Below the pieces are notes generated by a model. That model ran no database searches and was not told where the DNA came from. It saw nothing but the letters and a program-made list of their open reading frames with translations. A stretch of 64,000 bases of DNA from Lachnospiraceae bacterium (lineage in GTDB: Bacteria > Bacillota > Clostridia > Lachnospirales > Lachnospiraceae): NCBI GenBank assembly GCA_017624855.1, contig JAGAMF010000005.1:372001-436000 (forward strand). The letters run 5' to 3'. Numbering within the stretch: position 1 is the stretch's first letter; each line of letters opens with the position of its first letter. Made by a program: the position numbers and the translations under genes. Of this stretch, positions 1 to 64,000 are shown one piece after another.

Positions 1-378
1 GGATTAAGCGCAAAAAACGGAACGCTTAAATTTCCGGCCGAATATAAAGGAAGCGGAATGCATGATGGCGAATTCATAGATGTTGAGGTGGTGTCGCTAG
101 ACTCTTACTTGCAGGGAAAACCTGTTACATTTGTCAAAATGGATGTAGAGGGTGCAGAAATGGATGTGCTGTTGGGAATGCAACAAACTATAGCATTACA
201 TAAGCCTAAAATGGCAGTTTGTATATATCATAATCATCAGGATATCTTTGAAGTTGCTACCTTTTTATTATCAATAGTGCCGCAGTATCATTTTTATTTG
301 AGACACTATAATTCGAATGAAACAGAGTGCGTTCTTTTTGCATATTACGATAAAGCAAAAGAGTTGTGTGGAGATTAA
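1..378 (+). CDS. FkbM-family methyltransferase, C-terminal part
   Basis: The reading frame is open from the first base of the window, so this is the last 125 residues of a longer protein whose start lies upstream. The segment VTFVKMDVEGAEMDVLLGM matches the FkbM-family SAM-dependent methyltransferase signature (hydrophobic-K-hD-VEGAE-x-VL-G), and the following CIYHNHQDIFEV stretch is also usual there. Such enzymes O-methylate sugars or small molecules. It ends one base before the ATG of the next gene, a GT2 glycosyltransferase, so the two are translationally coupled and probably act on the same glycan. The substrate cannot be read from the sequence. Confidence 0.85.
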   Translation, partial: GLSAKNGTLKFPAEYKGSGMHDGEFIDVEVVSLDSYLQGKPVTFVKMDVEGAEMDVLLGMQQTIALHKPKMAVCIYHNHQDIFEVATFLLSIVPQYHFYLRHYNSNETECVLFAYYDKAKELCGD

Positions 379-379
379 G

Positions 380-1363
380 ATGAAAATAGAGAAAGACTGT
401 ATTTGTACGGTGTTGATGGTTTCGTATAATCACGAAAAATATATCCGACTGGCATTAGAGTCGGTTGTAACACAAAAGACTGATTATGTATATAAGATAC
501 ATGTGTTTGATGATGCGTCAAAGGATGGGACCGGTGATATTATCAGAGAATATGCAGAGCGGTATCCCGGTTTGGTAATACCATTCATTTCGGAGGAAAA
601 TAAAGGAGCGCAAGCAAATATATGGGCGGCTTACAAGTCTGTTGATACAAAGTATTGTGCGTTCCTTGAGTGCGATGATTTCTGGTGTGATGAAGAAAAG
701 TTACAATTGCAAATTGATGCTTTGGAAGCTAATCTTGATTGTAGTTATTGTGCACATAATACCATTTATCAAAATGAAAATGATGTATATAGAACGAAAG
801 AAGACGGAAAGATTTTTGTATACAATAGAAATGTCAGAAATACCGGGAAATATGGGCCGGAAGATTTTTTGCCGTTGTACGGCGCAGGATGGGTAAATCA
901 TAGTAATTCGCGTGTTATTCGGATGAGTTGTGTTGATTTGGCAAGTTTGGAAGAGAAAGAAGACTTTCTATATGACAATGCACAGTTTTTTTATTTGTTG
1001 GAGAGAGGGAAGGTCTATTTTATTCAACGAGTTATGTCTGTATATAATATGAACATGTCGAGTACATTTACTTCTATGCAGGTGCAGATGAAAATTCGCG
1101 GACATTGGGAGCGTATGTTACATATTAATGAAAGTACGGACCGACAGTTTGAAAGATTAATTTATCGACATTTGGCGTCGTTTGCGAAATATTGGTTAGA
1201 TTTGGATGATCTAGAAAATAAGATTACAAAAAAACATAGTGCCCTTACATATCTGATCATGGGGAAGATTAAAAAGATAAGATATGATTTAATTCTGAAT
1301 TTTAAACTCAAACGGCGAGCGAAGGTGAATATAGATAAATTAGAGAAACGATTAAATTCTTAG
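380..1363 (+). CDS. GT2 family glycosyltransferase
   Basis: A 327-residue GT-A fold glycosyltransferase. The N-terminus CTVLMVSYNHEKYIRLALES is the standard GT2 opening, followed by HVFDDASKDGTGDII (nucleotide binding) and ECDDFWCDEEKLQ, where CDD/ECDD stands in for the DxD metal-binding motif. The start at 380 is chosen over an upstream in-frame ATG at 317 because it has GGAG at proper spacing, lies one base after the previous stop, and gives the usual GT2 N-terminus. No membrane segments are evident, so it is presumably cytoplasmic. The DNA is clearly AT-rich compared with the flagellar genes downstream. Donor and acceptor are unknown. Confidence 0.88.
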   Translation: MKIEKDCICTVLMVSYNHEKYIRLALESVVTQKTDYVYKIHVFDDASKDGTGDIIREYAERYPGLVIPFISEENKGAQANIWAAYKSVDTKYCAFLECDDFWCDEEKLQLQIDALEANLDCSYCAHNTIYQNENDVYRTKEDGKIFVYNRNVRNTGKYGPEDFLPLYGAGWVNHSNSRVIRMSCVDLASLEEKEDFLYDNAQFFYLLERGKVYFIQRVMSVYNMNMSSTFTSMQVQMKIRGHWERMLHINESTDRQFERLIYRHLASFAKYWLDLDDLENKITKKHSALTYLIMGKIKKIRYDLILNFKLKRRAKVNIDKLEKRLNS

Positions 1364-1599
1364 GAGAATTTCGATAAAAAAGGTTATAATATATGGTATA
1401 AATAATATAGAATTATGTCGGAAAATATAATTTTTATAGATGAAGAGCAACATTGTTTTACTAATCACATCAATGTAGATATAAAGTAGGTTTGTAATAT
1501 CAACATTTTTCGTGGTCGAATTAAGTAATCAAGTTGCTTGGCGGAACTTAGTAATTAAAAAATAAATATTATAAAGATATTGTAAGAGGGGGAGAAAAG

Positions 1600-2928
1600 A
1601 TGAAATATTGTCATATGATGCAAGATTATTTGTATTTAGATAATTATGAAGGTGGGATTGCGTTGTGTCCATGGATGGAGCCTTCTAAATCCTGTATAGG
1701 AAATTTAATGAAGGATGAGATTGAAGATGCATACAACTCGGATTATGCAAACTACTTACGCTCTACGATGGATGACCAGACTTTTAGATATTGTAGGCCT
1801 GAAGCGTGCCCTTACATTCAAAATAATAGCTTGGAGGAAATATCGGAAGAGGAATATAATAGAAGAAAAAAGGATAAGTACCAGCCCACAATTATCAATT
1901 TGGCATATGATTTTGTTTGCAATCAGCATTGTGAAACTTGTCGCGAGTCAGTATTTGTTCCTCCAACTGATTATGCAGATAAAATGAATGTTATAAGAGA
2001 AAAAATAACTCCTTGTATGGAGGAGGCACATAGAATAACAGCGTCCGGACACGGTGATCCGTTTGCTTCAAGATATATGATGGATGTTTTGGCAGGTATC
2101 AAGCCGACAAATCCAGATATGAGTTTGTTGCTAGAAACAAATGGTGTTTTTTTTGATGAGGCACATTGGAAACGTATTGAGCATTTATCGCAAGTTAGAA
2201 TTGAATTAGTAGTAACAATAAATAGTTTTGATGAATTTACATATAAACATATATCTCGTGGGGGAAACTATCGAAGGTTGATGGATAATTTGGAATTTAT
2301 GTCAAAATTGCGTCGTGAAAATAAAATTGCGCATTTGACTAACACATTAGTTATTCAAGATCGTAACTTTAGAGAAATTCCGGCTTTTATTAAGAAAAGT
2401 TTTGAAGAGTATGCATTTGATCAAGTGATATTAAGGCCTGTATATCAGTGGGGAACCATGAGTGAAGATGTGTTTTGGTTTAAAGATGTGTTGAATCCAA
2501 TGCATCCTTATCATAAAGAATATCTTGAAATTATGCAAGATCCAATATTGAAGGACGCAAGAGTGTTTCATTTTGGTGGGGATACAATTCATCCTGCAAG
2601 ACCGTATCCGGTGGGAATGACTGACAAATATTTTCCGTACCATAAAGTAAAAAAAGGAAGCAAAGTAGTTATTTATGGGGCCGGACAAATCGGACGAATT
2701 ATTATTGATAGCCTAAAACAAAATGAATATTGCGAAGTATTACTTTGGATAGATAAGTGTGGAGATGGAAAATGTATTGTGAAACCGGAAATATTAGCAG
2801 GTATAAAAGCAGAAGAATATGATTGTGTTGTATTAGCTACAATTAATCCGGCGTATAAATCTGAAATGCGTAATAATTTAAAAAATATGGGAATTGCTGA
2901 TGAAATTATCATTTCTTGTTGCGAATAG
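1600..2928 (+). CDS. Three-domain SPASM-like / radical SAM / Rossmann protein
   Basis: A 442-residue protein with an uncommon domain order. Residues 1-75 look like a SPASM-type segment (Cys4, Cys23, Cys32, Cys65, Cys70, with the CIGNLMKDEIEDAYNSDY element typical of SPASM). The radical SAM core follows, with the CxxxCxxC cluster at Cys107, Cys111 and Cys114 (FVCNQHCETCR). From about residue 345 a Rossmann-like module carries GAGQIG at 360-365 (VVIYGAGQIGR). SPASM domains normally follow the core. The start has a strong GAGGGGGAG site. It stands 236 bases after the GT2 gene and just before a pyruvyltransferase-like gene. It probably modifies a sugar or peptide in the same pathway; the reaction is unknown. 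Confidence 0.85.
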   Translation: MKYCHMMQDYLYLDNYEGGIALCPWMEPSKSCIGNLMKDEIEDAYNSDYANYLRSTMDDQTFRYCRPEACPYIQNNSLEEISEEEYNRRKKDKYQPTIINLAYDFVCNQHCETCRESVFVPPTDYADKMNVIREKITPCMEEAHRITASGHGDPFASRYMMDVLAGIKPTNPDMSLLLETNGVFFDEAHWKRIEHLSQVRIELVVTINSFDEFTYKHISRGGNYRRLMDNLEFMSKLRRENKIAHLTNTLVIQDRNFREIPAFIKKSFEEYAFDQVILRPVYQWGTMSEDVFWFKDVLNPMHPYHKEYLEIMQDPILKDARVFHFGGDTIHPARPYPVGMTDKYFPYHKVKKGSKVVIYGAGQIGRIIIDSLKQNEYCEVLLWIDKCGDGKCIVKPEILAGIKAEEYDCVVLATINPAYKSEMRNNLKNMGIADEIIISCCE

Positions 2929-2955
2929 CAATTGAATATAAGGAGAGACTTTTTA

Positions 2956-4065
2956 ATGAAAATAGCAATAATGTCATTGGCGGATTTGAATAATTATGGT
3001 GATGTATTTTTTCCCATAGTTATAAAAGGTGAATTAATAAAAAGATTATCGGATTGCCAAATTGATATCATAACCAATACTATATATGATTGTGGGATAT
3101 ATAAAACCAAAGCATATTGTGATGTGAATATGAAAGAATACGACACGATAATAATGGGTGGTGGTGAATTGATTTCACCATATGATGATGAAGCATTTTG
3201 CGAAACTTATGGATCTTCTTATAAAGGATGTCCGTCGGATATTGCTTATGCATGGCTTGATATAAAGAATGCATTTAAAGTGTGGTTCGGTGTGGGTGCT
3301 CACCCTGTTTTGTTTGATTATCCGGAGTTGGTAGAGCATGCGTTAAGTAAGCTAGACTATTTATGTGTGCGGGGTAATATATCAAAAAAAGTTTTAGAAA
3401 AGGGATTTGTGAATAATAACGGAGATATTAGAGTGATGCCTGATTTAGGTTGGCTATTTCCTGAATATATTGATACAGGAGACCGATGCAGTTGCGCTGA
3501 AAAAACAGAGCGGGAGTATTGCGTTTTTCAAGCAATTCAGGATATAGATATTGAAAATAATATTGAGTTCATTTCACAGACATTGCTAGATTTTCAAAAG
3601 AAAAGGAATGTAAAAGTATTATTATTGCCCATTATGCAAACAAATAAACAATGGGGAGAGCGAGATGTTCTGGAAAAAATTTGGTTAGCGTCTCGAAAGG
3701 AACTTGATTTGGTTCCGTTTGGCCTTAATGTTATACAAACAGGAAATATTATAAGTGGTGCGAAGTTTTTTGTAGGGGCTTCATTGCATGGGGCAGTTAC
3801 ATCATTAGCGTATGGAAAACCTGCAGTAAATATAAGAAGTGGAATTAATACTAAATTACAGGATTTGCATGCGTCTAGATTTCGTTCGACATGTTTTGCG
3901 AATAGTTGGGAGGTGTTGCCGGGAGTATTGGATCGTTTATGTAATGAGTCTGAAGATGCTACGGATATCAAATATGCGGCTATGTATACTGAATACATGC
4001 AATACAGATTAATGAAAGAATTTGATGGACTCGCTCAAAGGATTAAAAATTATCAAGGGGAGTAA
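2956..4065 (+). CDS. Polysaccharide pyruvyl transferase family protein
   Basis: A 369-residue protein of the CsaB/WcaK-type pyruvyl transferase family. Visible family features are the N-terminal MKIAIMSLADLNNYGDVFFP, the IIMGGGELISP glycine-rich segment, VWFGVGAHPV, and the C-terminal FFVGASLHGAVTSLAYGKP with the conserved G-x-S/R-x-H-G. Family members transfer pyruvate from phosphoenolpyruvate onto a sugar as a ketal, although many homologues remain untested. A TTG eight codons upstream (2932) is possible, but AGGAGAG is correctly spaced for the ATG at 2956. Its stop is one base before the next start, so the genes are coupled. Confidence 0.82.
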   Translation: MKIAIMSLADLNNYGDVFFPIVIKGELIKRLSDCQIDIITNTIYDCGIYKTKAYCDVNMKEYDTIIMGGGELISPYDDEAFCETYGSSYKGCPSDIAYAWLDIKNAFKVWFGVGAHPVLFDYPELVEHALSKLDYLCVRGNISKKVLEKGFVNNNGDIRVMPDLGWLFPEYIDTGDRCSCAEKTEREYCVFQAIQDIDIENNIEFISQTLLDFQKKRNVKVLLLPIMQTNKQWGERDVLEKIWLASRKELDLVPFGLNVIQTGNIISGAKFFVGASLHGAVTSLAYGKPAVNIRSGINTKLQDLHASRFRSTCFANSWEVLPGVLDRLCNESEDATDIKYAAMYTEYMQYRLMKEFDGLAQRIKNYQGE

Positions 4066-4066
4066 T

Positions 4067-5266
4067 ATGAAGAGGTTACTATTATTAGGAGGCTCAAGAT
4101 ATCTATTGCCGGTCATTAAGGCGGCAAGAAAGATGAATATATATACAATTACATGCGATTATCTTCCTAACAACATTGCTCACAAATATTCTGATGAATA
4201 TTGTAATGTTAGCATTATAGATAAAGAAGCGGTATTGAAGAAAGCGAAAGAACTTAATATTGATGGCATAATGTCTTTTGCTTGTGACCCCGGAGTTGTT
4301 ACAGCGGCGTATGTGGCGGAACAATTAGGGCTTCCGCATTGTGGTTCCTATGAATCGGTATCAATTTTACAAAACAAGGGAAAGTTTCGTGAGTTTTTAA
4401 AAAAGCACCATTTTAATGTGCCCATGGCTAAATCATACATATCTGTAGATGAAGCATTGAGAGATGTTGAACTGTTTCATTGGCCGGTGATTGTAAAACC
4501 TACGGATTCGGCCGGTAGCAAGGGCGTGACCAGAGTCGAAAACCCATCGGAGTTGCGTAAGAGTATAGAATACGCATTATCGTTTTCGCATTGCAATGAA
4601 TTTATTATTGAAGAATTTTTGGAAAAAATTGGCTATTCATCCGATACAGATTGCTTTTCTGTTGATGGGGAGTTGAAATTTGTATCTTTTTCGGCGCAAA
4701 GATTCGATGAAAAGGCAGATAACCCCTATACTCCGGCTGCGTACAGTTGGCCCGGAAGTATTTCATTAGAACATCAAAAAGAATTGTCCAATGAGTTGCA
4801 AAGATTATTAAATCTGTTGGATATGAAAACGGCTCTTTTCAATATAGAAACAAGGGAATGCACAGATGGTAAGGCTTATATCATGGAGGTTTCTCCGCGA
4901 GGAGGCGGAAATCGTTTGTCTGAAATGCTAAAACTCTCTACTGGCGTAGATTTGATAACGAATGCAGTGCGCGCGGCAGTGGGAGAAGATGTAGTAGATG
5001 TAGGGCAACATGACTATAATGGATACTGGGCAATTGTAATTTTGCATAGTGATAAACCAGGTATATATGAAACATTATGGGTGTCTAAAGAAATTGAAGA
5101 GAATATAATCGAAATGGATATTTGGGTTGAGAACGGTGACATGGTTGGCGGATTTTCCGGCGCAAATGAAGCAATAGGTACACTAATATTATCATTTAAA
5201 AGTGAAGAACAATTGCATAGTATAATGGTTGAGCAGGAGAAATATATTAAAGTTGTTTTGAAATGA
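4067..5266 (+). CDS. ATP-grasp domain carboxylate-amine ligase
   Basis: A 399-residue ATP-grasp enzyme. The N-terminal preATP-grasp Rossmann part begins MKRLLLLGGSRYLLPVIKAA, the ATP-binding part has WPVIVKPTDSAGSKGVTRV, EFIIEEFLE and the metal-binding AYIMEVSPRGGGNRLSEM, and a C-terminal domain of about 90 residues follows. ATP-grasp enzymes activate a carboxylate as an acyl-phosphate and join it to an amine or thiol, so this one may attach an amino acid or other acid to an amino sugar made by the neighbouring aminotransferases (inference). The start at 4067 has AAGGGGAG and follows the previous stop by one base. The upstream ATG at 4022 lies inside the preceding gene. Confidence 0.88.
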   Translation: MKRLLLLGGSRYLLPVIKAARKMNIYTITCDYLPNNIAHKYSDEYCNVSIIDKEAVLKKAKELNIDGIMSFACDPGVVTAAYVAEQLGLPHCGSYESVSILQNKGKFREFLKKHHFNVPMAKSYISVDEALRDVELFHWPVIVKPTDSAGSKGVTRVENPSELRKSIEYALSFSHCNEFIIEEFLEKIGYSSDTDCFSVDGELKFVSFSAQRFDEKADNPYTPAAYSWPGSISLEHQKELSNELQRLLNLLDMKTALFNIETRECTDGKAYIMEVSPRGGGNRLSEMLKLSTGVDLITNAVRAAVGEDVVDVGQHDYNGYWAIVILHSDKPGIYETLWVSKEIEENIIEMDIWVENGDMVGGFSGANEAIGTLILSFKSEEQLHSIMVEQEKYIKVVLK

Positions 5267-5274
5267 GAGATGGT

Positions 5275-6228
5275 ATGAAAGAAATTGGCGGATACATCGA
5301 ATTGGATACAATAAAAACATTTGGTATGCATGAGGGGGCAATAGCTCTAAATACGGCAAGAAATTGTCTGGCATACTTGATTAAGGCTCGCTCAATTTCA
5401 AAAATATTATTGCCTGGATTTCTTTGTGATTCGGTAAAAAGTATATGTGAAAGAGAAAATGTTCGAATTGGATATTATTCGGTTGGTACAGATTTTTTGC
5501 CCGTTGACTTGAGTGTAGCGGAAGATGAATGGCTTTATTTGGTTAATTATTATGGACAACTTGATAATGGAACAATAAATAGGCTTGCGAAAAAGTACAA
5601 ACATATTATTGTGGATAATGTACAAGCTTATTTTCAGGAACCGATAGAAGGTGTTGATACCATATATACATGCCGCAAATTTTTTGGCGTTCCTGATGGT
5701 GCTTATTTATATACAAATTCGATATTGAATGAAGAATTAGTAATGGATGAATCATATGCGCGAATGACTTTTTTGCTGGGAAGATATGAAAGAACTGCAT
5801 CGGAATTCTATGGGGGCTATCAGGAGAACGAGAATCTGTTGGCAAGTGAGCCCCTTAAGAAGATGTCTAAGTTGACTCGTAATATGTTAAGTGCAATTGA
5901 TTATTCCGAAGTAAAACATGTAAGAACTGAAAACTATAAAATACTTCATGATGAATTTGAATGCTTAAATAACTTGCATTTAAAAGAAATAGCTGCACCA
6001 TTTATGTACCCGCTGTATGTTGCCAATGGCGACAAGATAAGAATTGAATTGCAAAAGAAGAAGATATATATTCCGACATTGTGGCCGGAAGTTTTAAAAC
6101 ATTGTGAAGTAGATTCGCTAGATTATGATATGGCAAAAAATATTGTACCTTTACCGGTGGATCAGAGGTACAATGGTGAGGATATGCTATATATTATTCG
6201 TGAAGTTACTCGGTGTATTGAGGGGTAA
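5275..6228 (+). CDS. Divergent DegT/DnrJ/EryC1-like PLP enzyme
   Basis: A 317-residue distant member of the sugar aminotransferase fold. IALNTARNCLAYLI matches the substrate/phosphate-binding region, IIVDNVQAYF supplies Asp114 for the PLP ring nitrogen, and TCRKFFGVPDGAYLY supplies the likely PLP lysine Lys135. It is shorter than usual (about 370) and lacks the SFHxTK motif, so its reaction may differ from plain 4-amination. An ATG at 5263 overlaps the previous stop, but the ATG at 5275 has GAGAG at better spacing and a more typical N-terminus; the choice is not certain. It is directly followed by a canonical DegT enzyme, suggesting paired roles. Confidence 0.75.
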   Translation: MKEIGGYIELDTIKTFGMHEGAIALNTARNCLAYLIKARSISKILLPGFLCDSVKSICERENVRIGYYSVGTDFLPVDLSVAEDEWLYLVNYYGQLDNGTINRLAKKYKHIIVDNVQAYFQEPIEGVDTIYTCRKFFGVPDGAYLYTNSILNEELVMDESYARMTFLLGRYERTASEFYGGYQENENLLASEPLKKMSKLTRNMLSAIDYSEVKHVRTENYKILHDEFECLNNLHLKEIAAPFMYPLYVANGDKIRIELQKKKIYIPTLWPEVLKHCEVDSLDYDMAKNIVPLPVDQRYNGEDMLYIIREVTRCIEG

Positions 6229-6243
6229 AGAGTAGGAGATAAT

Positions 6244-7365
6244 ATGCAAAAGAAAATTATGGTAACACAGTCATCGATGCCGCCGTTTGAAGAGTATATA
6301 AAAGAAGTCGGTGATTTATGGGAAAGTCACTGGCTTACCAATATGGGAGAAAAACACCGGAAATTTCAATCAGTGTTGGAAGGCTATTTGGAAGTGCCCA
6401 ATATTGAATTGCTTACAAATGGTCACATGGCATTGGAATTAACTTTACAGGCAATGAATCTGCAGGGAGAAGTAATTACCACTCCTTTTACATTTGCGTC
6501 TACTACACATGCAATAGTGCGTAATGGTCTAACTCCTGTTTTTTGCGATATTAATTCGGAGACATATACGATTGATGCAAATAAAATTGAAGAGCTTATT
6601 ACCGATCGCACTTGCGCTATTATGCCGGTTCATGTATATGGAAATATATGTGATGTAGAAAAAATTGAAAGAATAGCTAAGAAATATGAGCTTAAAGTTA
6701 TATATGATGCGGCGCATAGTTTTGGCGAGAAGTATAAGGGCGTTGGTATAGGAAATTATGGCGACGCATCTTGTTTTAGTTTTCATGCCACCAAAGTATT
6801 TAATACAATAGAAGGTGGAGCGGTTAGTTATAAGGATCCTAACTTGGGCAATTTGATTTATGAATTAAAAAATTTTGGAATCCATGGTCCGGAAGAGGTT
6901 AGTGCGGTTGGTGCAAATGCAAAAATGAATGAGTTTTGTGCGGCGATGGGATTATGTAATTTGCGTCATGTAGACGAAGAAATCGCTAAACGAAAAAATA
7001 TAGTTGAAAGATATAGAAGCAATTTAGAAGGAATAAAAGGAATAAAGTTAAATAATTTACAAGATGGTGTGCAATCAAATTATGCGTATTTTCCGGTGGT
7101 GTTTGAAGAAAAAGAGTTCGGAGCAAGCCGAGAAGAAGTATTTCGCGAATTGGAAAAAAATGATATCTATGCTAGAAAATATTTTTATCCGTTGACAAAT
7201 ACTTTTTCTTGTTTTCAGGGGATATATGATGTAAATCAAACCCCAGTTGCTTTACATATTAGCAAGAGAGTTCTTACACTACCGTTGTATGCAGATTTAG
7301 CTTTGGATGATGTGGATAGGATATGTCATATCATTTTAGGACTTAAAGATGGGAAAAAGAGTTAA
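6244..7365 (+). CDS. DegT/DnrJ/EryC1/StrS family aminotransferase
   Basis: A 373-residue PLP-dependent aminotransferase of the nucleotide-sugar type, at the family's usual length. LLTNGHMALELTLQAM is the cofactor phosphate region, VIYDAAHSFG supplies Asp155, and FSFHATKVFNTIEGGAV supplies the PLP lysine Lys184. Such enzymes convert a keto sugar nucleotide (3- or 4-keto) to the amino sugar with glutamate as donor; which carbon is used cannot be told. GTAGGAG lies correctly upstream. It is the last gene of the AT-rich first module and is followed by the SigD-type promoter of flaG. Confidence 0.9.
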   Translation: MQKKIMVTQSSMPPFEEYIKEVGDLWESHWLTNMGEKHRKFQSVLEGYLEVPNIELLTNGHMALELTLQAMNLQGEVITTPFTFASTTHAIVRNGLTPVFCDINSETYTIDANKIEELITDRTCAIMPVHVYGNICDVEKIERIAKKYELKVIYDAAHSFGEKYKGVGIGNYGDASCFSFHATKVFNTIEGGAVSYKDPNLGNLIYELKNFGIHGPEEVSAVGANAKMNEFCAAMGLCNLRHVDEEIAKRKNIVERYRSNLEGIKGIKLNNLQDGVQSNYAYFPVVFEEKEFGASREEVFRELEKNDIYARKYFYPLTNTFSCFQGIYDVNQTPVALHISKRVLTLPLYADLALDDVDRICHIILGLKDGKKS

Positions 7366-7402
7366 AATAACTCAATAAATTCCATTTTTTTCACAAAACC
7401 CC

Positions 7403-7430
7403 TAAACTTTTACTCATTAATTACCGATAA
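7403..7430 (+). promoter_or_regulatory. SigD (sigma-28) type promoter of the flaG operon
   Basis: TAAA at 7403-7406 and CCGATAA at 7424-7430, 17 bases apart (16 if counted to ACCGATAA). This matches the Bacillus/clostridial flagellar SigD consensus TAAA-N15/16-(G)CCGATAT with one base more spacing. It lies 77 bases before the flaG start in an otherwise gene-free 141-base gap, so late-flagellar control of flaG-fliD-fliS is likely. Confidence 0.7.
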
Positions 7431-7506
7431 AAAACATAAGAAAGCGGATATAGTCCGTATGTAACCATAGAAACAATAAGCATATATCACATGGAGGTGA
7501 TTCAAA

Positions 7507-7926
7507 ATGGCAATTGAAGCATTAGGTGGAGCAATGTCGTATCAGGCACAGCCCGTAGCAAAACCCCAGGTAGCAGCCCCTCAGCCGGTGACCATGGAAG
7601 GTCAGGTTGTGGAGACAACTCCCATGGTGGATGCTAACACAGCAGCCGTGGCTCAGGTAAATGAGCAGCAGGCACAGTATCAGGATGGTCAGCAGAATCA
7701 GCAGCCCAGCAATGAGCAGATTCGTAAAGCAGTTGAAGACATCAATAAGAAAGCAAACTATTCTGATGTACAGTTCGGTGTTCATGAAGGAACGAACCGA
7801 ATTACAATTAAGATTGTTGACAGAGAAACAAAGAAGGTTATCAAGGAACTTCCTCCCGAGAAGACTTTGGATATGATTGCCAAAGCATGGGAGTTGGCAG
7901 GTATCCTTGTAGATGAGAAGAGATAG
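7507..7926 (+). CDS. flaG: Flagellar protein FlaG
   Basis: A 139-residue protein. The first half is Gln/Ala/Pro-rich and probably disordered. The second half (about 70-139) is a FlaG domain: EDINKKANYSDVQFGVHEG, then RITIKIVDRETKKVIKELPP and ending in an amphipathic DMIAKAWELAGILVDEKR. FlaG proteins are cytoplasmic or filament-associated factors that affect filament length and commonly sit beside fliD. ATGGAGGTGATTC supplies a very strong ribosome binding site. It is 11 bases ahead of fliD and shares the SigD-type promoter upstream. Confidence 0.9.
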   Translation: MAIEALGGAMSYQAQPVAKPQVAAPQPVTMEGQVVETTPMVDANTAAVAQVNEQQAQYQDGQQNQQPSNEQIRKAVEDINKKANYSDVQFGVHEGTNRITIKIVDRETKKVIKELPPEKTLDMIAKAWELAGILVDEKR

Positions 7927-7937
7927 GAGGAATCCAT

Positions 7938-9431
7938 ATGTCAGATTTAATGAGATTGACCGGTTTAAGTTCCGGTATGGATACTGAAAGCATTGTTTCG
8001 GCATTGGTTTCCGGCAAGAAGACCAAGGTTGATGAAGCAAAGCAGGCGCAGCAGAAGTTAGAGTGGACACAGGATGCCTGGAAGGATATGAACAGCAAGA
8101 TTTACGGATTGTATTCCGGAAAGCTTTCCGCCATGAGATTCTCAACAGCATATAATAAAAAGTCCACAAAGACATCGAACAGTGCTTTGTCAGTGGTTTC
8201 GGGTGAAGGTGCTGTTAATGGTTCATATACAGCTAAGATTAATTCTCTTGCAAAGGCTGGATATCTTACCGGTGCTGAAATTTCTACCACAGACGGCGGA
8301 AAAGTAACCAAGGATACCAAGTTAACAGAGTTAGGCATTTCTGCCGGTTCTACCATTGGTATTCAGTATAAGGGTAAGACAACGCAGATTGAAATCGGCG
8401 AAGATATGACAATGGGTCAGTTTGTCAATAAATTAAAAGAAGTTGGCGTAAATGCAAGCTTCGATGAAGGCAACCAGAGACTTTTTGTCAGTGCTAAGGA
8501 AACCGGCGCCGCAAATGATTTCCTGTTTGCCGGTGGTGGCGCAAATTCTACCGATGCATTGAATAAACTTGGACTTACAGCGAAGGCAGGTTCTACCCGT
8601 ATCAAAGGTAGTGACGCTGAGTTGGTATTGAACGGAGCTACTTTTAAATCAAGTTCCAATGTGTTTACTATCAATGGTTCTACCTACACTGTAAATGCGG
8701 TTGTGGATGAAGAAATTTCCATTACTACCGAGAATGATACCAGCGGTGTCTACGGTATGGTGAAGGATTTCTTAAAAGAATACAATGATGTCATGAATGC
8801 TATGGGCAAGTCCTATAATGCAAATTCTGCTAAGGGATATGAACCTCTTACGGATGAGCAGAAGGAAGCTATGACCGAAAAGCAGATTGAAGATTGGGAA
8901 GATAAGATTAAGAATTCTCTTCTTCGTAAGGATTCAACACTGTCAGGAGTCATGAACGCTATGCGTTCGGCTATGAACCAGGGTGTGGAAATTGACGGTA
9001 AAACATATTACTTATCGGATTTTGGTATTGCAACCGGTAACTACTTTGAAGTAGATGAAAATGAGCGTTACGCATATCATATTGATGGTGATTCGGAAGA
9101 TGGACTTACTTCCGGTAAAACAGATAAGTTAAAAGCCGCAATTGCAGCCGATCCCGAATTGGTAACCAAGTTTTTCACTAAGTTGTCACAGAATCTGTAT
9201 GACAATATGACAGACAAGATGGCATCTTCCGATTATAGCAGTATCTATAAAGTATACAATGATAAGAAGATGAAGTCAGATTATGATAAGTATTCAAAAG
9301 ATATTAAAAATCTTGAGAAGAAATTATCAGAAGCGGAAGACAGATATTATAAGAAGTTTGCCGCGATGGAAAAAGCTATGGCACAGCTTAATTCCAGTGG
9401 AAATGCTATTTCAGGCTTGTTCCAGATGTAA
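7938..9431 (+). CDS. fliD: Flagellar filament cap protein FliD (HAP2)
   Basis: A 497-residue filament cap protein. The N-terminal FliD domain has the characteristic MRLTGLSSGMDTESIVSALV, and a C-terminal coiled-coil region (about 430-497, SDYDKYSKDIKNLEKKLSEA onward) ends in GNAISGLFQM as cap proteins do. The middle (about 90-350) is the variable exposed part. FliD forms the pentameric cap that helps exported flagellin fold at the filament tip. AGGAGG is well placed before the start. It lies between flaG and fliS, the classical order. A small hairpin follows the stop. Confidence 0.95.
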   Translation: MSDLMRLTGLSSGMDTESIVSALVSGKKTKVDEAKQAQQKLEWTQDAWKDMNSKIYGLYSGKLSAMRFSTAYNKKSTKTSNSALSVVSGEGAVNGSYTAKINSLAKAGYLTGAEISTTDGGKVTKDTKLTELGISAGSTIGIQYKGKTTQIEIGEDMTMGQFVNKLKEVGVNASFDEGNQRLFVSAKETGAANDFLFAGGGANSTDALNKLGLTAKAGSTRIKGSDAELVLNGATFKSSSNVFTINGSTYTVNAVVDEEISITTENDTSGVYGMVKDFLKEYNDVMNAMGKSYNANSAKGYEPLTDEQKEAMTEKQIEDWEDKIKNSLLRKDSTLSGVMNAMRSAMNQGVEIDGKTYYLSDFGIATGNYFEVDENERYAYHIDGDSEDGLTSGKTDKLKAAIAADPELVTKFFTKLSQNLYDNMTDKMASSDYSSIYKVYNDKKMKSDYDKYSKDIKNLEKKLSEAEDRYYKKFAAMEKAMAQLNSSGNAISGLFQM

Positions 9432-9452
9432 TTTTTACAATTATAAATAAGC

Positions 9453-9486
9453 AACTCCCTGCTTCTAACGGAGTGGGGAGTTTTCT
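9453..9486 (+). terminator. Hairpin between fliD and fliS (partial terminator or processing site)
   Basis: AACTCCC (9453-9459) pairs perfectly with GGGAGTT (9476-9482) around a 16-base loop, followed only by TTTTCT overlapping the stem end. The weak T-run suggests partial termination or mRNA stabilisation rather than a full stop, allowing different levels of FliD and FliS. Confidence 0.5.
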
Positions 9487-9514
9487 ATAAAAGACAATAA
9501 GGAGGACTGTCGTA

Positions 9515-9892
9515 ATGGCAACCAATCCCTATGCAAAGTATCAAAACAGTAAAATATTAACTGCTTCTCCTGCGGAGCTTACATTAATGCTTTATGACGG
9601 CGCAATTAAGTTTGGAAATATCGCTATTGCAGGTATGCAGGAAAAGGATATTCAGAAGGCTCACACCAACATTGTTAAAGTGCAGCGCATTATCACCGAG
9701 TTTCGTTCCAGTTTAGACAGAAGCTATGCGGTTGCGCAGGATTTTGACAATGTGTATGTATATTTGCTTGAAAGGCTTTTGCAGGCAAACATTAAGAAAG
9801 ATCCTGAAATTATGGAAGAAGTGGTTGGACATCTTCGCACCATGCGTGAAACATGGGTTGAAGTAATGAAGAAGAGCAAGGGTGGAGTTTAA
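9515..9892 (+). CDS. fliS: Flagellin export chaperone FliS
   Basis: A 125-residue FliS protein: ATNPYAKYQNSKILTASPAE at the N-terminus, ELTLMLYDGAIKFGNIA, and the helical region running to VVGHLRTMRETWVEVMKKS. FliS binds the disordered C-terminus of flagellin in the cytosol, prevents early polymerisation and delivers it to FlhA. Length and order (fliD-fliS) are standard. AAGGAGG precedes the ATG. It is followed after 41 bases by a small helical protein gene in the position occupied by fliT in other bacteria. Confidence 0.94.
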   Translation: MATNPYAKYQNSKILTASPAELTLMLYDGAIKFGNIAIAGMQEKDIQKAHTNIVKVQRIITEFRSSLDRSYAVAQDFDNVYVYLLERLLQANIKKDPEIMEEVVGHLRTMRETWVEVMKKSKGGV

Positions 9893-9933
9893 GTTACTTT
9901 GCTTATGTTGTAAAACAAGGGAGGTCCTTAATT

Positions 9934-10410
9934 ATGGATAAACAGTATATTCAGATGATGCTGGAAAGTTTACAGAAAAAAGAGCAGATTTTGAAAGAGC
10001 TGATTAAGAAAAGCGATGAGCAGAAAGATGTTTTATCTGCAGAAACGGTAGACTGGGATGCGTTTGATAATATTACAGTAGACAAGGGTGTGCTTATCGA
10101 TGAACTTCTTAAGTTGGACGAAGGCTTTGAAAGTTTGTTTGAACGGGTAAAAGGACCGTTGACAGAGCATAAAGATATGTATAAAACGGAGATTGGTTTT
10201 ATGCAAGCTACGATTCGTTCCCTGACGGAGAAGAGCACTGAATTGGAAGCACTGGAACAACGCAATAAAACAATGGTCGAAACCAGGGTCGCAGAAAGTC
10301 GTCAGAGCATCAAACAATCCAAATTGGGTTCTCAGGCCGCCATCGAATATTATCAGCGCATGAACAAAATTAATGTGGTAGATCCTCAGTTGATGGATAA
10401 AAAGAGCTAA
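9934..10410 (+). CDS. FliT/FlgN-like flagellar chaperone
   Basis: A 158-residue, highly charged, all-helical protein without membrane segments. Its position right after fliS, its length, and the repeated heptad-like pattern (LESLQKKEQILKELIKKSDE, then SLTEKSTELEALEQRNKTMV) fit the FlgN/FliT group of export chaperones, which hold hook-filament junction or cap proteins for secretion. Sequence conservation in this group is low, so FlgN versus FliT cannot be decided from the sequence. GGGAGG is present before the ATG, and a strong terminator follows. Confidence 0.65.
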   Translation: MDKQYIQMMLESLQKKEQILKELIKKSDEQKDVLSAETVDWDAFDNITVDKGVLIDELLKLDEGFESLFERVKGPLTEHKDMYKTEIGFMQATIRSLTEKSTELEALEQRNKTMVETRVAESRQSIKQSKLGSQAAIEYYQRMNKINVVDPQLMDKKS

Positions 10411-10419
10411 AAATAAATG

Positions 10420-10466
10420 CGGCAACTTTACCTTTGTTTTTAGGGAAGATTGCCGTGTTTTTGTTT
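10420..10466 (+). terminator. Intrinsic terminator of the flaG-fliD-fliS operon
   Basis: CGGCAA (10420-10425) pairs with TTGCCG (10450-10455), with additional inner pairing, followed by GTTTTTGTTTT. It closes the flagellar operon. The following fucosyltransferase gene starts only 17 bases after it, so that gene depends on readthrough or on a promoter not recognised here. Confidence 0.8.
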
Positions 10467-10482
10467 TAAAAGGGGGTTAGGG

Positions 10483-11373
10483 ATGAAAATTCAATTTATT
10501 AACGGCGGTTTGGCGAATCAGGTGTTTCAGTATATTTTTGTTCGACATGCCGAACTTGCCAATCCGGGACAAGAGAAATGGTATTTTGATGATTCTTTTT
10601 TTGATGTGGTTGATATTCACAACGGATATGAGTTAGAGAGAGTATTTGGTATTAAAGCAAATCTTTTAAGCAAGTACTTTGAGCCTGATGTATGGGAAGA
10701 ATTCATCCGTCTCAAAAAAGAAGGTAAAAGTGTTCCGCAGACGTTGAAAGATTTTGGTATGGATATTGCGATGTATGCAGAAACATCAAATCATGCACAG
10801 TTTAATCCTTTTGACGGACAAATCGTTACATTTTACAATGCCAATGAATTTCACCCTGATTTAACCAGATTGCAGTATCCAAACATTTATTATCATGGAT
10901 ATTGGATTAATAAGAATTGGCTTGCAACTTATCGGGAACCGATTTTAAAAGAATTAACATTCCCTGCAATAACTTTACCGTCTGCAATTGATTACGCCAA
11001 TCGTATCTTAAGTGAATCGGTTGCTGCGGTGCATATTCGCAGAGGTGATTATATTGATATCGGCTGGGATTTGGGATGTACATATTATGAAAAAACAATT
11101 CGTGAGTTGAGCGAGAAGTATTCCGGGTTTAGTCTGTTTGTTTTTTCGGATGATTTGCCGTGGTGCCAAGAGCATGCAAAAGAACTTGGATTACATTATG
11201 CTAAAGAAGTGGTATATGTATCCGGTAATACCGGACAGAACAGTTACATTGATATGCAACTGATGAGCATGTGTCAGGGAATGATTATATCCAACAGTGC
11301 GTTCTCATATTTGGCCGCATTGATGAATAATCGTTTAACTTTCTATGCGAATCCTACAAGCAGAGAAATATAA
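10483..11373 (+). CDS. GT11 family (alpha-1,2-fucosyltransferase-like) glycosyltransferase
   Basis: A 296-residue GT11 enzyme. It shows the N-terminal MKIQFINGGLANQVFQYIFV (GGLGNQ-like), the HxRRGDY donor-binding motif in VAAVHIRRGDYID, FVFSDDLPWCQEHA, and the C-terminal SNSAFSYLAALMNN. GT11 enzymes use GDP-fucose (sometimes other 6-deoxy sugars) to fucosylate galactose at O-2. No membrane segment is seen, so it is cytosolic. The start at 10483 has AGGGGG; an upstream TTG at 10450 would lie inside the terminator hairpin. Its place between the flagellar operon and flagellin makes a role in flagellin glycan assembly plausible but unproved. Confidence 0.88.
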   Translation: MKIQFINGGLANQVFQYIFVRHAELANPGQEKWYFDDSFFDVVDIHNGYELERVFGIKANLLSKYFEPDVWEEFIRLKKEGKSVPQTLKDFGMDIAMYAETSNHAQFNPFDGQIVTFYNANEFHPDLTRLQYPNIYYHGYWINKNWLATYREPILKELTFPAITLPSAIDYANRILSESVAAVHIRRGDYIDIGWDLGCTYYEKTIRELSEKYSGFSLFVFSDDLPWCQEHAKELGLHYAKEVVYVSGNTGQNSYIDMQLMSMCQGMIISNSAFSYLAALMNNRLTFYANPTSREI

Positions 11374-11469
11374 GATGTCGAGTCGGAAACTGTAAAAGCC
11401 CGAAAAACGGTAGGTTTTGGCCTGTAGAAAAATATTTTAAAAATTTTTAAAAAAATTTCAAAAAAGGTA

Positions 11470-11496
11470 TAAAGTATTTTCAAAACCCACCGATAT
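11470..11496 (+). promoter_or_regulatory. SigD (sigma-28) type promoter of flagellin
   Basis: TAAA (11470-11473), a 16-base spacer, and CCGATAT (11490-11496) match the SigD consensus closely. The start of transcription would fall near 11504, giving a leader of about 130 bases before the flagellin ATG. The gap from 11374 to 11631 holds this promoter and an otherwise feature-poor AT-rich leader with no clear riboswitch. Confidence 0.88.
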
Positions 11497-11631
11497 ATAA
11501 TACAAGTAAACAAAATAAGTTACTTATTAACCACCGTAGTAAAGGAAATGAAGCGTACGGTCATTAAATTTACTACAACCATTATCAAACGAGTAGCAAG
11601 GATGCTACCGTAAATTCAAGGAGGAAACAAT

Positions 11632-12456
11632 ATGATAGTACAGCACAATCTTACAGCAATGAACTCAAACAGAATGCTTGGTTTAACATCAAGCTCACAG
11701 GCAAAGTCTACAGAGAAGTTATCTTCTGGTTACAAGATCAACCGCGCAGCAGATGATGCAGCAGGTTTGGCTATTTCTGAAAAAATGCGTAGACAGATCA
11801 GAGGTCTTTCACAGGCATCTGAAAATGCATCTGACGGTATCTCTTGTGTACAGACAGCTGAAGGTGCTTTAGCAGAAGTACACGATATGTTACAGAGAAT
11901 GAATGAACTTGCAGTTCAGGCAGCTAACGGTACTAACATGAGTACAGACCGTGGTTACCTTCAGTCAGAAGTTCAGGCACTTAAGGATGAAATCGATCGT
12001 ATCGCAGAATCTGTTACATTCAATGAGCAGAAATTGTTAGACGGTTCATTCACAGGCAAGCTTCTTCAGGTTGGTTCTGAAGGAACAGGCAACAACACTA
12101 TCCAGATTGATATCGATGGCATGGATACTGCTACTCTTAAAATTGATAGTGTTAGTATTTCAGGTACAGATGGAACAACAGCTCAGGCAGCTATCGATAC
12201 TATTAAGTCTGCTCTTCAGACAGTATCTCAGCAGAGATCTGACCTTGGTGCTATCCAGAACAGATTAGAGCATACCATCAACAACCTTGACAATGTAGTT
12301 GAAAATACTACAGCAGCTGAAGCTCAGATCCGTGATACAGATATGGCTTCTGAAATGGTTAAGTTCTCCAACAACAACATCCTTGCTCAGGCAGGTACAG
12401 CAATGTTGGCTCAGGCTAACCAGTCTAACCAGAATGTTTTATCATTACTTGGATAA
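11632..12456 (+). CDS. Flagellin
   Basis: A 274-residue flagellin, short because the outer D2/D3 domains are absent: conserved N-terminal D0/D1 (1-140, [14 protein letters not shown] to [10 protein letters not shown]), a central variable part of only about 50 residues (140-190), and C-terminal D1/D0 (190-274, ending [12 protein letters not shown]). [10 protein letters not shown] at 87-96 corresponds to the TLR5-binding and protofilament-contact segment. Cys72 lies in ISCVQTAEG, where other flagellins usually have a small aliphatic residue. It has a strong AAGGAGG site, its own SigD-type promoter and its own terminator, so it is a single-gene, highly expressed unit. Flanking glycosyltransferases suggest glycosylation. 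Confidence 0.97.
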
Positions 12457-12475
12457 TCATTGCAAATACTATCAC

Positions 12476-12505
12476 AAAGGTCGCGCAGTAATGCGCGACC
12501 TTTTT
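12476..12505 (+). terminator. Flagellin terminator
   Basis: AAAGGTCGCGCA (12476-12487) and TGCGCGACCTTT (12492-12503) form a perfect 12-base stem with a four-base loop, followed by a T-run (12501-12505). This is a very strong intrinsic terminator. Confidence 0.95.
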
Positions 12506-12513
12506 CTTTGTAT

Positions 12514-12555
12514 CTAAAAAGCCATGAAACGCGGTATATCGAATTTCATGGCTTT
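12514..12555 (-). terminator. Terminator of the reverse-strand GT2-TPR gene
   Basis: AAAGCCATGAAA (12518-12529) pairs with TTTCATGGCTTT (12544-12555). On the reverse strand the stem runs into a T-run (complement of AAAAA at 12516-12520), so it ends transcription coming from the gene at 12560-13612, back to back with the flagellin terminator. Confidence 0.85.
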
Positions 12556-12559
12556 ATTT

Positions 12560-13612
12560 TTATAAACCGTATTTTTCCAGCTTTGTTTTTGCCGGCGCAT
12601 AATCTCCGCAACTAAGGAAAAAGGTGCAGGCGTTTTTTAAATCGCCCATTGCTTCATAAATTAAACCGATATGATATCGTGGGAATGTATTGGTAGTATC
12701 TTCGCGCCAGTGTTCCTTGGCAGAAATTGCTTTTAGAAATTCTAAAATTGCTTTTAGAGGTTCGTTGTTGCGAATATAGATTAAGCCCATCAAACATAAA
12801 AAATCCGCAATGTGAGCATAATCGTTGTACACTTTTTCCAATTGCAAGGCATCCTTGTAACGGTGCAGACTAAGCAGCGTTTCACCATAGGCTACCGTCA
12901 TAAGTTGAGCATAATATAAATCGGGACTTGGATTGTAGGATAAGCCTTTCTCGTAATATTGAGCGGCTGTTTCGGTCTTTCCTGCCATGGAGGCGGCTTG
13001 TCCAAGCTGGTGATAGATGTAAGGATTATCGGGCTCTTTTTTTAGTGCTTCCAATAGTAAGGTTTCGTTTCGCAATGCTTTCTTTTGGAGATTTTCAGGG
13101 GTATCGACATAACCGTCATGGTAGACAGTGATGGGAATCTCGCACCGGGCAATGGCACAACCGCGGTTGTCTCGCACCTGTTCATGGATAATGCCTTCGT
13201 AGTGGAAGTGTTTGCGGTGGAAGAAACGCTCTACCCAGTCGTCCATACAGGTGTCATCGTTATTCATTTGATTTCGACGAAGAATAACACCTACATAATG
13301 GTGGAATGTTGGTTCCATGAATTCCTGTAATTTTTGTATATCAAAATCCTCAACATATTCGTCGCAGTCCAGAACCAGAATCCAATCATGGCCGGCTTTG
13401 TCGATAGAGAAATTTCTTGCGGCGGAAAAATCGTTGCACCATTCGAAATCATAAATTTTATCTGTATATTTTAAGGCTAATTCTTTTGTTTTATCTGTGG
13501 AGCCGGTATCGATAACCACTATTTCGGCATTTAATTTGGAAGCTGCCGATAAACAACGATCAATTCTTTTTTCTTCGTTTTTGGCAATGATGCATATTGA
13601 GAAAGGCGTCAT
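12560..13612 (-). CDS. GT2 glycosyltransferase with C-terminal TPR repeats
   Basis: A 350-residue two-domain protein. The N-terminal GT2 domain (1-about 190) has FSICIIAKNEEKRIDRCLSA, IVVIDTGSTDKTKELALKYT and the metal motif LVLDCDEYVED. The C-terminal part (about 190-350) contains TPR-like repeats (IYHQLGQAASMAGKTETAAQ, YHIGLIYEAMGDLKNACTFF). Proteins of this build include the S-glycosyltransferase SunS and clostridial flagellin-linked transferases, where the helical part may hold a protein acceptor. It is convergent with flagellin and 86 bases downstream of a paralogue on the same strand. AAGGAGAA is well placed before the start. Confidence 0.88.
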   Translation of the reverse strand: MTPFSICIIAKNEEKRIDRCLSAASKLNAEIVVIDTGSTDKTKELALKYTDKIYDFEWCNDFSAARNFSIDKAGHDWILVLDCDEYVEDFDIQKLQEFMEPTFHHYVGVILRRNQMNNDDTCMDDWVERFFHRKHFHYEGIIHEQVRDNRGCAIARCEIPITVYHDGYVDTPENLQKKALRNETLLLEALKKEPDNPYIYHQLGQAASMAGKTETAAQYYEKGLSYNPSPDLYYAQLMTVAYGETLLSLHRYKDALQLEKVYNDYAHIADFLCLMGLIYIRNNEPLKAILEFLKAISAKEHWREDTTNTFPRYHIGLIYEAMGDLKNACTFFLSCGDYAPAKTKLEKYGL

Positions 13613-13698
13613 ATAATTCTCCTTGCATTTATGATATGTATTAAAAAGTCATATAGATGATGTAATTATAAACTTTGTTATGAATAAATGATAAAAAG

Positions 13699-14757
13699 CT
13701 ACTTAGTGAGTGCTTTTATTCTTGTTTGAGCAGGTTCAAAGGATTTACATTTATTATAATAATCCAGCGCTTCGCTTATGCGACCGGTACATTCATAAAT
13801 GACACCGATATTATAATACGCTCTGTAAGTGTTGCTTCCTGTTACTTTGCAGATTCTATGTTTTGTTGCGTTGATAAATTCTTGAATGGCCATATCAAAC
13901 ATGGCATTATTCATATATATCAGACCCATCAGAAAACAAAAATCTGCATTTATAGCAAATTCATTGTAAACACCTTCTAAGCCCAATGCCTCTCTATAGC
14001 GTTTGGTGTACAATAAAGCATATCCGTAAGATTCCACCATGCTTTGTACATATTCCAAACGGGGATCTAAGTCATAAGATAATGCTTTTCCGTAGGCAAG
14101 CACGGCATTTTCATAGTCTTCCATCATAAAATATGCCTGCCCCAGTTGAAACATAAAGTAGGTATCGTCAGGATTCTTTTCCAATTCTTTTAAAAGTAAA
14201 TCTATATTGCGCTTGGAGCGCTTTGCTCGGGTTTCGATATCTCCGGCATATGCCATGTGATCAAATTCTGCATTTAAGGTATAGTATGATGCGGTTTTAT
14301 CAGTATCGTTTGGTACAATTTGCTCATGAATGCTGCCTTCATAGTGATACAGCTTTTTAGAGAAGAATCGTCCCATGCCTTCACGCACTGTTCGTGTTTC
14401 ACCTTGTTGCGTATATGTATCAGTTCGATAAATCCGCCCAATCCCCCCGGGATTCTCTTTTATAGCCCGCTGATTCGCTTCTTCATCCCAAGCTGTCAGA
14501 TATTCATCGCTGTCCACCGTAAGAATGTAGTCGTTACTTGCGTGCCTGATACACTCATTTCTCGCCGCGGCAAAGTCATTACACCATTCAAAATGGTATA
14601 ATTGATCCGTGTATTTTAAAACCATTTCGCAAGTGTTGTCTGTGGAACCTGTGTCCAAAACCACAATTTCCTGTCCCAGCGACTGTAAGCGGCGCAGACA
14701 TTCTTCCAAGACGGTACATTCATTTTTGGTGATAATACAGATTGAATAAGAAACCAT
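13699..14757 (-). CDS. GT2 glycosyltransferase with C-terminal TPR repeats
   Basis: A 352-residue paralogue of the downstream reverse-strand gene. VSYSICIITKNECTVLEECL, IVVLDTGSTDNTCEMVLKYT, the FEWCNDFAAARNECI element shared by both, and the DxD-like VDSDEYLTA define the GT2 domain. TPR-like repeats occupy about 195-352 (YFMFQLGQAYFMMEDYENAV, AYYNIGVIYECTGRISEALD). The start has GGAG eight bases away. The pair probably forms one transcript, running toward flagellin. A protein-directed glycosyltransferase role, possibly on flagellin, is inferred from architecture and position only. Confidence 0.88.
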   Translation of the reverse strand: MVSYSICIITKNECTVLEECLRRLQSLGQEIVVLDTGSTDNTCEMVLKYTDQLYHFEWCNDFAAARNECIRHASNDYILTVDSDEYLTAWDEEANQRAIKENPGGIGRIYRTDTYTQQGETRTVREGMGRFFSKKLYHYEGSIHEQIVPNDTDKTASYYTLNAEFDHMAYAGDIETRAKRSKRNIDLLLKELEKNPDDTYFMFQLGQAYFMMEDYENAVLAYGKALSYDLDPRLEYVQSMVESYGYALLYTKRYREALGLEGVYNEFAINADFCFLMGLIYMNNAMFDMAIQEFINATKHRICKVTGSNTYRAYYNIGVIYECTGRISEALDYYNKCKSFEPAQTRIKALTK

Positions 14758-14842
14758 AATTTTACTCCGTATTTTATGATTGTTTGCTTAGAAATATCTT
14801 ATCATTTTCTTATAAAAAAAGGAAGAAGTAAGCGCCTATTTA

Positions 14843-14871
14843 TTGACGCAAGGGTGAAAAAAAACTATACT
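14843..14871 (+). promoter_or_regulatory. SigA-type promoter of the CgeB-like glycosyltransferase gene
   Basis: TTGACG (14843-14848), a 17-base spacer and TATACT (14866-14871) are a near-consensus vegetative promoter, 41 bases ahead of the ATG at 14913. It stands in the 155-base gap between divergent genes. Confidence 0.85.
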
Positions 14872-14912
14872 ATAAGAAGGGGAAATATGATTAGGAAAAG
14901 TAGGGGAAAGAC

Positions 14913-16118
14913 ATGAGAATATTATTTTACCGATGGGACACTTTTAACGAGGGTGTCATTGAGAAGACTTTGCGTGATTTGGGGCATTTCGTAAAGTCTG
15001 TCCGCGGAGCCGATTATTCAGATTATGATACAGAGGAGCAGATTGCGGCAATTGCCAGAGAAGTAGGGGAATATCATGCAGACATTCTTTTTAGTGTCGA
15101 TTATTTTCAGACGGTGGCAATGGCGGCCAAAAAATATGATATTTTATATTATTCGTGGTTGTATCATTTGCCGCAATGGAGTTTGTTCTCTTATGCTGCA
15201 CAGTTGCCCAATAACAGAATCATTACCTTTGATTCGGCGCAGATGCAGGAATTGAAGCAATATAATGTACATAGTGTGCAATATTTGTCTCTGGCGGCTG
15301 ACAAGGAAATACTTAGCAATGCCTTGGCGGAAGCAACGCCGGAAATAATTGAAAAATATAAGGCGGATGTTTCTTTTGTGGGAACATTGTATGAGAGTGC
15401 AAATAATCTTTTTAACCGAATCTCGCCGGAGGCCAAGGAACGAGACACCTATAAGAAACTGATTCACATGATTCGCGAGAAGCGTTTTGCTTATGGTAAA
15501 GATGTATTATATCGCGGTGTTACGGATGAAATGGTGGAGTTTTTGGCAGAAGAAGTAGAGCATGGTGCGGATCATTATTTCTTTGCCAAGCAGGAGGAGA
15601 TTGTTATTCAGTCTGTGCTTGCTCGTAAGATAACGGTGGAAGAGCGTAAAATGATGGCTCGAATCTTGGCGAGAGAATTTGATTTTAAGTTATATACCGT
15701 GTCCAATACAGATAAATTTCCGGAGATTCATAACTGTGGGCCGGTGGACTTCGTGAAGCAAGCTCCCCTTGTTTTTAACGGAAGTAAAATCAATATTTAT
15801 GTAACGCCCAGAGCGATTCGAAGCGGCGTGCCTTTGCGCGTGCTGGAAATTATGGCTTGTCAGGGATTTGTGCTGGTCAATTACCAGGAAGATATTGCGA
15901 AAGAATTTGAAGACGGCAAAGAGCTGGTTATGTATCGGAGTTTAGAAGAACTTACGGAAAAGGTTCGTTACTACTTGGAGCATGAAGAAGAACGACAGGC
16001 GATTGCCCGTGCGGGTTATGAAAAAGTTTTACGGGAATATAACTACGCGGCAAAATTAAGAAAGATTTTTGAGCAGAAGCCTTCGGGTGTAATTCAGAAT
16101 ATGAAAAATATATTTTAA
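14913..16118 (+). CDS. CgeB/DUF3880-like glycosyltransferase
   Basis: A 401-residue GT-B type protein. The N-terminal half (MRILFYRWDTFNEGVIEKTL, then DILFSVDYFQTVAMAAKKY and YDILYYSWLYHLP) resembles DUF3880, and the C-terminal half has the Glyco_trans_1_2 block (INIYVTPRAIRSGVPLRVLE, IMACQGFVLVNYQED, then EELTEKVRYYLEHEEERQAI). Relatives are spore-coat CgeB and glycosyltransferases encoded beside flagellin genes. There is no signal or membrane segment. It is transcribed alone from a SigA-type promoter. Its acceptor is not evident; flagellin or a flagellin glycan is a reasonable candidate from the context. Confidence 0.82.
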   Translation: MRILFYRWDTFNEGVIEKTLRDLGHFVKSVRGADYSDYDTEEQIAAIAREVGEYHADILFSVDYFQTVAMAAKKYDILYYSWLYHLPQWSLFSYAAQLPNNRIITFDSAQMQELKQYNVHSVQYLSLAADKEILSNALAEATPEIIEKYKADVSFVGTLYESANNLFNRISPEAKERDTYKKLIHMIREKRFAYGKDVLYRGVTDEMVEFLAEEVEHGADHYFFAKQEEIVIQSVLARKITVEERKMMARILAREFDFKLYTVSNTDKFPEIHNCGPVDFVKQAPLVFNGSKINIYVTPRAIRSGVPLRVLEIMACQGFVLVNYQEDIAKEFEDGKELVMYRSLEELTEKVRYYLEHEEERQAIARAGYEKVLREYNYAAKLRKIFEQKPSGVIQNMKNIF

Positions 16119-16127
16119 TTTCAGAGG

Positions 16128-16153
16128 AAAGAGTCCTTTTATAAGGGCTCTTT
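16128..16153 (+). terminator. Hairpin after the CgeB-like gene
   Basis: AAAGAGTCC (16128-16136) pairs with GGGCTCTTT (16145-16153) including one G-T pair, around an eight-base loop. The T-run is limited to the stem end, so termination may be incomplete before the next gene 22 bases on. Confidence 0.6.
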
Positions 16154-16175
16154 CATAATAGAAGGAGGAAGTAAA

Positions 16176-16853
16176 ATGAAGCGTTCGGAAGTAAACAAAG
16201 CAATCAAAGAAATGGAAGCTTTGGCTGCAAAGCATGGTTTTGCGTTGCCGCCGTTTTGCAATTGGACGGCAGAGGATTGGCAGAATAAAGGAAGCGAATA
16301 TGATGAAATTCGCGATAACATGCTGGGCTGGGATATTACGGACTACGGTTTGGGCGATTTTGAGAAGGTAGGATTCGCCTTGATTACATTGCGTAATGGT
16401 AATCAAAACAATCCTAAATATAAGAAGGTCTATGCGGAGAAGCTTCTCATGTTAAAAGAAGGCCAGCATTCCCCCATGCATTTTCATTGGAATAAAAGCG
16501 AAGACATTATCAACCGCGGTGGCGGAACTTTGATTATTCATGTGTATAATGACAAGGATGGCGAATTGGATGATACGGATGTATTGGTAAATGCAGACGG
16601 TCGTTCTTATTATGTAAAAGCCGGCACCGGCGTAAAACTGCGTCCCGGTGAAAGCATTACCCTTTGGCCTCATCAGTATCATGATTTTGATGTGGAAGAA
16701 GGCACAGGAGATGTTTTAATCGGTGAAGTTTCAATGTGCAATGACGACAATACGGACAATCGCTTTTATGAACCGGTAGGACGCTTCCCGAAAATTGAGG
16801 AAGATGAGGCGCCTTATCGTCTGCTGTGTAATGAATATCCTGCTGCGAAATAA
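16176..16853 (+). CDS. D-lyxose isomerase (cupin type)
   Basis: A 225-residue cupin-fold sugar isomerase. The metal ligands are visible: His102 and His104 with Glu109 (SPMHFHWNKSEDI) and a histidine in TLWPHQYHDF (His166 or His169). The ending EDEAPYRLLCNEYP is also family-typical. Family enzymes interconvert D-lyxose and D-xylulose and often D-mannose and D-fructose in the cytosol with Mn(II). GAAGGAGG precedes the ATG. It has no obvious link to the glycan genes, although mannose/fructose conversion could feed GDP-sugar precursors. Confidence 0.9.
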   Translation: MKRSEVNKAIKEMEALAAKHGFALPPFCNWTAEDWQNKGSEYDEIRDNMLGWDITDYGLGDFEKVGFALITLRNGNQNNPKYKKVYAEKLLMLKEGQHSPMHFHWNKSEDIINRGGGTLIIHVYNDKDGELDDTDVLVNADGRSYYVKAGTGVKLRPGESITLWPHQYHDFDVEEGTGDVLIGEVSMCNDDNTDNRFYEPVGRFPKIEEDEAPYRLLCNEYPAAK

Positions 16854-16929
16854 TGATTTTAGGGATAAAATGTATAAAAATACGAAAGAGATTTCGAACA
16901 TATCTTGGAAGTATGAGGTGTAAAAGGGA

Positions 16930-18402
16930 ATGAAAAATGAAACATTGATGCAGTATTTTGAGTGGGACTTGCCGGCGGATGGCTTACTCTGGAAAAGATG
17001 CGCGGCTCAGGCTCCTAAATTAAAAGCGTTGGGAATTACCAAAGTGTGGCTTCCACCTGCCTATAAGGGAATGAACGGCATGAATGATGTAGGCTACGGC
17101 GTATATGACACTTATGATTTGGGGGAATTTGAACAGAAAGGCACGGTTTCTACCAAGTACGGCACGAGAGAAGAATATCTGAAAGCGGTAAAAGCTTTGC
17201 AGAAAAACGGCATAGAAGTTCTGGCGGATGTAGTGCTTAATCATATGATGGGAGCCGATGGCTGTGAGCGTGTAAACGCCTTGGAAACCGCAGAAAACAA
17301 TCGTAATCAGTCTATCGGGAATATAAAAGAAATATCTGCGTGGACAATTTTTAATTTTCCGGGCAGAGCAGGGAAATATTCAGATTTTACATGGAACAGC
17401 AGTCATTTTAACGGCGTAGACTGGGATGAAGCATCAAAGCGTAAAGCAGTATATCTTTTTGAAGGTAAAAAATGGGATGCCCAGACCGATGAAGAGAAGG
17501 GCAATTTCGACTATTTAATGGGTGCCGATCTGGATATGGAGAACGCTGTTGTAAGGTCGCAACTGATTAAATGGGGCTTGTGGTATGAAGAAACCGTAGG
17601 TATGGACGGCTTTCGCCTGGATGCGGTGAAGCATATTAAAGCAGGCTTTTATAAAGAATGGCTTGATAAAATTCGTGAAAAAACCGGCAAAAACATGTTT
17701 GCGGTGGCAGAGTATTGGCATGCAGATTTGCGCCGATTATTGAGATATCTTGACAGTGTGGATCATTGTATGTCCTTGTTTGATGTACCTATGCATTTTA
17801 ACTTTTATAATGCATCCAACCAGGGCGGTACCTACGATATGCGATATTTGCTTGATAATACATTGGCGGAGCATAGAAGTGACTGCGCGGTAACTTTTGT
17901 GGATAATCACGATACACAGCCGGGGCAGGCTTTGTGTTCTTTTGTTCAGTCGTGGTTTAAGCCATTGGCATATGCTTGTATTCTTTTTCGTAAGGAGGGT
18001 TTGCCGTGTATCTTTTATGGTGATTTATATGGTTTGCCTTCTCACAACATTCCGCCTATGGTGAATTTACGCAAGATGATTAAAATTCGTGAATTATATG
18101 CCTACGGAGAGCAGAAGGATTATTTTGACCATGAAAATGTAGTGGGCTGGGTCCGTATGGGAGCGGATGAATGGGAGAATTCCGGCATGGCGGTATTGCT
18201 GTCTGACGGTCCCGGAGGACAAAAGCGCATGTACATGGGTAAAAAATTTTCCGGTATGGAATTTAAGGATGTTATAGGAAAATGTACGGAAACCGTGGTA
18301 ATCGGTGAAGATGGTTGGGGGGAGTTCCGTGTGGATGGCGGTTCTGTGTCTGTATGGGTTTCTGTGGCGGCATATGAATACCTGGAAACTGAGATTGCGT
18401 AG
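16930..18402 (+). CDS. Intracellular alpha-amylase (GH13_5 type)
   Basis: A 490-residue alpha-amylase without signal peptide, so cytosolic. The four GH13 regions are present: VLADVVLNHMMG (I), GFRLDAVKHIK with nucleophile Asp231 (II), MFAVAEYWHAD with acid/base Glu261 (III), and FVDNHDTQPGQ with Asp328 (IV). The opening ETLMQYFEWDLPADGLLWKR is typical of liquefying and cytoplasmic bacterial amylases. It would hydrolyse alpha-1,4-glucans such as stored glycogen or imported maltodextrins. GAGGTG lies at the edge of optimal spacing. It is followed by a hairpin shared with the convergent lipoprotein gene. Confidence 0.95.
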   Translation: MKNETLMQYFEWDLPADGLLWKRCAAQAPKLKALGITKVWLPPAYKGMNGMNDVGYGVYDTYDLGEFEQKGTVSTKYGTREEYLKAVKALQKNGIEVLADVVLNHMMGADGCERVNALETAENNRNQSIGNIKEISAWTIFNFPGRAGKYSDFTWNSSHFNGVDWDEASKRKAVYLFEGKKWDAQTDEEKGNFDYLMGADLDMENAVVRSQLIKWGLWYEETVGMDGFRLDAVKHIKAGFYKEWLDKIREKTGKNMFAVAEYWHADLRRLLRYLDSVDHCMSLFDVPMHFNFYNASNQGGTYDMRYLLDNTLAEHRSDCAVTFVDNHDTQPGQALCSFVQSWFKPLAYACILFRKEGLPCIFYGDLYGLPSHNIPPMVNLRKMIKIRELYAYGEQKDYFDHENVVGWVRMGADEWENSGMAVLLSDGPGGQKRMYMGKKFSGMEFKDVIGKCTETVVIGEDGWGEFRVDGGSVSVWVSVAAYEYLETEIA

Positions 18403-18429
18403 GGCTTGAAGCACTTTTATAATAATAAA

Positions 18430-18457
18430 AAGGACCGAGGGAAAACCATCGGTCCTT
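18430..18457 (-). terminator. Terminator between alpha-amylase and lipoprotein genes
   Basis: AAGGACCGA (18430-18438) and TCGGTCCTT (18449-18457) form a perfect nine-base stem. The upstream AATAATAAAA becomes a T-rich tail on the reverse strand, so it best serves the lipoprotein gene; it can also act, less efficiently, on the amylase transcript. Confidence 0.85.
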
Positions 18458-18477
18458 GTAAATATACAAAATAAAAT

Positions 18478-19383
18478 TTATTCGGCTGTTTCCACGCCGT
18501 AGGTGTTCTCGGCAATGGTGTCATTATGGATAACGGTACCGGCATCGCAATACACGGTGTAGCTTTCGCTTGTATTGACAATCATGCCGCCTTCTAAGTG
18601 TAATACGGCAATATCTGCGTTATTGTAGACTACCGGATGGGTCTTGTCCCCTGCGCCTGTAATGGTGCCGCTGTTAAAATACATTTCGCCGGAGTTGATG
18701 ACAACGATGCGGTCAAGCTCTTCTCTGGTGATGGTACAATCGTTAATTGTCATGACACTGCCGCCGTTATTGCTGTTCCAAATTGCAACATTGTCGGTGG
18801 TGTTCAGTACGGTAACATTGTTAATGGTAAGGTTGCCGTAATTAACCAGGGACTTGGAGTATTCGTCAGAAACCGTGTTGGTAATGCAACCGTCACCGTT
18901 GATTACCAAGTTGCCGTTGCAGGTAATGGTATCAAAACCTGCACCGTCTAAGGTAAAACCGTTTAAATTCAGAGTGATGTTTGAACCTACCGGAGTTGCG
19001 CCGAAACCGATATAATCGGCTGTGGTTTCAATTACCACCGGATTGGTGTCTGTTACGGAATTAAAGGCATCCTGCAAGGTTGCATAGCCCGTCCCATTGA
19101 TTTTAAAAGGAGAATCGGTATATTCAAAGTAAATATTTACCGTTGTATCCTTTGTAATGTTGCCGGTGGTAAGCTTCCATGTGTTTTCATCCCAGGTGGC
19201 ATTTGCTTTTTCATTGCTGCACTCTATGGATGCAAAGTCATAGAAGTTATGGTCCGGCGTTGTATTGTTTAGTTCTCCGTCAATATAGTAATTTACGGTT
19301 AAAGTCGGTTCTGAGCAACCGATAACGGTTGCAAATATAAAAGTTAAAACTAGAATTAACAAAAGTCTTTTGGCGTATTTCAT
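18478..19383 (-). CDS. Lipoprotein with beta-helix-like repeats, function unknown
   Basis: A 301-residue predicted surface lipoprotein. A type II signal (MKYAKRLLLILVLTFIFATV, then IGCSEP) has a lipobox cysteine about 23 residues in. The mature part is Asn/Thr/Ile-rich with short repeating strands (NITLNLNGFTLDGAGFDTIT, NLVINGDGCITNT, NLTINNVTVLNT), the pattern of a right-handed parallel beta-helix as in pectate-lyase-like or carbohydrate-binding folds. No catalytic residues are recognisable. The ATG at 19383 is preferred because GAGG is six bases upstream; an upstream ATG at 19407 would hide the signal peptide start. It is isolated between terminator and divergent GT gene. Confidence 0.75.
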   Translation of the reverse strand: MKYAKRLLLILVLTFIFATVIGCSEPTLTVNYYIDGELNNTTPDHNFYDFASIECSNEKANATWDENTWKLTTGNITKDTTVNIYFEYTDSPFKINGTGYATLQDAFNSVTDTNPVVIETTADYIGFGATPVGSNITLNLNGFTLDGAGFDTITCNGNLVINGDGCITNTVSDEYSKSLVNYGNLTINNVTVLNTTDNVAIWNSNNGGSVMTINDCTITREELDRIVVINSGEMYFNSGTITGAGDKTHPVVYNNADIAVLHLEGGMIVNTSESYTVYCDAGTVIHNDTIAENTYGVETAE

Positions 19384-19480
19384 ATAATCCTCGCTTTGTA
19401 TTTGCATTTGTTTATATCGCTGTTGCCAACAATATATATTTATTTTACACTAAATATGACATAAATAAAAGGGGGAAATT

Positions 19481-20446
19481 ATGGCTTCCGTAAGTGTTTG
19501 TATGATTGTAAAAAATGAAGAAAAGGTTTTAAAGCGTTGTCTGGATTCCTTGCAAGGGCTCTGGGACGAGTTGATTATTGTGGATACCGGCTCTGAGGAC
19601 AGAACAAAAGAAATTGCTGCGGCGTATACGGATAAAGTGTTTGATTTTGCATGGATTGATGATTTCAGTGCGGCGAGAAATTATGCTTTTTCCAAAGCTG
19701 CCTGCGACTATGTGTATTCAGCGGATGCGGATGAATATCTGGATGATACGAATCGGGAGAGATTTTTGCAGCTGAAAGAAAATCTTCTTCCGGAAATAGA
19801 AGTGGTGCAGATGTGGTATGTTACGCCGGAAGAGTATAATACTACGGAGAATTTTGAGCGGCAGTATCGCCCCAAATTATATAAAAGATTGCGCACCCCG
19901 GCGTGGATTGATCCTATTCACGAAATTGTGCGTATGGATCCTGTGGTTTATGACAGTGACATTGAGATCCTGCATAAGCCCCACGATATGCATGCTTCCA
20001 GAGATTTTAGGGTGTTTCGTAAGCATATCGAAAAGGGTTTGAAGCTGTCTGCCAGACTCCATACCATGTATGCAAGAGAGCTATTGATGTCCGGTGAAAA
20101 AGAAGATTTTGCCCTTGCGGCAGAGTATTTTAGAGAAAATAAGCAAGAAGCCGGCTCTTTGGGAGATACACAGCGGTATCAGGAAGCTTTATGTGTGTTG
20201 GCAAAGGCTTATCGCATGGAAGGAGCGGAGTTTGTCTTTTTGGAAACTGCATTGGACGGTATTGCCACCGTGCCCTGCTCGGAGATTTGCGTGGAACTGG
20301 GAATATTTTATTTCGATAAAAAAGAATACGAAAAAGCCGCAAGCTGGTTTGAAAAGGCAATGTATATGACTGCTCCTGCCTTGGTAGAAGCATCGGGTGG
20401 ACAATGGCCGGAAGCATATTTGCATAAAATAGAAGCGGATGCATAG
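19481..20446 (+). CDS. GT2 glycosyltransferase with C-terminal TPR repeats
   Basis: A 321-residue third member of the GT2-TPR group in this window. The N-terminal domain has ASVSVCMIVKNEEKVLKRCL, LIIVDTGSEDRTKEIAAAYT, the shared IDDFSAARNYAFSKA and the metal motif SADADEYLDD. Helical repeats fill about 190-321 (YFRENKQEAGS, CVELGIFYFDKKEYEKAASW). It is divergent from the lipoprotein gene and has AAAGGGGG before the ATG. Like its paralogues it may act on a protein or lipid-linked acceptor; the acceptor is unknown. Confidence 0.87.
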   Translation: MASVSVCMIVKNEEKVLKRCLDSLQGLWDELIIVDTGSEDRTKEIAAAYTDKVFDFAWIDDFSAARNYAFSKAACDYVYSADADEYLDDTNRERFLQLKENLLPEIEVVQMWYVTPEEYNTTENFERQYRPKLYKRLRTPAWIDPIHEIVRMDPVVYDSDIEILHKPHDMHASRDFRVFRKHIEKGLKLSARLHTMYARELLMSGEKEDFALAAEYFRENKQEAGSLGDTQRYQEALCVLAKAYRMEGAEFVFLETALDGIATVPCSEICVELGIFYFDKKEYEKAASWFEKAMYMTAPALVEASGGQWPEAYLHKIEADA

Positions 20447-20617
20447 CATAAGCTAAAAAGGCACTTGTCGATATACAAAGCATCATAAAGTTTCGGTAAA
20501 ACAGCTTGCATATATCCCTGTTTGCCATTAAAATGAATAACAGGTTCGGAATGGAAGCAGAATCTTTTCCGAAAAGGATTTTACAGGGAAATATTTTAAA
20601 AGAAAAGGGTTAAAAGC

Positions 20618-21475
20618 ATGAAAAAATTAATCATTACCGGCGGAAACGGTCAGTTGGGCCGCGCCATCAATGAACTTTACAAGAATAGAGAAGATGTTGT
20701 GTGCATCAATACGGATGTGGATGAACTGGATATTACGGATTTGGCGGCAGTGCAGGCTTTTGTGGCAAAAGAAAAGCCCTACGCCATTGTGAACTGTGCG
20801 GCACATACCGCGGTGGATGCCTGCGAAGATCAGGAAGAACTGGCATACAAAATTAATGCAATAGGGCCCCGTAACCTGGCTATTGCGGCAAAACAGAACG
20901 ATGCTAAGCTTATGCATATTTCCACAGACTATGTTTTTGCGGGAAATGCGGATAAGCCTTACCGTGAGTTTGACATTACCGGTCCTCAGGGTGTGTACGG
21001 AGCCAGCAAATTGGCAGGCGAGAATTTTGTAAGAGAATTCGCGGATAAATATTTTATTATCAGAACCGCATGGTTGTACGGCGACGGTAAAAACTTTGTA
21101 AAAACCATGCTTCGTTTGGCAGAAACCAGAGATGAAGTCAGTGTGGTAAACGATCAGGTAGGAAGTCCTACCAGCACCAAGGAACTGGCTAAGGCGATGG
21201 ATGTATTGTTATTCACGGATAACTACGGTACTTTCCACGGCACATGCGAAGGTGTGTGCAGTTGGGCGGATTTTGCGGAAGAGATTTTCCGTTTGGCAGG
21301 CAAAGATGTAAAAGTGAATCGCATCACCAGCGAGGAATTTGCAGCTAAGGCAAAGCGTCCCGCATATTCCGTGCTTGATAACTATATGTTAAAATTAACA
21401 ACGGATTTTATGTTTGCGGATTGGAAAGTGGCGATTGCGGAATATATGGAATGGTTGTTGGTGCAGGAAGATTAG
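20618..21475 (+). CDS. rmlD: dTDP-4-dehydrorhamnose reductase
   Basis: A 285-residue SDR-family reductase for the last step of dTDP-L-rhamnose synthesis. It has the NAD(P)-binding LIITGGNGQLGRAINEL, ISTDYVFAGNADKPYRE, the catalytic YGASKLAGE with Tyr127 and Lys131, and the family's RTAWLYGDGKNFVKTM and NDQVGSPTSTKELA. The rmlA, rmlB and rmlC genes are not in the window and must be elsewhere. AAAGGG lies upstream, with a 171-base gap holding no recognised element. It implies a rhamnose-containing surface glycan. A strong terminator follows, so it ends its own unit. Confidence 0.94.
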   Translation: MKKLIITGGNGQLGRAINELYKNREDVVCINTDVDELDITDLAAVQAFVAKEKPYAIVNCAAHTAVDACEDQEELAYKINAIGPRNLAIAAKQNDAKLMHISTDYVFAGNADKPYREFDITGPQGVYGASKLAGENFVREFADKYFIIRTAWLYGDGKNFVKTMLRLAETRDEVSVVNDQVGSPTSTKELAKAMDVLLFTDNYGTFHGTCEGVCSWADFAEEIFRLAGKDVKVNRITSEEFAAKAKRPAYSVLDNYMLKLTTDFMFADWKVAIAEYMEWLLVQED

Positions 21476-21542
21476 TTGTCGGATAAGGAATGAGAGGATA
21501 TTGCATCGTTTCATAAGTGAATTAGTGAAAATATGAATTAAG

Positions 21543-21575
21543 AAAGGCTGTGGGTTTTATGAACTCACAGCCTTT
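21543..21575 (+). terminator. Bidirectional terminator between rmlD and the PAP2-like gene
   Basis: AAAGGCTGTGGGTT (21543-21556) pairs along its length (one G-T) with AACTCACAGCCTTT (21562-21575). It is 14 base pairs with a short loop and A- and T-rich ends, and serves both convergent genes. Confidence 0.9.
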
Positions 21576-21601
21576 TATAGTTGCTTTATAAAATTGCTAT
21601 T

Positions 21602-22066
21602 TTAAGGGATGATTACCAAGCAGTAAATCAATGCGATGATTACACCGAGAATTGCGCCGACCAAAACCTGAAGGGGGGTATGTCCCACGAATTCTTTTAA
21701 CTTCTCATCATAATTTAAGTCGCTACCCATTTTTTCAATTACTTCCATCATTTCGTTCAATACCTTGGCCTGTTCGCCGGTTTCGCGGCGTACACCTCTG
21801 GCATCATACATAACGATGATGGCAAGAATTGCAGAAATGGCAAAGAAAGGAGAATGAATACCTTCGTTGATGATTACGGAAGTGGTAAGGGCACATACCG
21901 TGGCTGAATGGCAACTGGGCATTCCACCACTTCCGATTAATCGCTCTGCAACAAATTTTTTGGTAATGATTAAATGGATTATGGTTTTGATTACTTGTGC
22001 TAAGCCCCAGCTTAAGCCGGCGGACATTAATATTTCATTGTGTACAAGTTCATGCCAAAATGTCAT
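21602..22066 (-). CDS. Divergent PAP2 family (DUF212) membrane protein
   Basis: A 154-residue membrane protein with about four hydrophobic segments. The family blocks are clear: GSGGMPSCHSATVCALTTS, VMYDARGVRRETGEQAKVLN and FVGHTPLQVLVGAILG. These correspond to the acid phosphatase/vanadium haloperoxidase-like motifs of DUF212 proteins, which are suspected lipid-phosphate phosphatases but are biochemically poorly known. In a cell making much polyprenyl-linked glycan, polyprenyl-pyrophosphate recycling is conceivable, but this is only inference. GTGAGG precedes the start. It is convergent with rmlD. Confidence 0.9.
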   Translation of the reverse strand: MTFWHELVHNEILMSAGLSWGLAQVIKTIIHLIITKKFVAERLIGSGGMPSCHSATVCALTTSVIINEGIHSPFFAISAILAIIVMYDARGVRRETGEQAKVLNEMMEVIEKMGSDLNYDEKLKEFVGHTPLQVLVGAILGVIIALIYCLVIIP

Positions 22067-22251
22067 ATGTATAGCCTCACTTATTGCTCTTTTCTCATGC
22101 GTATATTGTTATACGCGGTTAAAAGACATTATACCCAAAATTCACAAAAAAAACAATATTAAAATGCAGATAGCACATTTCTTGAAATAAAAACACAACT
22201 ATGATAAACTTGACCGATAGAGGATATGCGTTTATGGAAAGGTTTTGCTAA

Positions 22252-23886
22252 ATGACAGAGAATGCCAATGTTGTAAAAAAAGGCAAACTGAATATAGATG
22301 TGATGGCGTTGCTTATGATCGTGACTCCTTTGATTTTGGCCGGCATAGTGGCGATTTATTATTATATTGTCAATGGAGGGATTGCTCCCGTTCCGGGGCT
22401 GAAATGGAATGATGAGGCGGCCTATTATCAGCTGATTAAAACCTGTATCACCACGGGACAGCCGGTGGGATATTGGGGATTTAACGGTAATCACGCTCTC
22501 GTGGGAACCGGCAGCGCATGGAGCCCTGCAATTATTTGGCCCTATGCGATTTTTGCCTTTGTTTTTCCCTTGTCCAAGGGCCTGGTTTATTTTGTGAATT
22601 TGTTTTACATTACTTTGGCCAATGTGATTTTTTATTTCTGTGTAAGGCCCAACCGTCGACAGTGTATTAAGCTGGCATTAGCTCAGGCTACTTCGGCGGT
22701 ATTTATTGTATATTTGTCCGTGAATATGTCAGAACTTTTCAGGTATGCCATTGCAATTGTCCTCGCGGGACTTTTATACCGGATTATTTTTGGTGAAAGT
22801 TCCAAATTGATAAAATATGTGATTACGCCTTTGGTAATTGTGGGAGCGACGCAGGTGTATGTATTTTTTGCTTTTTGTGTGCCTGTTTATATTTTCGGCA
22901 TTATGAAAAAAAGCAAATTATGGCAAAAGCTTGCGGTTTCGGTAGGCGCACTTGGGGTTGTGGCATTTGGCAGCTATTATCTGTTGCATTTGATTTCCAG
23001 CAACTATAACATTCATAAAACAGAAGCCCTGCTTGGGGCGGTAAAACAAATGGATATTCCCGGCGCTGTTTTGGCTTTTCTGAGAATGATGAAACAGGGA
23101 GCGGGAGATGTATTTCGGTTGTGGACCTATGTATATACCAATCCTTTGATTCCTTTTCATGTATTGTTTGCGGCACTTTTGGTACTTGTATCTGTGGGAA
23201 TGGTTGTTGCTTTTATGATAAAAAAGAAGAGCAAAGATGCGGCAAATAAGGATGATTCAAAGAACACCCGTATATCTTTCGGAAAGGATGCCATACTTGC
23301 CATCATTGTGGCTTACAGCGTGGTTTTGTTCTTTGGAATGTATATGACTTTATACTCCATCGATCCTTTTACTTTTATGAGAGGAACCTATATTGTAGTG
23401 ATTTTTGCCATGTATCTGTTGGCAATGATGGAAGGAAAATGGATATACAGGGGCTTGTTGTTATTGCAGGCGGTCAGTCTGTTTTTCCTGCCGGTAAACA
23501 TGGATTATTATATGACCGGTCATTATATGGACAAGGCAGTTTATGCGGAATGGGATGCTTTGGAAGAAGCGTTTTCCAAGGTGCTGGTTGTGGATGAAAC
23601 CAAAGGGGCCTGGGAAAATACCGTGGCGATGTACACCATGGAGCCGAAGGCGATTTGCGCCATGCCCGGTGGAATAGGCGTGAATTTTATCATGGAAGAC
23701 GGCGTTTTGCCCGAGGAGGCGGAGTATCTGTTTGTGTCGCTGATTCCTGCTGCCGAACAGAGTACGGAGTGGATTGTTCGGGATTATGAGGTCTTTTATG
23801 GGCAGTATGCACAGGTTTTGGAAGACGAATATGTAGTTATCTATGATGACGGTGAATACCGCATTTATCAGAAAAATAAAAAGTAA
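22252..23886 (+). CDS. Polytopic membrane protein, GT-C-like, function unknown
   Basis: A 544-residue protein with about ten or more hydrophobic segments. The first (about 18-41) is followed by an outside loop carrying LKWNDEAAYYQLIKTCI, an acidic motif placed as in GT-C glycosyltransferases. The C-terminal about 120 residues are hydrophilic and probably extracytoplasmic (TKGAWENTVAMYTMEPKAIC and on). No named family is certain. It is a monocistronic unit, closed by a perfect terminator. It may use polyprenyl-phosphate sugars at the outer face; this is inferred from topology only. Confidence 0.7.
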   Translation: MTENANVVKKGKLNIDVMALLMIVTPLILAGIVAIYYYIVNGGIAPVPGLKWNDEAAYYQLIKTCITTGQPVGYWGFNGNHALVGTGSAWSPAIIWPYAIFAFVFPLSKGLVYFVNLFYITLANVIFYFCVRPNRRQCIKLALAQATSAVFIVYLSVNMSELFRYAIAIVLAGLLYRIIFGESSKLIKYVITPLVIVGATQVYVFFAFCVPVYIFGIMKKSKLWQKLAVSVGALGVVAFGSYYLLHLISSNYNIHKTEALLGAVKQMDIPGAVLAFLRMMKQGAGDVFRLWTYVYTNPLIPFHVLFAALLVLVSVGMVVAFMIKKKSKDAANKDDSKNTRISFGKDAILAIIVAYSVVLFFGMYMTLYSIDPFTFMRGTYIVVIFAMYLLAMMEGKWIYRGLLLLQAVSLFFLPVNMDYYMTGHYMDKAVYAEWDALEEAFSKVLVVDETKGAWENTVAMYTMEPKAICAMPGGIGVNFIMEDGVLPEEAEYLFVSLIPAAEQSTEWIVRDYEVFYGQYAQVLEDEYVVIYDDGEYRIYQKNKK

Positions 23887-23890
23887 TATA

Positions 23891-23930
23891 AAAGACAGTT
23901 TTCGGCGAAGAAAACTGTCTTTCTTGTTTT
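23891..23930 (+). terminator. Strong intrinsic terminator
   Basis: AAAGACAGTTTTC (23891-23903) and GAAAACTGTCTTT (23910-23922) form a perfect 13-base stem with a six-base loop, followed by CTTGTTTT. It ends the membrane-protein transcript, and its A-rich left flank may also serve the convergent Spo0A-like gene. Confidence 0.93.
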
Positions 23931-23952
23931 ACGAATAGGTGGGTTGCTTTAT

Positions 23953-24324
23953 TCACCCGGCCATATCCAGTCGTATTTTATCTGCCAGTCGGCATATGTA
24001 TTCACTGTTTGTGGGGCGTTGTCTGCCGGAATTGGCAGAATAACCGAACAATTCCTCGAAAGTATGTGTGTTTCCCCGTCGCCAGGATACTTCAATTGCA
24101 TTGCGGATGGCCCTTTCAACCTTTTGGTCTGTGGTATGGTAGCGTTTTGCAATGGAAGGGTACAAAAGCTTTGTCACACTGGTAACGGTATTCATATCCC
24201 GTTCGGAAATCAGGATTGCTTCTCTTAAGTAGTGGTATCCCTTTAAGTGGGCGGGAATGCCCATATCCAGCATGATTTGGGTGACATAGCGTTCCAAATC
24301 GATGGATGACATTCGTTCGCGCAT
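23953..24324 (-). CDS. Stand-alone Spo0A C-terminal (DNA-binding) domain protein
   Basis: A 123-residue protein that matches the Spo0A effector domain from end to end: MGIPAHLKGYHYLREAI, VTKLLYPSIAKRYHTTDQKV with the recognition-helix region following, ERAIRNAIEVSWRRGN and RPTNSEYICRLADKIRL. The phosphoacceptor receiver domain of true Spo0A is missing, and there is no room for it because the start has AGAAAGGAG correctly placed. It may therefore bind 0A-box-like DNA without phosphorylation control. It is not a truncated pseudogene as far as visible: the frame is intact with its own start signals. Target genes are unknown. Confidence 0.9.
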   Translation of the reverse strand: MRERMSSIDLERYVTQIMLDMGIPAHLKGYHYLREAILISERDMNTVTSVTKLLYPSIAKRYHTTDQKVERAIRNAIEVSWRRGNTHTFEELFGYSANSGRQRPTNSEYICRLADKIRLDMAG

Positions 24325-24340
24325 AATATAAACTCCTTTC

Positions 24341-24347
24341 TGCGACA
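24341..24347 (-). promoter_or_regulatory. Possible 0A-box-like site in the spo0A-like leader
   Basis: On the reverse strand TGTCGCA, inside TTTGTCGCAGAAA, differs at one base from the Spo0A core TGTCGAA. It lies just ahead of the ribosome binding site of the Spo0A-C gene, where binding could repress it. A single seven-base match is weak evidence. Confidence 0.25.
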
Positions 24348-24464
24348 AATACTGATAAGAAATGCCAACTACCGCTTAAAAATAACACAATTGTAAAAAA
24401 CTGTAAACATGTAAATATCGCGCAACTTTTTTGTGAAAGTTTGACGGATAAAATCAATAAAAGG

Positions 24465-24493
24465 ATGACGATATTTTCAGAATGTGGTATACT
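24465..24493 (+). promoter_or_regulatory. SigA-type promoter of the GT2 gene at 24566
   Basis: ATGACG (24465-24470), a 17-base spacer and TATACT (24488-24493), the latter preceded by TGG as an extended -10. It is 73 bases before the ATG, in the 241-base divergent gap that also carries the leader of the reverse-strand spo0A-like gene. Confidence 0.75.
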
Positions 24494-24565
24494 AAAGTGT
24501 ATTTTTATGACATTTTATAAGAATGCTATGAAAAAATGGCTAAAATTTGCTTCCGGGGTAGAGTT

Positions 24566-25312
24566 ATGCAGGAGAAAGTAAGTATTATTGTTCCGGTTTA
24601 TAATGCAGAAAATTACATAGAGCAGACCATTGACAGTGTACTGGCGCAAGACTATACCAATTGGGAATTGCTGTTGGTGGAAAATGGCTCCACGGATCAA
24701 AGCGTGGAGAAAATTAAGCAATATACCGATGAGCGAATTCGCCTGATTGTCATGGAAGGCAATGCAGGAGCCGCCAATGCCCGCAATGAGGGTATGCGTC
24801 AGGCTAATGGGACTTATGTGGGTTATGTGGATGCGGACGATTTGTGGCATTCCAATAAATTGTCCAAGCAGTTGGCATTTATGAAGGAAAAGAACGCGGG
24901 ATTTTGTTTTACAGGCTATGAGTTTGGGGATGAAAATGCCCGGGGAACCGGCAAAATTGTAAGAGTTCCGGAAACTTTGGTATATAAGCAGGCTTTATGC
25001 AATACCACGATTTTTACCTCGACTGTAATGTTTGATACAAGACTCCTTGCCAAGGACAAACTGTATATGCCCAATGTAAAAAGCGAAGATTCGGCTCTGT
25101 GGTTTCAAATCCTTCGTGACGGCGTGGTGGCTTACGGCTTGGATGAGAATCTGGTAACTTACCGCAGACCGGCCAATTCCTTGTCATCCAACAAGCTGGT
25201 GGCTATGCGAAGAATCTGGAATTTGTACCGTAAGCAGGAGAAGTTGAATGTTTTTTACAGCATGTATCTTTTCGTGGGCTGGGCTTTTCGTGCCGTAAAG
25301 CGCCGCGTTTAG
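24566..25312 (+). CDS. GT2 family glycosyltransferase
   Basis: A 248-residue GT2 enzyme: EKVSIIVPVYNAENYIEQTI, LLLVENGSTDQSVEKIKQYT, the GNAGAANARNEGMRQANGTY segment and the DxD-bearing YVDADDLWHSNK. The C-terminal stretch has RLLAKDKLYMPNVKSEDSAL, the aspartate of which is usual for the catalytic base region. The ATG at 24566 is chosen since the N-terminus then matches the family; the upstream ATG at 24536 lies in the leader. The ribosome binding site is weak (GGGGTAG). Likely cytosolic. It is the first gene after an extended -10 promoter and precedes the GtrII-like gene. Confidence 0.9.
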   Translation: MQEKVSIIVPVYNAENYIEQTIDSVLAQDYTNWELLLVENGSTDQSVEKIKQYTDERIRLIVMEGNAGAANARNEGMRQANGTYVGYVDADDLWHSNKLSKQLAFMKEKNAGFCFTGYEFGDENARGTGKIVRVPETLVYKQALCNTTIFTSTVMFDTRLLAKDKLYMPNVKSEDSALWFQILRDGVVAYGLDENLVTYRRPANSLSSNKLVAMRRIWNLYRKQEKLNVFYSMYLFVGWAFRAVKRRV

Positions 25313-25365
25313 TGAGAATAAATGTGAGTATCTTTTAGATAACTGAAATAAACAGGAGTGAAACT

Positions 25366-26931
25366 GTGGAGAAAATAGTAACCGTAGATGATTTGTTTAA
25401 AAGTGCATATAAGAAGATAAAGCCTCAATGGTGGGCGGCGTTCTTTGGTTGCGTGGTGATAGGGCTTTGCACCTACATGTATTTTATGACAAGCAACTTT
25501 TTGACCTACGATTCTATGTGGAATATCTATTCTGACCAGGATATGATTACTTCCGGAAGACAGTTTCTTACTTATGCCTGCGGTATCAGTTCTTTTTATG
25601 ATTTGCCTTGGGTAAACGGCGTACTTGCCATTCTTTTTCTTGGGCTTGCGTCTGTGGTAGTTGTGGAAGGCATGGGGATTCAAAACAAGGTCGGCGCGGT
25701 TTTGGCAGCAGGACTTCTGGTGACATTTCCTGCGATTTCTTCTACTTTTTGCTATTCTTTTACAATTGATGGATATATGGTTGCAGTGTTTCTTGCGGCT
25801 CTGGCTTTTCTGCTTACAGATAGGATGAAATGGGGATTCTTGGCAGGAATTGTGTGCATGGGTGTGAGTATCGGTATTTATCAGGCTTATTTTTCTTTTA
25901 CCATTATTCTCTGCGTGTTAAGGCTTTTGACGGATTTGTTGGATGAAGACCAAATGAAAAATATTTGGAATAAAATATGGCGTTATGTGGTTATGGGCGT
26001 AGGCGGTTACATCTTTTATTATGTGACATTGAAGCTTATGCTTCGAATTAAAGGAACGGAGATTTCCGGTTATCAGGGTACAGATAAAATCGAAAGTTTT
26101 TCGATTATGGATTTGCCTCAAGGTATCGAAAGGGCCTTTGAAAGCTTCAAAGAATTTGCATTGTATGCGAATGTGCTGACGACTACCAATCTGATGAAAT
26201 TTGCTTTTGTGGCGGTTGTTATGGCGGCAGCATTGATGTATTTGATCTGTTTTGTAGAAAAGAAGCGTTATAAAAGTGTTATTCGCATTATTATGGTAAT
26301 TGTGTTGGTGGCAATTATTCCCGTGGGGGCAACCATGGTAAATGTGTTGTCGCCGGCTACTTATTTTCATTTGTTAATGAGATTGCCTTGGGCTTTACTT
26401 TTTATATATGCGGTTGTATTGGCAGAGCGAATCGGTGTTGACGGTAAGAAGTGGCAGGTTGTTGCTAAAAAGATTTTGGCTTTGGCGATAACTGTTTGTG
26501 CAGTTGTGTTGATTTGGCAGTTTGGTGTAATGGCCAATATTGTGGCTTTTAACATGAACGAAAGATACGAGAAGACATATGCCATCTGCGTTCGCATGGT
26601 AGATCGTATTGAGCAGACGGAAGGCTATACAACGGGAACCAAAGTAGCTTTGCTTGGCGGCGTTTTGGATGCAAATTACTATCCGGATACAGATATTACA
26701 AGAGAAGATTTGGTCGGATATTTCGGCGCGGACGGAACCATGTGTATCAGTGATACGGAGAAGTTTGCGGAGTTTTCCAAGCATTATTTGAATGTAACCA
26801 TTGAAACCATTCCCTTGACAGAGGAGCTGGAGTTGGCAGGTACCGAGGAATTTGCCAATATGCCAAAATTTCCGGCAGAAGGCAGCGTGCAGTTTATTGA
26901 CGGTGTACTGGTTATTAAGTGGAACGGCTAG
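25366..26931 (+). CDS. GtrII-like membrane glucosyltransferase family protein
   Basis: A 521-residue polytopic membrane protein with about ten segments, of the Glucos_trans_II (GtrII) type. A loop after the first segment has FLTYDSMWNIYSDQDMITSG and RQFLTYACGISSFYDLPW, and a soluble C-terminal part has NMNERYEKTYAICVRMVDRI. It is a clear paralogue of the protein at 46421-48040, which shares these blocks. GtrII proteins move a sugar from polyprenyl phosphate onto a surface glycan. The start is a GTG with AGGAGTG at proper spacing. Its end is 26 bases before the next gene's chosen ATG. Confidence 0.82.
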   Translation: MEKIVTVDDLFKSAYKKIKPQWWAAFFGCVVIGLCTYMYFMTSNFLTYDSMWNIYSDQDMITSGRQFLTYACGISSFYDLPWVNGVLAILFLGLASVVVVEGMGIQNKVGAVLAAGLLVTFPAISSTFCYSFTIDGYMVAVFLAALAFLLTDRMKWGFLAGIVCMGVSIGIYQAYFSFTIILCVLRLLTDLLDEDQMKNIWNKIWRYVVMGVGGYIFYYVTLKLMLRIKGTEISGYQGTDKIESFSIMDLPQGIERAFESFKEFALYANVLTTTNLMKFAFVAVVMAAALMYLICFVEKKRYKSVIRIIMVIVLVAIIPVGATMVNVLSPATYFHLLMRLPWALLFIYAVVLAERIGVDGKKWQVVAKKILALAITVCAVVLIWQFGVMANIVAFNMNERYEKTYAICVRMVDRIEQTEGYTTGTKVALLGGVLDANYYPDTDITREDLVGYFGADGTMCISDTEKFAEFSKHYLNVTIETIPLTEELELAGTEEFANMPKFPAEGSVQFIDGVLVIKWNG

Positions 26932-26957
26932 AAAAATATATAAAAGCGGAGAACGAT

Positions 26958-28244
26958 ATGTACGGTAAGGAAATGTATGAGTTCATAAAAAGAATATTTC
27001 CCATTTGCAGAAGCATCACCGGAAACGGTGTAAGGGAAACTTTGAGCATTATGCAGGAATATGCTCCGGAAATTAAGGTGCATGAGGTGCCCTCGGGAAC
27101 GGCGGTATTTGACTGGACGGTGCCGGCAGAGTGGAATGTTGAAGACGCTTATGTGGAGAACGAAGCAGGTGAGCGGGTGATTGATTTTAAGGAAACCAAT
27201 CTGTCCGTAGTGGGATATTCGCTTCCTATGGATGAATATCTGTCTTTGGAAGAATTAAAGAAAATTGTTTTTGTGGAAGAAAATCAGCCGGATGTCATTC
27301 CCTATGTGACTTCCTATTATCGGCAGCGTTCGGCATTCTGTACATCCAAGAATCGTCTGAATGCCTTAAAAGACGGAACTTACCATTGTGTAATTAAAAG
27401 CAGCCTGAATCCGGAAGGGTCACTTACATACGGTGAGGCACTTTTACCCGGTGAAAGTGAAAAGGAGATTTTGATATCCACTTATTTGTGCCATCCTTCC
27501 ATGGCTAACAATGAGTGTTCCGGACCGGCGGTATCCTTGTTTTTATTCAATTATATAAAAGGATTGCCCAAGCGTAAGTACAGCTATCGTTTTATCTATA
27601 TACCGGAGACCATAGGTTCCATTACTTATTTGAGCCGCAACATTGAATATTTGAAGAAGAATGTGATTTCAGGTGTTAATCTTTCCTGCGTTGGCGACAA
27701 TGATGATTATTCATTTGTACAGAGCCGTTACGGAAATACATTGACGGATCAAATGATGCACAACCTTTTATCCTTCCATTATCCGGAATATAAGGCATAT
27801 TCATTCTTGGAGAGAGGTTCGGATGAAAGACAGTTTTGTGCGCCCGGCGTTGATTTGCCGGTATGCTCTTTTTGTCGAACCAAATACGGTAAGTATGAAC
27901 AGTACCATACATCGGCGGATGATTTGGATTATATTTCGCCGGAGGGTCTTGCCGGAGCTTTGGAACTTTTAATGAAGTATGTGCAGGCGATGGAGCATAA
28001 TGAAGTGTATCGTGTTATGTGCCTTTGCGAACCCCAGTTGGGCAAGCGGGGACTTTACCCTACCGTATCCAAGAAAGGCTCTTATGATGCGGTTAAGGCT
28101 ATGACGGATTTTATCGCATATGCGGACGGTACCAATGACTTGCTTTCGATCAGTAATATAATTAAACAACCTATGGATGTGTTGATTCCCATTGCGGAGA
28201 AATTGTTGGAAAACAATCTGATTGAATGTGTGAATAAAGAATAA
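26958..28244 (+). CDS. DUF4910 (M28-aminopeptidase-like) protein
   Basis: A 428-residue protein with a DUF2172/DUF4910 build: RIFPICRSITGNGVRETLSI at the N-terminus, then the M28-like zinc peptidase core with STYLCHPSMANNECSGPAVS (His and Asn/Glu candidates), FIYIPETIGSITYL and ERGSDERQFCAPGVDLPVC, and a winged-helix-like end (DLLSISNIIKQPMDVLIPIA). The family is frequent in surface-polysaccharide loci, but its substrate is unsettled. A GTG at 26919 inside the preceding gene is possible; the ATG at 26958 has GGAG at good spacing. It is 16 bases ahead of the adenylation enzyme, so it is probably part of the same pathway, for instance removing or trimming an aminoacyl group. Confidence 0.85.
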   Translation: MYGKEMYEFIKRIFPICRSITGNGVRETLSIMQEYAPEIKVHEVPSGTAVFDWTVPAEWNVEDAYVENEAGERVIDFKETNLSVVGYSLPMDEYLSLEELKKIVFVEENQPDVIPYVTSYYRQRSAFCTSKNRLNALKDGTYHCVIKSSLNPEGSLTYGEALLPGESEKEILISTYLCHPSMANNECSGPAVSLFLFNYIKGLPKRKYSYRFIYIPETIGSITYLSRNIEYLKKNVISGVNLSCVGDNDDYSFVQSRYGNTLTDQMMHNLLSFHYPEYKAYSFLERGSDERQFCAPGVDLPVCSFCRTKYGKYEQYHTSADDLDYISPEGLAGALELLMKYVQAMEHNEVYRVMCLCEPQLGKRGLYPTVSKKGSYDAVKAMTDFIAYADGTNDLLSISNIIKQPMDVLIPIAEKLLENNLIECVNKE

Positions 28245-28260
28245 AAATGCGGAGAAGAAA

Positions 28261-29775
28261 ATGATTACATCGGTTTTAACTTATTTGGACAATGCGGCAA
28301 AACAGTATCCGGAGAAAATTGCCCTGGTTGAGTTGGAAAAGAAAATTACTTATGCGGATATGGCGCAGAGCGCCAAGGTGATTGCCACCAACCTGTTAGA
28401 TAAAGCAGGCTCCGGGCGTAGGCCTATTGTGGTGCTTATGGATAAAAGCATGGAGGCTGTGATTTCCTTCTGGGGAATTTTATACAGCGGCAATATTTAT
28501 GTGCCCATGGATGCCAATGCGCCTATGGAAAGAATCAATAAGATTGTTGATTTTGTTCAGCCGGAAGCGGTAATTATTGATGAAGGATTTGAGGATAAAA
28601 TAGACGAACTGCATGTGGAGAAGGAGATTGTTTTTAGATATGAGACATTGACGGAAGGCATGGCAGATGAAGATGAATTAAATAAAATAAAAAGGGAAAT
28701 CATTGATACAGACCCCGCTTATATTATTTGTACTTCGGGATCAACGGGTATCCCCAAAGGTGTGGTAATTTCTCATCGGGCTATCATTGATTTTACCGAA
28801 GAAGCTTCAGAAGTTATGGAGTTTACGGATCAAGAGGTTTTTGCCAATCAGGCACCTTTTTATTTCGATGCTTCCGTGCCCGATTTATACTGCACGGTGA
28901 GAAACGGTGCAACATTGCACATACTTCCGGCAAGTATGTATCGCTTCCCCATTCAGTTGCTGGAATATATAAAAGAGCATGAAGTAAATGCCATTTATTG
29001 GGTCCCTTCCGCATTGATTTTGGTGGCAAATTTAAGAGCGCTTCCTGAAGTAGATGTTACCTGCTTAAAGAAAATTATGTTCTGCGGTGAAGTTATGCCG
29101 GTAAAACAGTTGAATATGTGGCGTAAATATGTTCCGGATGCCATGTATGTAAATTATTACGGACCTTCGGAAACTACTTATGCAAGTACCTACTACATTA
29201 TTGACAGAGAATTCTCAAAAGACGAAGCACTGCCCATTGGTAAGCCTGCCTTAAATACCGGGGTATTGGTGCTTAATGACGAGGATAAGGCCGCGGGCGT
29301 AGGTGAAATCGGTGAGCTGTGTATAAAAGGCTCCGGTGTAGCGCTTGGATATTACAATAATCCCGAAAAGACTGCCGAAGTTTTTGCGCAGAATCCTTTG
29401 AACAAAATGTACCATGAAATCATTTATCGTACCGGTGACCTTGTAAAATGGAATGAACGGGGCGAGTTGGAATATGTATGCCGCAAGGATTTTCAGATTA
29501 AACATCAGGGATATCGCATCGAACTGGGCGAGATTGAGCACGGTGCCATGAGTATAAGCGGAATGAAACGCGTATGCTGCCTCTATCATGACAAACGGCA
29601 GCAGATAGTTCTGATTTACGAAGGTGATGCAGACAAAGCGGATGTAAAAGAGGTGTTAAAGACCAAGGTTCCGGAATATATGGTACCCGAAATTATTCAC
29701 CGTTTGGATGTAATGCCCATGAACGCCAATGGTAAAATTGACAGGGTGTTATTGAAGGAGCAGTATGGGAAATAA
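28261..29775 (+). CDS. Stand-alone amino acid adenylation enzyme (DltA/NRPS A-domain type)
   Basis: A 504-residue ANL-family enzyme about the length of DltA. Core motifs are present: AYIICTSGSTGIPKGVVISH (A3), FYFDASVPDLYCTV (A4, with the Asp that often binds the substrate amino group), MYVNYYGPSETTYAS (A5), IYRTGDLVKWNERGEL (A7) and NANGKIDRVLLKEQY (A10, with the catalytic Lys). It should activate a small amino acid or related acid as adenylate and load it on the carrier protein encoded two genes later. No DltB, DltC or DltD homologues accompany it, which argues against teichoic-acid D-alanylation. GGAG is correctly spaced. Confidence 0.9.
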   Translation: MITSVLTYLDNAAKQYPEKIALVELEKKITYADMAQSAKVIATNLLDKAGSGRRPIVVLMDKSMEAVISFWGILYSGNIYVPMDANAPMERINKIVDFVQPEAVIIDEGFEDKIDELHVEKEIVFRYETLTEGMADEDELNKIKREIIDTDPAYIICTSGSTGIPKGVVISHRAIIDFTEEASEVMEFTDQEVFANQAPFYFDASVPDLYCTVRNGATLHILPASMYRFPIQLLEYIKEHEVNAIYWVPSALILVANLRALPEVDVTCLKKIMFCGEVMPVKQLNMWRKYVPDAMYVNYYGPSETTYASTYYIIDREFSKDEALPIGKPALNTGVLVLNDEDKAAGVGEIGELCIKGSGVALGYYNNPEKTAEVFAQNPLNKMYHEIIYRTGDLVKWNERGELEYVCRKDFQIKHQGYRIELGEIEHGAMSISGMKRVCCLYHDKRQQIVLIYEGDADKADVKEVLKTKVPEYMVPEIIHRLDVMPMNANGKIDRVLLKEQYGK

Positions 29776-30634
29776 TTTTGTATATGAACAAATCTATATT
29801 ATAGGTTCCGGACAGTTGGCTTATGATTGTGCTTTAATCGGTAAAAAATATATAGATAATGTCAAGGTATTTGAATTAAAAGTTACCGAAAGTACTGTTT
29901 TAGAGAAGTTGTGTGAAAAAAGTCGGATTTTCTATACCACTGTAAGTACAGCCGGTCTGACTGAGTATTTAAAAAAAGAAAAGCATTCTACACTTATTGT
30001 CAGTGCGGCAAGTGTTTATCTTGTGCCTGAAGAAATTATTGGCATGGATAATTACACCATCATTAATTGGCACAATGCATTATTACCGAAGCATAAAGGA
30101 CGCAATGCGGAAGTTTGGGCAATTTATGAAGGAGATGCAGCAACGGGAGTGACCTGGCACTATATTACCGGTCAAATTGACGGAGGAGATATTTTATGTC
30201 AGGAAGAAATTGCCATAACAGAAACTACTACGGCAATGAGTTTGTATCGACAACAAATTTCTTTGGGCAAGGAAATGTTTGAATCTTTTTGCGAAAATCT
30301 GTTGCGAGGTGCATGTGGTGCTTGCAAACAGGTTGATTCGGGAGAGGAGAGCATGCACTTTTCCAAGCAAAGACCCAATGGTGGCGTTCTTGATTTGACT
30401 TGGGATATTCACAAAATTTCTGGATTTTTAAGAGCCATGGATTATGGAAGCCTGCTTTTAATGGGTAAAATGAAGATTAAACTTCAAGATAAATTTTACG
30501 AATTTTACAGATATAAAATAAAAACGGCAGAAGAAAGCATTGAACATAGAGAAGTTATTGTGGAGGAAGGCATTTTAACCATAAAAGAGAAAGATACTAT
30601 CATTATTATTAAAGGATTACAGGAGATACAGTAA
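29765..30634 (+). CDS. Formyltransferase family protein (sugar or aminoacyl N-formyltransferase)
   Basis: A 289-residue enzyme of the N10-formyltetrahydrofolate-dependent formyltransferase fold. The conserved Asn101 and His103 (TIINWHNALLPKHKGRNAEV) and Asp139 (TGQIDGGDILCQEE) form the expected catalytic set. A C-terminal region of about 100 residues differs from that of Met-tRNA formyltransferase, and such short enzymes are usually sugar N-formyltransferases. It overlaps the adenylation gene by 11 bases and has AAGGAG, so translation is coupled. The acceptor could be an amino sugar or the amino group of a carrier-bound amino acid; the sequence does not decide this. Confidence 0.88.
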   Translation: MGNNFVYEQIYIIGSGQLAYDCALIGKKYIDNVKVFELKVTESTVLEKLCEKSRIFYTTVSTAGLTEYLKKEKHSTLIVSAASVYLVPEEIIGMDNYTIINWHNALLPKHKGRNAEVWAIYEGDAATGVTWHYITGQIDGGDILCQEEIAITETTTAMSLYRQQISLGKEMFESFCENLLRGACGACKQVDSGEESMHFSKQRPNGGVLDLTWDIHKISGFLRAMDYGSLLLMGKMKIKLQDKFYEFYRYKIKTAEESIEHREVIVEEGILTIKEKDTIIIIKGLQEIQ

Positions 30635-30852
30635 TGGATGTTTTAGCAATTTTAAAAGAATTAAAGGATGATGTGGATTTTGAAATTTCAAAGGATTTCG
30701 TAGAAGACGGATTGTTGGATTCCTTTGATATTGTAAATCTTGTGGGAGAACTGGAAGATAACATGGATATCGAAATCAGCGGCCGCGATATTGTACCGGA
30801 AAATTTTGTGTCAGTGGAAGCAATTGAAAATATGTTGGAGAAGTACAAGTAA
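30634..30852 (+). CDS. Acyl/aminoacyl carrier protein
   Basis: A 72-residue carrier protein. VEDGLLDSFDIVNLVGELED holds the phosphopantetheine serine in the usual DSF(D) context, and the rest shows the acidic four-helix pattern (DIEISGRDIVPENFVSVEAI). The start overlaps the previous stop in TAATG. It is most likely the partner of the adenylation enzyme at 28261, carrying the activated acid as a thioester for transfer by the AAC(3)-like enzyme next to it. It is too separate from fatty-acid genes to be the housekeeping ACP. Confidence 0.92.
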   Translation: MDVLAILKELKDDVDFEISKDFVEDGLLDSFDIVNLVGELEDNMDIEISGRDIVPENFVSVEAIENMLEKYK

Positions 30853-30856
30853 AATT

Positions 30857-31645
30857 ATGCAAGACTATATTTCTTACGAAAACATAATGGAGCATATTGA
30901 AGGAATTCAAAAGGGTGATATTGTCTATGTGGTTTCCGATATTCTGGATTTATCCGTTAAAGCCAGAGAACATAAGGAAAGAATGGACCTGAACCGTTTT
31001 ATAGACAGTATTCTGGCAAAAGTCGGCCCGGAAGGAACGGTATTGATTCCTACTTTTCATTGGGGATTTTGCAAAGGGGAAGCATTTGATATTAAGCGAA
31101 CCGCATCCAAGACCGGTGCTTTGGGCAATGCAGCAATTAAAAGAGCAGATTTTAAAAGAACAGCTCATCCGATTTATTCTTTTATGGTATGGGGAAAGGA
31201 CCAAGAACAGCTTGTTTCTCTTGATGCAAAAGAATCTTTTGGTAAGGAGTCTGTATTTGGCTATCTTCACCGAAATGAAGCGAAGGCTTTGGTGATTGGC
31301 TTGCCAACAATGTCCGGTTTGACATTTGTGCATTATATTGAACAAATGGTGGGGGTGCCCTATCGATACAATAAGGATTTTACGGCCCCGTATATTGATG
31401 AAAACGGAGAGAAAAGCATCCGAACCTATTCCATGTATGTAAGGGATTTGGAGATGGACCCTCGTCATATAAACGGTTTTTTACCCTTGGGTGAGATGCT
31501 GGAAGAAATGGGAATTTCCGTTAATTACGAAGTGAACGGAATTCCGTTTCATGTTGTGGATTTAAATGCTATGTATCCGGTGGTGGAAGCGGATATTAAG
31601 GAAAATGATTCCCGCAACATGTATGTGTATAATCATTTGTCTTGA
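30857..31645 (+). CDS. AAC(3)-family N-acyltransferase
   Basis: A 262-residue member of the aminoglycoside 3-N-acetyltransferase (Antibiotic_NAT) family: KGDIVYVVSDILDLSVKA, VGPEGTVLIPTFHWGFCKGE, RTASKTGALGNAAIKRA, FKRTAHPIYSFMVWG and the late FLPLGEMLEEMG. Members act on amino sugars, and many are found in glycan clusters with no link to drug resistance. Beside a carrier protein it may take the acyl group from the carrier rather than from acetyl-CoA, which is inference. The start at 30857 has no strong ribosome binding site, but is four bases after the carrier stop, so it relies on coupling. The upstream ATG at 30740 lies inside the carrier gene. Confidence 0.88.
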   Translation: MQDYISYENIMEHIEGIQKGDIVYVVSDILDLSVKAREHKERMDLNRFIDSILAKVGPEGTVLIPTFHWGFCKGEAFDIKRTASKTGALGNAAIKRADFKRTAHPIYSFMVWGKDQEQLVSLDAKESFGKESVFGYLHRNEAKALVIGLPTMSGLTFVHYIEQMVGVPYRYNKDFTAPYIDENGEKSIRTYSMYVRDLEMDPRHINGFLPLGEMLEEMGISVNYEVNGIPFHVVDLNAMYPVVEADIKENDSRNMYVYNHLS

Positions 31646-31672
31646 TGTATTCGGTGGGAAATGGTCTCTGCA

Positions 31673-31701
31673 TTGAACTAAGATGAAAAAAATGTTATAA
31701 T
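31673..31701 (+). promoter_or_regulatory. Strong SigA promoter of the main surface-glycan operon
   Basis: TTGAAC (31673-31678), a 17-base spacer and consensus TATAAT (31696-31701) preceded by TGT (extended -10). A leader of about 70 bases leads to the sugar-phosphate transferase. No terminator was seen from here to 64000, so nearly all downstream genes may share this start. Confidence 0.88.
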
Positions 31702-31779
31702 AATAAGAATTACTTAGAATGGGGTAGTTCGTTTAATAAAGGTTTTTAACCATAAATCAGGAAAAGGATTTGTACAAAG

Positions 31780-33174
31780 ATGAAGAGAATGGAATCGGTA
31801 AAGCGACTTGTGGTATTGCAGCTTACTTCTTTGAGTATGTTGGTTCAGGTCGTTGCCTATGCATTTATTTGGTTTAAATTTTATAAAGCAAGTATCGTAT
31901 CGGAGTTTTATATTAAAGGTGACTTACTGGTAATTACCTTGTATGCCATATTGTTGATGTTTTTTATGTCCACATACGGAGGTACTAAAATAGGCTATTT
32001 GAAGCCGTTTGATGTATTTCTGTCTCAGACATTTGCAACTTTAATGGCAAATGTCATTGCGTATGCCCAGTTGTCGTTGATGAATTCGGGTTTGGTAGAG
32101 CCAAAGTATTTTTTAATTATGACAGGGGCACAACTGATTTTTAATTTGATTTGGGTATTTGTCAGTGATGGTTTTTATAAAATGGTTTTTCCTCCCAGAG
32201 AGCTTTTGCTGATTCACGGTGACCGTCCTATTGAAGATATTTTATATAAGTTTAGTACCAGAAAAGACCGTTATGTTATAGCAAAATGCATGCATATTAA
32301 CGAAGGCTACGAAGCGATTCAGAAAGAAGTTATGGAACGATATGCAGGTATTGTTTTATGGGATATTCCTACATCCGACCGCAATGAATTGATGAAATTC
32401 TGCTATAACCGGTCCATTCGTGTGTATATGATGCCAAAGATTCCCGATGTTATTGTTATGGGTTGTGAAAAGATGCATCTTTTCGATACCCCCATATTTT
32501 TGACCAGAGAATATGCGTTGCGTGTGGAACAGAGATTTATTAAACGAACCATAGACTTGGTTTGCGCAATTTTACTGGTGATCATTACTTCACCCATCAT
32601 GCTGGTAACGGCGTTGGTTATCAAGCTGTCCGACGGCGGACCGGTATTTTATAAGCAGGTTCGCTGTACACTTAACAATAAAGAATTCAATATTATTAAA
32701 TTCAGGAGTATGCGTGTGGATGCAGAGAAGGACGGCAAGGCAAGACTTGCTTCAAAGGGCGACCCGCGAATTACTCCTTTTGGTCGTTTTATAAGAACTG
32801 TTAGAATTGATGAATTGCCTCAGTTGTTTAATATTATAAAGGGCGATATGTCTTTTATCGGTCCCAGACCGGAACGACCGGAAATTATTCAAGAGTATAT
32901 AAAAGATATGCCTGAATTTTCATTCCGTACCAAGGTAAAAGCCGGTTTGGCCGGATATGCACAGGTTTACGGCAAATATAACACCACACCATACGATAAA
33001 TTAAAACTGGATTTAACTTATATAGAAAATTACTCAGTGTGGCTGGATATTAAGTTGATGCTTTTAACTTTAAAAGTATTAATTACACCGGATAGTACGG
33101 AAGGTGTTGATAAAAATCAAAAGACTGCATTGAAGAATAATGTTGAGGAAAGTTCGGATGCAAATGAAGAATAA
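31780..33174 (+). CDS. Polyprenyl glycosylphosphotransferase (initiating enzyme, WbaP type)
   Basis: A 464-residue protein. The N-terminal part has about four membrane segments (first LVVLQLTSLSMLVQVVAYAF), a soluble middle domain follows, and the C-terminal bacterial sugar transferase domain has RTIDLVCAILLVIITSPIML (membrane hairpin), GGPVFYKQVRC, FNIIKFRSMRVDAE, VRIDELPQLFNIIKGDMSFI and GPRPERPEI. It transfers a sugar-1-phosphate from a UDP-sugar to undecaprenyl phosphate, starting a repeat unit. As first gene of the operon it defines the initiating sugar, perhaps one made by the PglF/PglE pair at the far end. Confidence 0.93.
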   Translation: MKRMESVKRLVVLQLTSLSMLVQVVAYAFIWFKFYKASIVSEFYIKGDLLVITLYAILLMFFMSTYGGTKIGYLKPFDVFLSQTFATLMANVIAYAQLSLMNSGLVEPKYFLIMTGAQLIFNLIWVFVSDGFYKMVFPPRELLLIHGDRPIEDILYKFSTRKDRYVIAKCMHINEGYEAIQKEVMERYAGIVLWDIPTSDRNELMKFCYNRSIRVYMMPKIPDVIVMGCEKMHLFDTPIFLTREYALRVEQRFIKRTIDLVCAILLVIITSPIMLVTALVIKLSDGGPVFYKQVRCTLNNKEFNIIKFRSMRVDAEKDGKARLASKGDPRITPFGRFIRTVRIDELPQLFNIIKGDMSFIGPRPERPEIIQEYIKDMPEFSFRTKVKAGLAGYAQVYGKYNTTPYDKLKLDLTYIENYSVWLDIKLMLLTLKVLITPDSTEGVDKNQKTALKNNVEESSDANEE

Positions 33175-33193
33175 AAGAAAGGGGGCATAACCG

Positions 33194-34459
33194 GTGGAAC
33201 AAGGCAGTAAGAATATGTTTTCTTGTAAATACGGCAATGAGCCGGCAGATTTGAAATTATTATTGATTTATTTTATAAAGCGAATCAGATTTTTGATTTA
33301 TTTTACCGTATTCGGTGCCCTTATTTTTGCTTCGCTTTATTACATGAAGACTTTTGTTTTTGTGGATGAACACGAATATGTGGCAACAGGGGAATTGTAT
33401 CTTGTTTATGCCGATGATGTTCGTTTGGATAATGTGTATATTAACGATTACACATGGCAGAACCTTGTAAAATCAGATAAGGCAGTGGAATATGCCATGG
33501 GTGAGATTTATTCCAATGTTACCGAAGAAGAGTTGCGGGAGTCCGTGACTGCGGGCTTGGTTTCGGATGTTCGTTTTGTTACTCTGACCGTAAAGACCAA
33601 GGATCCTGAGCTTTGCGTGGAGATTGCTCAGGCTTACCAGGCAGCAATCAAGAAGCTTGGTGAAGAGATGGTAGATATTGAAGCCATAACCGTTTTCACG
33701 GATGCGGATACGGCGGAGGAGGTAAAGGTTGACAATCGTATTGCCAGAATGGCCATAACCGGTGGTGTGATTGGATTTATCTTATCCTTTTTCTGGATTA
33801 CTCTTCAATATGTGTTTGATGATTCCGTTTATGTGGCATCTCAGTTTGAAAGAAGATTTGGGGTTCCGGTGATAGGAATCAGCTTAAAAACTAAAGGAAA
33901 TGAAACAATCAATGAGAATTTGGTAGGGCAGAAGAAACGAGTTGATAAGTCAAGATTGTGGGGACGACAGGCTATTAAGCTTAATTATGCCGTATTTACC
34001 AAGGGGTGTAAAAAAATTGTTGCAGCCGATACTTCTTTGAATGGTAAAACCGAGTTTGCTTTTGGCTTGTTAAGGGATGCCAAGCAGAAACTTGAGCAGG
34101 ATGAGCTGCTTGCCATTGCTATGGGAAATATGAAGGAAGAGGATGCATTTTTTACATCTGACGATTATGTGTTAATGAAAGTTCCTTCCATAAATGAGGA
34201 TGCAGAGGCGGTAGTGGAATGTGCCAAGGCGGACGGCGTAATTCTTATGGTGCAGGCGGGCACTCACAATGGTAAGCTTTTAGAGCGTGCCATGGATTTG
34301 TTGGTTAAGCAGAATTGTAAAATTTTAGGTGCCTTAATCTATGAAGGCGATGCATCTCTGTTAAAGATGTACTATTACGATCCGCTTTTATGGAAGAATA
34401 CAAATCATCAGGATGAAGAAGCGGATGATGATGACTTTAAATTCGAAGATATCTTTTAG
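33194..34459 (+). CDS. Chain-length determinant protein with degenerate BY-kinase-like domain
   Basis: A 421-residue Wzz-like protein. Membrane segments at about 32-53 and 190-210 border an extracytoplasmic part rich in Asp/Glu. The C-terminal cytosolic half resembles the BY-kinase/MinD-like ATPase fold (KKIVAADTSLNGKTEFAFGL, DAEAVVECAKADGVILMVQA, NCKILGALIYEGD). The usual P-loop SxxPGEGKS is reduced to DTSLNGKTE, and the tail is acidic (EADDDDFKFEDIF) rather than a tyrosine cluster, so kinase activity is doubtful. The start is a GTG with GGGGG some distance upstream. It should set glycan length with EpsG or the ligase-like protein. Confidence 0.8.
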   Translation: MEQGSKNMFSCKYGNEPADLKLLLIYFIKRIRFLIYFTVFGALIFASLYYMKTFVFVDEHEYVATGELYLVYADDVRLDNVYINDYTWQNLVKSDKAVEYAMGEIYSNVTEEELRESVTAGLVSDVRFVTLTVKTKDPELCVEIAQAYQAAIKKLGEEMVDIEAITVFTDADTAEEVKVDNRIARMAITGGVIGFILSFFWITLQYVFDDSVYVASQFERRFGVPVIGISLKTKGNETINENLVGQKKRVDKSRLWGRQAIKLNYAVFTKGCKKIVAADTSLNGKTEFAFGLLRDAKQKLEQDELLAIAMGNMKEEDAFFTSDDYVLMKVPSINEDAEAVVECAKADGVILMVQAGTHNGKLLERAMDLLVKQNCKILGALIYEGDASLLKMYYYDPLLWKNTNHQDEEADDDDFKFEDIF

Positions 34460-34484
34460 AATTTATGGATAAGAGGAATGCAAT

Positions 34485-35285
34485 ATGCAGCTGGAAATGT
34501 TGATTTCTTCGGTGAATGCCGTACCTGCCGAATTGACAACTAAAATGAATATACAGTGCGATGCGGTTTTGGTGAATCAGTGCGATATGGATGCGGATGA
34601 AAGCTTTACGCAGCAGAATCGAACCGTCAGAGTGTTTTCCCGCAATGAGCGAGGCGTTGGTAAAAGCCGTAATCTTGCGTTAAAACATGCCCAAGGCGAT
34701 ATATTATTGTTTTCGGATGAGGACATTGTATACAAGGACGGATATGTTTCTTTGATTTTAGATGAATTTGAAAAACATCCGGAAGCGGAGCTGTTACTGT
34801 TTAATGTTGAGGTGTGTCCGGAGCGAAAAACCTACTGGAATGAAGGATTTTTCCGGGTAAAGTGGTACAACTGCGGGAGATACCCTGCGTATAGTATTGC
34901 CGTGCGAAAAGAAGCTTTGGATAGAAGCAAAGTAAAATATTCCGAACTGTTTGGCGGCGGAGCCAAATACAGTAACGGCGAAGACAGCTTGTTTTTAAAA
35001 GAATGTGCGGACAGTGGCATTAAGATGTATGCTACAGATGTGGTAATCGGTAGAGAAGAAGCCAGAGAATCTACATGGTTTCACGGATATACTGAAAAGT
35101 TTTTCTTTGACAGAGGCGTTTTGTTTGCCTTCCTTTACGGAGGGCTTGCTTGGATCTGGGCATTGCGTTTTGTGTGCACCAAGAAAGAAATGCTTCAGGG
35201 AGAAATTAAAAGAAAACAGGCCTATCGTCTGATAAAGGCCGGTATTAAGCAGGGAAAAGCAGAAAAGAACCTGTTGAAAGGATAG
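34485..35285 (+). CDS. Divergent GT2-like glycosyltransferase
   Basis: A 266-residue protein with a GT-A-like body: GVGKSRNLALKHAQGDILLF leads into SDEDIVYKDGYVSLILDEFE, where DED replaces DxD, and GAKYSNGEDSLFLKECADSG carries the ED(S) of the catalytic base region. The classical VSVIxPxYN opening is missing; the N-terminus LEMLISSVNAVPAEL is unusual. A hydrophobic segment near 215-232 (FAFLYGGLAWIWALRF) may anchor it to the membrane. It is 25 bases after the chain-length gene and 18 before epsG. Substrates are unknown. Confidence 0.8.
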   Translation: MQLEMLISSVNAVPAELTTKMNIQCDAVLVNQCDMDADESFTQQNRTVRVFSRNERGVGKSRNLALKHAQGDILLFSDEDIVYKDGYVSLILDEFEKHPEAELLLFNVEVCPERKTYWNEGFFRVKWYNCGRYPAYSIAVRKEALDRSKVKYSELFGGGAKYSNGEDSLFLKECADSGIKMYATDVVIGREEARESTWFHGYTEKFFFDRGVLFAFLYGGLAWIWALRFVCTKKEMLQGEIKRKQAYRLIKAGIKQGKAEKNLLKG

Positions 35286-35303
35286 TAGGAAGGGAGTGAG
35301 AGT

Positions 35304-36404
35304 ATGGCAATCTATATTGTACTGGCAATTGTTACATGTGCACTTGCCATGCTTGTAGAACATCGGGAAACAGCTCCTGCTACCGACAATGTTTCATATC
35401 CGTATGTAGGTCTTACCAGGCAACAACTAAAAAATCGTACATTGCGCGGTGTGATTTTTTGCGCTTTGTTCGGCGTGTCGGCCTGCCGTATTGCCATAGG
35501 TCATGATTATTGGGAGTATACATCAATCTTCAGCCTTATTGAGCAGAACAGACATGTATCTACGGAGTTTGGTTTTAATTGGCTGGTTCGTATATGTCAT
35601 TTCATATTCGGCGCGGATAATTACATTGTTATTTTTGCCATAGTTGCTTTTTTTACCATATTCTTTTTTATAAAAGCAATAAGTAATCAGGCGGATCATT
35701 TTGGATGTTCCTTCTTTCTGTTTATGGCATTTGGATATTATCTTTCCAGCTTTAATTCCATTCGCTATTACCTTGTTTTGGCGGTAGCTTTGTATTCGGT
35801 TAAATATTTGTTGAAAAAGGATTATGTCCGTTTCGTATTGTGTATTTTGCTGGCGGCACCGTTTCACATGGCGGTATTGTTTGTTTTGCTGGCATATCCC
35901 TTGGCTTTACTGAAATGGAATAAATGGAGCATATCGATTGTGGGAGTGTTTACGGCATCTTTACTGCTGTTTCCTAATGTGTATCGCAGATTGATTTTTA
36001 TCTTTTATCCTTTTTACGAGAATTCGATTTATGATACCGGAGAGACATCCACTGTAAATATTGTAAGATGTATAGGAATTCTGGTATTTGCGCTGATTTA
36101 TTATAAAAGTGCCCTAAAAGACAATCGAAGAAATATGTTTTACTTTAATCTGAATGTGGAAGCGTTGATTGTATATGCTTGTTGTTCCTTCATTCCTGTG
36201 GTATCCCGTATCGGTTTCTTTTTGAATATTTTTCATATATTCCTGATTCCGGCGGTTCTGCGCAGTATTCCAAAAAAAGGACAGCGCATTTTCTTTATGG
36301 TTATTGTTATTTTGGCGGGAATCGGTTATTATGCCTTGTTTTTACATTCTTGTAAGGATGACGGCACCAGAATTGTTCCTTATCTGAACTGGATATTGAA
36401 CTGA
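35304..36404 (+). CDS. EpsG family membrane protein (glycan polymerase)
   Basis: A 366-residue polytopic protein with about ten membrane segments. Family features are IGHDYWEYTSIFSLIEQN after the second segment, TEFGFNWLVRICHFIFGADN, and SFNSIRYYLVLAVALYSVKY, all usual in EpsG/Wzy-type polymerases. It would join lipid-linked repeat units at the outer membrane face. GGAAGGGAG precedes the ATG. A second polymerase/ligase-like protein lies at 59817, so the locus may build two glycans or polymerise and attach separately. Confidence 0.87.
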   Translation: MAIYIVLAIVTCALAMLVEHRETAPATDNVSYPYVGLTRQQLKNRTLRGVIFCALFGVSACRIAIGHDYWEYTSIFSLIEQNRHVSTEFGFNWLVRICHFIFGADNYIVIFAIVAFFTIFFFIKAISNQADHFGCSFFLFMAFGYYLSSFNSIRYYLVLAVALYSVKYLLKKDYVRFVLCILLAAPFHMAVLFVLLAYPLALLKWNKWSISIVGVFTASLLLFPNVYRRLIFIFYPFYENSIYDTGETSTVNIVRCIGILVFALIYYKSALKDNRRNMFYFNLNVEALIVYACCSFIPVVSRIGFFLNIFHIFLIPAVLRSIPKKGQRIFFMVIVILAGIGYYALFLHSCKDDGTRIVPYLNWILN

Positions 36405-36421
36405 CAGAAGCGGAGAGAGAA

Positions 36422-37210
36422 ATGGTTCATTTTACGGTAATTACGGTAACCTATAATGCCGGTGATAAGTTAAAAGAAACCGTAACCAACGGGTTGCGGC
36501 AAACATATGATAATTATGAAATACTCATAAAAGACGGTATGTCTACGGACAATTCTCTGTCACTGATACCGGAATCCGAAAAAATAAGGGTGGACATCCG
36601 TGAGGATAAAGGCATATACGATGCCATGAATCAGGCGGTAAAAGAAGCCTTGGGCGAATACATCATTTTCATGAACTGCGGCGATTATTTTTATGATGAA
36701 CATGTTCTGGAAAATGTCGCAAAAGTCATTGAGGAGAATCCCGGGAGAGGCATATACTACGGGGATGCGTATTTTCGATTGAGTAAAGAAGTGATTCATA
36801 TGCCGGGAGAGATTACGGATTTTGTGTGTTTCAGACATATTCCCTGTCATCAGGCCTGTATTTTTGCCAAAGAATTGTTTGAGGATAAGGCTTTTGATTT
36901 AAGTTACAAAATTCGTGCAGATTATGAATTCTTTTTACGGCAATACTATGAGAAAGAGATTCGACCTTTTTACACAGGTTTGGTCATTGCTGATTATGAG
37001 GGTGGCGGATATTCCGAAACCAAAGAAAACCGTCGCAGAGATAAAGAAGAACACAGAGAGATTACGAATAAATATATGCCGAAGAGTAAGGTGAGAAAGT
37101 ATCGTTTTATTATGGTGATTACCTTGCAACCTTTACGGCATTGGTTGGCCCAGAGAAGCTGTTTTGCGGGGATTTATGACCGTATTAAAACAGCCATATA
37201 TAAGAAGTAG
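36422..37210 (+). CDS. GT2 glycosyltransferase (WcaE-like)
   Basis: A 262-residue GT2 enzyme similar in layout to colanic-acid WcaE-type enzymes: HFTVITVTYNAGDKLKETVT, LIKDGMSTDNSLSLIPESE, EDKGIYDAMNQAVKEALGEY and FMNCGDYFYDEHVL, where the N-x-GD motif holds the metal-site aspartate. A basic C-terminal tail (about 215-262) may touch the membrane. It is 17 bases after epsG. The donor sugar cannot be derived from the sequence. Confidence 0.88.
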   Translation: MVHFTVITVTYNAGDKLKETVTNGLRQTYDNYEILIKDGMSTDNSLSLIPESEKIRVDIREDKGIYDAMNQAVKEALGEYIIFMNCGDYFYDEHVLENVAKVIEENPGRGIYYGDAYFRLSKEVIHMPGEITDFVCFRHIPCHQACIFAKELFEDKAFDLSYKIRADYEFFLRQYYEKEIRPFYTGLVIADYEGGGYSETKENRRRDKEEHREITNKYMPKSKVRKYRFIMVITLQPLRHWLAQRSCFAGIYDRIKTAIYKK

Positions 37211-37243
37211 CACAGAGATTTCTTGAAAGAGGAGTTGTCAATC

Positions 37244-38569
37244 ATGAGAGTATTATGGCTATGCAACAGATGCTTGCCTGTTGTTGCTGCACATTTGAAT
37301 ATCGATGCGGGAAATAAGGAAGGATGGCTTGCCGGTCTTTCTGAGCGCCTTCTTGCGGAAAAAAATGAAGAACTGACTTTGGGCGTATGTTTCCCTGCTG
37401 GTAGGGAACTGGCTGAATGGAAGGGCGAGTATGAAGTCACTGCCTATGGTTTTTATGAAGATACTGCTAGACCGGAAAACTATGACGAAAATCTGGAAGT
37501 CAGAATGAAGGAAATCGTGAATGATTTCAAACCGGATATGGTACATATTTTCGGAACGGAATTTCCTCATACATTGGCTATGGTCAGAGCTTTTAACAAT
37601 CCCGGCCGAACATTAATCGGCATACAGGGACTGTGTTTTGTGTATGCGGATGCTTATTTGGAAGGCTTACCCGATGAAGTAATCAAACGTTCCACTTTGC
37701 GTGATATGTTGAAAAAAGACAGTATATTGGATCAGCAGAAGAAATTTTACCGAAGAGGAGCGTATGAACAGAAAGCGCTTGCCGTGACCGGAAATGTAAC
37801 GGGAAGAACGGATTGGGATAAGCACTATACCAAAGAATGTAATGCCAATGTGAAGTATTATTTTATGAATGAAACCTTGCGCTCCAATTTTTATGAGGGT
37901 GTTTGGGATTATAAAAATTGCGAAAAGCATTCCATATTCGTCAGTCAGGGAGATTATCCCATTAAGGGCCTGCATTTTCTGTTGCGTGCCATGAAAGATA
38001 TTTTGGAAGAATATCCGGATACCAAGGTATATGTGGCAGGAAATTGCGTTACCGGTGATGACGGTTTTAAGAAAAAAGTAAAAATGGCATCTTATGGTAA
38101 ATATTTGAAGGAATTAATCGAAGAGAATAATCTTGTGGATCACATTGTGTTCTTGGGGAATTTAAACGCTGAGCAAATGAAAAAACGCTACTTGGAAAGT
38201 AATGTTTTCGTATCTCCTTCGGTTATGGAGAATTCTCCCAATTCCGTGGGAGAGGCCATGATTTTAGGTGTGCCGGTAATTTCCACCAAGGTGGGTGGTG
38301 TGCATAATCTTTTAGAGGATCGAAAAGAAGGAATTCTCTATGAGCCGAAAAATGTGCAGGCATTGTCCAATGCGGTGATTAAAGTGTTTGATGCTTATGA
38401 ATACGAAGATGCGTCCCGAATGCGTCCTATTCGCGTAAAGGAAGAAGAGATAGAAGAAATCAGAGCATATCCGGTAAATGCAAGAGAACATGCATTAAAA
38501 ACTCATAATCCGGATACCAATTATTACAGATTACTGGAAATATATGAGGATATTTGTGCATGCGAGTAA
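37244..38569 (+). CDS. GT4 family glycosyltransferase
   Basis: A 441-residue GT-B enzyme. The N-terminal domain begins MRVLWLCNRCLPVVAAHL and has MVHIFGTEFPHTLAMVRAF; the C-terminal domain has SIFVSQGDYPIKGLHFLLRA, VFVSPSVMENSPNSVGEAMI and LGVPVISTKVGGVHNLLED, with the E-x7-E retaining motif (ENSPNSVGE). The ATG at 37244 is preferred over a TTG at 37223 because AGAGGAG fits it. It overlaps the next GT4 gene by ten bases, so the two are coupled and probably consecutive in the pathway. Confidence 0.92.
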   Translation: MRVLWLCNRCLPVVAAHLNIDAGNKEGWLAGLSERLLAEKNEELTLGVCFPAGRELAEWKGEYEVTAYGFYEDTARPENYDENLEVRMKEIVNDFKPDMVHIFGTEFPHTLAMVRAFNNPGRTLIGIQGLCFVYADAYLEGLPDEVIKRSTLRDMLKKDSILDQQKKFYRRGAYEQKALAVTGNVTGRTDWDKHYTKECNANVKYYFMNETLRSNFYEGVWDYKNCEKHSIFVSQGDYPIKGLHFLLRAMKDILEEYPDTKVYVAGNCVTGDDGFKKKVKMASYGKYLKELIEENNLVDHIVFLGNLNAEQMKKRYLESNVFVSPSVMENSPNSVGEAMILGVPVISTKVGGVHNLLEDRKEGILYEPKNVQALSNAVIKVFDAYEYEDASRMRPIRVKEEEIEEIRAYPVNAREHALKTHNPDTNYYRLLEIYEDICACE

Positions 38570-39732
38570 CATTTGTATCAAATTATATTAACCATCATCA
38601 GATTCCTGTTTCTGAGGTTTTATATGAAAAATGGGGCGAGGGATATCATTTTATCCAGACAGAACCCATGGAGGAAGAACGTATACAGTTGGGCTGGGAT
38701 GTGAACAGCTGTAAGTTACCATATGTATTGGAATATGGGAAAGAGCCGGAGACATGTCGTCATTTAATTATGGACAGCGATATTGTTATTTTTGGTGGTA
38801 CGGATGATGAAAGCTACATTCAGGAGAGACTGAAGGCCGGAAAAATCGTAATTCGTTATTCGGAGCGCTTGTATAGAGAAGGGCAGTGGAAGGCTATTTC
38901 ACCCAGAGGCTTGCGAAAAAAGTATCTTGATCATACCAGATACGGGAAGGCCCCGGTGTATTTGCTATGTTCCGGCGGCTATGTAGCGGATGATTTTAAC
39001 ATTATAAAAGCATATAAAGGAAAAAGATTCCGTTGGGGATATTTTACTGCGTTCGAAGAAAGCTCCTGTGAGGAGCGCCGTAAATGGAAGGAAAGTGATT
39101 GTATACGCATTTTGTGGGCCGGACGATTTATCGGCTTGAAGCATCCCGAAGAAGCGTTGCAGGTAGCGGCAAACTTAAAAAAGAAAGGAATTTCTTTTAA
39201 GCTTACTATGGCCGGTGGCGGTAATATGGATAGTACCCTGAAGGAGTATGTATTAAAACAGGGTTTGGAAGATTGCGTGGAGTTCCCCGGATTTTGTAAG
39301 CCGAGCGAAATTCGCATGATGATGAAGACTTCCCATATTTTTCTTTTTACAAGTAATTATAGAGAAGGCTGGGGCGCGGTATTAAACGAGGCGATGAACA
39401 GCGGATGTGCGGTTGTTGCAAGCCATGCAATCGGTGCAGTACCTTTTTTGCTAAAGCATGAAAAAAACGGTCTTATATATAAAAGTGGCGATGTGGCAGA
39501 ATTGACTGCATTAACCGAAAAGTTATGTCGTGATGAAGAATTGCGGTATAAGCTGGGGGAAGCAGCTTATGAAACCATTGCAACGGAGTGGAATCCCGTT
39601 CACGCGGCGAAGGCATTGATTGACTTGTGCGAGGAGTTGCTACAGGGAACTTTTACCTTCCGTGAAAGTGGGCCTCTTAGTGAAGCTAAGGTCATTAAAC
39701 AGGGTAAAATGTATCGGTATTTGCGTAAATAA
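38560..39732 (+). CDS. GT4 family glycosyltransferase
   Basis: A 390-residue GT-B enzyme. The first domain has MRVTFVSNYINHHQIPVSEV and DIVIFGGTDDESYIQERLKA; the second has IRILWAGRFIGLKHPEEALQ, LTMAGGGNMDSTLKEYVLKQ, TSNYREGWGAVLNEAMNSG (E-x7-E) and AIGAVPFLLKHEKNGLIY. The ATG at 38560 overlaps the end of the preceding GT4 gene; GAGGA is correctly spaced. A TTG two codons earlier is also possible. The C-terminus is basic. It lies in the middle of the soluble glycosyltransferase series of the operon. Confidence 0.92.
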   Translation: MRVTFVSNYINHHQIPVSEVLYEKWGEGYHFIQTEPMEEERIQLGWDVNSCKLPYVLEYGKEPETCRHLIMDSDIVIFGGTDDESYIQERLKAGKIVIRYSERLYREGQWKAISPRGLRKKYLDHTRYGKAPVYLLCSGGYVADDFNIIKAYKGKRFRWGYFTAFEESSCEERRKWKESDCIRILWAGRFIGLKHPEEALQVAANLKKKGISFKLTMAGGGNMDSTLKEYVLKQGLEDCVEFPGFCKPSEIRMMMKTSHIFLFTSNYREGWGAVLNEAMNSGCAVVASHAIGAVPFLLKHEKNGLIYKSGDVAELTALTEKLCRDEELRYKLGEAAYETIATEWNPVHAAKALIDLCEELLQGTFTFRESGPLSEAKVIKQGKMYRYLRK

Positions 39733-39756
39733 ACGACTAAGAAAGGCAGGAGGCCT

Positions 39757-40755
39757 ATGCAGGAATTAATTTCGGTTATTGTACCGATTTACAATGTAGA
39801 GAAATATTTGGAGCGCTCCGTGGGTTCGCTTCTTGGACAAACCTATCGGAATCTGGAAATTATTTTGGTGAATGATGGTTCCACAGACAGAAGCGGTGCT
39901 ATGTGCGATGAATTTGCTGCAAAGGATAACAGAATTAAGGTCATTCATAAACAGAACGGTGGTTCCAGTAGTGCAAGAAACTTAGGAATTGAAGCAGCAA
40001 CAGGAGATTATATCGGGTTCTGTGACAGCGATGATTATACGGAATCGGATATGTATGAGAATCTCCTTTCTGTTATGAAGCAACATGAGGATGCTGTGAT
40101 TGCACAGGCTATGTCCAGTAATTATACTGATGAAGGAGTTTTGGTAAAAGGTCCCTATAAAGATTCCGGAAAAGTGAATTTCCTTACGAAACAGGAAATG
40201 TTTCGACTTCTGATGTTGCATGTGGGAGACAGCTCATTTTGTACAAAGCTGATTAAAGCGGAGTATATGAAGCAGTTCCGTTTTGAAGAAGGTCGGTTAA
40301 ATGAAGATTTTGAACTGGTTATCAGGATGCTTAGTGGAATTTCCGGCGTATATTCCTTGGAAAAGAACGGATATAACATTGTATTGCGCGGAGGAAGCAA
40401 TTCACGCAGTAAATTCGGAGAAGTATTTTATAATTCTTTGATAGAAAACAGCAATCGTGCATTTGGTTTGATGGAAAAGGAATATCCCGAACTGAGGGAG
40501 GAAGGAATCCGTTTTTGGTATTTTCAGAGACTGGATTATATGCTTCATATTCCCGTGTCATATATGAAGAAGTCCAATACGATATGTTGGGATATTATTC
40601 GGGATTTAAAGAAGGGAAGAAAGCAGATTAAATCGAATGCCTTTCTGACCAAGAAGGAGAAACGGAATCTTCTGATTCTCAGTTATGCTCCAAGGATGAG
40701 CAAGCGTTTTCATAATATTATAATGGTGTTTAAAAGAGCACTGGGTAAGGCGTAG
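39757..40755 (+). CDS. GT2 family glycosyltransferase
   Basis: A 332-residue GT2 enzyme of the EpsH/CpsJ type: ELISVIVPIYNVEKYLERSV, IILVNDGSTDRSGAMCDEFA, the NGGSSSARNLGIEAATGDYI segment and FCDSDDYTESDMYENLLS with DSDD. FEEGRLNEDFELVIRMLSG provides the E/D pair of the base region. The C-terminal about 60 residues are strongly basic (KKSNTICWDIIRDLKKGRKQ), suggesting membrane-surface binding. GGCAGGAGG precedes the start. Confidence 0.93.
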   Translation: MQELISVIVPIYNVEKYLERSVGSLLGQTYRNLEIILVNDGSTDRSGAMCDEFAAKDNRIKVIHKQNGGSSSARNLGIEAATGDYIGFCDSDDYTESDMYENLLSVMKQHEDAVIAQAMSSNYTDEGVLVKGPYKDSGKVNFLTKQEMFRLLMLHVGDSSFCTKLIKAEYMKQFRFEEGRLNEDFELVIRMLSGISGVYSLEKNGYNIVLRGGSNSRSKFGEVFYNSLIENSNRAFGLMEKEYPELREEGIRFWYFQRLDYMLHIPVSYMKKSNTICWDIIRDLKKGRKQIKSNAFLTKKEKRNLLILSYAPRMSKRFHNIIMVFKRALGKA

Positions 40756-40810
40756 CCTAAAAATAACACATGATTGAATGCGAAAAGATTTGTAAAGATG
40801 GTAGTTGGAA

Positions 40811-41890
40811 ATGAAAGACAGAATATATGTATGCCATACTTTTTATCATGTATATGTAACCATGCTGAAAGAATTGGCTTTGCCAAAAGAAAAACAGGGA
40901 AAAGCAACCTTGGTTCTCAGCAAAATGTCTAATAATTTTGAGGGAATGAAGGCTCGTATTGATAAAACCGGATATTTTGAAGCGGTAGTGGAGTTCGATG
41001 AAAAAAAAGACTCTTTTTTTCCGGAGCTTGCAAAATATAAAGAAGACAAAGGCAATATTGTCTCAAATATGCTGTCACGTATCAGGTTTACCCGCAAATT
41101 TGCAAAATTGCAGGAAGCATATATGCCGTTGGATTTTAAGGAATACAAAGATATTTATGTATATTGTGATGCAGACCCCATAGGCACATATTTAAATCAG
41201 AAACATATCCGTTACCATGCATTGGAAGACGGATTGAACAGTGTTGCGCATATAGATCATGCACATTTTGATAATCGGAGCCATTTTAAGATGAAGGCTT
41301 TTTTCTCAAAGGTGCTGAATTTAATTTTTATACAGAATGGTTATGGCAAATACTGTATCGACATGGAAGTCAATGATATTTCGGCGATTGAGATTCCGTG
41401 CAAGTATTATGTCGAAGTGAACCGTAAGGCATTAACGGACCGTTTGACGCGAGAAGATAAGGATTTATTATTGCAGATTTTTATTCGCGATATGGATGCA
41501 TTGCGCAGAAAAATGGAAGAGGGCAAGAAGTATGAAAAGAAAGTGCTGATTCTTACGGAACCTCTATGCACTATGGATGTCAGAGAACAAATTTTTAGAG
41601 ATATAATTGCCTTATATGAAAAAGAGGCACAGGTATTTATCAAGCCTCATCCCAGAGACGAATTGGATTATGCAACTATCTTTGCGGATTACCCGCAATT
41701 TGAAGGTTCAATGCCTATGGAGATGTTGAATTTCTTTGATGATTTATGCTTTGATAAGGTGATCGGCGTTTTAACGGAGTTAAAAGCCGTGACTTTTGCC
41801 AAAGAAACGGTACGCTTAGGACCGGATTTTATGGACAAGTATGAGGACCCGGCAATCCACCGGCAGAATGAGAGGATTAACAATGGCTAA
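40811..41890 (+). CDS. GT52/polysialyltransferase-like glycosyltransferase
   Basis: A 359-residue protein resembling GT52 lipooligosaccharide sialyltransferases and relatives: KDRIYVCHTFYHVYVTMLKE at the N-terminus, YIYCDADPIGTYLN-like element (VYCDADPIGTYLNQKHIRYH), and the characteristic AQVFIKPHPRDELDYATIF late in the protein, where the KPHPR(D/E) motif binds the donor nucleotide. Such enzymes use CMP-activated nonulosonic acids, which fits the PseF gene a few genes downstream. The start at 40811 has TTGGAA only, a weak site. It overlaps the PglK-like gene by eight bases. Confidence 0.72.
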   Translation: MKDRIYVCHTFYHVYVTMLKELALPKEKQGKATLVLSKMSNNFEGMKARIDKTGYFEAVVEFDEKKDSFFPELAKYKEDKGNIVSNMLSRIRFTRKFAKLQEAYMPLDFKEYKDIYVYCDADPIGTYLNQKHIRYHALEDGLNSVAHIDHAHFDNRSHFKMKAFFSKVLNLIFIQNGYGKYCIDMEVNDISAIEIPCKYYVEVNRKALTDRLTREDKDLLLQIFIRDMDALRRKMEEGKKYEKKVLILTEPLCTMDVREQIFRDIIALYEKEAQVFIKPHPRDELDYATIFADYPQFEGSMPMEMLNFFDDLCFDKVIGVLTELKAVTFAKETVRLGPDFMDKYEDPAIHRQNERINNG

Positions 41891-43628
41891 AATTTTGAAA
41901 AAAATGATGGTGTTGCTGGATGGCAAGCAGAAACGGACAATGGTATTGTTGGTTATTATGATGTTCATTGGAGCAATTTTAGAAGCCTTCAGTATTACTA
42001 TGGTGGTGCCGGTTGCGTCCATCATTATTAGTCCGACTGCCATTCAGGATAATGAGTTGGTGGCATCCATTTATGAATTTCTTCCGTTCGAGTCGGAGAA
42101 AACCTTCGGTACGGCGGTAATGATGGCACTTATTGCGGCGTTTATTTTGAAAAATATTTATATATATTTTATGCAGAAGGCACAGTACCACTTTATATAT
42201 ACCAATCAGTTCCGTACATCGGAGCATATGATGAAAAATTATATGCGAAGAGGGTATGAATTTTTCTTGAATGCGGATACGGCAGTAGTACAGCGTACCA
42301 TTACATCCGATGTAAATAATATGTATGCATTGATTCTGTCCGTTTTACAGTTAATCTCGGAAGTGATGGTTTTTATCGCGCTTTCGATAGTGCTTTTAAA
42401 AGAGGATCCGCTCATGACAATTTTTCTTGCGGTATTACTGGGGATAACTTTATTGATTATCAAAGTGGTCTTAAAGCCTATTATGTACAAGGCTGGTAAG
42501 GATAATCAGGATTATTACAGCAATCTTTTTAAATGGATTAATCAGACAGTAACGGGAATTAAAGAAGTAAAAGTGGGCGGCAGAGAAAAATATTTTATTG
42601 ATACCTATAGAGGATATGGTAAAGGATATGTGGATGCCGTACAGAAGTACACCCTATATAACAATATACCCAAGCTGATTATTGAAACCGTCTGCGTAGC
42701 GGGTGTTGTATTGTATTTTCTTTATATTTTTTTGAGCGGACAGAGTTCGGAAGATGTCATGGCAATCATTACCGCTTTCGGACTTGCAGTGGCAAGATTA
42801 ATGCCTTCTGCAAACCGCATTAATAACCAGTTAAACAATATTGCCTATTTTGAACCCTTCTTTATGAGGGTTTCCGATAATTTGCAGGTTGATATCAATG
42901 GTGAAAATACGGATATTTCATTTATGGAAGTTCCCAAAGAAAAGCTTTCTGTAACCAAAGAAATTGTTTTGGAAGGAGTTTCTTATAAGTATCCAAATAC
43001 AGATAAATGGATTCTGAAAGATGCCAATGTCACAATCCCCGTTGGACAGGCCGTTGGTATTGTGGGAACCACGGGAGCGGGCAAATCCACTATTGTGGAT
43101 GTTCTTCTGGGAATGCTTGTAATGCAGGAAGGAAAGATTACCGCAGACGGCAGAGATGTGTTTGATAAGAATAATTACAGAAAATGGCTCAAAAACATTG
43201 GCTACATTCCTCAGAATATTTTTATGCTTGATGACAGCATCCGTAAGAATGTTGCTTTCGGTATTCCCGATGATGAAATTGATGATAATCGTGTATGGGA
43301 AGTGTTAAAAGAGGCTCAGCTAGATGACTTCGTAAGAAGCTTGCCGGAAGGATTAGACAGTAGTGTTGGAGAACGCGGCATCCGTGTTTCCGGTGGTCAG
43401 AGACAGCGACTTTCCATTGCAAGAGCGTTGTATGAAGATCCGGAAGTACTGATTATGGATGAGGCAACTGCGGCCTTGGATAATGATACTGAGAAGGCGA
43501 TTATGGATTCCATTAACCTCCTTCACGGCAGTAAGACATTGATTATTATTGCACATCGTTTGCAGACCATTGAAAAGTGCGATGCGGTATACCGTATCGA
43601 AGACGGCAAAGCGGTTCGCGAAAGATAA
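41883..43628 (+). CDS. PglK-like ABC flippase for lipid-linked glycans
   Basis: A 581-residue half-transporter with an N-terminal six-segment membrane domain and a C-terminal ATPase. LAVARLMPSANRINNQL corresponds to a block conserved in Campylobacter PglK/WlaB. The ATPase has GIVGTTGAGKSTIVDVLLG (Walker A), YIPQNIFMLDDSIRKNVAFG (Q-loop), VSGGQRQRLSIARALYE (signature), VLIMDEATAALDNDTE (Walker B) and IIIAHRLQTIEKCD (H-loop). It would flip a complete undecaprenyl-linked oligosaccharide outward. No Wzx is seen here, so it is probably the flippase of this locus. GAGGA lies before the ATG at 41883. Confidence 0.88.
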   Translation: MAKILKKMMVLLDGKQKRTMVLLVIMMFIGAILEAFSITMVVPVASIIISPTAIQDNELVASIYEFLPFESEKTFGTAVMMALIAAFILKNIYIYFMQKAQYHFIYTNQFRTSEHMMKNYMRRGYEFFLNADTAVVQRTITSDVNNMYALILSVLQLISEVMVFIALSIVLLKEDPLMTIFLAVLLGITLLIIKVVLKPIMYKAGKDNQDYYSNLFKWINQTVTGIKEVKVGGREKYFIDTYRGYGKGYVDAVQKYTLYNNIPKLIIETVCVAGVVLYFLYIFLSGQSSEDVMAIITAFGLAVARLMPSANRINNQLNNIAYFEPFFMRVSDNLQVDINGENTDISFMEVPKEKLSVTKEIVLEGVSYKYPNTDKWILKDANVTIPVGQAVGIVGTTGAGKSTIVDVLLGMLVMQEGKITADGRDVFDKNNYRKWLKNIGYIPQNIFMLDDSIRKNVAFGIPDDEIDDNRVWEVLKEAQLDDFVRSLPEGLDSSVGERGIRVSGGQRQRLSIARALYEDPEVLIMDEATAALDNDTEKAIMDSINLLHGSKTLIIIAHRLQTIEKCDAVYRIEDGKAVRER

Positions 43629-43672
43629 TTTAGAAAAGTGTGTATAGCGGTAGCTGTACCATGGAGATGAAT

Positions 43673-44710
43673 ATGAAACTGAGTATTATTGTACCCGTAT
43701 ATAATATGGTATCCGGGGGCAAATTACAGTTCTGTATGGACTCCCTGTTGGCCCAGACCATAGAGGATTACGAGATTATTGCGGTAGACGATAAGTCTAC
43801 GGATGATTCTCTCGCTTTATTAAAAGAATATGAGGAAAAACATCCGGACAAGATGAAAGTCATTGCTTCCCCCAATAATCGAAGGCAGGGCGGTGCCAAG
43901 AACTTGGGTTTGCGAGCGGCGACCGGGGAGTGGCTTGGGTTTGTGGACAGTGATGACTGGATTGCACCGGAATATTATGAGAAGCTTCTTAAAAGAGCTG
44001 AAGAGACCGGGGCAGATATTGTGGGATGTTACTATTCCATAAAATATGAGCACGATTATGAAGTGGGACAGGAAATACCCAGCGAATTGCAGGCATTGGA
44101 AGGTCCCATGGATGCGGAAAAACACGCCAAGGCAATTCTCACCCCGGGCAGTATGGTAACCAAGATATATAAACGCTCCATATTTTATGATAACGGTATC
44201 TGGTTTCCGGAGTATATTTTTTATGAGGACAATTGTGCCGGGGTGCTGACTATGTTGTATTGTAAGCACTTTGCTTATGTAAATGAGCCTTTGTATTACT
44301 ATTATCAGCATAATGTATCTACGGTTCATCATGTCAGTGTGGAGAAATGCAACAACCGCCTGCAGGCAATGGAAATGCTTATGGCTGAATGCTATAAAAG
44401 AGGATTTCTTGAGGAATATCCGGAAGAGATTGAATATCGTTTTACGGAAATGTTTTATGTGAATACCCTGTTCACCTATATGATTGGTCTTCCTTTTTGC
44501 AAGAAGCGCATATCCTACTTACGCCTGCTTCGCGACGGAATCATGGCGTATTTTCCGGAATATGCCACCAATCCGTATTTTGATGAGCGCCAGGATGCAG
44601 AAGTGAAAAAACTTACCGCAATGCACTGTAAATCGCCTTTTAAGTTCTTCTGGTATTATACGGCGTTAACCACATACCGTAAAATCAGGAAGAAACTGAA
44701 AGGATATTGA
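43673..44710 (+). CDS. GT2 family glycosyltransferase
   Basis: A 345-residue GT2 enzyme: MKLSIIVPVYNMVSGGKLQF, IIAVDDKSTDDSLALLKEYE, NRRQGGAKNLGLRAATGEWL, FVDSDDWIAPEYYEKLLK (DSDD) and EYIFYEDNCAGVLTMLYC with the ED catalytic-base motif. The N-terminal motif carries a small insertion (VSGG) after VYN. Two upstream in-frame ATG/GTG codons exist (43640, 43661), but GGAG is spaced seven bases from the ATG at 43673. It has a basic C-terminus. It stands 44 bases after the flippase gene. Confidence 0.92.
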   Translation: MKLSIIVPVYNMVSGGKLQFCMDSLLAQTIEDYEIIAVDDKSTDDSLALLKEYEEKHPDKMKVIASPNNRRQGGAKNLGLRAATGEWLGFVDSDDWIAPEYYEKLLKRAEETGADIVGCYYSIKYEHDYEVGQEIPSELQALEGPMDAEKHAKAILTPGSMVTKIYKRSIFYDNGIWFPEYIFYEDNCAGVLTMLYCKHFAYVNEPLYYYYQHNVSTVHHVSVEKCNNRLQAMEMLMAECYKRGFLEEYPEEIEYRFTEMFYVNTLFTYMIGLPFCKKRISYLRLLRDGIMAYFPEYATNPYFDERQDAEVKKLTAMHCKSPFKFFWYYTALTTYRKIRKKLKGY

Positions 44711-44748
44711 TAAGCTAAGATAATTCGGTAAAAGAAAGGTAATGACAA

Positions 44749-45675
44749 ATGGAAAAATGTTCATTGGTAGTGCCTTGTTATAATGAAGAGGAAGCGTTGC
44801 CCCTCTTTTATGAGGCTACTGAGAAAGTAATTAAAGAAATGCCTTATTTGGAATTTGAATATATATTTGTCAATGACGGCAGCAAAGATAAAACCGCTCA
44901 GGTTATGAAGGAATTGGCAGAAAAAGATGAAAAAGTGCACTATGTGATTTTCTCCCGCAATTTCGGAAAAGAAGCGGCTATGTATGCCGGTATGAAGGAA
45001 GCAACGGGCGATTATGTGGTAATTATGGATGCGGATTTGCAAGATCCACCGGAGTTATTGCCTCAGATGTATGAAGCGGTAACCAAGGAAGGCTATGACT
45101 GTGCGGCAACCAGAAGAGTGGACCGTAAAGGAGAACCGGTAATTCGCTCTATGTTTGCAAGGCTTTTTTATCGTATTATGAATAAAATAGCCAAAATAGA
45201 CATGGTAGACGGCGCAAGAGACTTCCGCTTTATGAAGCGTGTAATGGTGGATGCTATTTTATCCATGGAAGAGTATAACCGTTTTTCAAAAGGCATTTTT
45301 GGCTGGGTCGGTTTTGAAACTAAGTGGATTCCTTTCGAGAATCGTAAGCGTGTTGCAGGTAAAACCAAATGGAACTTTTTCAGCTTATTTAAATATTCCA
45401 TAGAAGGAATGGTGGCCTTTTCAACAGCACCCTTGGTTTGGGCATCTTTTATCGGTCTGTTATTCTGTGTTATTGCATTTATTGCAGTGTGTGTATTGTT
45501 TGTAAGGGCCCTGATATTTGGAGATCCGGTAAGCGGTTGGCCTTCTTTGGCGTGTATGATTACCTTTTTTGCGGGATTGCAGTTGTTCTGTAGCGGTATC
45601 ATTGGTATGTATTTGGCAAAGTCTTATCAGGAATTAAAGGGCAGACCCATCTATATTGTAAAAGAAAAGAAATAA
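44749..45675 (+). CDS. GtrB-type polyprenyl-phosphate glycosyltransferase
   Basis: A 308-residue DPM1/GtrB-like enzyme. The cytosolic GT2 domain has CSLVVPCYNEEEALPLFYEA, FVNDGSKDKTAQVMKELAE, SRNFGKEAAMYAGMKEATGD and VIMDADLQDPPELLPQMY. Two membrane segments close the protein (about 232-258 and 270-292), as in GtrB. These enzymes put one sugar from a nucleotide donor on polyprenyl phosphate for later use outside the membrane. It is close to pseF and to a GtrII-like protein, with which it may form a working pair. AAAGGTAA gives a weak to moderate site. Confidence 0.92.
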   Translation: MEKCSLVVPCYNEEEALPLFYEATEKVIKEMPYLEFEYIFVNDGSKDKTAQVMKELAEKDEKVHYVIFSRNFGKEAAMYAGMKEATGDYVVIMDADLQDPPELLPQMYEAVTKEGYDCAATRRVDRKGEPVIRSMFARLFYRIMNKIAKIDMVDGARDFRFMKRVMVDAILSMEEYNRFSKGIFGWVGFETKWIPFENRKRVAGKTKWNFFSLFKYSIEGMVAFSTAPLVWASFIGLLFCVIAFIAVCVLFVRALIFGDPVSGWPSLACMITFFAGLQLFCSGIIGMYLAKSYQELKGRPIYIVKEKK

Positions 45676-45676
45676 G

Positions 45677-45712
45677 CATAGCGTCGTAGGGGAATCGAAC
45701 TCCTGCGCTATG
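45677..45712. repeat. Inverted repeat enclosing a tRNA T-arm-like sequence
   Basis: CATAGCG (45677-45683) and CGCTATG (45706-45712) are perfect inverted repeats starting one base after the gtrB stop. The inner sequence read on the reverse strand has AGGAG-TTCGATT-CCCCT, which resembles a tRNA T-arm with one mismatch, followed by an acceptor-like ACGACGC. No rest of a tRNA gene is present. It may be a tRNA-derived remnant or simply a hairpin before pseF. Confidence 0.5.
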
Positions 45713-45728
45713 GGAAGGAAAATAAAAA

Positions 45729-46421
45729 ATGAATGCAGTAGCAATTATTACCGCCAGAGGCGGCAGTAAAAGAATACCCAGAAAGAATGTAAAAGAGTTT
45801 CTTGGCAAGCCGATTCTTTTATATTCCATAGAGGCGGCATTAAACAGCGGTATCTTTGAAGAGGTAATGGTATCTACCGAAGATGAAGAAATTGCTGAAT
45901 TGGCGCGAAAAGCCGGAGCAACGGTGCCTTTTATGAGGGGAGAAGAAAATGCCAACGATTATGCAACCACAACGGATGTGTTATTGGAAGTGGTAGCAGA
46001 ATATGAAAAGAGAGGCAAGCATTTTGAATTCGGATGTTGTATCTATCCGACCGCACCTTTTGTTACTGCGGATAAATTAAAAGAAGGCATGGAGCGTCTG
46101 GCATCTTCCGATGCGGATACTTTGATGCCGGTGGTGCCTTTTTCGTTCCCACCTCAGAGAGGTATGGTGATTCGGGATGAGAAATTGCAGTTCATTCAAC
46201 CGGAGCATGCGCTGACCCGTTCTCAGGACTTGGAGCATTGGTATCATGATGTGGGACAGTTTTATTGTTTCCGGACAGAGAATTTTAAGAAAAACAGAAT
46301 TCTTACCGTGGGGAATGTGCTTCCTCTTGTGGTTTCGGAATTGGAAGTGCAGGATATTGATACAATTGCGGATTGGAAAATCGCCGAAATGAAATATGAA
46401 GCGATGATGGAGAAAAAATAA
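45729..46421 (+). CDS. pseF: Pseudaminic acid cytidylyltransferase
   Basis: A 230-residue CMP-nonulosonate synthetase. AVAIITARGGSKRIPRKNVK is the nucleotide-binding block, EVMVSTEDEEIAELARKAGA and PFMRGEENANDYATTTDVLL follow, and CCIYPTAPFVTADKLKEGM is closer to PseF than to NeuA or LegF. It would activate pseudaminic acid (or a near relative) with CTP. The genes making the acid itself (pseB, C, H, G, I) are not recognised in the window apart from a possible GNAT. Its stop overlaps the next start in TAATG. A GT52-like enzyme upstream may use the product. Confidence 0.9.
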   Translation: MNAVAIITARGGSKRIPRKNVKEFLGKPILLYSIEAALNSGIFEEVMVSTEDEEIAELARKAGATVPFMRGEENANDYATTTDVLLEVVAEYEKRGKHFEFGCCIYPTAPFVTADKLKEGMERLASSDADTLMPVVPFSFPPQRGMVIRDEKLQFIQPEHALTRSQDLEHWYHDVGQFYCFRTENFKKNRILTVGNVLPLVVSELEVQDIDTIADWKIAEMKYEAMMEKK

Positions 46422-48040
46422 TGGATGCTATGTTTGGCAGACTGTGGAATGCAGTAAAGAAAAAAGAATATGCTTTTCCTTTTTGGTCCGCTGTAATTGT
46501 GGGCTTGGTTACCCATATGTATCTGTTTACCAATAAGTTCCCTAATTCGGATGCCATGACCAGTTTCTATTTCGATCAGAACATGATTACTTCCGGAAGA
46601 TGGTTTCTTACTGTGGTGTGCGGAATATCTTCCTACTATGATTTGAACTGGATAATCGGTGTATTGTCCGTATTGTATCTGGCGGTTGCCTCAGTGGTGG
46701 TTTCAGAGTTTTTTGAGGTGAAAAGCAATGCCGTGAGATGCTGTATTGGAGCCCTCATGGTTACTTTCCCGGCGGTGACGGCAACTTTTGCGTATTTGTA
46801 TACCGCAGACGGTTATATGTTGGCCTTTTTATTGGCAATTTTAGCAGCTTATCTGACCAAGAAATATAAATGGGGATTTGCGGTAGGCGGCGTGTGCCTT
46901 GCGCTAAGCGTAGGCTCTTATCAGGCATATGTGGCGGCAACTATTTTAATGTGCCTGTTTTCTTTGATTATGATGTGCCTGAATAATTGCACTTTTAAGG
47001 AATTGTGGAGCAAGGCATGGCGTTACCTTGCCATGGGCGGTATCGGTGCCGGTTTATATTATGTGGCATTAAAGGTATTACTGGCAGTTCAGGGGAAAAC
47101 GCTGGATACCTATCAGGGCATTGATGAAATGGGTAAGCTTTCTTTGAAAACCCTGCCGGGCAAAATGATAGATGCATATCATGATTTTGCGGCATTTGCC
47201 TTAAAAGGAAATGTCATCATAAACAATGGATTTTCTCTCTGTTGTGTGGTATTATTAATAGTGGTGGTTTGTGCAACCGCCTTATTTTGCTATATAAAAT
47301 CCAAAGCTTTTAAGAGGTGGTATCATACACTTCTTCTTTTGGTGTTTGTGGGATTGATTCCATTTGGAACGAATATTATTTATTTTATGTCTTCCAATGT
47401 AACCTTCCATTTGCTGATGCGCTTGCAGTGGGTGATGTTTCCTATATTTGCGGTGGTGTTAAGCGAGAAGATGCTTACCATAAAAGCATCAAGCGATACC
47501 GCATCGGAAGAAAGTACGGTTCAAGAAGAATCGGTGAAGAAGGCCGGAAATAAAAAACCGGGAGTCAGCTTTGCTCTTATTGTATCCTGCATCGGTGTGA
47601 TTGGGGCGGCAGGTTTGTCCTACCAGTTTATGCTTATGGATAATATTGCGTATTTTAATATGAATGAGCGATATGAAAAGACATACGCTTATTGTTTGAG
47701 ACTGATTGACCGTATCGAGCAGACTCCGGGATATGAAACGGGAATGCCCATTGCCATGATTGGTGTGTTGGACGAGTCTAAGTATCCGACTACGGATATT
47801 ACAGGAGATGTAACTTCAAATATTTCGGGAGCTACCGGAGATATGTTGATTTATAAAGGCGAGCAGTACGCGGCTTTTATGAAGCATTATTTGAATGTAA
47901 CCATTAATCCTATTGTGGGAGATCAGATTATAGAGATTTACAATTCACCGGAGTATCGGGAAATGGACAGTTTTCCGGCAGAAAGTTCCATTCGGATTGT
48001 AGACGGAATTATGTACATTAAGACTGAGCCTATAGAATAA
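46421..48040 (+). CDS. GtrII-like membrane glucosyltransferase family protein
   Basis: A 539-residue polytopic protein, paralogue of the one at 25366. Shared blocks are NSDAMTSFYFDQNMITSG, RWFLTVVCGISSYYDLNW and, in the C-terminal outside domain, NMNERYEKTYAYCLRLIDRI. A lysine/serine-rich linker (ASEESTVQEESVKKAGNKK) lies near residue 365 and is absent from the paralogue. GtrII proteins transfer a sugar from polyprenyl phosphate to a surface glycan. It overlaps pseF by one base, and is followed by a second GtrB-type gene. Confidence 0.82.
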   Translation: MDAMFGRLWNAVKKKEYAFPFWSAVIVGLVTHMYLFTNKFPNSDAMTSFYFDQNMITSGRWFLTVVCGISSYYDLNWIIGVLSVLYLAVASVVVSEFFEVKSNAVRCCIGALMVTFPAVTATFAYLYTADGYMLAFLLAILAAYLTKKYKWGFAVGGVCLALSVGSYQAYVAATILMCLFSLIMMCLNNCTFKELWSKAWRYLAMGGIGAGLYYVALKVLLAVQGKTLDTYQGIDEMGKLSLKTLPGKMIDAYHDFAAFALKGNVIINNGFSLCCVVLLIVVVCATALFCYIKSKAFKRWYHTLLLLVFVGLIPFGTNIIYFMSSNVTFHLLMRLQWVMFPIFAVVLSEKMLTIKASSDTASEESTVQEESVKKAGNKKPGVSFALIVSCIGVIGAAGLSYQFMLMDNIAYFNMNERYEKTYAYCLRLIDRIEQTPGYETGMPIAMIGVLDESKYPTTDITGDVTSNISGATGDMLIYKGEQYAAFMKHYLNVTINPIVGDQIIEIYNSPEYREMDSFPAESSIRIVDGIMYIKTEPIE

Positions 48041-48053
48041 GAGAGGTATGCAA

Positions 48054-48977
48054 ATGAGCACATTGTCGGTGATTATTCCTTCGTATAACGAGGAATCCAA
48101 TATCGAGAGAACGGCCGAAACCATTGGAAGAATTCTTTCCGAAGCACAAATCGAATATGAATTGCTGTTTGTCAGTGACGGTTCATCAGACAAAACCTAT
48201 GAGCTGGTTTGCAATTTGGCAAAACGGGATGCCCATATAAAAGGGCTGGAATTCAGCCGTAACTTTGGCAAGGAGGCAACTATTTTTGCCGGTTTATCCT
48301 GTGCCAAAGGCGATTGTTGTGCGGTAATCGATTGTGACTTGCAGCATCCCCCCGAGACTTTGGTAGAGATGTATCGTCTTTGGGAGCAGGGATACGAAGT
48401 AATCGAAGGCATTAAGTCCAGCCGAGGCAAAGAAGGGCTGATTCATAAAATGTTCGTAGGCATTTTCTATGGTATTATGAGCAAGCTCATGAAAATAGAT
48501 ATGAATGCCACATCGGACTTTAAATTGATGGACCGTAAAGTGGTGGATGCATTGCTTACCTTGAACGAAAAGAATACTTTCTTCCGTGCGTTAAGCTTTT
48601 GGGTTGGATTTAAATCCACCACTGTAACTTTTGATGTACAGGAGCGTGTGGCAGGCAAGAGCAAATGGTCTTTTACAAGCCTTGTAAAATATGCCATTTC
48701 CAACACAACCTCTTTTACCACGGCACCCTTGCAGTTTGTAACTTTTATCGGTGTGATTATGATTATCTTTTCCGTGGTTTTGGGTGTGCAGACCCTGGTA
48801 AAATATTTTATGGGAACGGCGGTGGAAGGTTTTACCACGGTAATTCTTTTATTATTGATTATTGGCGGATGCATTATGATAAGCCTTGGTATTATCGGAC
48901 ATTATTTGTCCCGCATTTTTGATGAAGTAAAGGGACGCCCCAGATATATTATTCGAAATAAAACAGATAATTTCTAA
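48054..48977 (+). CDS. GtrB-type polyprenyl-phosphate glycosyltransferase
   Basis: A 307-residue second GtrB-like enzyme: STLSVIIPSYNEESNIERTA, FVSDGSSDKTYELVCNLAKR, SRNFGKEATIFAGLSCAKGD and VIDCDLQHPPETLVEMYRL (DCD for DxD). Two membrane segments at the end (about 228-254 and 268-290) and the late GHYLSRIFDEVKGRPRYIIR are family-typical. An ATG two codons upstream (48048) is too near the GAGAGG site; 48054 is spaced seven bases. It lies between the GtrII-like gene and an acyltransferase-3 gene. Confidence 0.92.
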   Translation: MSTLSVIIPSYNEESNIERTAETIGRILSEAQIEYELLFVSDGSSDKTYELVCNLAKRDAHIKGLEFSRNFGKEATIFAGLSCAKGDCCAVIDCDLQHPPETLVEMYRLWEQGYEVIEGIKSSRGKEGLIHKMFVGIFYGIMSKLMKIDMNATSDFKLMDRKVVDALLTLNEKNTFFRALSFWVGFKSTTVTFDVQERVAGKSKWSFTSLVKYAISNTTSFTTAPLQFVTFIGVIMIIFSVVLGVQTLVKYFMGTAVEGFTTVILLLLIIGGCIMISLGIIGHYLSRIFDEVKGRPRYIIRNKTDNF

Positions 48978-48994
48978 AAAGCATTGGAGTAGGC

Positions 48995-50122
48995 ATGACA
49001 CAGAAGGCGGTAAAGGCAAGACAATCGAATATGGAACTTTTACGCATTGTGGCAATGCTGATGATTATTACCTTACATTATCTGGACAAAGGTGATGTGC
49101 TGGGAGATTTTGCGGCTACAAGTACGATAAATCAGTACCTTGTGTGGATTCTGGAAGCCTTTTGCTATGTGGCGGTAAATGTGTATGTGCTGATTAGCGG
49201 ATATTTCCTGGTGCAGTCGAAATTTACTTTTAAAAAGTTATTTGTGTTGTGGGCGCAGGTGTTATTTTATTCATGGCTCATTGCAGGTATCTTTTTCCTT
49301 GGCGGTTGGGCAGGTGCGGAAGCCAAAACTTTGTATGAGTTATTCTTTGTGGTCTTTCCGGTAACTGCGGGGCACTATTGGTTTGCTACGATTTATATTT
49401 TACTGTTTGCCGTATCACCGTTTTTGAATGCGGCCGTTGCCAAAATGAGCAAGGGGCAGCACAAGGCATGCATAGCGGTGCTTTTGGTAATCTTCTCGTT
49501 GTGGAATACGATATTACCTTTTACCATTCCCGTGACAGACAATGAAGGTATGGACATCGCATGGTTTGTGTGCATCTATCTGATTGCGGCATATATCCGC
49601 AAATACCCTGAATGCATGAAAAGCAAAGCCTATGTTTATACATTGGGATACGCCGGATGGAGCCTTTTGGTTTTTGTGGCAGGCATTGCCTTACTTTGGA
49701 TTGACGGTATCGTAGGAAAGCTTGGAGGTTATGCCACCAATTTTTATGCATATAACAGCTTGCCGGTATTGGTCGCAAGCGTGTGCCTGTTTATGGCATT
49801 CTTAAAAATTGAAATAAAAGGCGGCAGAATAGGTAAATGCATCAACCTTATCGCGGGAGCTACTTTTGGCGTGTATCTGATTCACGAGCACAGATATATC
49901 CGCTATTTGTGGCAGCAGTGGTTGCATGTAACGGATGCGGTAAATGAACCGTGGTTGTTGTTGCACCTGCTTGGAAGTATTTTAGCAGTATTTGCAGTAT
50001 GCACATGTATCGAACTTGTTCGTAAGTGGCTGTTCGGTCTGATTACGAACCGTAAGTGGTTCAACAATATATTTTCGAAATTTGCCAAAGCAGAGGCAAA
50101 AATAAACGGAGATGCAGAATGA
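48995..50122 (+). CDS. Acyltransferase 3 family membrane protein (OafA/WecH-like)
   Basis: A 375-residue protein with about ten membrane segments. RQSNMELLRIVAMLMIITLH contains the family's R-x10-H pattern (LRIVAMLMIITLHY), and the later ATFGVYLIHEHRYIRYLWQQ is also usual in the WecH/OafA group. These enzymes O-acylate (commonly acetylate) surface sugars using acyl-CoA from the cytosol. Its stop overlaps the start of the next membrane protein (ATGA). The SGNH hydrolase at 57534 could be its partner or counterpart. Confidence 0.9.
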   Translation: MTQKAVKARQSNMELLRIVAMLMIITLHYLDKGDVLGDFAATSTINQYLVWILEAFCYVAVNVYVLISGYFLVQSKFTFKKLFVLWAQVLFYSWLIAGIFFLGGWAGAEAKTLYELFFVVFPVTAGHYWFATIYILLFAVSPFLNAAVAKMSKGQHKACIAVLLVIFSLWNTILPFTIPVTDNEGMDIAWFVCIYLIAAYIRKYPECMKSKAYVYTLGYAGWSLLVFVAGIALLWIDGIVGKLGGYATNFYAYNSLPVLVASVCLFMAFLKIEIKGGRIGKCINLIAGATFGVYLIHEHRYIRYLWQQWLHVTDAVNEPWLLLHLLGSILAVFAVCTCIELVRKWLFGLITNRKWFNNIFSKFAKAEAKINGDAE

Positions 50123-51855
50123 ATGCAATAAAAAAGGCGGAGGAATGGATACAATCGCATAAAAAACTTTTGGTGTGTATCTGCGCGGTAATTCTCGCGG
50201 CACTTCCTTTTTTGCATGTAAACAGCGGTGTGGAATATACCGATACCGGATACAGCTTAGGCAATTATGAGAATTTTGCACAAGCCAAAGGGACCTGGGC
50301 GTTGGCTACTTTCCTTGCCAATGTGACAGGGTGGCTTTTTACCAAATTGCCTTTCGGACATACCATGTTTGGTATGCAGGTGTATTGTAATGCGTTGTTA
50401 AGCGTAATTTTGGTGGTTGCGTTTTTAAAGCTAAAAGAATATTTTCCTGCCCGTTATGTTTTTATTGGAGAGTTGCTTGCATGGGGCTTAAGTTGGTGTC
50501 CCAGAGTGATTTTATATAATTACATGACTTATCTCTTCTTTGTGTTGGGTAGTCTTGTACTGATACACGCAGTTAAGACCCAGAAGAAAAAGTTTTTCTT
50601 TTTTGCGGGACTGCTTCTTGGAATCAATGTGCTGGTGCGGTTTCCCAACCTGACCCAGGCGGCGTTAATCGTGGTGGTAATTTATGATGCCATTCTTCGC
50701 AAGAAAACTTTTAAGAGCACGATGCAGTGCATCGGCATCTGCGTATTGGGATATGTGTCCGCTCTGCTGGCCATGCTTGGCGCTATCGCACTTTTCTATG
50801 GCGGAAGCGAATACTTTGCCATGATTAAGAGCTTGTTTGCCATGGAGAATACGGAAAGTTCTTATTCCCTGGTAAGCATGATAAAAGCCCCTCTGGAAGC
50901 TTATATGGATCAGATAAAATGGCTGTGGGTATTTCCCGTGGTAATTGGTCTGGGAATGTTAATTTACCGCTTCTGCAAGAAACCTGTTTTAAAATACATG
51001 TTTAGCGGTGTTTTTCTTGCGGGAATTCTGGCCTTGATTCTGTATTATTATAAAATCGGAATTTTCTGGCGTGATTACAACGATTATCATTGCTTCAAAT
51101 TCTGGGCGGTGGCGTTTGTTTTATTTGCTCTTGGTATGGCGGTTTATGTCATGTGTAATAAAACCGCAAGCCAGTTGGAAAAATGCATTGCGTGTATGGT
51201 GATTGTGATTGTGGCAATTACTCCCTTGGGCAGTAATAATGCCCTGTATCCCGTATACAACAATCTGTACATTGTGGCACCTTTTACATTTGCCATGAGT
51301 GTAAAATACATCGGTAAAAAGAAAGCAGAATTTTTATGGCCTGCTAAAATAGCGTTGACGGTTATGTGTATCGCTCTCATGGTACAGAGTATGTTGTTTG
51401 GTTGGACATTTACTTTCCGTGATGAAGGGTTCACCACCGGAATCGATACAGTGATTACACAGAACCGCGTGTTAAAAGGAATGCGCACTACTTCGGAACG
51501 GGCGGCTCTGATTGAAGAATTGTCCTTGTATGTATATGAAAAGGAACTGTGCGGAAGGGAAGTGCTTCTCTATGGAGAGATTCCTTTTGCATCCTATGCC
51601 TTGGAGATGCCTTCTGCGTTAAGCAGCAGTTGGGCGGACTTGGATACGGTATTAAATCGTGACGGGATGAAAGCGGAGATGGAGGCCATGGATGCGGAGC
51701 CTGTGGTGATCATTGCGGCAGACCGTTACGAGGATTTGTTAAACAATCCGGATACGGATAACGAGAAAGCGTTGCTGATTGCGGAATATCTTCAACAACA
51801 TGATTATCGGGAAGATTTCCGAAATGATAAATTTGTAGTATATCTTCCGCAATAA
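50119..51855 (+). CDS. Polytopic membrane protein, GT-C-like
   Basis: A 578-residue protein with about eleven hydrophobic segments. Right after the first segment is VNSGVEYTDTGYSLGNYENF, with acidic residues where GT-C glycosyltransferases have their catalytic aspartate. The last about 130 residues are hydrophilic and probably outside (TSERAALIEELSLYVYEKEL, then FASYALEMPSALSSSWADLD). The ATG at 50119 overlaps the previous stop; an upstream ATG at 50056 lies inside that gene. It likely works with a GtrB-type enzyme nearby, but no named family is certain. Confidence 0.72.
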   Translation: MNAIKKAEEWIQSHKKLLVCICAVILAALPFLHVNSGVEYTDTGYSLGNYENFAQAKGTWALATFLANVTGWLFTKLPFGHTMFGMQVYCNALLSVILVVAFLKLKEYFPARYVFIGELLAWGLSWCPRVILYNYMTYLFFVLGSLVLIHAVKTQKKKFFFFAGLLLGINVLVRFPNLTQAALIVVVIYDAILRKKTFKSTMQCIGICVLGYVSALLAMLGAIALFYGGSEYFAMIKSLFAMENTESSYSLVSMIKAPLEAYMDQIKWLWVFPVVIGLGMLIYRFCKKPVLKYMFSGVFLAGILALILYYYKIGIFWRDYNDYHCFKFWAVAFVLFALGMAVYVMCNKTASQLEKCIACMVIVIVAITPLGSNNALYPVYNNLYIVAPFTFAMSVKYIGKKKAEFLWPAKIALTVMCIALMVQSMLFGWTFTFRDEGFTTGIDTVITQNRVLKGMRTTSERAALIEELSLYVYEKELCGREVLLYGEIPFASYALEMPSALSSSWADLDTVLNRDGMKAEMEAMDAEPVVIIAADRYEDLLNNPDTDNEKALLIAEYLQQHDYREDFRNDKFVVYLPQ

Positions 51856-51883
51856 AAGTGGATAGAAAAGATGGAGGCGAAAC

Positions 51884-53011
51884 ATGATTCGTTTTAATGT
51901 ACCCCCTTATACGGGAAAGGAACTGGAATATATCAAAGTTGCTGTCGAGAATCAGAAGATTTGCGGCGACGGTGAGTTTACGGCGAAGTGTAACAAATGG
52001 ATGGAGCAGAAAACAGGAACCACAAAGGCTCTTTTAACTACATCGTGTACACATGCTACGGAGCTGGCAGCAATTTTGGCAGACATTAAGCCCGGTGATG
52101 AAGTAATTATGCCGGCATATACCTTTGTGTCTACTGCGGATGCCTTTGTGTTAAGAGGCGCTACTGCGGTATTTGTGGATATCCGTCCCGACACCATGAA
52201 TATGGACGCTGACTTAATCGAAGCGGCAATTACAGATAAAACCAGAGCCATTGTTCCTGTACATTATGCAGGTGTATCCTGTGATATGGACAAAATAATG
52301 GAGATTGCAGAGAAATATAATCTTGCGGTAATCGAAGATGCTGCTCAGGGGATCATGTCTACATACAAGGGTAAGGCACTGGGTACCATCGGCGACTACG
52401 GTTGTTTCAGTTTCCATGAGACCAAGAACTTCTCCATGGGTGAAGGCGGTGCATTGCTCATACGCGATGTGGATAATGTGGAGAATGCAGAAATTATCCG
52501 CGAAAAGGGTACCAACCGTGCCAAGTTCTTCCGTGGACAGATTGATAAATATACCTGGGTAGAAAAGGGTTCTTCTTATCTTCCCAGTGAAATGAACGCG
52601 GCATATCTTTATGCGCAGCTTGAACTGGCTGAGGAAATTACCGCAGACAGAATGGCTACTTGGAATCGCTACAATGAGGCTTTTAAAGAACTTGCAGAAG
52701 CCGGCAAGGTAGAACTTCCTTTTATTCCGGAAGAATGTACCCATAATGCTCACATGTTTTATTTAAAGTGTAAGGATTTGGAAGAGAGAACTGCACTAAT
52801 CAGCTTTTTAAAAGAAAACGATATTCTTGCGGTATTCCATTATGTACCTTTACACACGGCGCCGGCAGGCTTGAAATACGGTCGTTTCCACGGAGAAGAC
52901 AAATATACCACCAAGGAAAGTGAGCGTTTGGTAAGATTGCCTCTTTACTACGGTTTGGAGCCGGAAAAGACAGATTATATTATTGAGAAGGTAAAAGAAT
53001 TTTACAAGTAA
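51884..53011 (+). CDS. wecE: dTDP-4-amino-4,6-dideoxygalactose transaminase
   Basis: A 375-residue DegT-family aminotransferase matching WecE/RffA closely: IRFNVPPYTGKELEYIKVAV, LLTTSCTHATELAAILADIK, VIMPAYTFVSTADAFVLRGA, VIEDAAQGIMSTYKGKALG (Asp152) and FSFHETKNFSMGEGGALLI with PLP lysine Lys181. It converts dTDP-4-keto-6-deoxyglucose to dTDP-Fuc4N with glutamate. The rmlD gene shows that the cell also makes this keto intermediate for rhamnose. GATGGAGG precedes the ATG. A GNAT acetyltransferase two genes on could give Fuc4NAc. Confidence 0.92.
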   Translation: MIRFNVPPYTGKELEYIKVAVENQKICGDGEFTAKCNKWMEQKTGTTKALLTTSCTHATELAAILADIKPGDEVIMPAYTFVSTADAFVLRGATAVFVDIRPDTMNMDADLIEAAITDKTRAIVPVHYAGVSCDMDKIMEIAEKYNLAVIEDAAQGIMSTYKGKALGTIGDYGCFSFHETKNFSMGEGGALLIRDVDNVENAEIIREKGTNRAKFFRGQIDKYTWVEKGSSYLPSEMNAAYLYAQLELAEEITADRMATWNRYNEAFKELAEAGKVELPFIPEECTHNAHMFYLKCKDLEERTALISFLKENDILAVFHYVPLHTAPAGLKYGRFHGEDKYTTKESERLVRLPLYYGLEPEKTDYIIEKVKEFYK

Positions 53012-53025
53012 AAAAGAAAGGGGAA

Positions 53026-54774
53026 ATGACGATAATGAAGCAATATATAAAGCAACATTGGTTTGAATATATATATGCGGCTATATTAATATTCGCAACT
53101 GCGATTGTCATATCCCTGATGTTTGGTTATGGATTCAGTACAAATGATGATGCGATGTTAAGGAATATTGTGAATGGAAATTATACAGGAACGCCGGATG
53201 CGCATCTGATTTATATTATGTACCCCTTGGGATTCATTTTAAAATGTTTATATGAACTCACTGCCGAAGTGTTTTGGTATGATCTTGTTATGACAGGAAT
53301 GCATTATGTATGTTGGTTTATGATCATGGTCAGACTCGGTAATCTGTTTCAAAAAAAGGTAGATAAAATCATATCGGTCACATTGGGATTGCTGGGATTG
53401 ATTGTAATTGATTTATCTTATCTGGTTATGCACCAATATACAATTTTGGCAGCATTGTTGGTTTCCGTAGCAATTTTTTGGCTTATTACCGCGAAGCACA
53501 CAAAAGGAAGTGTATATTGGTATGAAATGGCGATTGTCCTTGTTTCTTTGATTTTAAGTTTGTGGGTTCGCAAGCAGGTGTTTTACTTGGCAATGCCACC
53601 GGTATGCTTGGCGATCGCCTTAAAAGCTTACTTGGCGCACAAGGATAACGGCGAGAAAAAAGTCATGATGAATAAGCTTGTATTTATTGTGATATTAAGT
53701 GTGCTTGTTTTGGGAAGTTTGGGTGTTGAGAAAGTAGCATACAGTAGCGAGGAATGGAAAGATTTCTTGGCATATAATGACGCGCGAACCACTATTTATG
53801 ATTACTATGGAATTCCGGCGTATTCGCTTCATGAAGGAACATATACCGATTTGGGATTAGATGCGGGGGATTGGCTTGCTATTGATGCCTATAACAGTGA
53901 GTTGGTATATGATTTAAATCTTGATAAAATGCAGGTGTTGGCCGAAAAATCAGAACAAATTTGGATGGAAGGTTTTCAATATACCAGCATATCAAGAATG
54001 ATGATTTATGCGGTTGTTAATGTCTTTTATCACAATCCTGTTCAACCAATCGGTATTATATTGACATGTTTGTATATTATAACATTATTACAGTGTTATA
54101 AAAAAGATAAAAAACCAGAGTTTGTTGCGACGATTGTTTTGTTGTTATTTCAGTTTGCGGTAGTAGGATACTTTTCTTGGCAAGGAAGATTTTTAGAAAG
54201 AGTCTCGTATGGATTTTATTTTATTCAGATGATGTATTTGTTGGGAATGATATTGCCCTATGCTAAAGAAACAGAGCATGCGAAAAAGAAAAGTTTACAT
54301 TGGTGTATCATCTGGGGGCTTGTGTTGGTATTCTTGTTTGGAACAACCGGTTTATATCAAGTCCGAACAACTTTGGATGCCAAAGAACGGCTGAACTCCA
54401 AGTGCGAAAAGTGGGAAGCGATTAACGATTATTTTGAACAAGATACAGAGAATTTTTATTGTATCGATACAAAATCCTTTGTTTTTTCATCTGAGTTGAT
54501 GTTTGTAAGTGATGATATTGAATCTTCCAATATGATACGCTTGGGAAGCTGGGTTCAATACAGTCCTTTGGACGAGCAACATAATAATGGAGTCGATAAT
54601 TGGTTGGATAAACTTGTTGCAGGCGAAGGATATTATGTGCAAGATGCGATAAAAGGCATGGATTGGATAAATTATTATTTATCTCAAAAGGGCTATACGG
54701 CAGAGGCAAAAGTAGTTGATACTATTGTAACTGCGGACGGGACGGTATATGAAGTAATCAGTCTGGAACAGTAA
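53026..54774 (+). CDS. Polytopic membrane protein, GT-C-like, AT-rich gene
   Basis: A 582-residue protein with about eleven membrane segments. After the first segment comes GFSTNDDAMLRNIVNGNY, an acidic motif in the position of the GT-C catalytic site. A large hydrophilic part lies at about 240-310 (YYGIPAYSLHEGTYTDLGLD) and another at the C-terminus. The base composition is visibly more AT-rich than that of wecE before it. Two ATG codons (53026, 53035) share one AAAGGGG site and cannot be distinguished. Probably a surface glycosyltransferase; function is inferred from topology. Confidence 0.7.
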   Translation: MTIMKQYIKQHWFEYIYAAILIFATAIVISLMFGYGFSTNDDAMLRNIVNGNYTGTPDAHLIYIMYPLGFILKCLYELTAEVFWYDLVMTGMHYVCWFMIMVRLGNLFQKKVDKIISVTLGLLGLIVIDLSYLVMHQYTILAALLVSVAIFWLITAKHTKGSVYWYEMAIVLVSLILSLWVRKQVFYLAMPPVCLAIALKAYLAHKDNGEKKVMMNKLVFIVILSVLVLGSLGVEKVAYSSEEWKDFLAYNDARTTIYDYYGIPAYSLHEGTYTDLGLDAGDWLAIDAYNSELVYDLNLDKMQVLAEKSEQIWMEGFQYTSISRMMIYAVVNVFYHNPVQPIGIILTCLYIITLLQCYKKDKKPEFVATIVLLLFQFAVVGYFSWQGRFLERVSYGFYFIQMMYLLGMILPYAKETEHAKKKSLHWCIIWGLVLVFLFGTTGLYQVRTTLDAKERLNSKCEKWEAINDYFEQDTENFYCIDTKSFVFSSELMFVSDDIESSNMIRLGSWVQYSPLDEQHNNGVDNWLDKLVAGEGYYVQDAIKGMDWINYYLSQKGYTAEAKVVDTIVTADGTVYEVISLEQ

Positions 54775-54796
54775 ACAAATTAAGGAAGTGGTTATT

Positions 54797-55342
54797 TTGC
54801 AGAAAGTAATAGAGAATCAAAAAATATATCTTCGTAAAATGGAATATTCCGATACGGAAAACATTGTAAAATGGCGCAATTCCGATTTCGTCAGAGAGCA
54901 TTTTATCTATCAGGCTCTTTTTACCAAGGAAAGCCATGAGCATTGGATTAAAACCATGGTAGAAACCGGTAAGGTTGACCAGTTGATTATCTGTATTAAA
55001 GGAGATAACGAGGCGGAGGATGTTCCGGTAGGGAGCGTTTATATCCGTGATATCGATACAACTCACAATAAGGCGGAGTATGGCATTTTTATCGGAGAAG
55101 AAGCAGCGCGAGGTTGCGGAATCGGCAGCATGGCGGCTGCATTGATGATTGAATATTGTTTTAAACAGTTAAAATTGCATCGTTTGTTTTTGCGGGTGTT
55201 TGCGGATAACGCACAAGCCATTCGCAGCTATGAAAAAGCGGGCTTTGTAAAAGAAGCCTATCTGAAAGACGATGTAAAAATTCAGGGAGAATACAGGGAT
55301 ATTGTGCTGATGGGCATATTAAATCCGGAGGATAAAGTATGA
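54797..55342 (+). CDS. GNAT family N-acetyltransferase (amino-sugar type)
   Basis: A 181-residue GNAT protein of RimJ/RimL layout: KIYLRKMEYSDTENIVKWRN, KAEYGIFIGEEAARGCGIGS (acetyl-CoA pyrophosphate loop of the Q/RxxGxG/A type), HRLFLRVFADNAQAIRSYEK and AGFVKEAYLKDD. The WRN-x-HW pattern resembles PseH-like amino-sugar acetyltransferases. With wecE close by, N-acetylation of dTDP-Fuc4N is the simplest reading; a PseH role with pseF is the alternative. The start is probably a TTG at 54797, spaced eight bases from AAGGAAG; a GTG at 54788 is possible. It overlaps the next gene by four bases. Confidence 0.87.
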   Translation: MQKVIENQKIYLRKMEYSDTENIVKWRNSDFVREHFIYQALFTKESHEHWIKTMVETGKVDQLIICIKGDNEAEDVPVGSVYIRDIDTTHNKAEYGIFIGEEAARGCGIGSMAAALMIEYCFKQLKLHRLFLRVFADNAQAIRSYEKAGFVKEAYLKDDVKIQGEYRDIVLMGILNPEDKV

Positions 55343-56283
55343 GTTTAGTTAGTTTTGTAATCCCCTGTTACCGTTCCGAGAACACTCTTCCGGCGGTAAT
55401 TGAGGAAATTAATGTTACAATGGAGAAGTTAACCGGTTACAGCCATGAGATTATTCTGGTAAACGATTCGTCACCGGATAATACCATGGGAACCATACGC
55501 ACATTGTGCGGTCAATATAAAAACATTACCGGTATCGGTCTTGCCAAAAACTTCGGTCAGCATGCTGCTTTGATGGCAGGTATGCGCCAGGCCAAAGGTG
55601 ATATTGTGGTTTGTCTGGATGATGACGGACAGACACCTGCCGATGAAGTGGATAAGCTTTTGAATAAGCTGGATGAAGGCTATGATGTGGTTTATGCAAG
55701 TTACGGTAAAAAGAAACACAGCCTGTTCCGTAATTTCGGCAGTAAGGTAAATGAGTTAATGACCCGGGTTATGTTGGGAAAACCGAAAGAGTTATATATA
55801 TCCAGCTATTTTGCGGCAAAGCGGTTTATAGTGGATGATATGCTTCGATATGAACATTCTTATGCCTATGTAATCGGTTTGGTGTTAAGAGCCACTAAGA
55901 ACATCGCCAATGTTGAGGTAAAACATCGTTCCAGAACGGAAGGAACATCCGGTTATACATTAAAGAAGCTTTTGGGTTTATGGTTTAACGGTTTTACAGC
56001 CTTCTCCATTAAACCGTTGCGTATTGCTACGATAATCGGTACCATGTGTGCCGGCGGAGGCTTTTTATACGGTATATATACCATTGTAAAAAGATTGTTG
56101 TTGCCGGATATTCAGGCAGGATTCTCAGCATTAATGTCCATGCTGGTTTTTATGGGGGGCATGATTATGTTGATGCTGGGCTTGATTGGAGAATATGTGG
56201 GCAGAATCTATATCAGCATGAACAGTTCGCCCCAGTATGTAATTCGCGAAGTGATTAAAACGGAAGAAGCAGAGAAACAGTAA
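55339..56283 (+). CDS. GtrB/ArnC-type polyprenyl-phosphate glycosyltransferase
   Basis: A 314-residue third enzyme of this type: LVSFVIPCYRSENTLPAVIE, ILVNDSSPDNTMGTIRTLCG, AKNFGQHAALMAGMRQAKGD and VCLDDDGQTPADEVDKLL. The LDDDGQ motif puts it nearer ArnC than the other two. Two membrane segments are at the C-terminus (about 230-252 and 263-290), with LIGEYVGRIYISMNSSPQYV after. If it uses dTDP-Fuc4NAc, it would make undecaprenyl-P-Fuc4NAc; this is inferred from the wecE-GNAT context. Both neighbours overlap (ATGA and TAATG). Confidence 0.91.
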   Translation: MSLVSFVIPCYRSENTLPAVIEEINVTMEKLTGYSHEIILVNDSSPDNTMGTIRTLCGQYKNITGIGLAKNFGQHAALMAGMRQAKGDIVVCLDDDGQTPADEVDKLLNKLDEGYDVVYASYGKKKHSLFRNFGSKVNELMTRVMLGKPKELYISSYFAAKRFIVDDMLRYEHSYAYVIGLVLRATKNIANVEVKHRSRTEGTSGYTLKKLLGLWFNGFTAFSIKPLRIATIIGTMCAGGGFLYGIYTIVKRLLLPDIQAGFSALMSMLVFMGGMIMLMLGLIGEYVGRIYISMNSSPQYVIREVIKTEEAEKQ

Positions 56284-57509
56284 TGAGTGAAGCAAAACAC
56301 GCCTCTAAAAACAGAATAATGAACATAATTTCCGGCGTGATTTGGCTTGCGTTATTGTTGCTCTACGGCGGAGCTTGTACTTATCTGTATTATATGCAGA
56401 CCCAGTGGACCGGCGGACAGACTTTTGAGTCCGATTTGACTTTTCATATCGATATGGCACTGGACGGTTGGGGATACAGCGTAACGGCCATTGTATATAA
56501 ACTGTTGTATTTTCTTCCTATGCCGGAAGTGTGGGTTGCCTTGTTTTTGGCGGTATTTACCGTTGGGGTGATTGCTTATACCGCTTATGCCTTAAAACCA
56601 TACATTGACAAAGCTCCCGTAAGAATGGCGATAGCGGCAGCAGTAAGCGTGGCCATGCCCTTTTACATCGAGGCAATACAACGGCAGAGATACATCGGTT
56701 ATCAATCGCCTTCCATTTGGCATAATTCAACCTATACGGTAATGAAATTGTTTGCAACGGTAGCTCTGTTTTTGTGTTTTGCAATAGCAAGGGAATATCA
56801 TGAAAAATTATCCTGGAAAAAATGTGTGGGATTTGCAATTTTGCTGGCACTTACCACAGCCACTAAAACCAGTTTTGTGGCGGTATTCGCACCGGCGGCT
56901 TTGTGCATGTTAATTGCCGACGGCTTAAGCGGTGTTCCCGTAAAAAGACTTTTGGCGGTGGCATCCACCATTATTCCCACCATTCTTGTGGTGGTATTTC
57001 AGGAAGCGGTTTTATTTGGTGAAGATACCGGAAACGGTATTGTTATAGAATTTGGCTATACTGTATTTTTGCGTGCGGAGACTCCTCAGTATACCATGAT
57101 TTTATCGGCATTGTTTCCTGTGTTAATCTTTTTGTTTAACATCTGGCCGGTATTAAAAGATACCATTCAGGATATAAAGCAAAAGAAAAAAGGTCTTACC
57201 CACAGAGAATTTCTTTTGTCTTGGACTATGTGGTTCTTTGGGGCATTGGAGCTTTTATTTTTAAAAGAAACCGGTGCAAGAGTCAAAGATGGCAATTTTA
57301 TGTGGGGATACAGTTATTGTCTGTTTGTGATTTTTATAATGAGTTGCGTGTACTTGGTAAAAAATATAAAGAGCGACACTTTTATGAAAGGCAATAAGGT
57401 TGCTAAAATTATATACGGATGCGTGATGGGTGGCATTTTGGGCTATCATGTGTATTGCGGAATTTATTTCTTCCTGCAATTGTTGGAAGGAACCACTTAT
57501 TTTATGTAG
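56283..57509 (+). CDS. Polytopic membrane protein, GT-C-like
   Basis: A 408-residue protein with about ten membrane segments. The first outside loop carries GGQTFESDLTFHIDMALDGW; the SDLxxHI pattern is often seen in GT-C-like membrane proteins of clostridia and places an aspartate at the membrane edge. RQRYIGYQSPSIWHNSTYTV is a second conserved-looking loop. It overlaps the ArnC/GtrB-like gene by one base, so the pair probably forms a lipid-sugar synthase plus transferase. The acceptor is unknown. Confidence 0.72.
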   Translation: MSEAKHASKNRIMNIISGVIWLALLLLYGGACTYLYYMQTQWTGGQTFESDLTFHIDMALDGWGYSVTAIVYKLLYFLPMPEVWVALFLAVFTVGVIAYTAYALKPYIDKAPVRMAIAAAVSVAMPFYIEAIQRQRYIGYQSPSIWHNSTYTVMKLFATVALFLCFAIAREYHEKLSWKKCVGFAILLALTTATKTSFVAVFAPAALCMLIADGLSGVPVKRLLAVASTIIPTILVVVFQEAVLFGEDTGNGIVIEFGYTVFLRAETPQYTMILSALFPVLIFLFNIWPVLKDTIQDIKQKKKGLTHREFLLSWTMWFFGALELLFLKETGARVKDGNFMWGYSYCLFVIFIMSCVYLVKNIKSDTFMKGNKVAKIIYGCVMGGILGYHVYCGIYFFLQLLEGTTYFM

Positions 57510-57533
57510 AAGAGCAACGGAGAGGATATTGTT

Positions 57534-58409
57534 GTGTTAAAAGAGAAAAAAGAAAAAATAATATTCATAGGCGTTGCGGTGTTGTCGGCAATACTTATAC
57601 TGTGCACAGCGTTAATCGGTACGAAGAAGTTTTACCCGGTAGAAGTGGAAGCACATAAAACACAGATTCTGTTTTTAGGCGACAGTAACATTGCTTATGA
57701 TTTTGAAGGGAAGGATATTCCGGAGCTGGTGTATGACCGTTTGGGAGTTACAACTTATAACGGTGCAATTGGCGGAACTTCTGCGGCCAAAATCAATACA
57801 GAGAATTATTTTGATGACCGGGGAGATATGTTTTGTTTGTATAATATAACAAAGGTTATGGAAAGTGGTGATCACAATGCGGTTGCGGATTACTATGGAA
57901 CCGGTTCGCAACGTGAAAAAGAGGCTGTGGGAAAGGTTATGATGTTAACCGATCTTAGGCTGGAAGAAGTGGATTATATTGTTTTATCGTATGGCTTGAA
58001 TGATTATACAACGGGAAGGCCGATTTATGCGGAAGATCCCTATGCAGAATATACATATGCGGGAGCATTACGAGCGGCTGTTGAAAGATTGCAGAAATTG
58101 TGCCCCAATGCGAAAATTATTTTATCATCCATAACTTATTGCGTGTTCATGGAGGGCGGAGAAGTGGTTATGGATGGATATGAGCGAAATTGGGGTGGAG
58201 GCACCATTGAGGAATATCGGGATGCTATGAAACTGGTATCATCAGAATACGAAAATGTGTATTTTATGGATAATTTGGAATATTTGGGAATTGGAAGAGA
58301 TAATTACGAGCAGTATCTCAGAGATGAAATGCATCTTAATGAAGCGGGCAGAGAAATATATGTAGATTATCTTGAGGAAACGATTAATGGAATTGAAGGA
58401 GAATTGTAA
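57534..58409 (+). CDS. Membrane-anchored SGNH/GDSL hydrolase
   Basis: A 291-residue protein with an N-terminal signal anchor (IIFIGVAVLSAILILCTALI) and an outside SGNH domain: ILFLGDSNIAYDFEG with catalytic Ser51, GAIGGTSAAK (Gly of block II), VLSYGLNDYTTG with Asn of block III, and RDEMHLNEAGREIYV with the Asp/His pair of block V. Such proteins add or remove O-acetyl groups on surface glycans. The start is GTG with GAGAGGA upstream. It overlaps the next gene by 23 bases. It may work with the acyltransferase-3 protein of this operon. Confidence 0.87.
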   Translation: MLKEKKEKIIFIGVAVLSAILILCTALIGTKKFYPVEVEAHKTQILFLGDSNIAYDFEGKDIPELVYDRLGVTTYNGAIGGTSAAKINTENYFDDRGDMFCLYNITKVMESGDHNAVADYYGTGSQREKEAVGKVMMLTDLRLEEVDYIVLSYGLNDYTTGRPIYAEDPYAEYTYAGALRAAVERLQKLCPNAKIILSSITYCVFMEGGEVVMDGYERNWGGGTIEEYRDAMKLVSSEYENVYFMDNLEYLGIGRDNYEQYLRDEMHLNEAGREIYVDYLEETINGIEGEL

Positions 58410-59802
58410 GGACAATAGAATAGTGAAGTACCTTCGCCTTGTTGCCATGGCAGTTTTGGCCGGTATAGGAGTTGTGCAGGTGATATTGGCTGTGGCTTGG
58501 GCTGTTGCTAACGGTAGCCATATACAAGGCTTTTATGATTCCTCTGTTTACTTGTCCAATGCGATAAACGGTGTTAGCGACGGTTGGCGCTTGGCCGGAT
58601 ATGCATGCGTAATAAAGCTTTTTATGTTGTTAAAAGGCATCTTAAAAGAGTACTATGTGATTGGGATTTATCTGTTTCAGGTGACGGTGAGTCTTTTCTG
58701 TTTTGCAGAAGGATTCCGTTGTGCGGCAGTATATCTTTTTGATAAAAAAATAAGCCTTAAGAAGGCGTTACTTTTTGCAGGATATATAGTAACAATTCCC
58801 ATTGTATGGCAGATGCAGTTTGCAATCCTGCCGGATGCAATTTGCCTGGCATTGACGGTTTTGCTTTTTGCGCAGTTAGTCAAGTTGTTTGGTGCCAAAG
58901 AAGGATTTTGCCTACCGGCATTGCTTGTAATCGGTGTAAGCATTTTGTTGCTTGGTGTTTTTCATCGTCATTATTTGTATGGTGCGCTGGCAATGGCTTT
59001 CGTGGGAGCTTTTATCTTATTGATAAGACAGATTAAGAAAAGCTATCGCAACCGTAAAACATTATTGACTGCATTTATGTTATTGGTAAGTATCATTGTG
59101 CTTCCTATGGTTGCAGAAAAAATCAATCAGGCAGTGCCGAATAATGGTGCTTATGCAACATACAGTATGGCAGCAGATTTGTGGAAGCGGTTTGTGTTTC
59201 CGGATCTGCACGAAAACTATCCTCATTACACAGAACGAATTACTGCGATTTTGCCGGATTATGCAACAGAAATTTGCGATGAGTACTATGAGTATTATAT
59301 GAATAGTATTGGTCTGATGATTGAGATTGCCAATCCGGAAGAAGCTGAATCGATATATTTCGAGATGGCAAGAATTGGTTTTGCACTACATCGCCGAGAT
59401 ATGATTAAAAGTGCAGTAAAAGAAGCGATAGGGTATTGTTTTATTCCTTTTGCCATGGAAAAGTATATGTACAATAACGGTAATTCCTTATACGGACACA
59501 ATTATATGAAAATGTATGATTGCAATCCAAAACTTACTGCAGTTTATATGCATGTAGGAATGAACGGCTTTATGGTAATGGCAGTATTGGGATGCATAAT
59601 GTTTCTTGCAGAAGGAATCAGTCACAAGAATCTTTGTAAAAAGCGCATGCTGGCGTTGGGCTGGTGCGCGTTATCCATAGGAATGGTTACCGCACCTATG
59701 ATGATTTTTGCTGTGGCAAAATTTGATTATCGTATAGGGTTGTTTTCGGTATTTGTATGGATTGTATTGGCTATGACAAGTATCTATAAAGTGGAAGAAT
59801 AG
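58387..59802 (+). CDS. Polytopic membrane protein, GT-C-like
   Basis: A 471-residue protein with about ten hydrophobic segments, starting with VAMAVLAGIGVVQVILAVAW. The following outside loop has GFYDSSVYLSNAINGVSDGW, again an acidic residue in the first large loop. A hydrophilic region at about 255-330 (FPDLHENYPHYTERITAILP) is probably outside. The ATG at 58387 is inside the end of the SGNH gene, with GAGG nine bases upstream; a TTG at 58372 is the alternative. No recognised family; likely part of glycan assembly by context. Confidence 0.7.
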   Translation: MELKENCKDNRIVKYLRLVAMAVLAGIGVVQVILAVAWAVANGSHIQGFYDSSVYLSNAINGVSDGWRLAGYACVIKLFMLLKGILKEYYVIGIYLFQVTVSLFCFAEGFRCAAVYLFDKKISLKKALLFAGYIVTIPIVWQMQFAILPDAICLALTVLLFAQLVKLFGAKEGFCLPALLVIGVSILLLGVFHRHYLYGALAMAFVGAFILLIRQIKKSYRNRKTLLTAFMLLVSIIVLPMVAEKINQAVPNNGAYATYSMAADLWKRFVFPDLHENYPHYTERITAILPDYATEICDEYYEYYMNSIGLMIEIANPEEAESIYFEMARIGFALHRRDMIKSAVKEAIGYCFIPFAMEKYMYNNGNSLYGHNYMKMYDCNPKLTAVYMHVGMNGFMVMAVLGCIMFLAEGISHKNLCKKRMLALGWCALSIGMVTAPMMIFAVAKFDYRIGLFSVFVWIVLAMTSIYKVEE

Positions 59803-59816
59803 GAAATAGAGAAGGC

Positions 59817-61373
59817 ATGAAAGAGAAGTATATTAAAGCAAAACCTAATATTGAAAAAGTTGGAAATATTTTATTACAGGTTGTATACGCTGTGCTTTTA
59901 GCATATGTCATTATCAATATTTCGGATTCATCTCAGGAAATGTATCAGACGTGGAAAGATGTGGAAGCCTCCAAAGCGCTGGCGGTATTTGCAATATTTA
60001 TGTGTCTTGTACAGCGGGTGAAATTACTTAACTGGCAAACGATTGTTTATTCTGTAATATACTGGCCCTTGGGAGTTTGGTTTTTGAAAACACATATGTA
60101 TGGAGAAACCTTAGAGATGGTTTACGAAAATCGTGTATGGTTTTACTGGATTCTCGGATTGGTGATTGTGGATATGCTGGTATATCGTAAGGTAAATAAG
60201 CTTGTGGATTTTAAGCAGAGTGCGTTGCTTGTTTATCTTGCCATGGCAATTTTTATGCTGACATTTAGGCACGAAAGAGGGGATCCGTTGGCATTGGTTT
60301 TGCCTATGTTTGTTTTCTATATGATTCCTATATCGAAAGCAGAATGGGCGAAAATTCAGAATGCTTTTTGCAACGGATGGTTGATTGCTTTTATTATTAT
60401 TGTATATCGTTCTTTTACATTGAATCCGTACGATAGCGATCGTTGGTATGGAAGTTTCTTGAACATAGGTGCGTTCAGTATGTTTTTGGGTTGCGTATTT
60501 GCTGTGGCTTTTTTCAGGATTCTTCAAAGTAAAGAAAAGTATGGCAGAAAGAGCATTGCTTATGTGGCAAGTTGGATTTGGCTTTTAGTAACAACAGCGA
60601 TTATGTTGTTGGTTAATACCAGAACAATGTGGCTTGGTGTTGCATGTATGATTACAGTTTATGTTGTTTTTGCAGGAAAAAAGAAAACGGCGAAAGAATT
60701 GTGGACAAGAGTGGGGCACATTGCTGTTGTGTTGGTAATTCTGCTTATTGTTGGTCTTGTTGCTATGAAGATTGCATCGGAAATGGATGTAGAAAAGCTA
60801 AGAGATACCATTACTAACAGGTATTTGCGGGCACCGATAGAATATTTCATCTTATCAGCAAGCGGCATTGCTCAAAGAGTTAGTGAGCAGATGACGCCGA
60901 TTAATACTGTATGGGATAATATTTATATCTTTTTAAATGAGTTTTCATCTTGGCGAGTGGCGATTTGGTGTAAGTTTGCAGAGTTCTTCTCCTTTACAGG
61001 AAATCCTTCAGCAGGTATGGATGTAAACGGTTATCTTGCAACCAATGCTCATAATCAGTATGTGCAGGTGGTGTACGAATATGGCTTCCTCGGCGGTGGT
61101 TGCTGGTTTTTATGGATGATATATATCACAGTAAAAGGAATCAAAGATTATTTTAAGTCTTGGAAGAGTGAACAGATATTGATTGTGCTTTGGATGTTTA
61201 CATTGTTTGGAATGTTTTGGGGAGAAATGGCCAATTTCTTCTATCCGGAAATGTATGCAACATTAATTCTTTTTTATCCGCAGATTGTTCGGATCAAAGA
61301 AGAATCTGAAAAAGGCAGAAAACTTTGTTTTGGATTAAATTTATCTAAGAAAAAGGAAGAACAATCAGAATAA
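59817..61373 (+). CDS. O-antigen ligase-like membrane protein (Wzy_C type)
   Basis: A 518-residue polytopic protein with about twelve segments. TRTMWLGVACMITVYVVF corresponds to the conserved R-T motif before a membrane segment in the Wzy_C fold, and a large outside loop (about 325-410) ends with NGYLATNAHNQYVQVVYEYG, the H(N)xY element typical of O-antigen ligases and polymerases. It would attach the finished glycan to its acceptor or polymerise it. Since EpsG is also present, ligation is slightly favoured. It is 14 bases after the preceding gene and 13 before the pglF-like gene. Confidence 0.87.
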   Translation: MKEKYIKAKPNIEKVGNILLQVVYAVLLAYVIINISDSSQEMYQTWKDVEASKALAVFAIFMCLVQRVKLLNWQTIVYSVIYWPLGVWFLKTHMYGETLEMVYENRVWFYWILGLVIVDMLVYRKVNKLVDFKQSALLVYLAMAIFMLTFRHERGDPLALVLPMFVFYMIPISKAEWAKIQNAFCNGWLIAFIIIVYRSFTLNPYDSDRWYGSFLNIGAFSMFLGCVFAVAFFRILQSKEKYGRKSIAYVASWIWLLVTTAIMLLVNTRTMWLGVACMITVYVVFAGKKKTAKELWTRVGHIAVVLVILLIVGLVAMKIASEMDVEKLRDTITNRYLRAPIEYFILSASGIAQRVSEQMTPINTVWDNIYIFLNEFSSWRVAIWCKFAEFFSFTGNPSAGMDVNGYLATNAHNQYVQVVYEYGFLGGGCWFLWMIYITVKGIKDYFKSWKSEQILIVLWMFTLFGMFWGEMANFFYPEMYATLILFYPQIVRIKEESEKGRKLCFGLNLSKKKEEQSE

Positions 61374-61386
61374 GAAGGACGGCAAA

Positions 61387-63252
61387 ATGAACAAGAAACA
61401 CATATCAGGTGCGATGTTAATTCGAATATTGTTATTGATTCTGTTGGATTGTATATCCGTAGGAATTGCTTCTTTTATGGCAATTTATGTACGCTTTGAC
61501 TTTACTTTTTCCTGGTTGCCGGAAGTATATCTGGAAGCCATTATGCGTATGGTTGGCATCAATATTCTTGTTACATTGATTGTATACTGGTTTTGGAGAT
61601 TATATAAAAGTGTGTGGCGTTATGCCGGTGCAACGGAACTGATTAACATAGCAGGGGCGGTAGTGACCTGCTTTGTTGTCATGTTAATATATTTAAAGGT
61701 ATTTAAGTTTGGCATGCCTCGTTCCTATCCGGTGTTTTATGCATTTTTCCTTTTTGTTATGACGGTGGCAATTCGATTTAGTTATCGTGCATTGCGTATC
61801 GTTAATATGAAAAGAAGAAATATGACTCATGGCGTAGAGCAGAAGCGGTGCATGATTATTGGTGCGGGTTCTGCGGGAAATACCATGATAAAAGAAATCG
61901 AAACAACAGGATATCTTAGTATGAAGGTATGTTGCGTTATTGATGATAACCCCGGGTGCTGGGGAAAAAGACTCCGTGGTGTACCTATTGTAGGCGGTCG
62001 CGAGAGCATACAGGAGGCGGTACAAAGATATGCCATTGATGAAATTGTAATAGCTATTCCTTCCGCAAGCCCCACACAGATTCGTGAAATTGCGGAAATA
62101 TGTAAGGAAACCGGATGCAAGATCAGAACTCTTCCGGCTATTTATCAGTTAATTAACGGTGAAGTAAATGTATCAAAACTTCGTGAAATTGATATCGTGG
62201 ATTTATTGGGAAGAGATCCGGTGAAGGTCAGTTTGGATGAGATTATGGATTATGTCAGCGGAAAGACCGTTATGGTTACCGGGGGCGGTGGTTCCATCGG
62301 TAGTGAACTTTGTCGCCAGATTGCAGCTTACCATCCGAAGAGATTAATTATCGTAGATATCTATGAAAACAATGCCTATGACATTCAGCAGGAATTAAAA
62401 AATAAGTTTCCCGAACTCGATTTAAAAGTGCTGATTGCATCGGTGAGAAATACTTCCAGAATGGATAAGATTTTCCAAGAATTAAAACCTCAGATTGTCT
62501 ATCATGCAGCAGCGCATAAGCATGTTCCGCTGATGGAAGACAGCCCCAATGAGGCGATTAAAAATAATGTTTTTGGCACATATAAAACTGCTATGGCAGC
62601 AGATAAATACGGTGTGGAGAAGTTCGTGTTGATTTCTACCGACAAAGCAGTAAATCCCACCAATATTATGGGAGCTTCCAAGCGAATTTGTGAAATGATT
62701 GTACAGTCTATGAACCGTAAATCCAAGACGGAATTCGTGGCGGTTCGTTTTGGTAATGTACTTGGCAGTAACGGTAGTGTAATTCCACTTTTTAAGCGTC
62801 AAATTGCGCAAGGTGGTCCTGTAACTGTAACCCATCCGGAAATTATCCGATATTTTATGACCATACCGGAAGCGGTATCTCTGGTATTGCAGGCAGGCGC
62901 ATATGCCAAGGGTGGTGAAATCTTTGTTCTGGATATGGGAGAGCCGGTAAAAATTCTGGACCTGGCTAAAAATATGATTCAGTTGTCCGGATATAAAGTT
63001 GGTGAGGATATTGAGATTGTCTTTACCGGTCTTCGACCCGGAGAGAAAATGTACGAAGAGCTTCTCATGAGCGAAGAAGGATTGAAAGAGACAGAGAATA
63101 AGTTGATTCACATCGGTAAGCCTATTGAGTTTGATGAAGAGAACTTCGATGAAGCACTGAAACGATTAAGAAGTGCAGCGGAAGGCGAAGCCGCAGATGT
63201 GCGCAATATTGTAAAAGAAATTGTACCTACTTATCATCCTGAGAATGTGTAG
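61387..63252 (+). CDS. pglF: UDP-GlcNAc 4,6-dehydratase, membrane type (PglF-like)
   Basis: A 621-residue protein of the PglF/CapD/FlaA1-long type. Four N-terminal membrane segments (1-about 115) are followed by a CoA-binding-like Rossmann part (CMIIGAGSAGNTMIKEIETT) and the dehydratase domain with MVTGGGGSIGSELCRQIAA, VYHAAAHKHVPLMEDSPNEA, LISTDKAVNPTNIMGASKR (catalytic Asp/Lys and Met-x3-Lys) and VRFGNVLGSNGSVIPLFKRQ. It makes UDP-4-keto-6-deoxy-GlcNAc. The next gene is a PglE-like aminotransferase, so bacillosamine synthesis is likely. The start at 61387 has AAGGACGG. Confidence 0.92.
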   Translation: MNKKHISGAMLIRILLLILLDCISVGIASFMAIYVRFDFTFSWLPEVYLEAIMRMVGINILVTLIVYWFWRLYKSVWRYAGATELINIAGAVVTCFVVMLIYLKVFKFGMPRSYPVFYAFFLFVMTVAIRFSYRALRIVNMKRRNMTHGVEQKRCMIIGAGSAGNTMIKEIETTGYLSMKVCCVIDDNPGCWGKRLRGVPIVGGRESIQEAVQRYAIDEIVIAIPSASPTQIREIAEICKETGCKIRTLPAIYQLINGEVNVSKLREIDIVDLLGRDPVKVSLDEIMDYVSGKTVMVTGGGGSIGSELCRQIAAYHPKRLIIVDIYENNAYDIQQELKNKFPELDLKVLIASVRNTSRMDKIFQELKPQIVYHAAAHKHVPLMEDSPNEAIKNNVFGTYKTAMAADKYGVEKFVLISTDKAVNPTNIMGASKRICEMIVQSMNRKSKTEFVAVRFGNVLGSNGSVIPLFKRQIAQGGPVTVTHPEIIRYFMTIPEAVSLVLQAGAYAKGGEIFVLDMGEPVKILDLAKNMIQLSGYKVGEDIEIVFTGLRPGEKMYEELLMSEEGLKETENKLIHIGKPIEFDEENFDEALKRLRSAAEGEAADVRNIVKEIVPTYHPENV

Positions 63253-63314
63253 GGAAAATATACGAAGTAATATATGTAAAATTTTGGTAACAATAATGAA
63301 AAGAGGCAAAGGTA

Positions 63315-64000
63315 ATGGGAAAGAAAAGAATTTATTTATCTTGCCCCACCATGCATGGTGAGGAATTACAGTATATACAGGAGGCATTTGATGCCAACTG
63401 GGTAGCGCCTTTAGGACCCCATGTGGATGGATTTGAAAAAGACATGGCGGCTTATACCGGATGCGGACATGCGGCGGCATTAAGTGCGGGTACGGCAGCG
63501 GTTCATCTTGCACTGAAATTAGCGGGGGTGAAGCAGAGGGACAGAGTTTTTTGTTCAAGCCTTACCTTTTCGGCTACATGTAACCCTATTTGCTATGAGA
63601 AAGCAATTCCTGTTTTTATTGATTCGGAACCCGATACATGGAATATGTCTCCGGATGCATTGCGAGAAGCTTTTAAAAAGTATCCCGATACCAAGGTAGT
63701 GGTAGTGGTGAATCTTTACGGCACACCGGCAAAACTGGAAGAATTGCTGGCAATTTGCGAAGAATACGGTGCGGTTTTGATTGAAGATGCAGCGGAATCT
63801 CTTGGTGCAACCGTAAACGGTAAGCAGACGGGTACCTTTGGTGAATTCGGAATTTTCTCTTTTAATGGTAATAAAATTATTACAACTTCCGGCGGTGGTA
63901 TGCTGGTAAGCAATAACGAAGAGAAAATTAAAAAGGCCAGATTTTATGCCACACAGTCCCGTGAGCCGGCAAGACATTATGAACATAAAGAAATCGGTTA
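63315..64000 (+). CDS. pglE: UDP-4-keto-6-deoxy-GlcNAc 4-aminotransferase (PglE-like), cut by window end
   Basis: The first 228 residues of a DegT-family aminotransferase; the rest lies beyond 64000. Agreement with Campylobacter PglE is unusually close: ANWVAPLGPHVDGFEKDMAA, ALSAGTAAVHLALKLAGVKQ, VLIEDAAESLGATVNGKQTG with Asp158, and FSFNGNKIITTSGGGMLVS with PLP lysine Lys187. It should aminate the PglF product to UDP-4-amino-sugar. GAGG with AAAGG lies upstream. An acetyltransferase (PglD) and transferase (PglC) would be expected next and cannot be seen. Confidence 0.93.
   Translation, partial: MGKKRIYLSCPTMHGEELQYIQEAFDANWVAPLGPHVDGFEKDMAAYTGCGHAAALSAGTAAVHLALKLAGVKQRDRVFCSSLTFSATCNPICYEKAIPVFIDSEPDTWNMSPDALREAFKKYPDTKVVVVVNLYGTPAKLEELLAICEEYGAVLIEDAAESLGATVNGKQTGTFGEFGIFSFNGNKIITTSGGGMLVSNNEEKIKKARFYATQSREPARHYEHKEIG

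Follow-up and report, generated by a model that had tools for sequence, protein, structure and literature searches.

A five-gene cassette with a proposed role in N-formyl-aminoacylation of amino sugars in a Lachnospiraceae bacterium

Analysis of a 64,000-nucleotide stretch of a Lachnospiraceae bacterium genome (hereafter the window) revealed a cassette of five genes that probably serves the acylation of amino sugars in the cytosol, with an N-formyl-aminoacyl group bound to a carrier protein as the donor and a DUF4910 protein acting at the same site. We infer all reactions of this cassette from sequence. The combination of genes is more than chance, as it recurs in other genomes.

Organization and recurrence of the cassette

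The five genes lie on the + strand and encode, in order, a DUF4910/DUF2172/HTH_47 protein of the CA_C2195/Cj1295 family (26958..28244; PF16254, 337.9 bits, cut-off 26.6), a free-standing DltA-like adenylation (A) enzyme (28261..29775; PF00501, 235.9 bits), a formyltransferase (29765..30634; PF00551, 73.2 bits), a carrier protein with its phosphopantetheine serine in LLDSF (30634..30852), and an acyltransferase of the AAC(3) fold (Antibiotic_NAT; 30857..31645; PF02522, 101 bits). All five open reading frames are intact, and the spacings of -11, -1 and +4 given in the preliminary description were borne out for the last four genes, to which a gap of +16 between the DUF4910 and A genes can be added. 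Every protein passed its Pfam cut-off (DUF4910/DUF2172/HTH_47, AMP-binding, Formyl_trans_N, PP-binding and Antibiotic_NAT), and a purine-rich, ribosome-site-like stretch precedes the starts of the first four genes. Two glycosyltransferase genes on the same strand stand ahead of the cassette (24536-26931), one of family 2 (24536..25312; PF00535, 128.3 bits), possibly the first gene of the directon, and one of the GtrII type (25366..26931; PF14264, 165.9 bits). Since the gaps are only 53 and 26 bp, the directon may comprise seven genes. A terminator-like stem (23891-23922) and a promoter-like site (24465) lie upstream of position 24536, but in the promoter and terminator scan both kinds of match were at the level of shuffled sequence, and these predictions were set aside. 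The tested flanks of the cassette are glycosyltransferases and a sugar-phosphate transferase, and no amino-sugar aminotransferase was found within the directon.

The complete five-gene order was also found in an Acetatifactor genome (G583), where it spans a contig break, and partial versions occur in two more genomes. On whether such sets always sit in glycan or flagellin loci the evidence is mixed: a glycosyltransferase family 52 gene follows AAC3 in G583, but the upstream genes tested there are FtsH-, amylase- and phosphoesterase-like, and testing of the genes around locus L047 gave a rubrerythrin, a fusion of acyltransferase and alanine racemase, and an M29-like protein. At a strict threshold (E <= 1e-40), AAC3 was present in 3 and the formyltransferase in 2 of the 391 genomes of the class, own genome included.

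The window itself contains a GT52-family gene (40805-41890) and, all on the + strand, genes for the pseudaminic acid cytidylyltransferase PseF (45729..46421; TIGR03584, 294.6 bits, cut-off 205.7), a WecE-type dTDP-4-amino-4,6-dideoxygalactose transaminase (51884..53011; NF008687, 645.5 bits, cut-off 375) and a marginal PseH-like N-acetyltransferase (54788..55342; TIGR03585, 93.7 bits, cut-off 93.1). Downstream of the window, PseC and PseG (L101) scored above cut-off, and a NeuB-family gene is present. The window locus can thus presumably make amino sugars, with the WecE-type transaminase as a possible rival source of the acceptor sugar.

Linkage of the formyltransferase to amino acid loading

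The A enzyme scored above the cut-off of TIGR01733 and below those of the DltA models (314.8 against 559.85 for the equivalog TIGR01734). The carrier, of 72 residues, gave a weak PP-binding match (PF00550, 21.1 bits against a cut-off of 20.8) and only 30.9 bits, against a cut-off of 68, with the DltC model NF003464. The LLDSF motif of the carrier, N-x-H...D of the formyltransferase and H-x-x-E of the AAC(3)-like protein, the core residues of these proteins, are all present. In alignments that left out L017, L018, L019, L021, L044 and carriers weaker than 1e-15, the DS motif was found in 47/47 carrier rows and H-x-x-E in 16/16 AAC(3)-like rows. The pocket code of the A enzyme is DAPWMCYYAK, identical in L046 and L047. 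We compiled the codes of 41 formyltransferase-linked A enzymes (the window and 40 loci), leaving out the same five loci as duplicates (of L061, L059, L076, L093 and L022, respectively) and A enzymes that had <=430 residues, among them the broken L092, or whose match fell short of 1e-100. Asp occupies code position 1 in all 41, but it does not discriminate these enzymes, as 10 of the 11 unlinked ones carry it too. The code DVKWMSLCNK is common to 26 of the 41, which suggests one dominant amino acid in those loci, and 18 of these 26 have an MBOAT gene in the examined surrounding DNA.

A scan with the formyltransferase yielded 52 loci; their records carry the labels Bacillota, Bacteroidota and Chloroflexota, and many are metagenome-assembled. 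An A enzyme was fused to the formyltransferase or lay <=400 bp away on the same strand in 41. This count is inflated, because the query alignment (A3) favoured A-linked members: of its four members besides the window protein, three adjoined an A enzyme, as did the window protein itself, and L020 and L022, family members without an adjacent A enzyme, were left out. In an unbiased family search the two genes were adjacent in three of six other genomes. A carrier gene stood beside the formyltransferase in 29/52 loci, both A enzyme and carrier were present in 27/52, and the order A enzyme, formyltransferase, carrier was seen in 25/52 (23 with separate genes and 2 with A and F fused). Both domains were confirmed in each of the two fusions (L060 and L063), which do not include the carrier; the window encodes the three functions in three genes, and a single synthetase with F, A and carrier domains was found in neither case. 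Among the other 11 loci, five (L055, L071, L075, L079 and L080) have a class-II tRNA-synthetase-like gene that overlaps the formyltransferase or lies within 21 bp of it. The best PDB match of the L055 protein, the one tested, is an amino acid--[acyl-carrier-protein] ligase, and in these five loci an unrelated, ligase-like loader probably occupies the slot of the A enzyme. A sugar aminotransferase, by comparison, was found in the examined surrounding DNA of only 4 of the 41 A-linked loci. Taken together, the linkage to A enzymes and to unrelated loaders suggests that the formyltransferase tracks carrier loading rather than amino-sugar synthesis, and points to the carrier-bound aminoacyl group as the likely target of the formyl group, which the preliminary description had not fixed.

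The transferases that end these sets differ, being MBOAT (within 3 kb in 20 of the 41 A-linked loci), PglD-like or, as in the window, AAC(3)-like. The AAC(3)-linked formyltransferases did not form one clade, since well-supported branches of the 52-row tree force at least three changes (from which a length filter removed the broken L092, and in which the two fused proteins were represented by their residues beyond 500).

The AAC(3)-like enzyme and the DUF4910 protein

The AAC(3)-like protein belongs to the fold family PF02522 but scored 38.2 against a cut-off of 270 with the AAC(3) equivalog NF033082. AAC3 adjoins DUF4910 in L039, L040, L106 and L107 and is fused to it in L038; L106 also encodes PseI above cut-off, and L107 a flagellin. 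In L067 a single run of genes encodes PseB (above cut-off), the formyltransferase, the carrier, AAC3, DUF4910 and also an aminotransferase. Sets of DUF4910, AAC3, A enzyme and carrier lack a formyltransferase in the examined surrounding DNA of L035, L039 and L040, so formylation appears optional.

The DUF4910 protein passed the Pfam cut-offs for DUF4910, DUF2172 (107.7 bits) and HTH_47 (83.2 bits), and at E <= 0.001 it matched a single PDB entry, 3k9t, which is CA_C2195 of Clostridium acetobutylicum. It had been described as M28-like, which stands for the fold family (M28 Pfam model, 23.4 against 21.3) but not for peptidase activity: the catalytic Asp and Glu positions are Ser and Pro in the window protein, likewise in 3k9t, as mapped with PMC4000134, which also describes the family as without the peptidase catalytic pair. 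An active M28 peptidase was therefore rejected, and the suggestion of a peptidase-like protein that trims or proofreads found no support. The third zinc ligand, Asp in 3k9t, is Asn in the DUF4910 proteins (10/10 aligned), which weakens the idea of an amidase; this Asn does not mark formyl sets, as it also occurs in L106 (an FkbH-type locus) and L119, and L107 has Asp. According to PMC4000134, the neighbours of the CA_C2195 gene include those for an aminosugar N-acetyltransferase, for a carrier and for an acetyltransferase+HAD protein, a non-peptidase role in sugar modification was proposed, and the neighbour table gives an ATP-grasp amino acyl ligase and neither an A enzyme nor a formyltransferase. 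The Campylobacter jejuni protein Cj1295 is placed in the family of the window protein by its listing as a DUF2172-domain, putative M28-family protein. It adjoins pseudaminic acid synthesis genes and alters the N-acyl group of pseudaminic acid (PMC3068675, PMC6321876), being required for 5-(di-O-methylglyceroyl)amino pseudaminic acid on flagellin (PMC3068675), and Hitchen et al. proposed that it removes the N-acetyl group so that a new acyl group replaces it. It differs in the acyl group, di-O-methylglyceroyl, and the available text reports no pair of A enzyme and formyltransferase. We propose that the window DUF4910 protein is a sugar N-deacylase or else works with the AAC(3)-like enzyme in transacylation.

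Proposed pathway and its alternatives

In the pathway that we favour, the A enzyme would adenylate a small amino acid, perhaps glycine or D-alanine as guessed from the pocket code, and load it on the carrier; the reaction class follows from the family. The formyltransferase, with formyl-tetrahydrofolate as donor, would then produce N-formyl-aminoacyl-S-carrier, a step suggested by the gene order, the fusions and the replacement of the loader. From the fold and context, the AAC(3)-fold enzyme may transfer the acyl group to an amine of a nucleotide-linked amino sugar bound for a surface or flagellar glycan. DUF4910 may act on that amide too, its most likely task being to take off an N-acetyl group and so make way for the new acyl group. 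The acceptor is most likely a pseudaminic-acid precursor, given that the window encodes PseF and the PseH-like protein and that PseC, PseG and the NeuB-family gene follow downstream; dTDP-Fuc4N is the alternative. Placement of the decorated sugar may fall to the two glycosyltransferases encoded upstream. The genomic context, including the five ligase-like loci, supports the core of the preliminary description, in which an amino acid (or hydroxy acid) is activated and carried as a thioester, perhaps N-formylated, and passed to an amino sugar.

Linear gramicidin synthetase (LgrA) begins with an F-A-T initiation module that formylates a carrier-bound amino acid, and the second step would be a dispersed form of this module. 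As in LgrA, formyltransferase, A enzyme and carrier are encoded together; in the window they are separate genes and the product is thought to be bound for a glycan rather than a peptide. Among PDB entries, however, the window formyltransferase comes closest to a GDP-4-amino-4,6-dideoxymannose formyltransferase (76 bits, profile 111), compared with about 60 bits (profile 70) for the LgrA F domain, so its substrate may be a sugar. WlaRD and VioF are sugar N-formyltransferases, and by analogy the formyl group might go to one amine of the sugar, and an unformylated aminoacyl group, supplied by the A enzyme and carrier and transferred by the AAC(3)-like protein, to another. This fits the probable capacity of the locus to make amino sugars and the A-carrier-AAC3 sets without a formyltransferase, but we think it unlikely: the formyltransferase tracks the amino-acid loader, down to the two fusions and the five loci with an unrelated one, and MBOAT is a more frequent neighbour than a sugar aminotransferase. 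The equivalog cut-offs of named sugar formyltransferases were not reached (ArnA model 73.1 vs 777; PRK07579 37.6 vs 238).

In AlmEFG, the system for lipid A glycylation in Vibrio cholerae, a free-standing A enzyme and a carrier likewise feed an acyltransferase that acts on a surface sugar; this acyltransferase is of another kind than the AAC(3)-like one, and the system is not known to involve formylation. DltABCD also has a free-standing A enzyme and a small carrier of the same families, from which the cassette differs by its AAC(3)-like end transferase in place of MBOAT/DltD and by its formyltransferase. The cassette could be imagined to aminoacylate a polymer, with formylation as a capping or proofreading step, the more so as MBOAT is the last member of sister sets, some of which also have DltD-like proteins. 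We regard this as very unlikely, given the missed DltA and DltC cut-offs and the lack of MBOAT and DltD-like genes in the directon. The earlier statement that no DltB, DltC or DltD genes accompany the cassette holds locally for DltB and DltD, as no MBOAT (DltB) or DltD-like gene was found in the directon (flanking genes tested by Pfam), but the same genome has a separate A-carrier-MBOAT-DltD-like set (L009), which itself argues against a Dlt role for the cassette. Another A enzyme and carrier lie immediately right of the window (L008). Little credence attaches, too, to a small secreted N-formyl-aminoacyl metabolite whose genes are merely parked in a glycan locus: the non-glycan neighbours in L047 and the KASIII-like and AMP-binding genes in formyltransferase locus L055 would suit it, but AAC3-DUF4910 pairs belong to loci for pseudaminic acid or flagellin (L067, L106 and L107), GT52 follows the cassette in G583, and Cj1295 acts on a flagellin glycan.

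Beyond the window, we consider it an even question whether the amino-sugar pathway favoured here belongs to a scattered class of surface decoration, in which free-standing triads of loader, formyltransferase and carrier provide N-formyl-aminoacyl groups for transferases that can replace one another (MBOAT, AAC(3)- and PglD-like). Within such a class, MBOAT would esterify exported polymers, AAC(3)- and PglD-like enzymes would acylate amino sugars, and the window would represent the amino-sugar branch, with DUF4910 as the acyl-exchange partner; elsewhere, an amidotransferase-like neighbour might convert the formyl group to a formamidine. A search of the open PMC literature (titles and abstract starts) found no formyltransferase-adenylation-carrier triad for formyl-aminoacyl glycans, and genes for this chemistry seem not yet to have been described. 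If the pathway is true, it would name genes for a glycan substituent reported chemically, for example as the N-formyl-L-alanyl group of the Vibrio anguillarum O2 polysaccharide. DUF4910, a domain of unknown function, would gain a testable role, and the F-A-T logic of peptide synthetases would also exist as loose parts serving surface chemistry. Because animal formyl-peptide receptors recognise N-formyl groups, such decoration could then matter in gut commensals.

The five-gene unit and its recurrence

The preliminary description had proposed a single coupled unit, and this was borne out: a DUF4910 protein (26958-28244), a DltA-like adenylation enzyme (A enzyme, 28261-29775), a formyltransferase (29765-30634), a carrier (30634-30852) and an AAC(3)-like acyltransferase (AAC3, 30857-31645) follow one another on the + strand, all with intact frames and with spacings of +16, -11, -1 and +4 bp. 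Pfam backed all five assignments, that of the carrier barely (21.1 bits, cut-off 20.8). The A enzyme scored above the NCBIfam cut-off as an amino-acid adenylation domain, with DltA models next and below theirs, while no NCBIfam cut-off was reached by the carrier, the formyltransferase or AAC3, and the DUF4910 protein had no NCBIfam match. Two glycosyltransferase genes (family 2 and GtrII) immediately precede the unit; the next gene after it, 134 bp on, encodes a sugar-phosphate transferase. The cassette is an unusual union of ordinary families. Its loading resembles that of Dlt/Alm and its formylation that of LgrA, but in the tests made it belonged to neither, and its working would be a mixture of the two; we infer every reaction, as well as the identities of the amino acid and the sugar.

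We then compared three Acetatifactor loci. In G583 (L046, Acetatifactor sp.), DUF4910, the A enzyme and the formyltransferase stop 68 bp short of a contig end, and a separate contig opens with the carrier and AAC3, followed by a GT52-family gene; we infer the full order across these two unjoined contigs. G584 (L047) carries a 35-residue DUF4910 remnant followed by the A enzyme, formyltransferase, carrier and AAC3, with a longer DUF4910 copy elsewhere in the genome. G585 (L092, Acetatifactor muris) has kept DUF4910 whole, whereas its A-enzyme and formyltransferase genes are broken; no carrier or AAC3 was found at this site, and another contig bears a more distant AAC3 homologue with a DUF4910 tail after it. 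The formyltransferases of the window, L046 and L047 grouped in the tree (100/96). On the earlier question of whether the order is kept in other genomes, the set is real and recurs in G583 across the contig break, but it is rare and decayed in two of the three relatives, G584 and G585. Taken together, sequence comparison supports the unit and its recurrence well.

Formyltransferase neighbourhoods and the amino acid

The window formyltransferase alone, used as an unbiased query (E <= 1e-20), matched 7 of 200 family genomes, its own included. The A enzyme adjoins the formyltransferase in three of the six others (L018, L019, L021); a carrier-ligase-like gene overlaps it in L020, an AAC3-A-carrier group lies ~7 kb away in L022, and L017 has MBOAT and a DltD-like gene with no A enzyme seen. 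A scan with a formyltransferase alignment, one genome per species, gave 52 loci, four of them from contigs that, judging by their lengths, had supplied the alignment. With this query, which was biased in that the A enzyme neighboured the window member and three of the four other members, the A enzyme was adjacent or fused in 41/52 loci, the carrier in 29/52 and both in 27/52. The order A enzyme, formyltransferase, carrier was found in 23 loci plus two fused ones, and A enzyme, carrier, formyltransferase in two. Anaerosacchariphilus polymeriproducens and Paenibacillus nanensis are examples of cultured species that carry the triad. Among the 11 loci without the A enzyme, five have a class-II tRNA-synthetase-like gene overlapping the formyltransferase or <=21 bp away; for the one compared with the PDB, the match was an amino acid--[acyl-carrier-protein] ligase (1.7e-25). 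L048, also without the A enzyme, begins near a contig edge; in L067 the A enzyme is ~4 kb upstream; the close mutual relatives L061, L066 and L097 have MBOAT with no A enzyme seen; and in L074 the formyltransferase stands alone. These neighbourhoods support well a link between the formyltransferase and the loading of amino acids, and the strongest sign that it may act on the aminoacyl-carrier is that two unrelated loaders fill the same slot, together with the A enzyme-formyltransferase fusions in L060 and L063.

Other neighbours in the 41 A-linked loci were, within 3 kb, MBOAT (20 loci), AAC3 (3) and an amidotransferase-like gene (13); within 4 kb, a PglD-like gene (3); and, with one query anywhere in the examined locus DNA, a DegT-type sugar aminotransferase (4). 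Seven of the 52 loci (L050, L051, L058, L070, L073, L076, L095) hold an uninterrupted cassette of PseA/WbuX-like amidotransferase (in L076 below the model cut-off, 165.4 vs 203.2), A enzyme, formyltransferase, carrier and MBOAT; our guess is that formyl is converted to formamidine there. A KASIII-like gene follows the carrier in L085:8440-12152 (Pfam) and L048:278-2478 (by reading), a hint that the formyl-aminoacyl group may be extended there. L057 and L064 each carry two MBOAT genes and two carriers, which suggests two parallel acyl exports. An N-formyl-L-alanyl substituent is reported for the polysaccharide of Vibrio anguillarum O2.

Pocket codes were placed by eye at positions after GrsA. 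The window A enzyme reads DAPWMCYYAK, as do those of L046 and L047, and L040 (DAPWICMYAK) is close; DVKWMSLCNK is common to 26 of the 41 linked A enzymes, 18 of which have MBOAT in the examined DNA. A section of the review PMC11253843 describes a pocket Cys needed by D-alanine-specific DltA and glycine-specific AlmE. Because the window Cys can tentatively be placed at that position, glycine or D-alanine might be guessed as the substrate. In L047, an acyltransferase-alanine racemase fusion (13135-15144, - strand) lies ~1.2 kb from AAC3 with a rubrerythrin gene between; as a nearby D-amino acid source it would suit the D-alanine guess, though it is on the opposite strand.

Other acylation sets and sugar genes of the genome

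Besides the cassette's A enzyme, the assembly (1.95 Mb, 74.5% complete) encodes two close paralogues with 46 and 43% identity to it. The first lies with a carrier 1.4 kb past the window's right end, where L008:7316-10935 holds an aminotransferase resembling LegC (372.9 bits, cut-off 420), a PglD/NeuD-type acyltransferase (156.8, cut-off 160.8), a DltC-like carrier and the A enzyme. Code residue 1 of this enzyme is Ser, not Asp; the acyltransferase is perhaps carrier-fed, using an acid without an alpha-amine. The second belongs to a Dlt-like set, L009:8060-13293 (contig C13), which comprises this A enzyme (DAKWAGLGMK), a carrier, MBOAT and a protein that we take to be DltD-like from its gene place, family models giving no match, adjoining an amino acid racemase above the cysteate racemase cut-off (203.8 vs 190); the set could conceivably make an ester of an acidic D-amino acid. 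Counting the cassette, L008 and L009, one genome thus has three sets for carrier-based acylation, each ending differently.

Pseudaminic acid is likely made here, since the window encodes PseF (294.6 bits, cut-off 205.7) and a marginal PseH-like gene (93.7 vs 93.1), and PseC and PseG above cut-off plus a NeuB-family gene lie ~44-49 kb beyond it (L101). Also encoded in the window are a WecE-type transaminase and, at 40805-41890, a GT52-family protein. Near fliD (7938-9431), the - strand encodes two family 2 glycosyltransferase-TPR proteins (12560-14757); proteins of this kind are proposed flagellin glycosyltransferases in a passage of PMC13317340.

The AAC3-DUF4910 pair and its donors

PMC4000134 shows that the M28 catalytic pair is missing from the DUF4910 family, for which it suggests amino sugar transacylation or deacylation. 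The third zinc ligand position of 3k9t was Asn in 10/10 aligned sequences and also in L106 and L119, and Asp in L107. PMC6321876 lists Cj1295 with a DUF2172 domain, and Hitchen et al. (PMC3068675) link it to 5-(2,3-di-O-methylglyceroyl)amino pseudaminic acid, proposing that the C5 acetyl group is removed. By our own arithmetic, the ion shift 317 -> 391 is consistent with dimethylglyceroyl in place of acetyl. However, a legend in PMC13317340 puts Cj1296-Cj1310 outside flagellar glycosylation. Table 1 of PMC6321876, on core phase-variable Campylobacter coli genes, lists lgrA (formyl transferase domain) and 3-oxoacyl-ACP synthase along with Cj1295; together these may point to a counterpart in Campylobacter.

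The AAC3 query (E <= 1e-15) matched 12 of 200 family genomes, its own included. Within 13-20 kb examined at each of the 11 other loci, an A-enzyme-like gene was found in nine, DUF4910 in six and a formyltransferase-like gene in two (L042, L044); neither an A-enzyme-like nor a DUF4910 gene was found in L036 and L037. AAC3 adjoins DUF4910 in L039, L040, L106 and L107 and is fused to it in L038. L106 encodes PseI and an FkbH-domain protein, both above cut-off; L107 has a flagellin gene and a protein slightly below the FkbH N-terminal cut-off (25.2 vs 27). FkbH points to a glyceryl-type donor. An association of AAC3 with DUF4910, and with pseudaminic or flagellin loci, is well supported by gene neighbourhood. 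Because the pair also occurs in L106 and L107, where no A enzyme was seen, AAC3-DUF4910 seems to form the constant, acyl-installing part of a system whose donor part can be swapped; that donor part would be of glyceryl type, aminoacyl (L035, L039, L040) or formyl-aminoacyl (window, Acetatifactor, L067).
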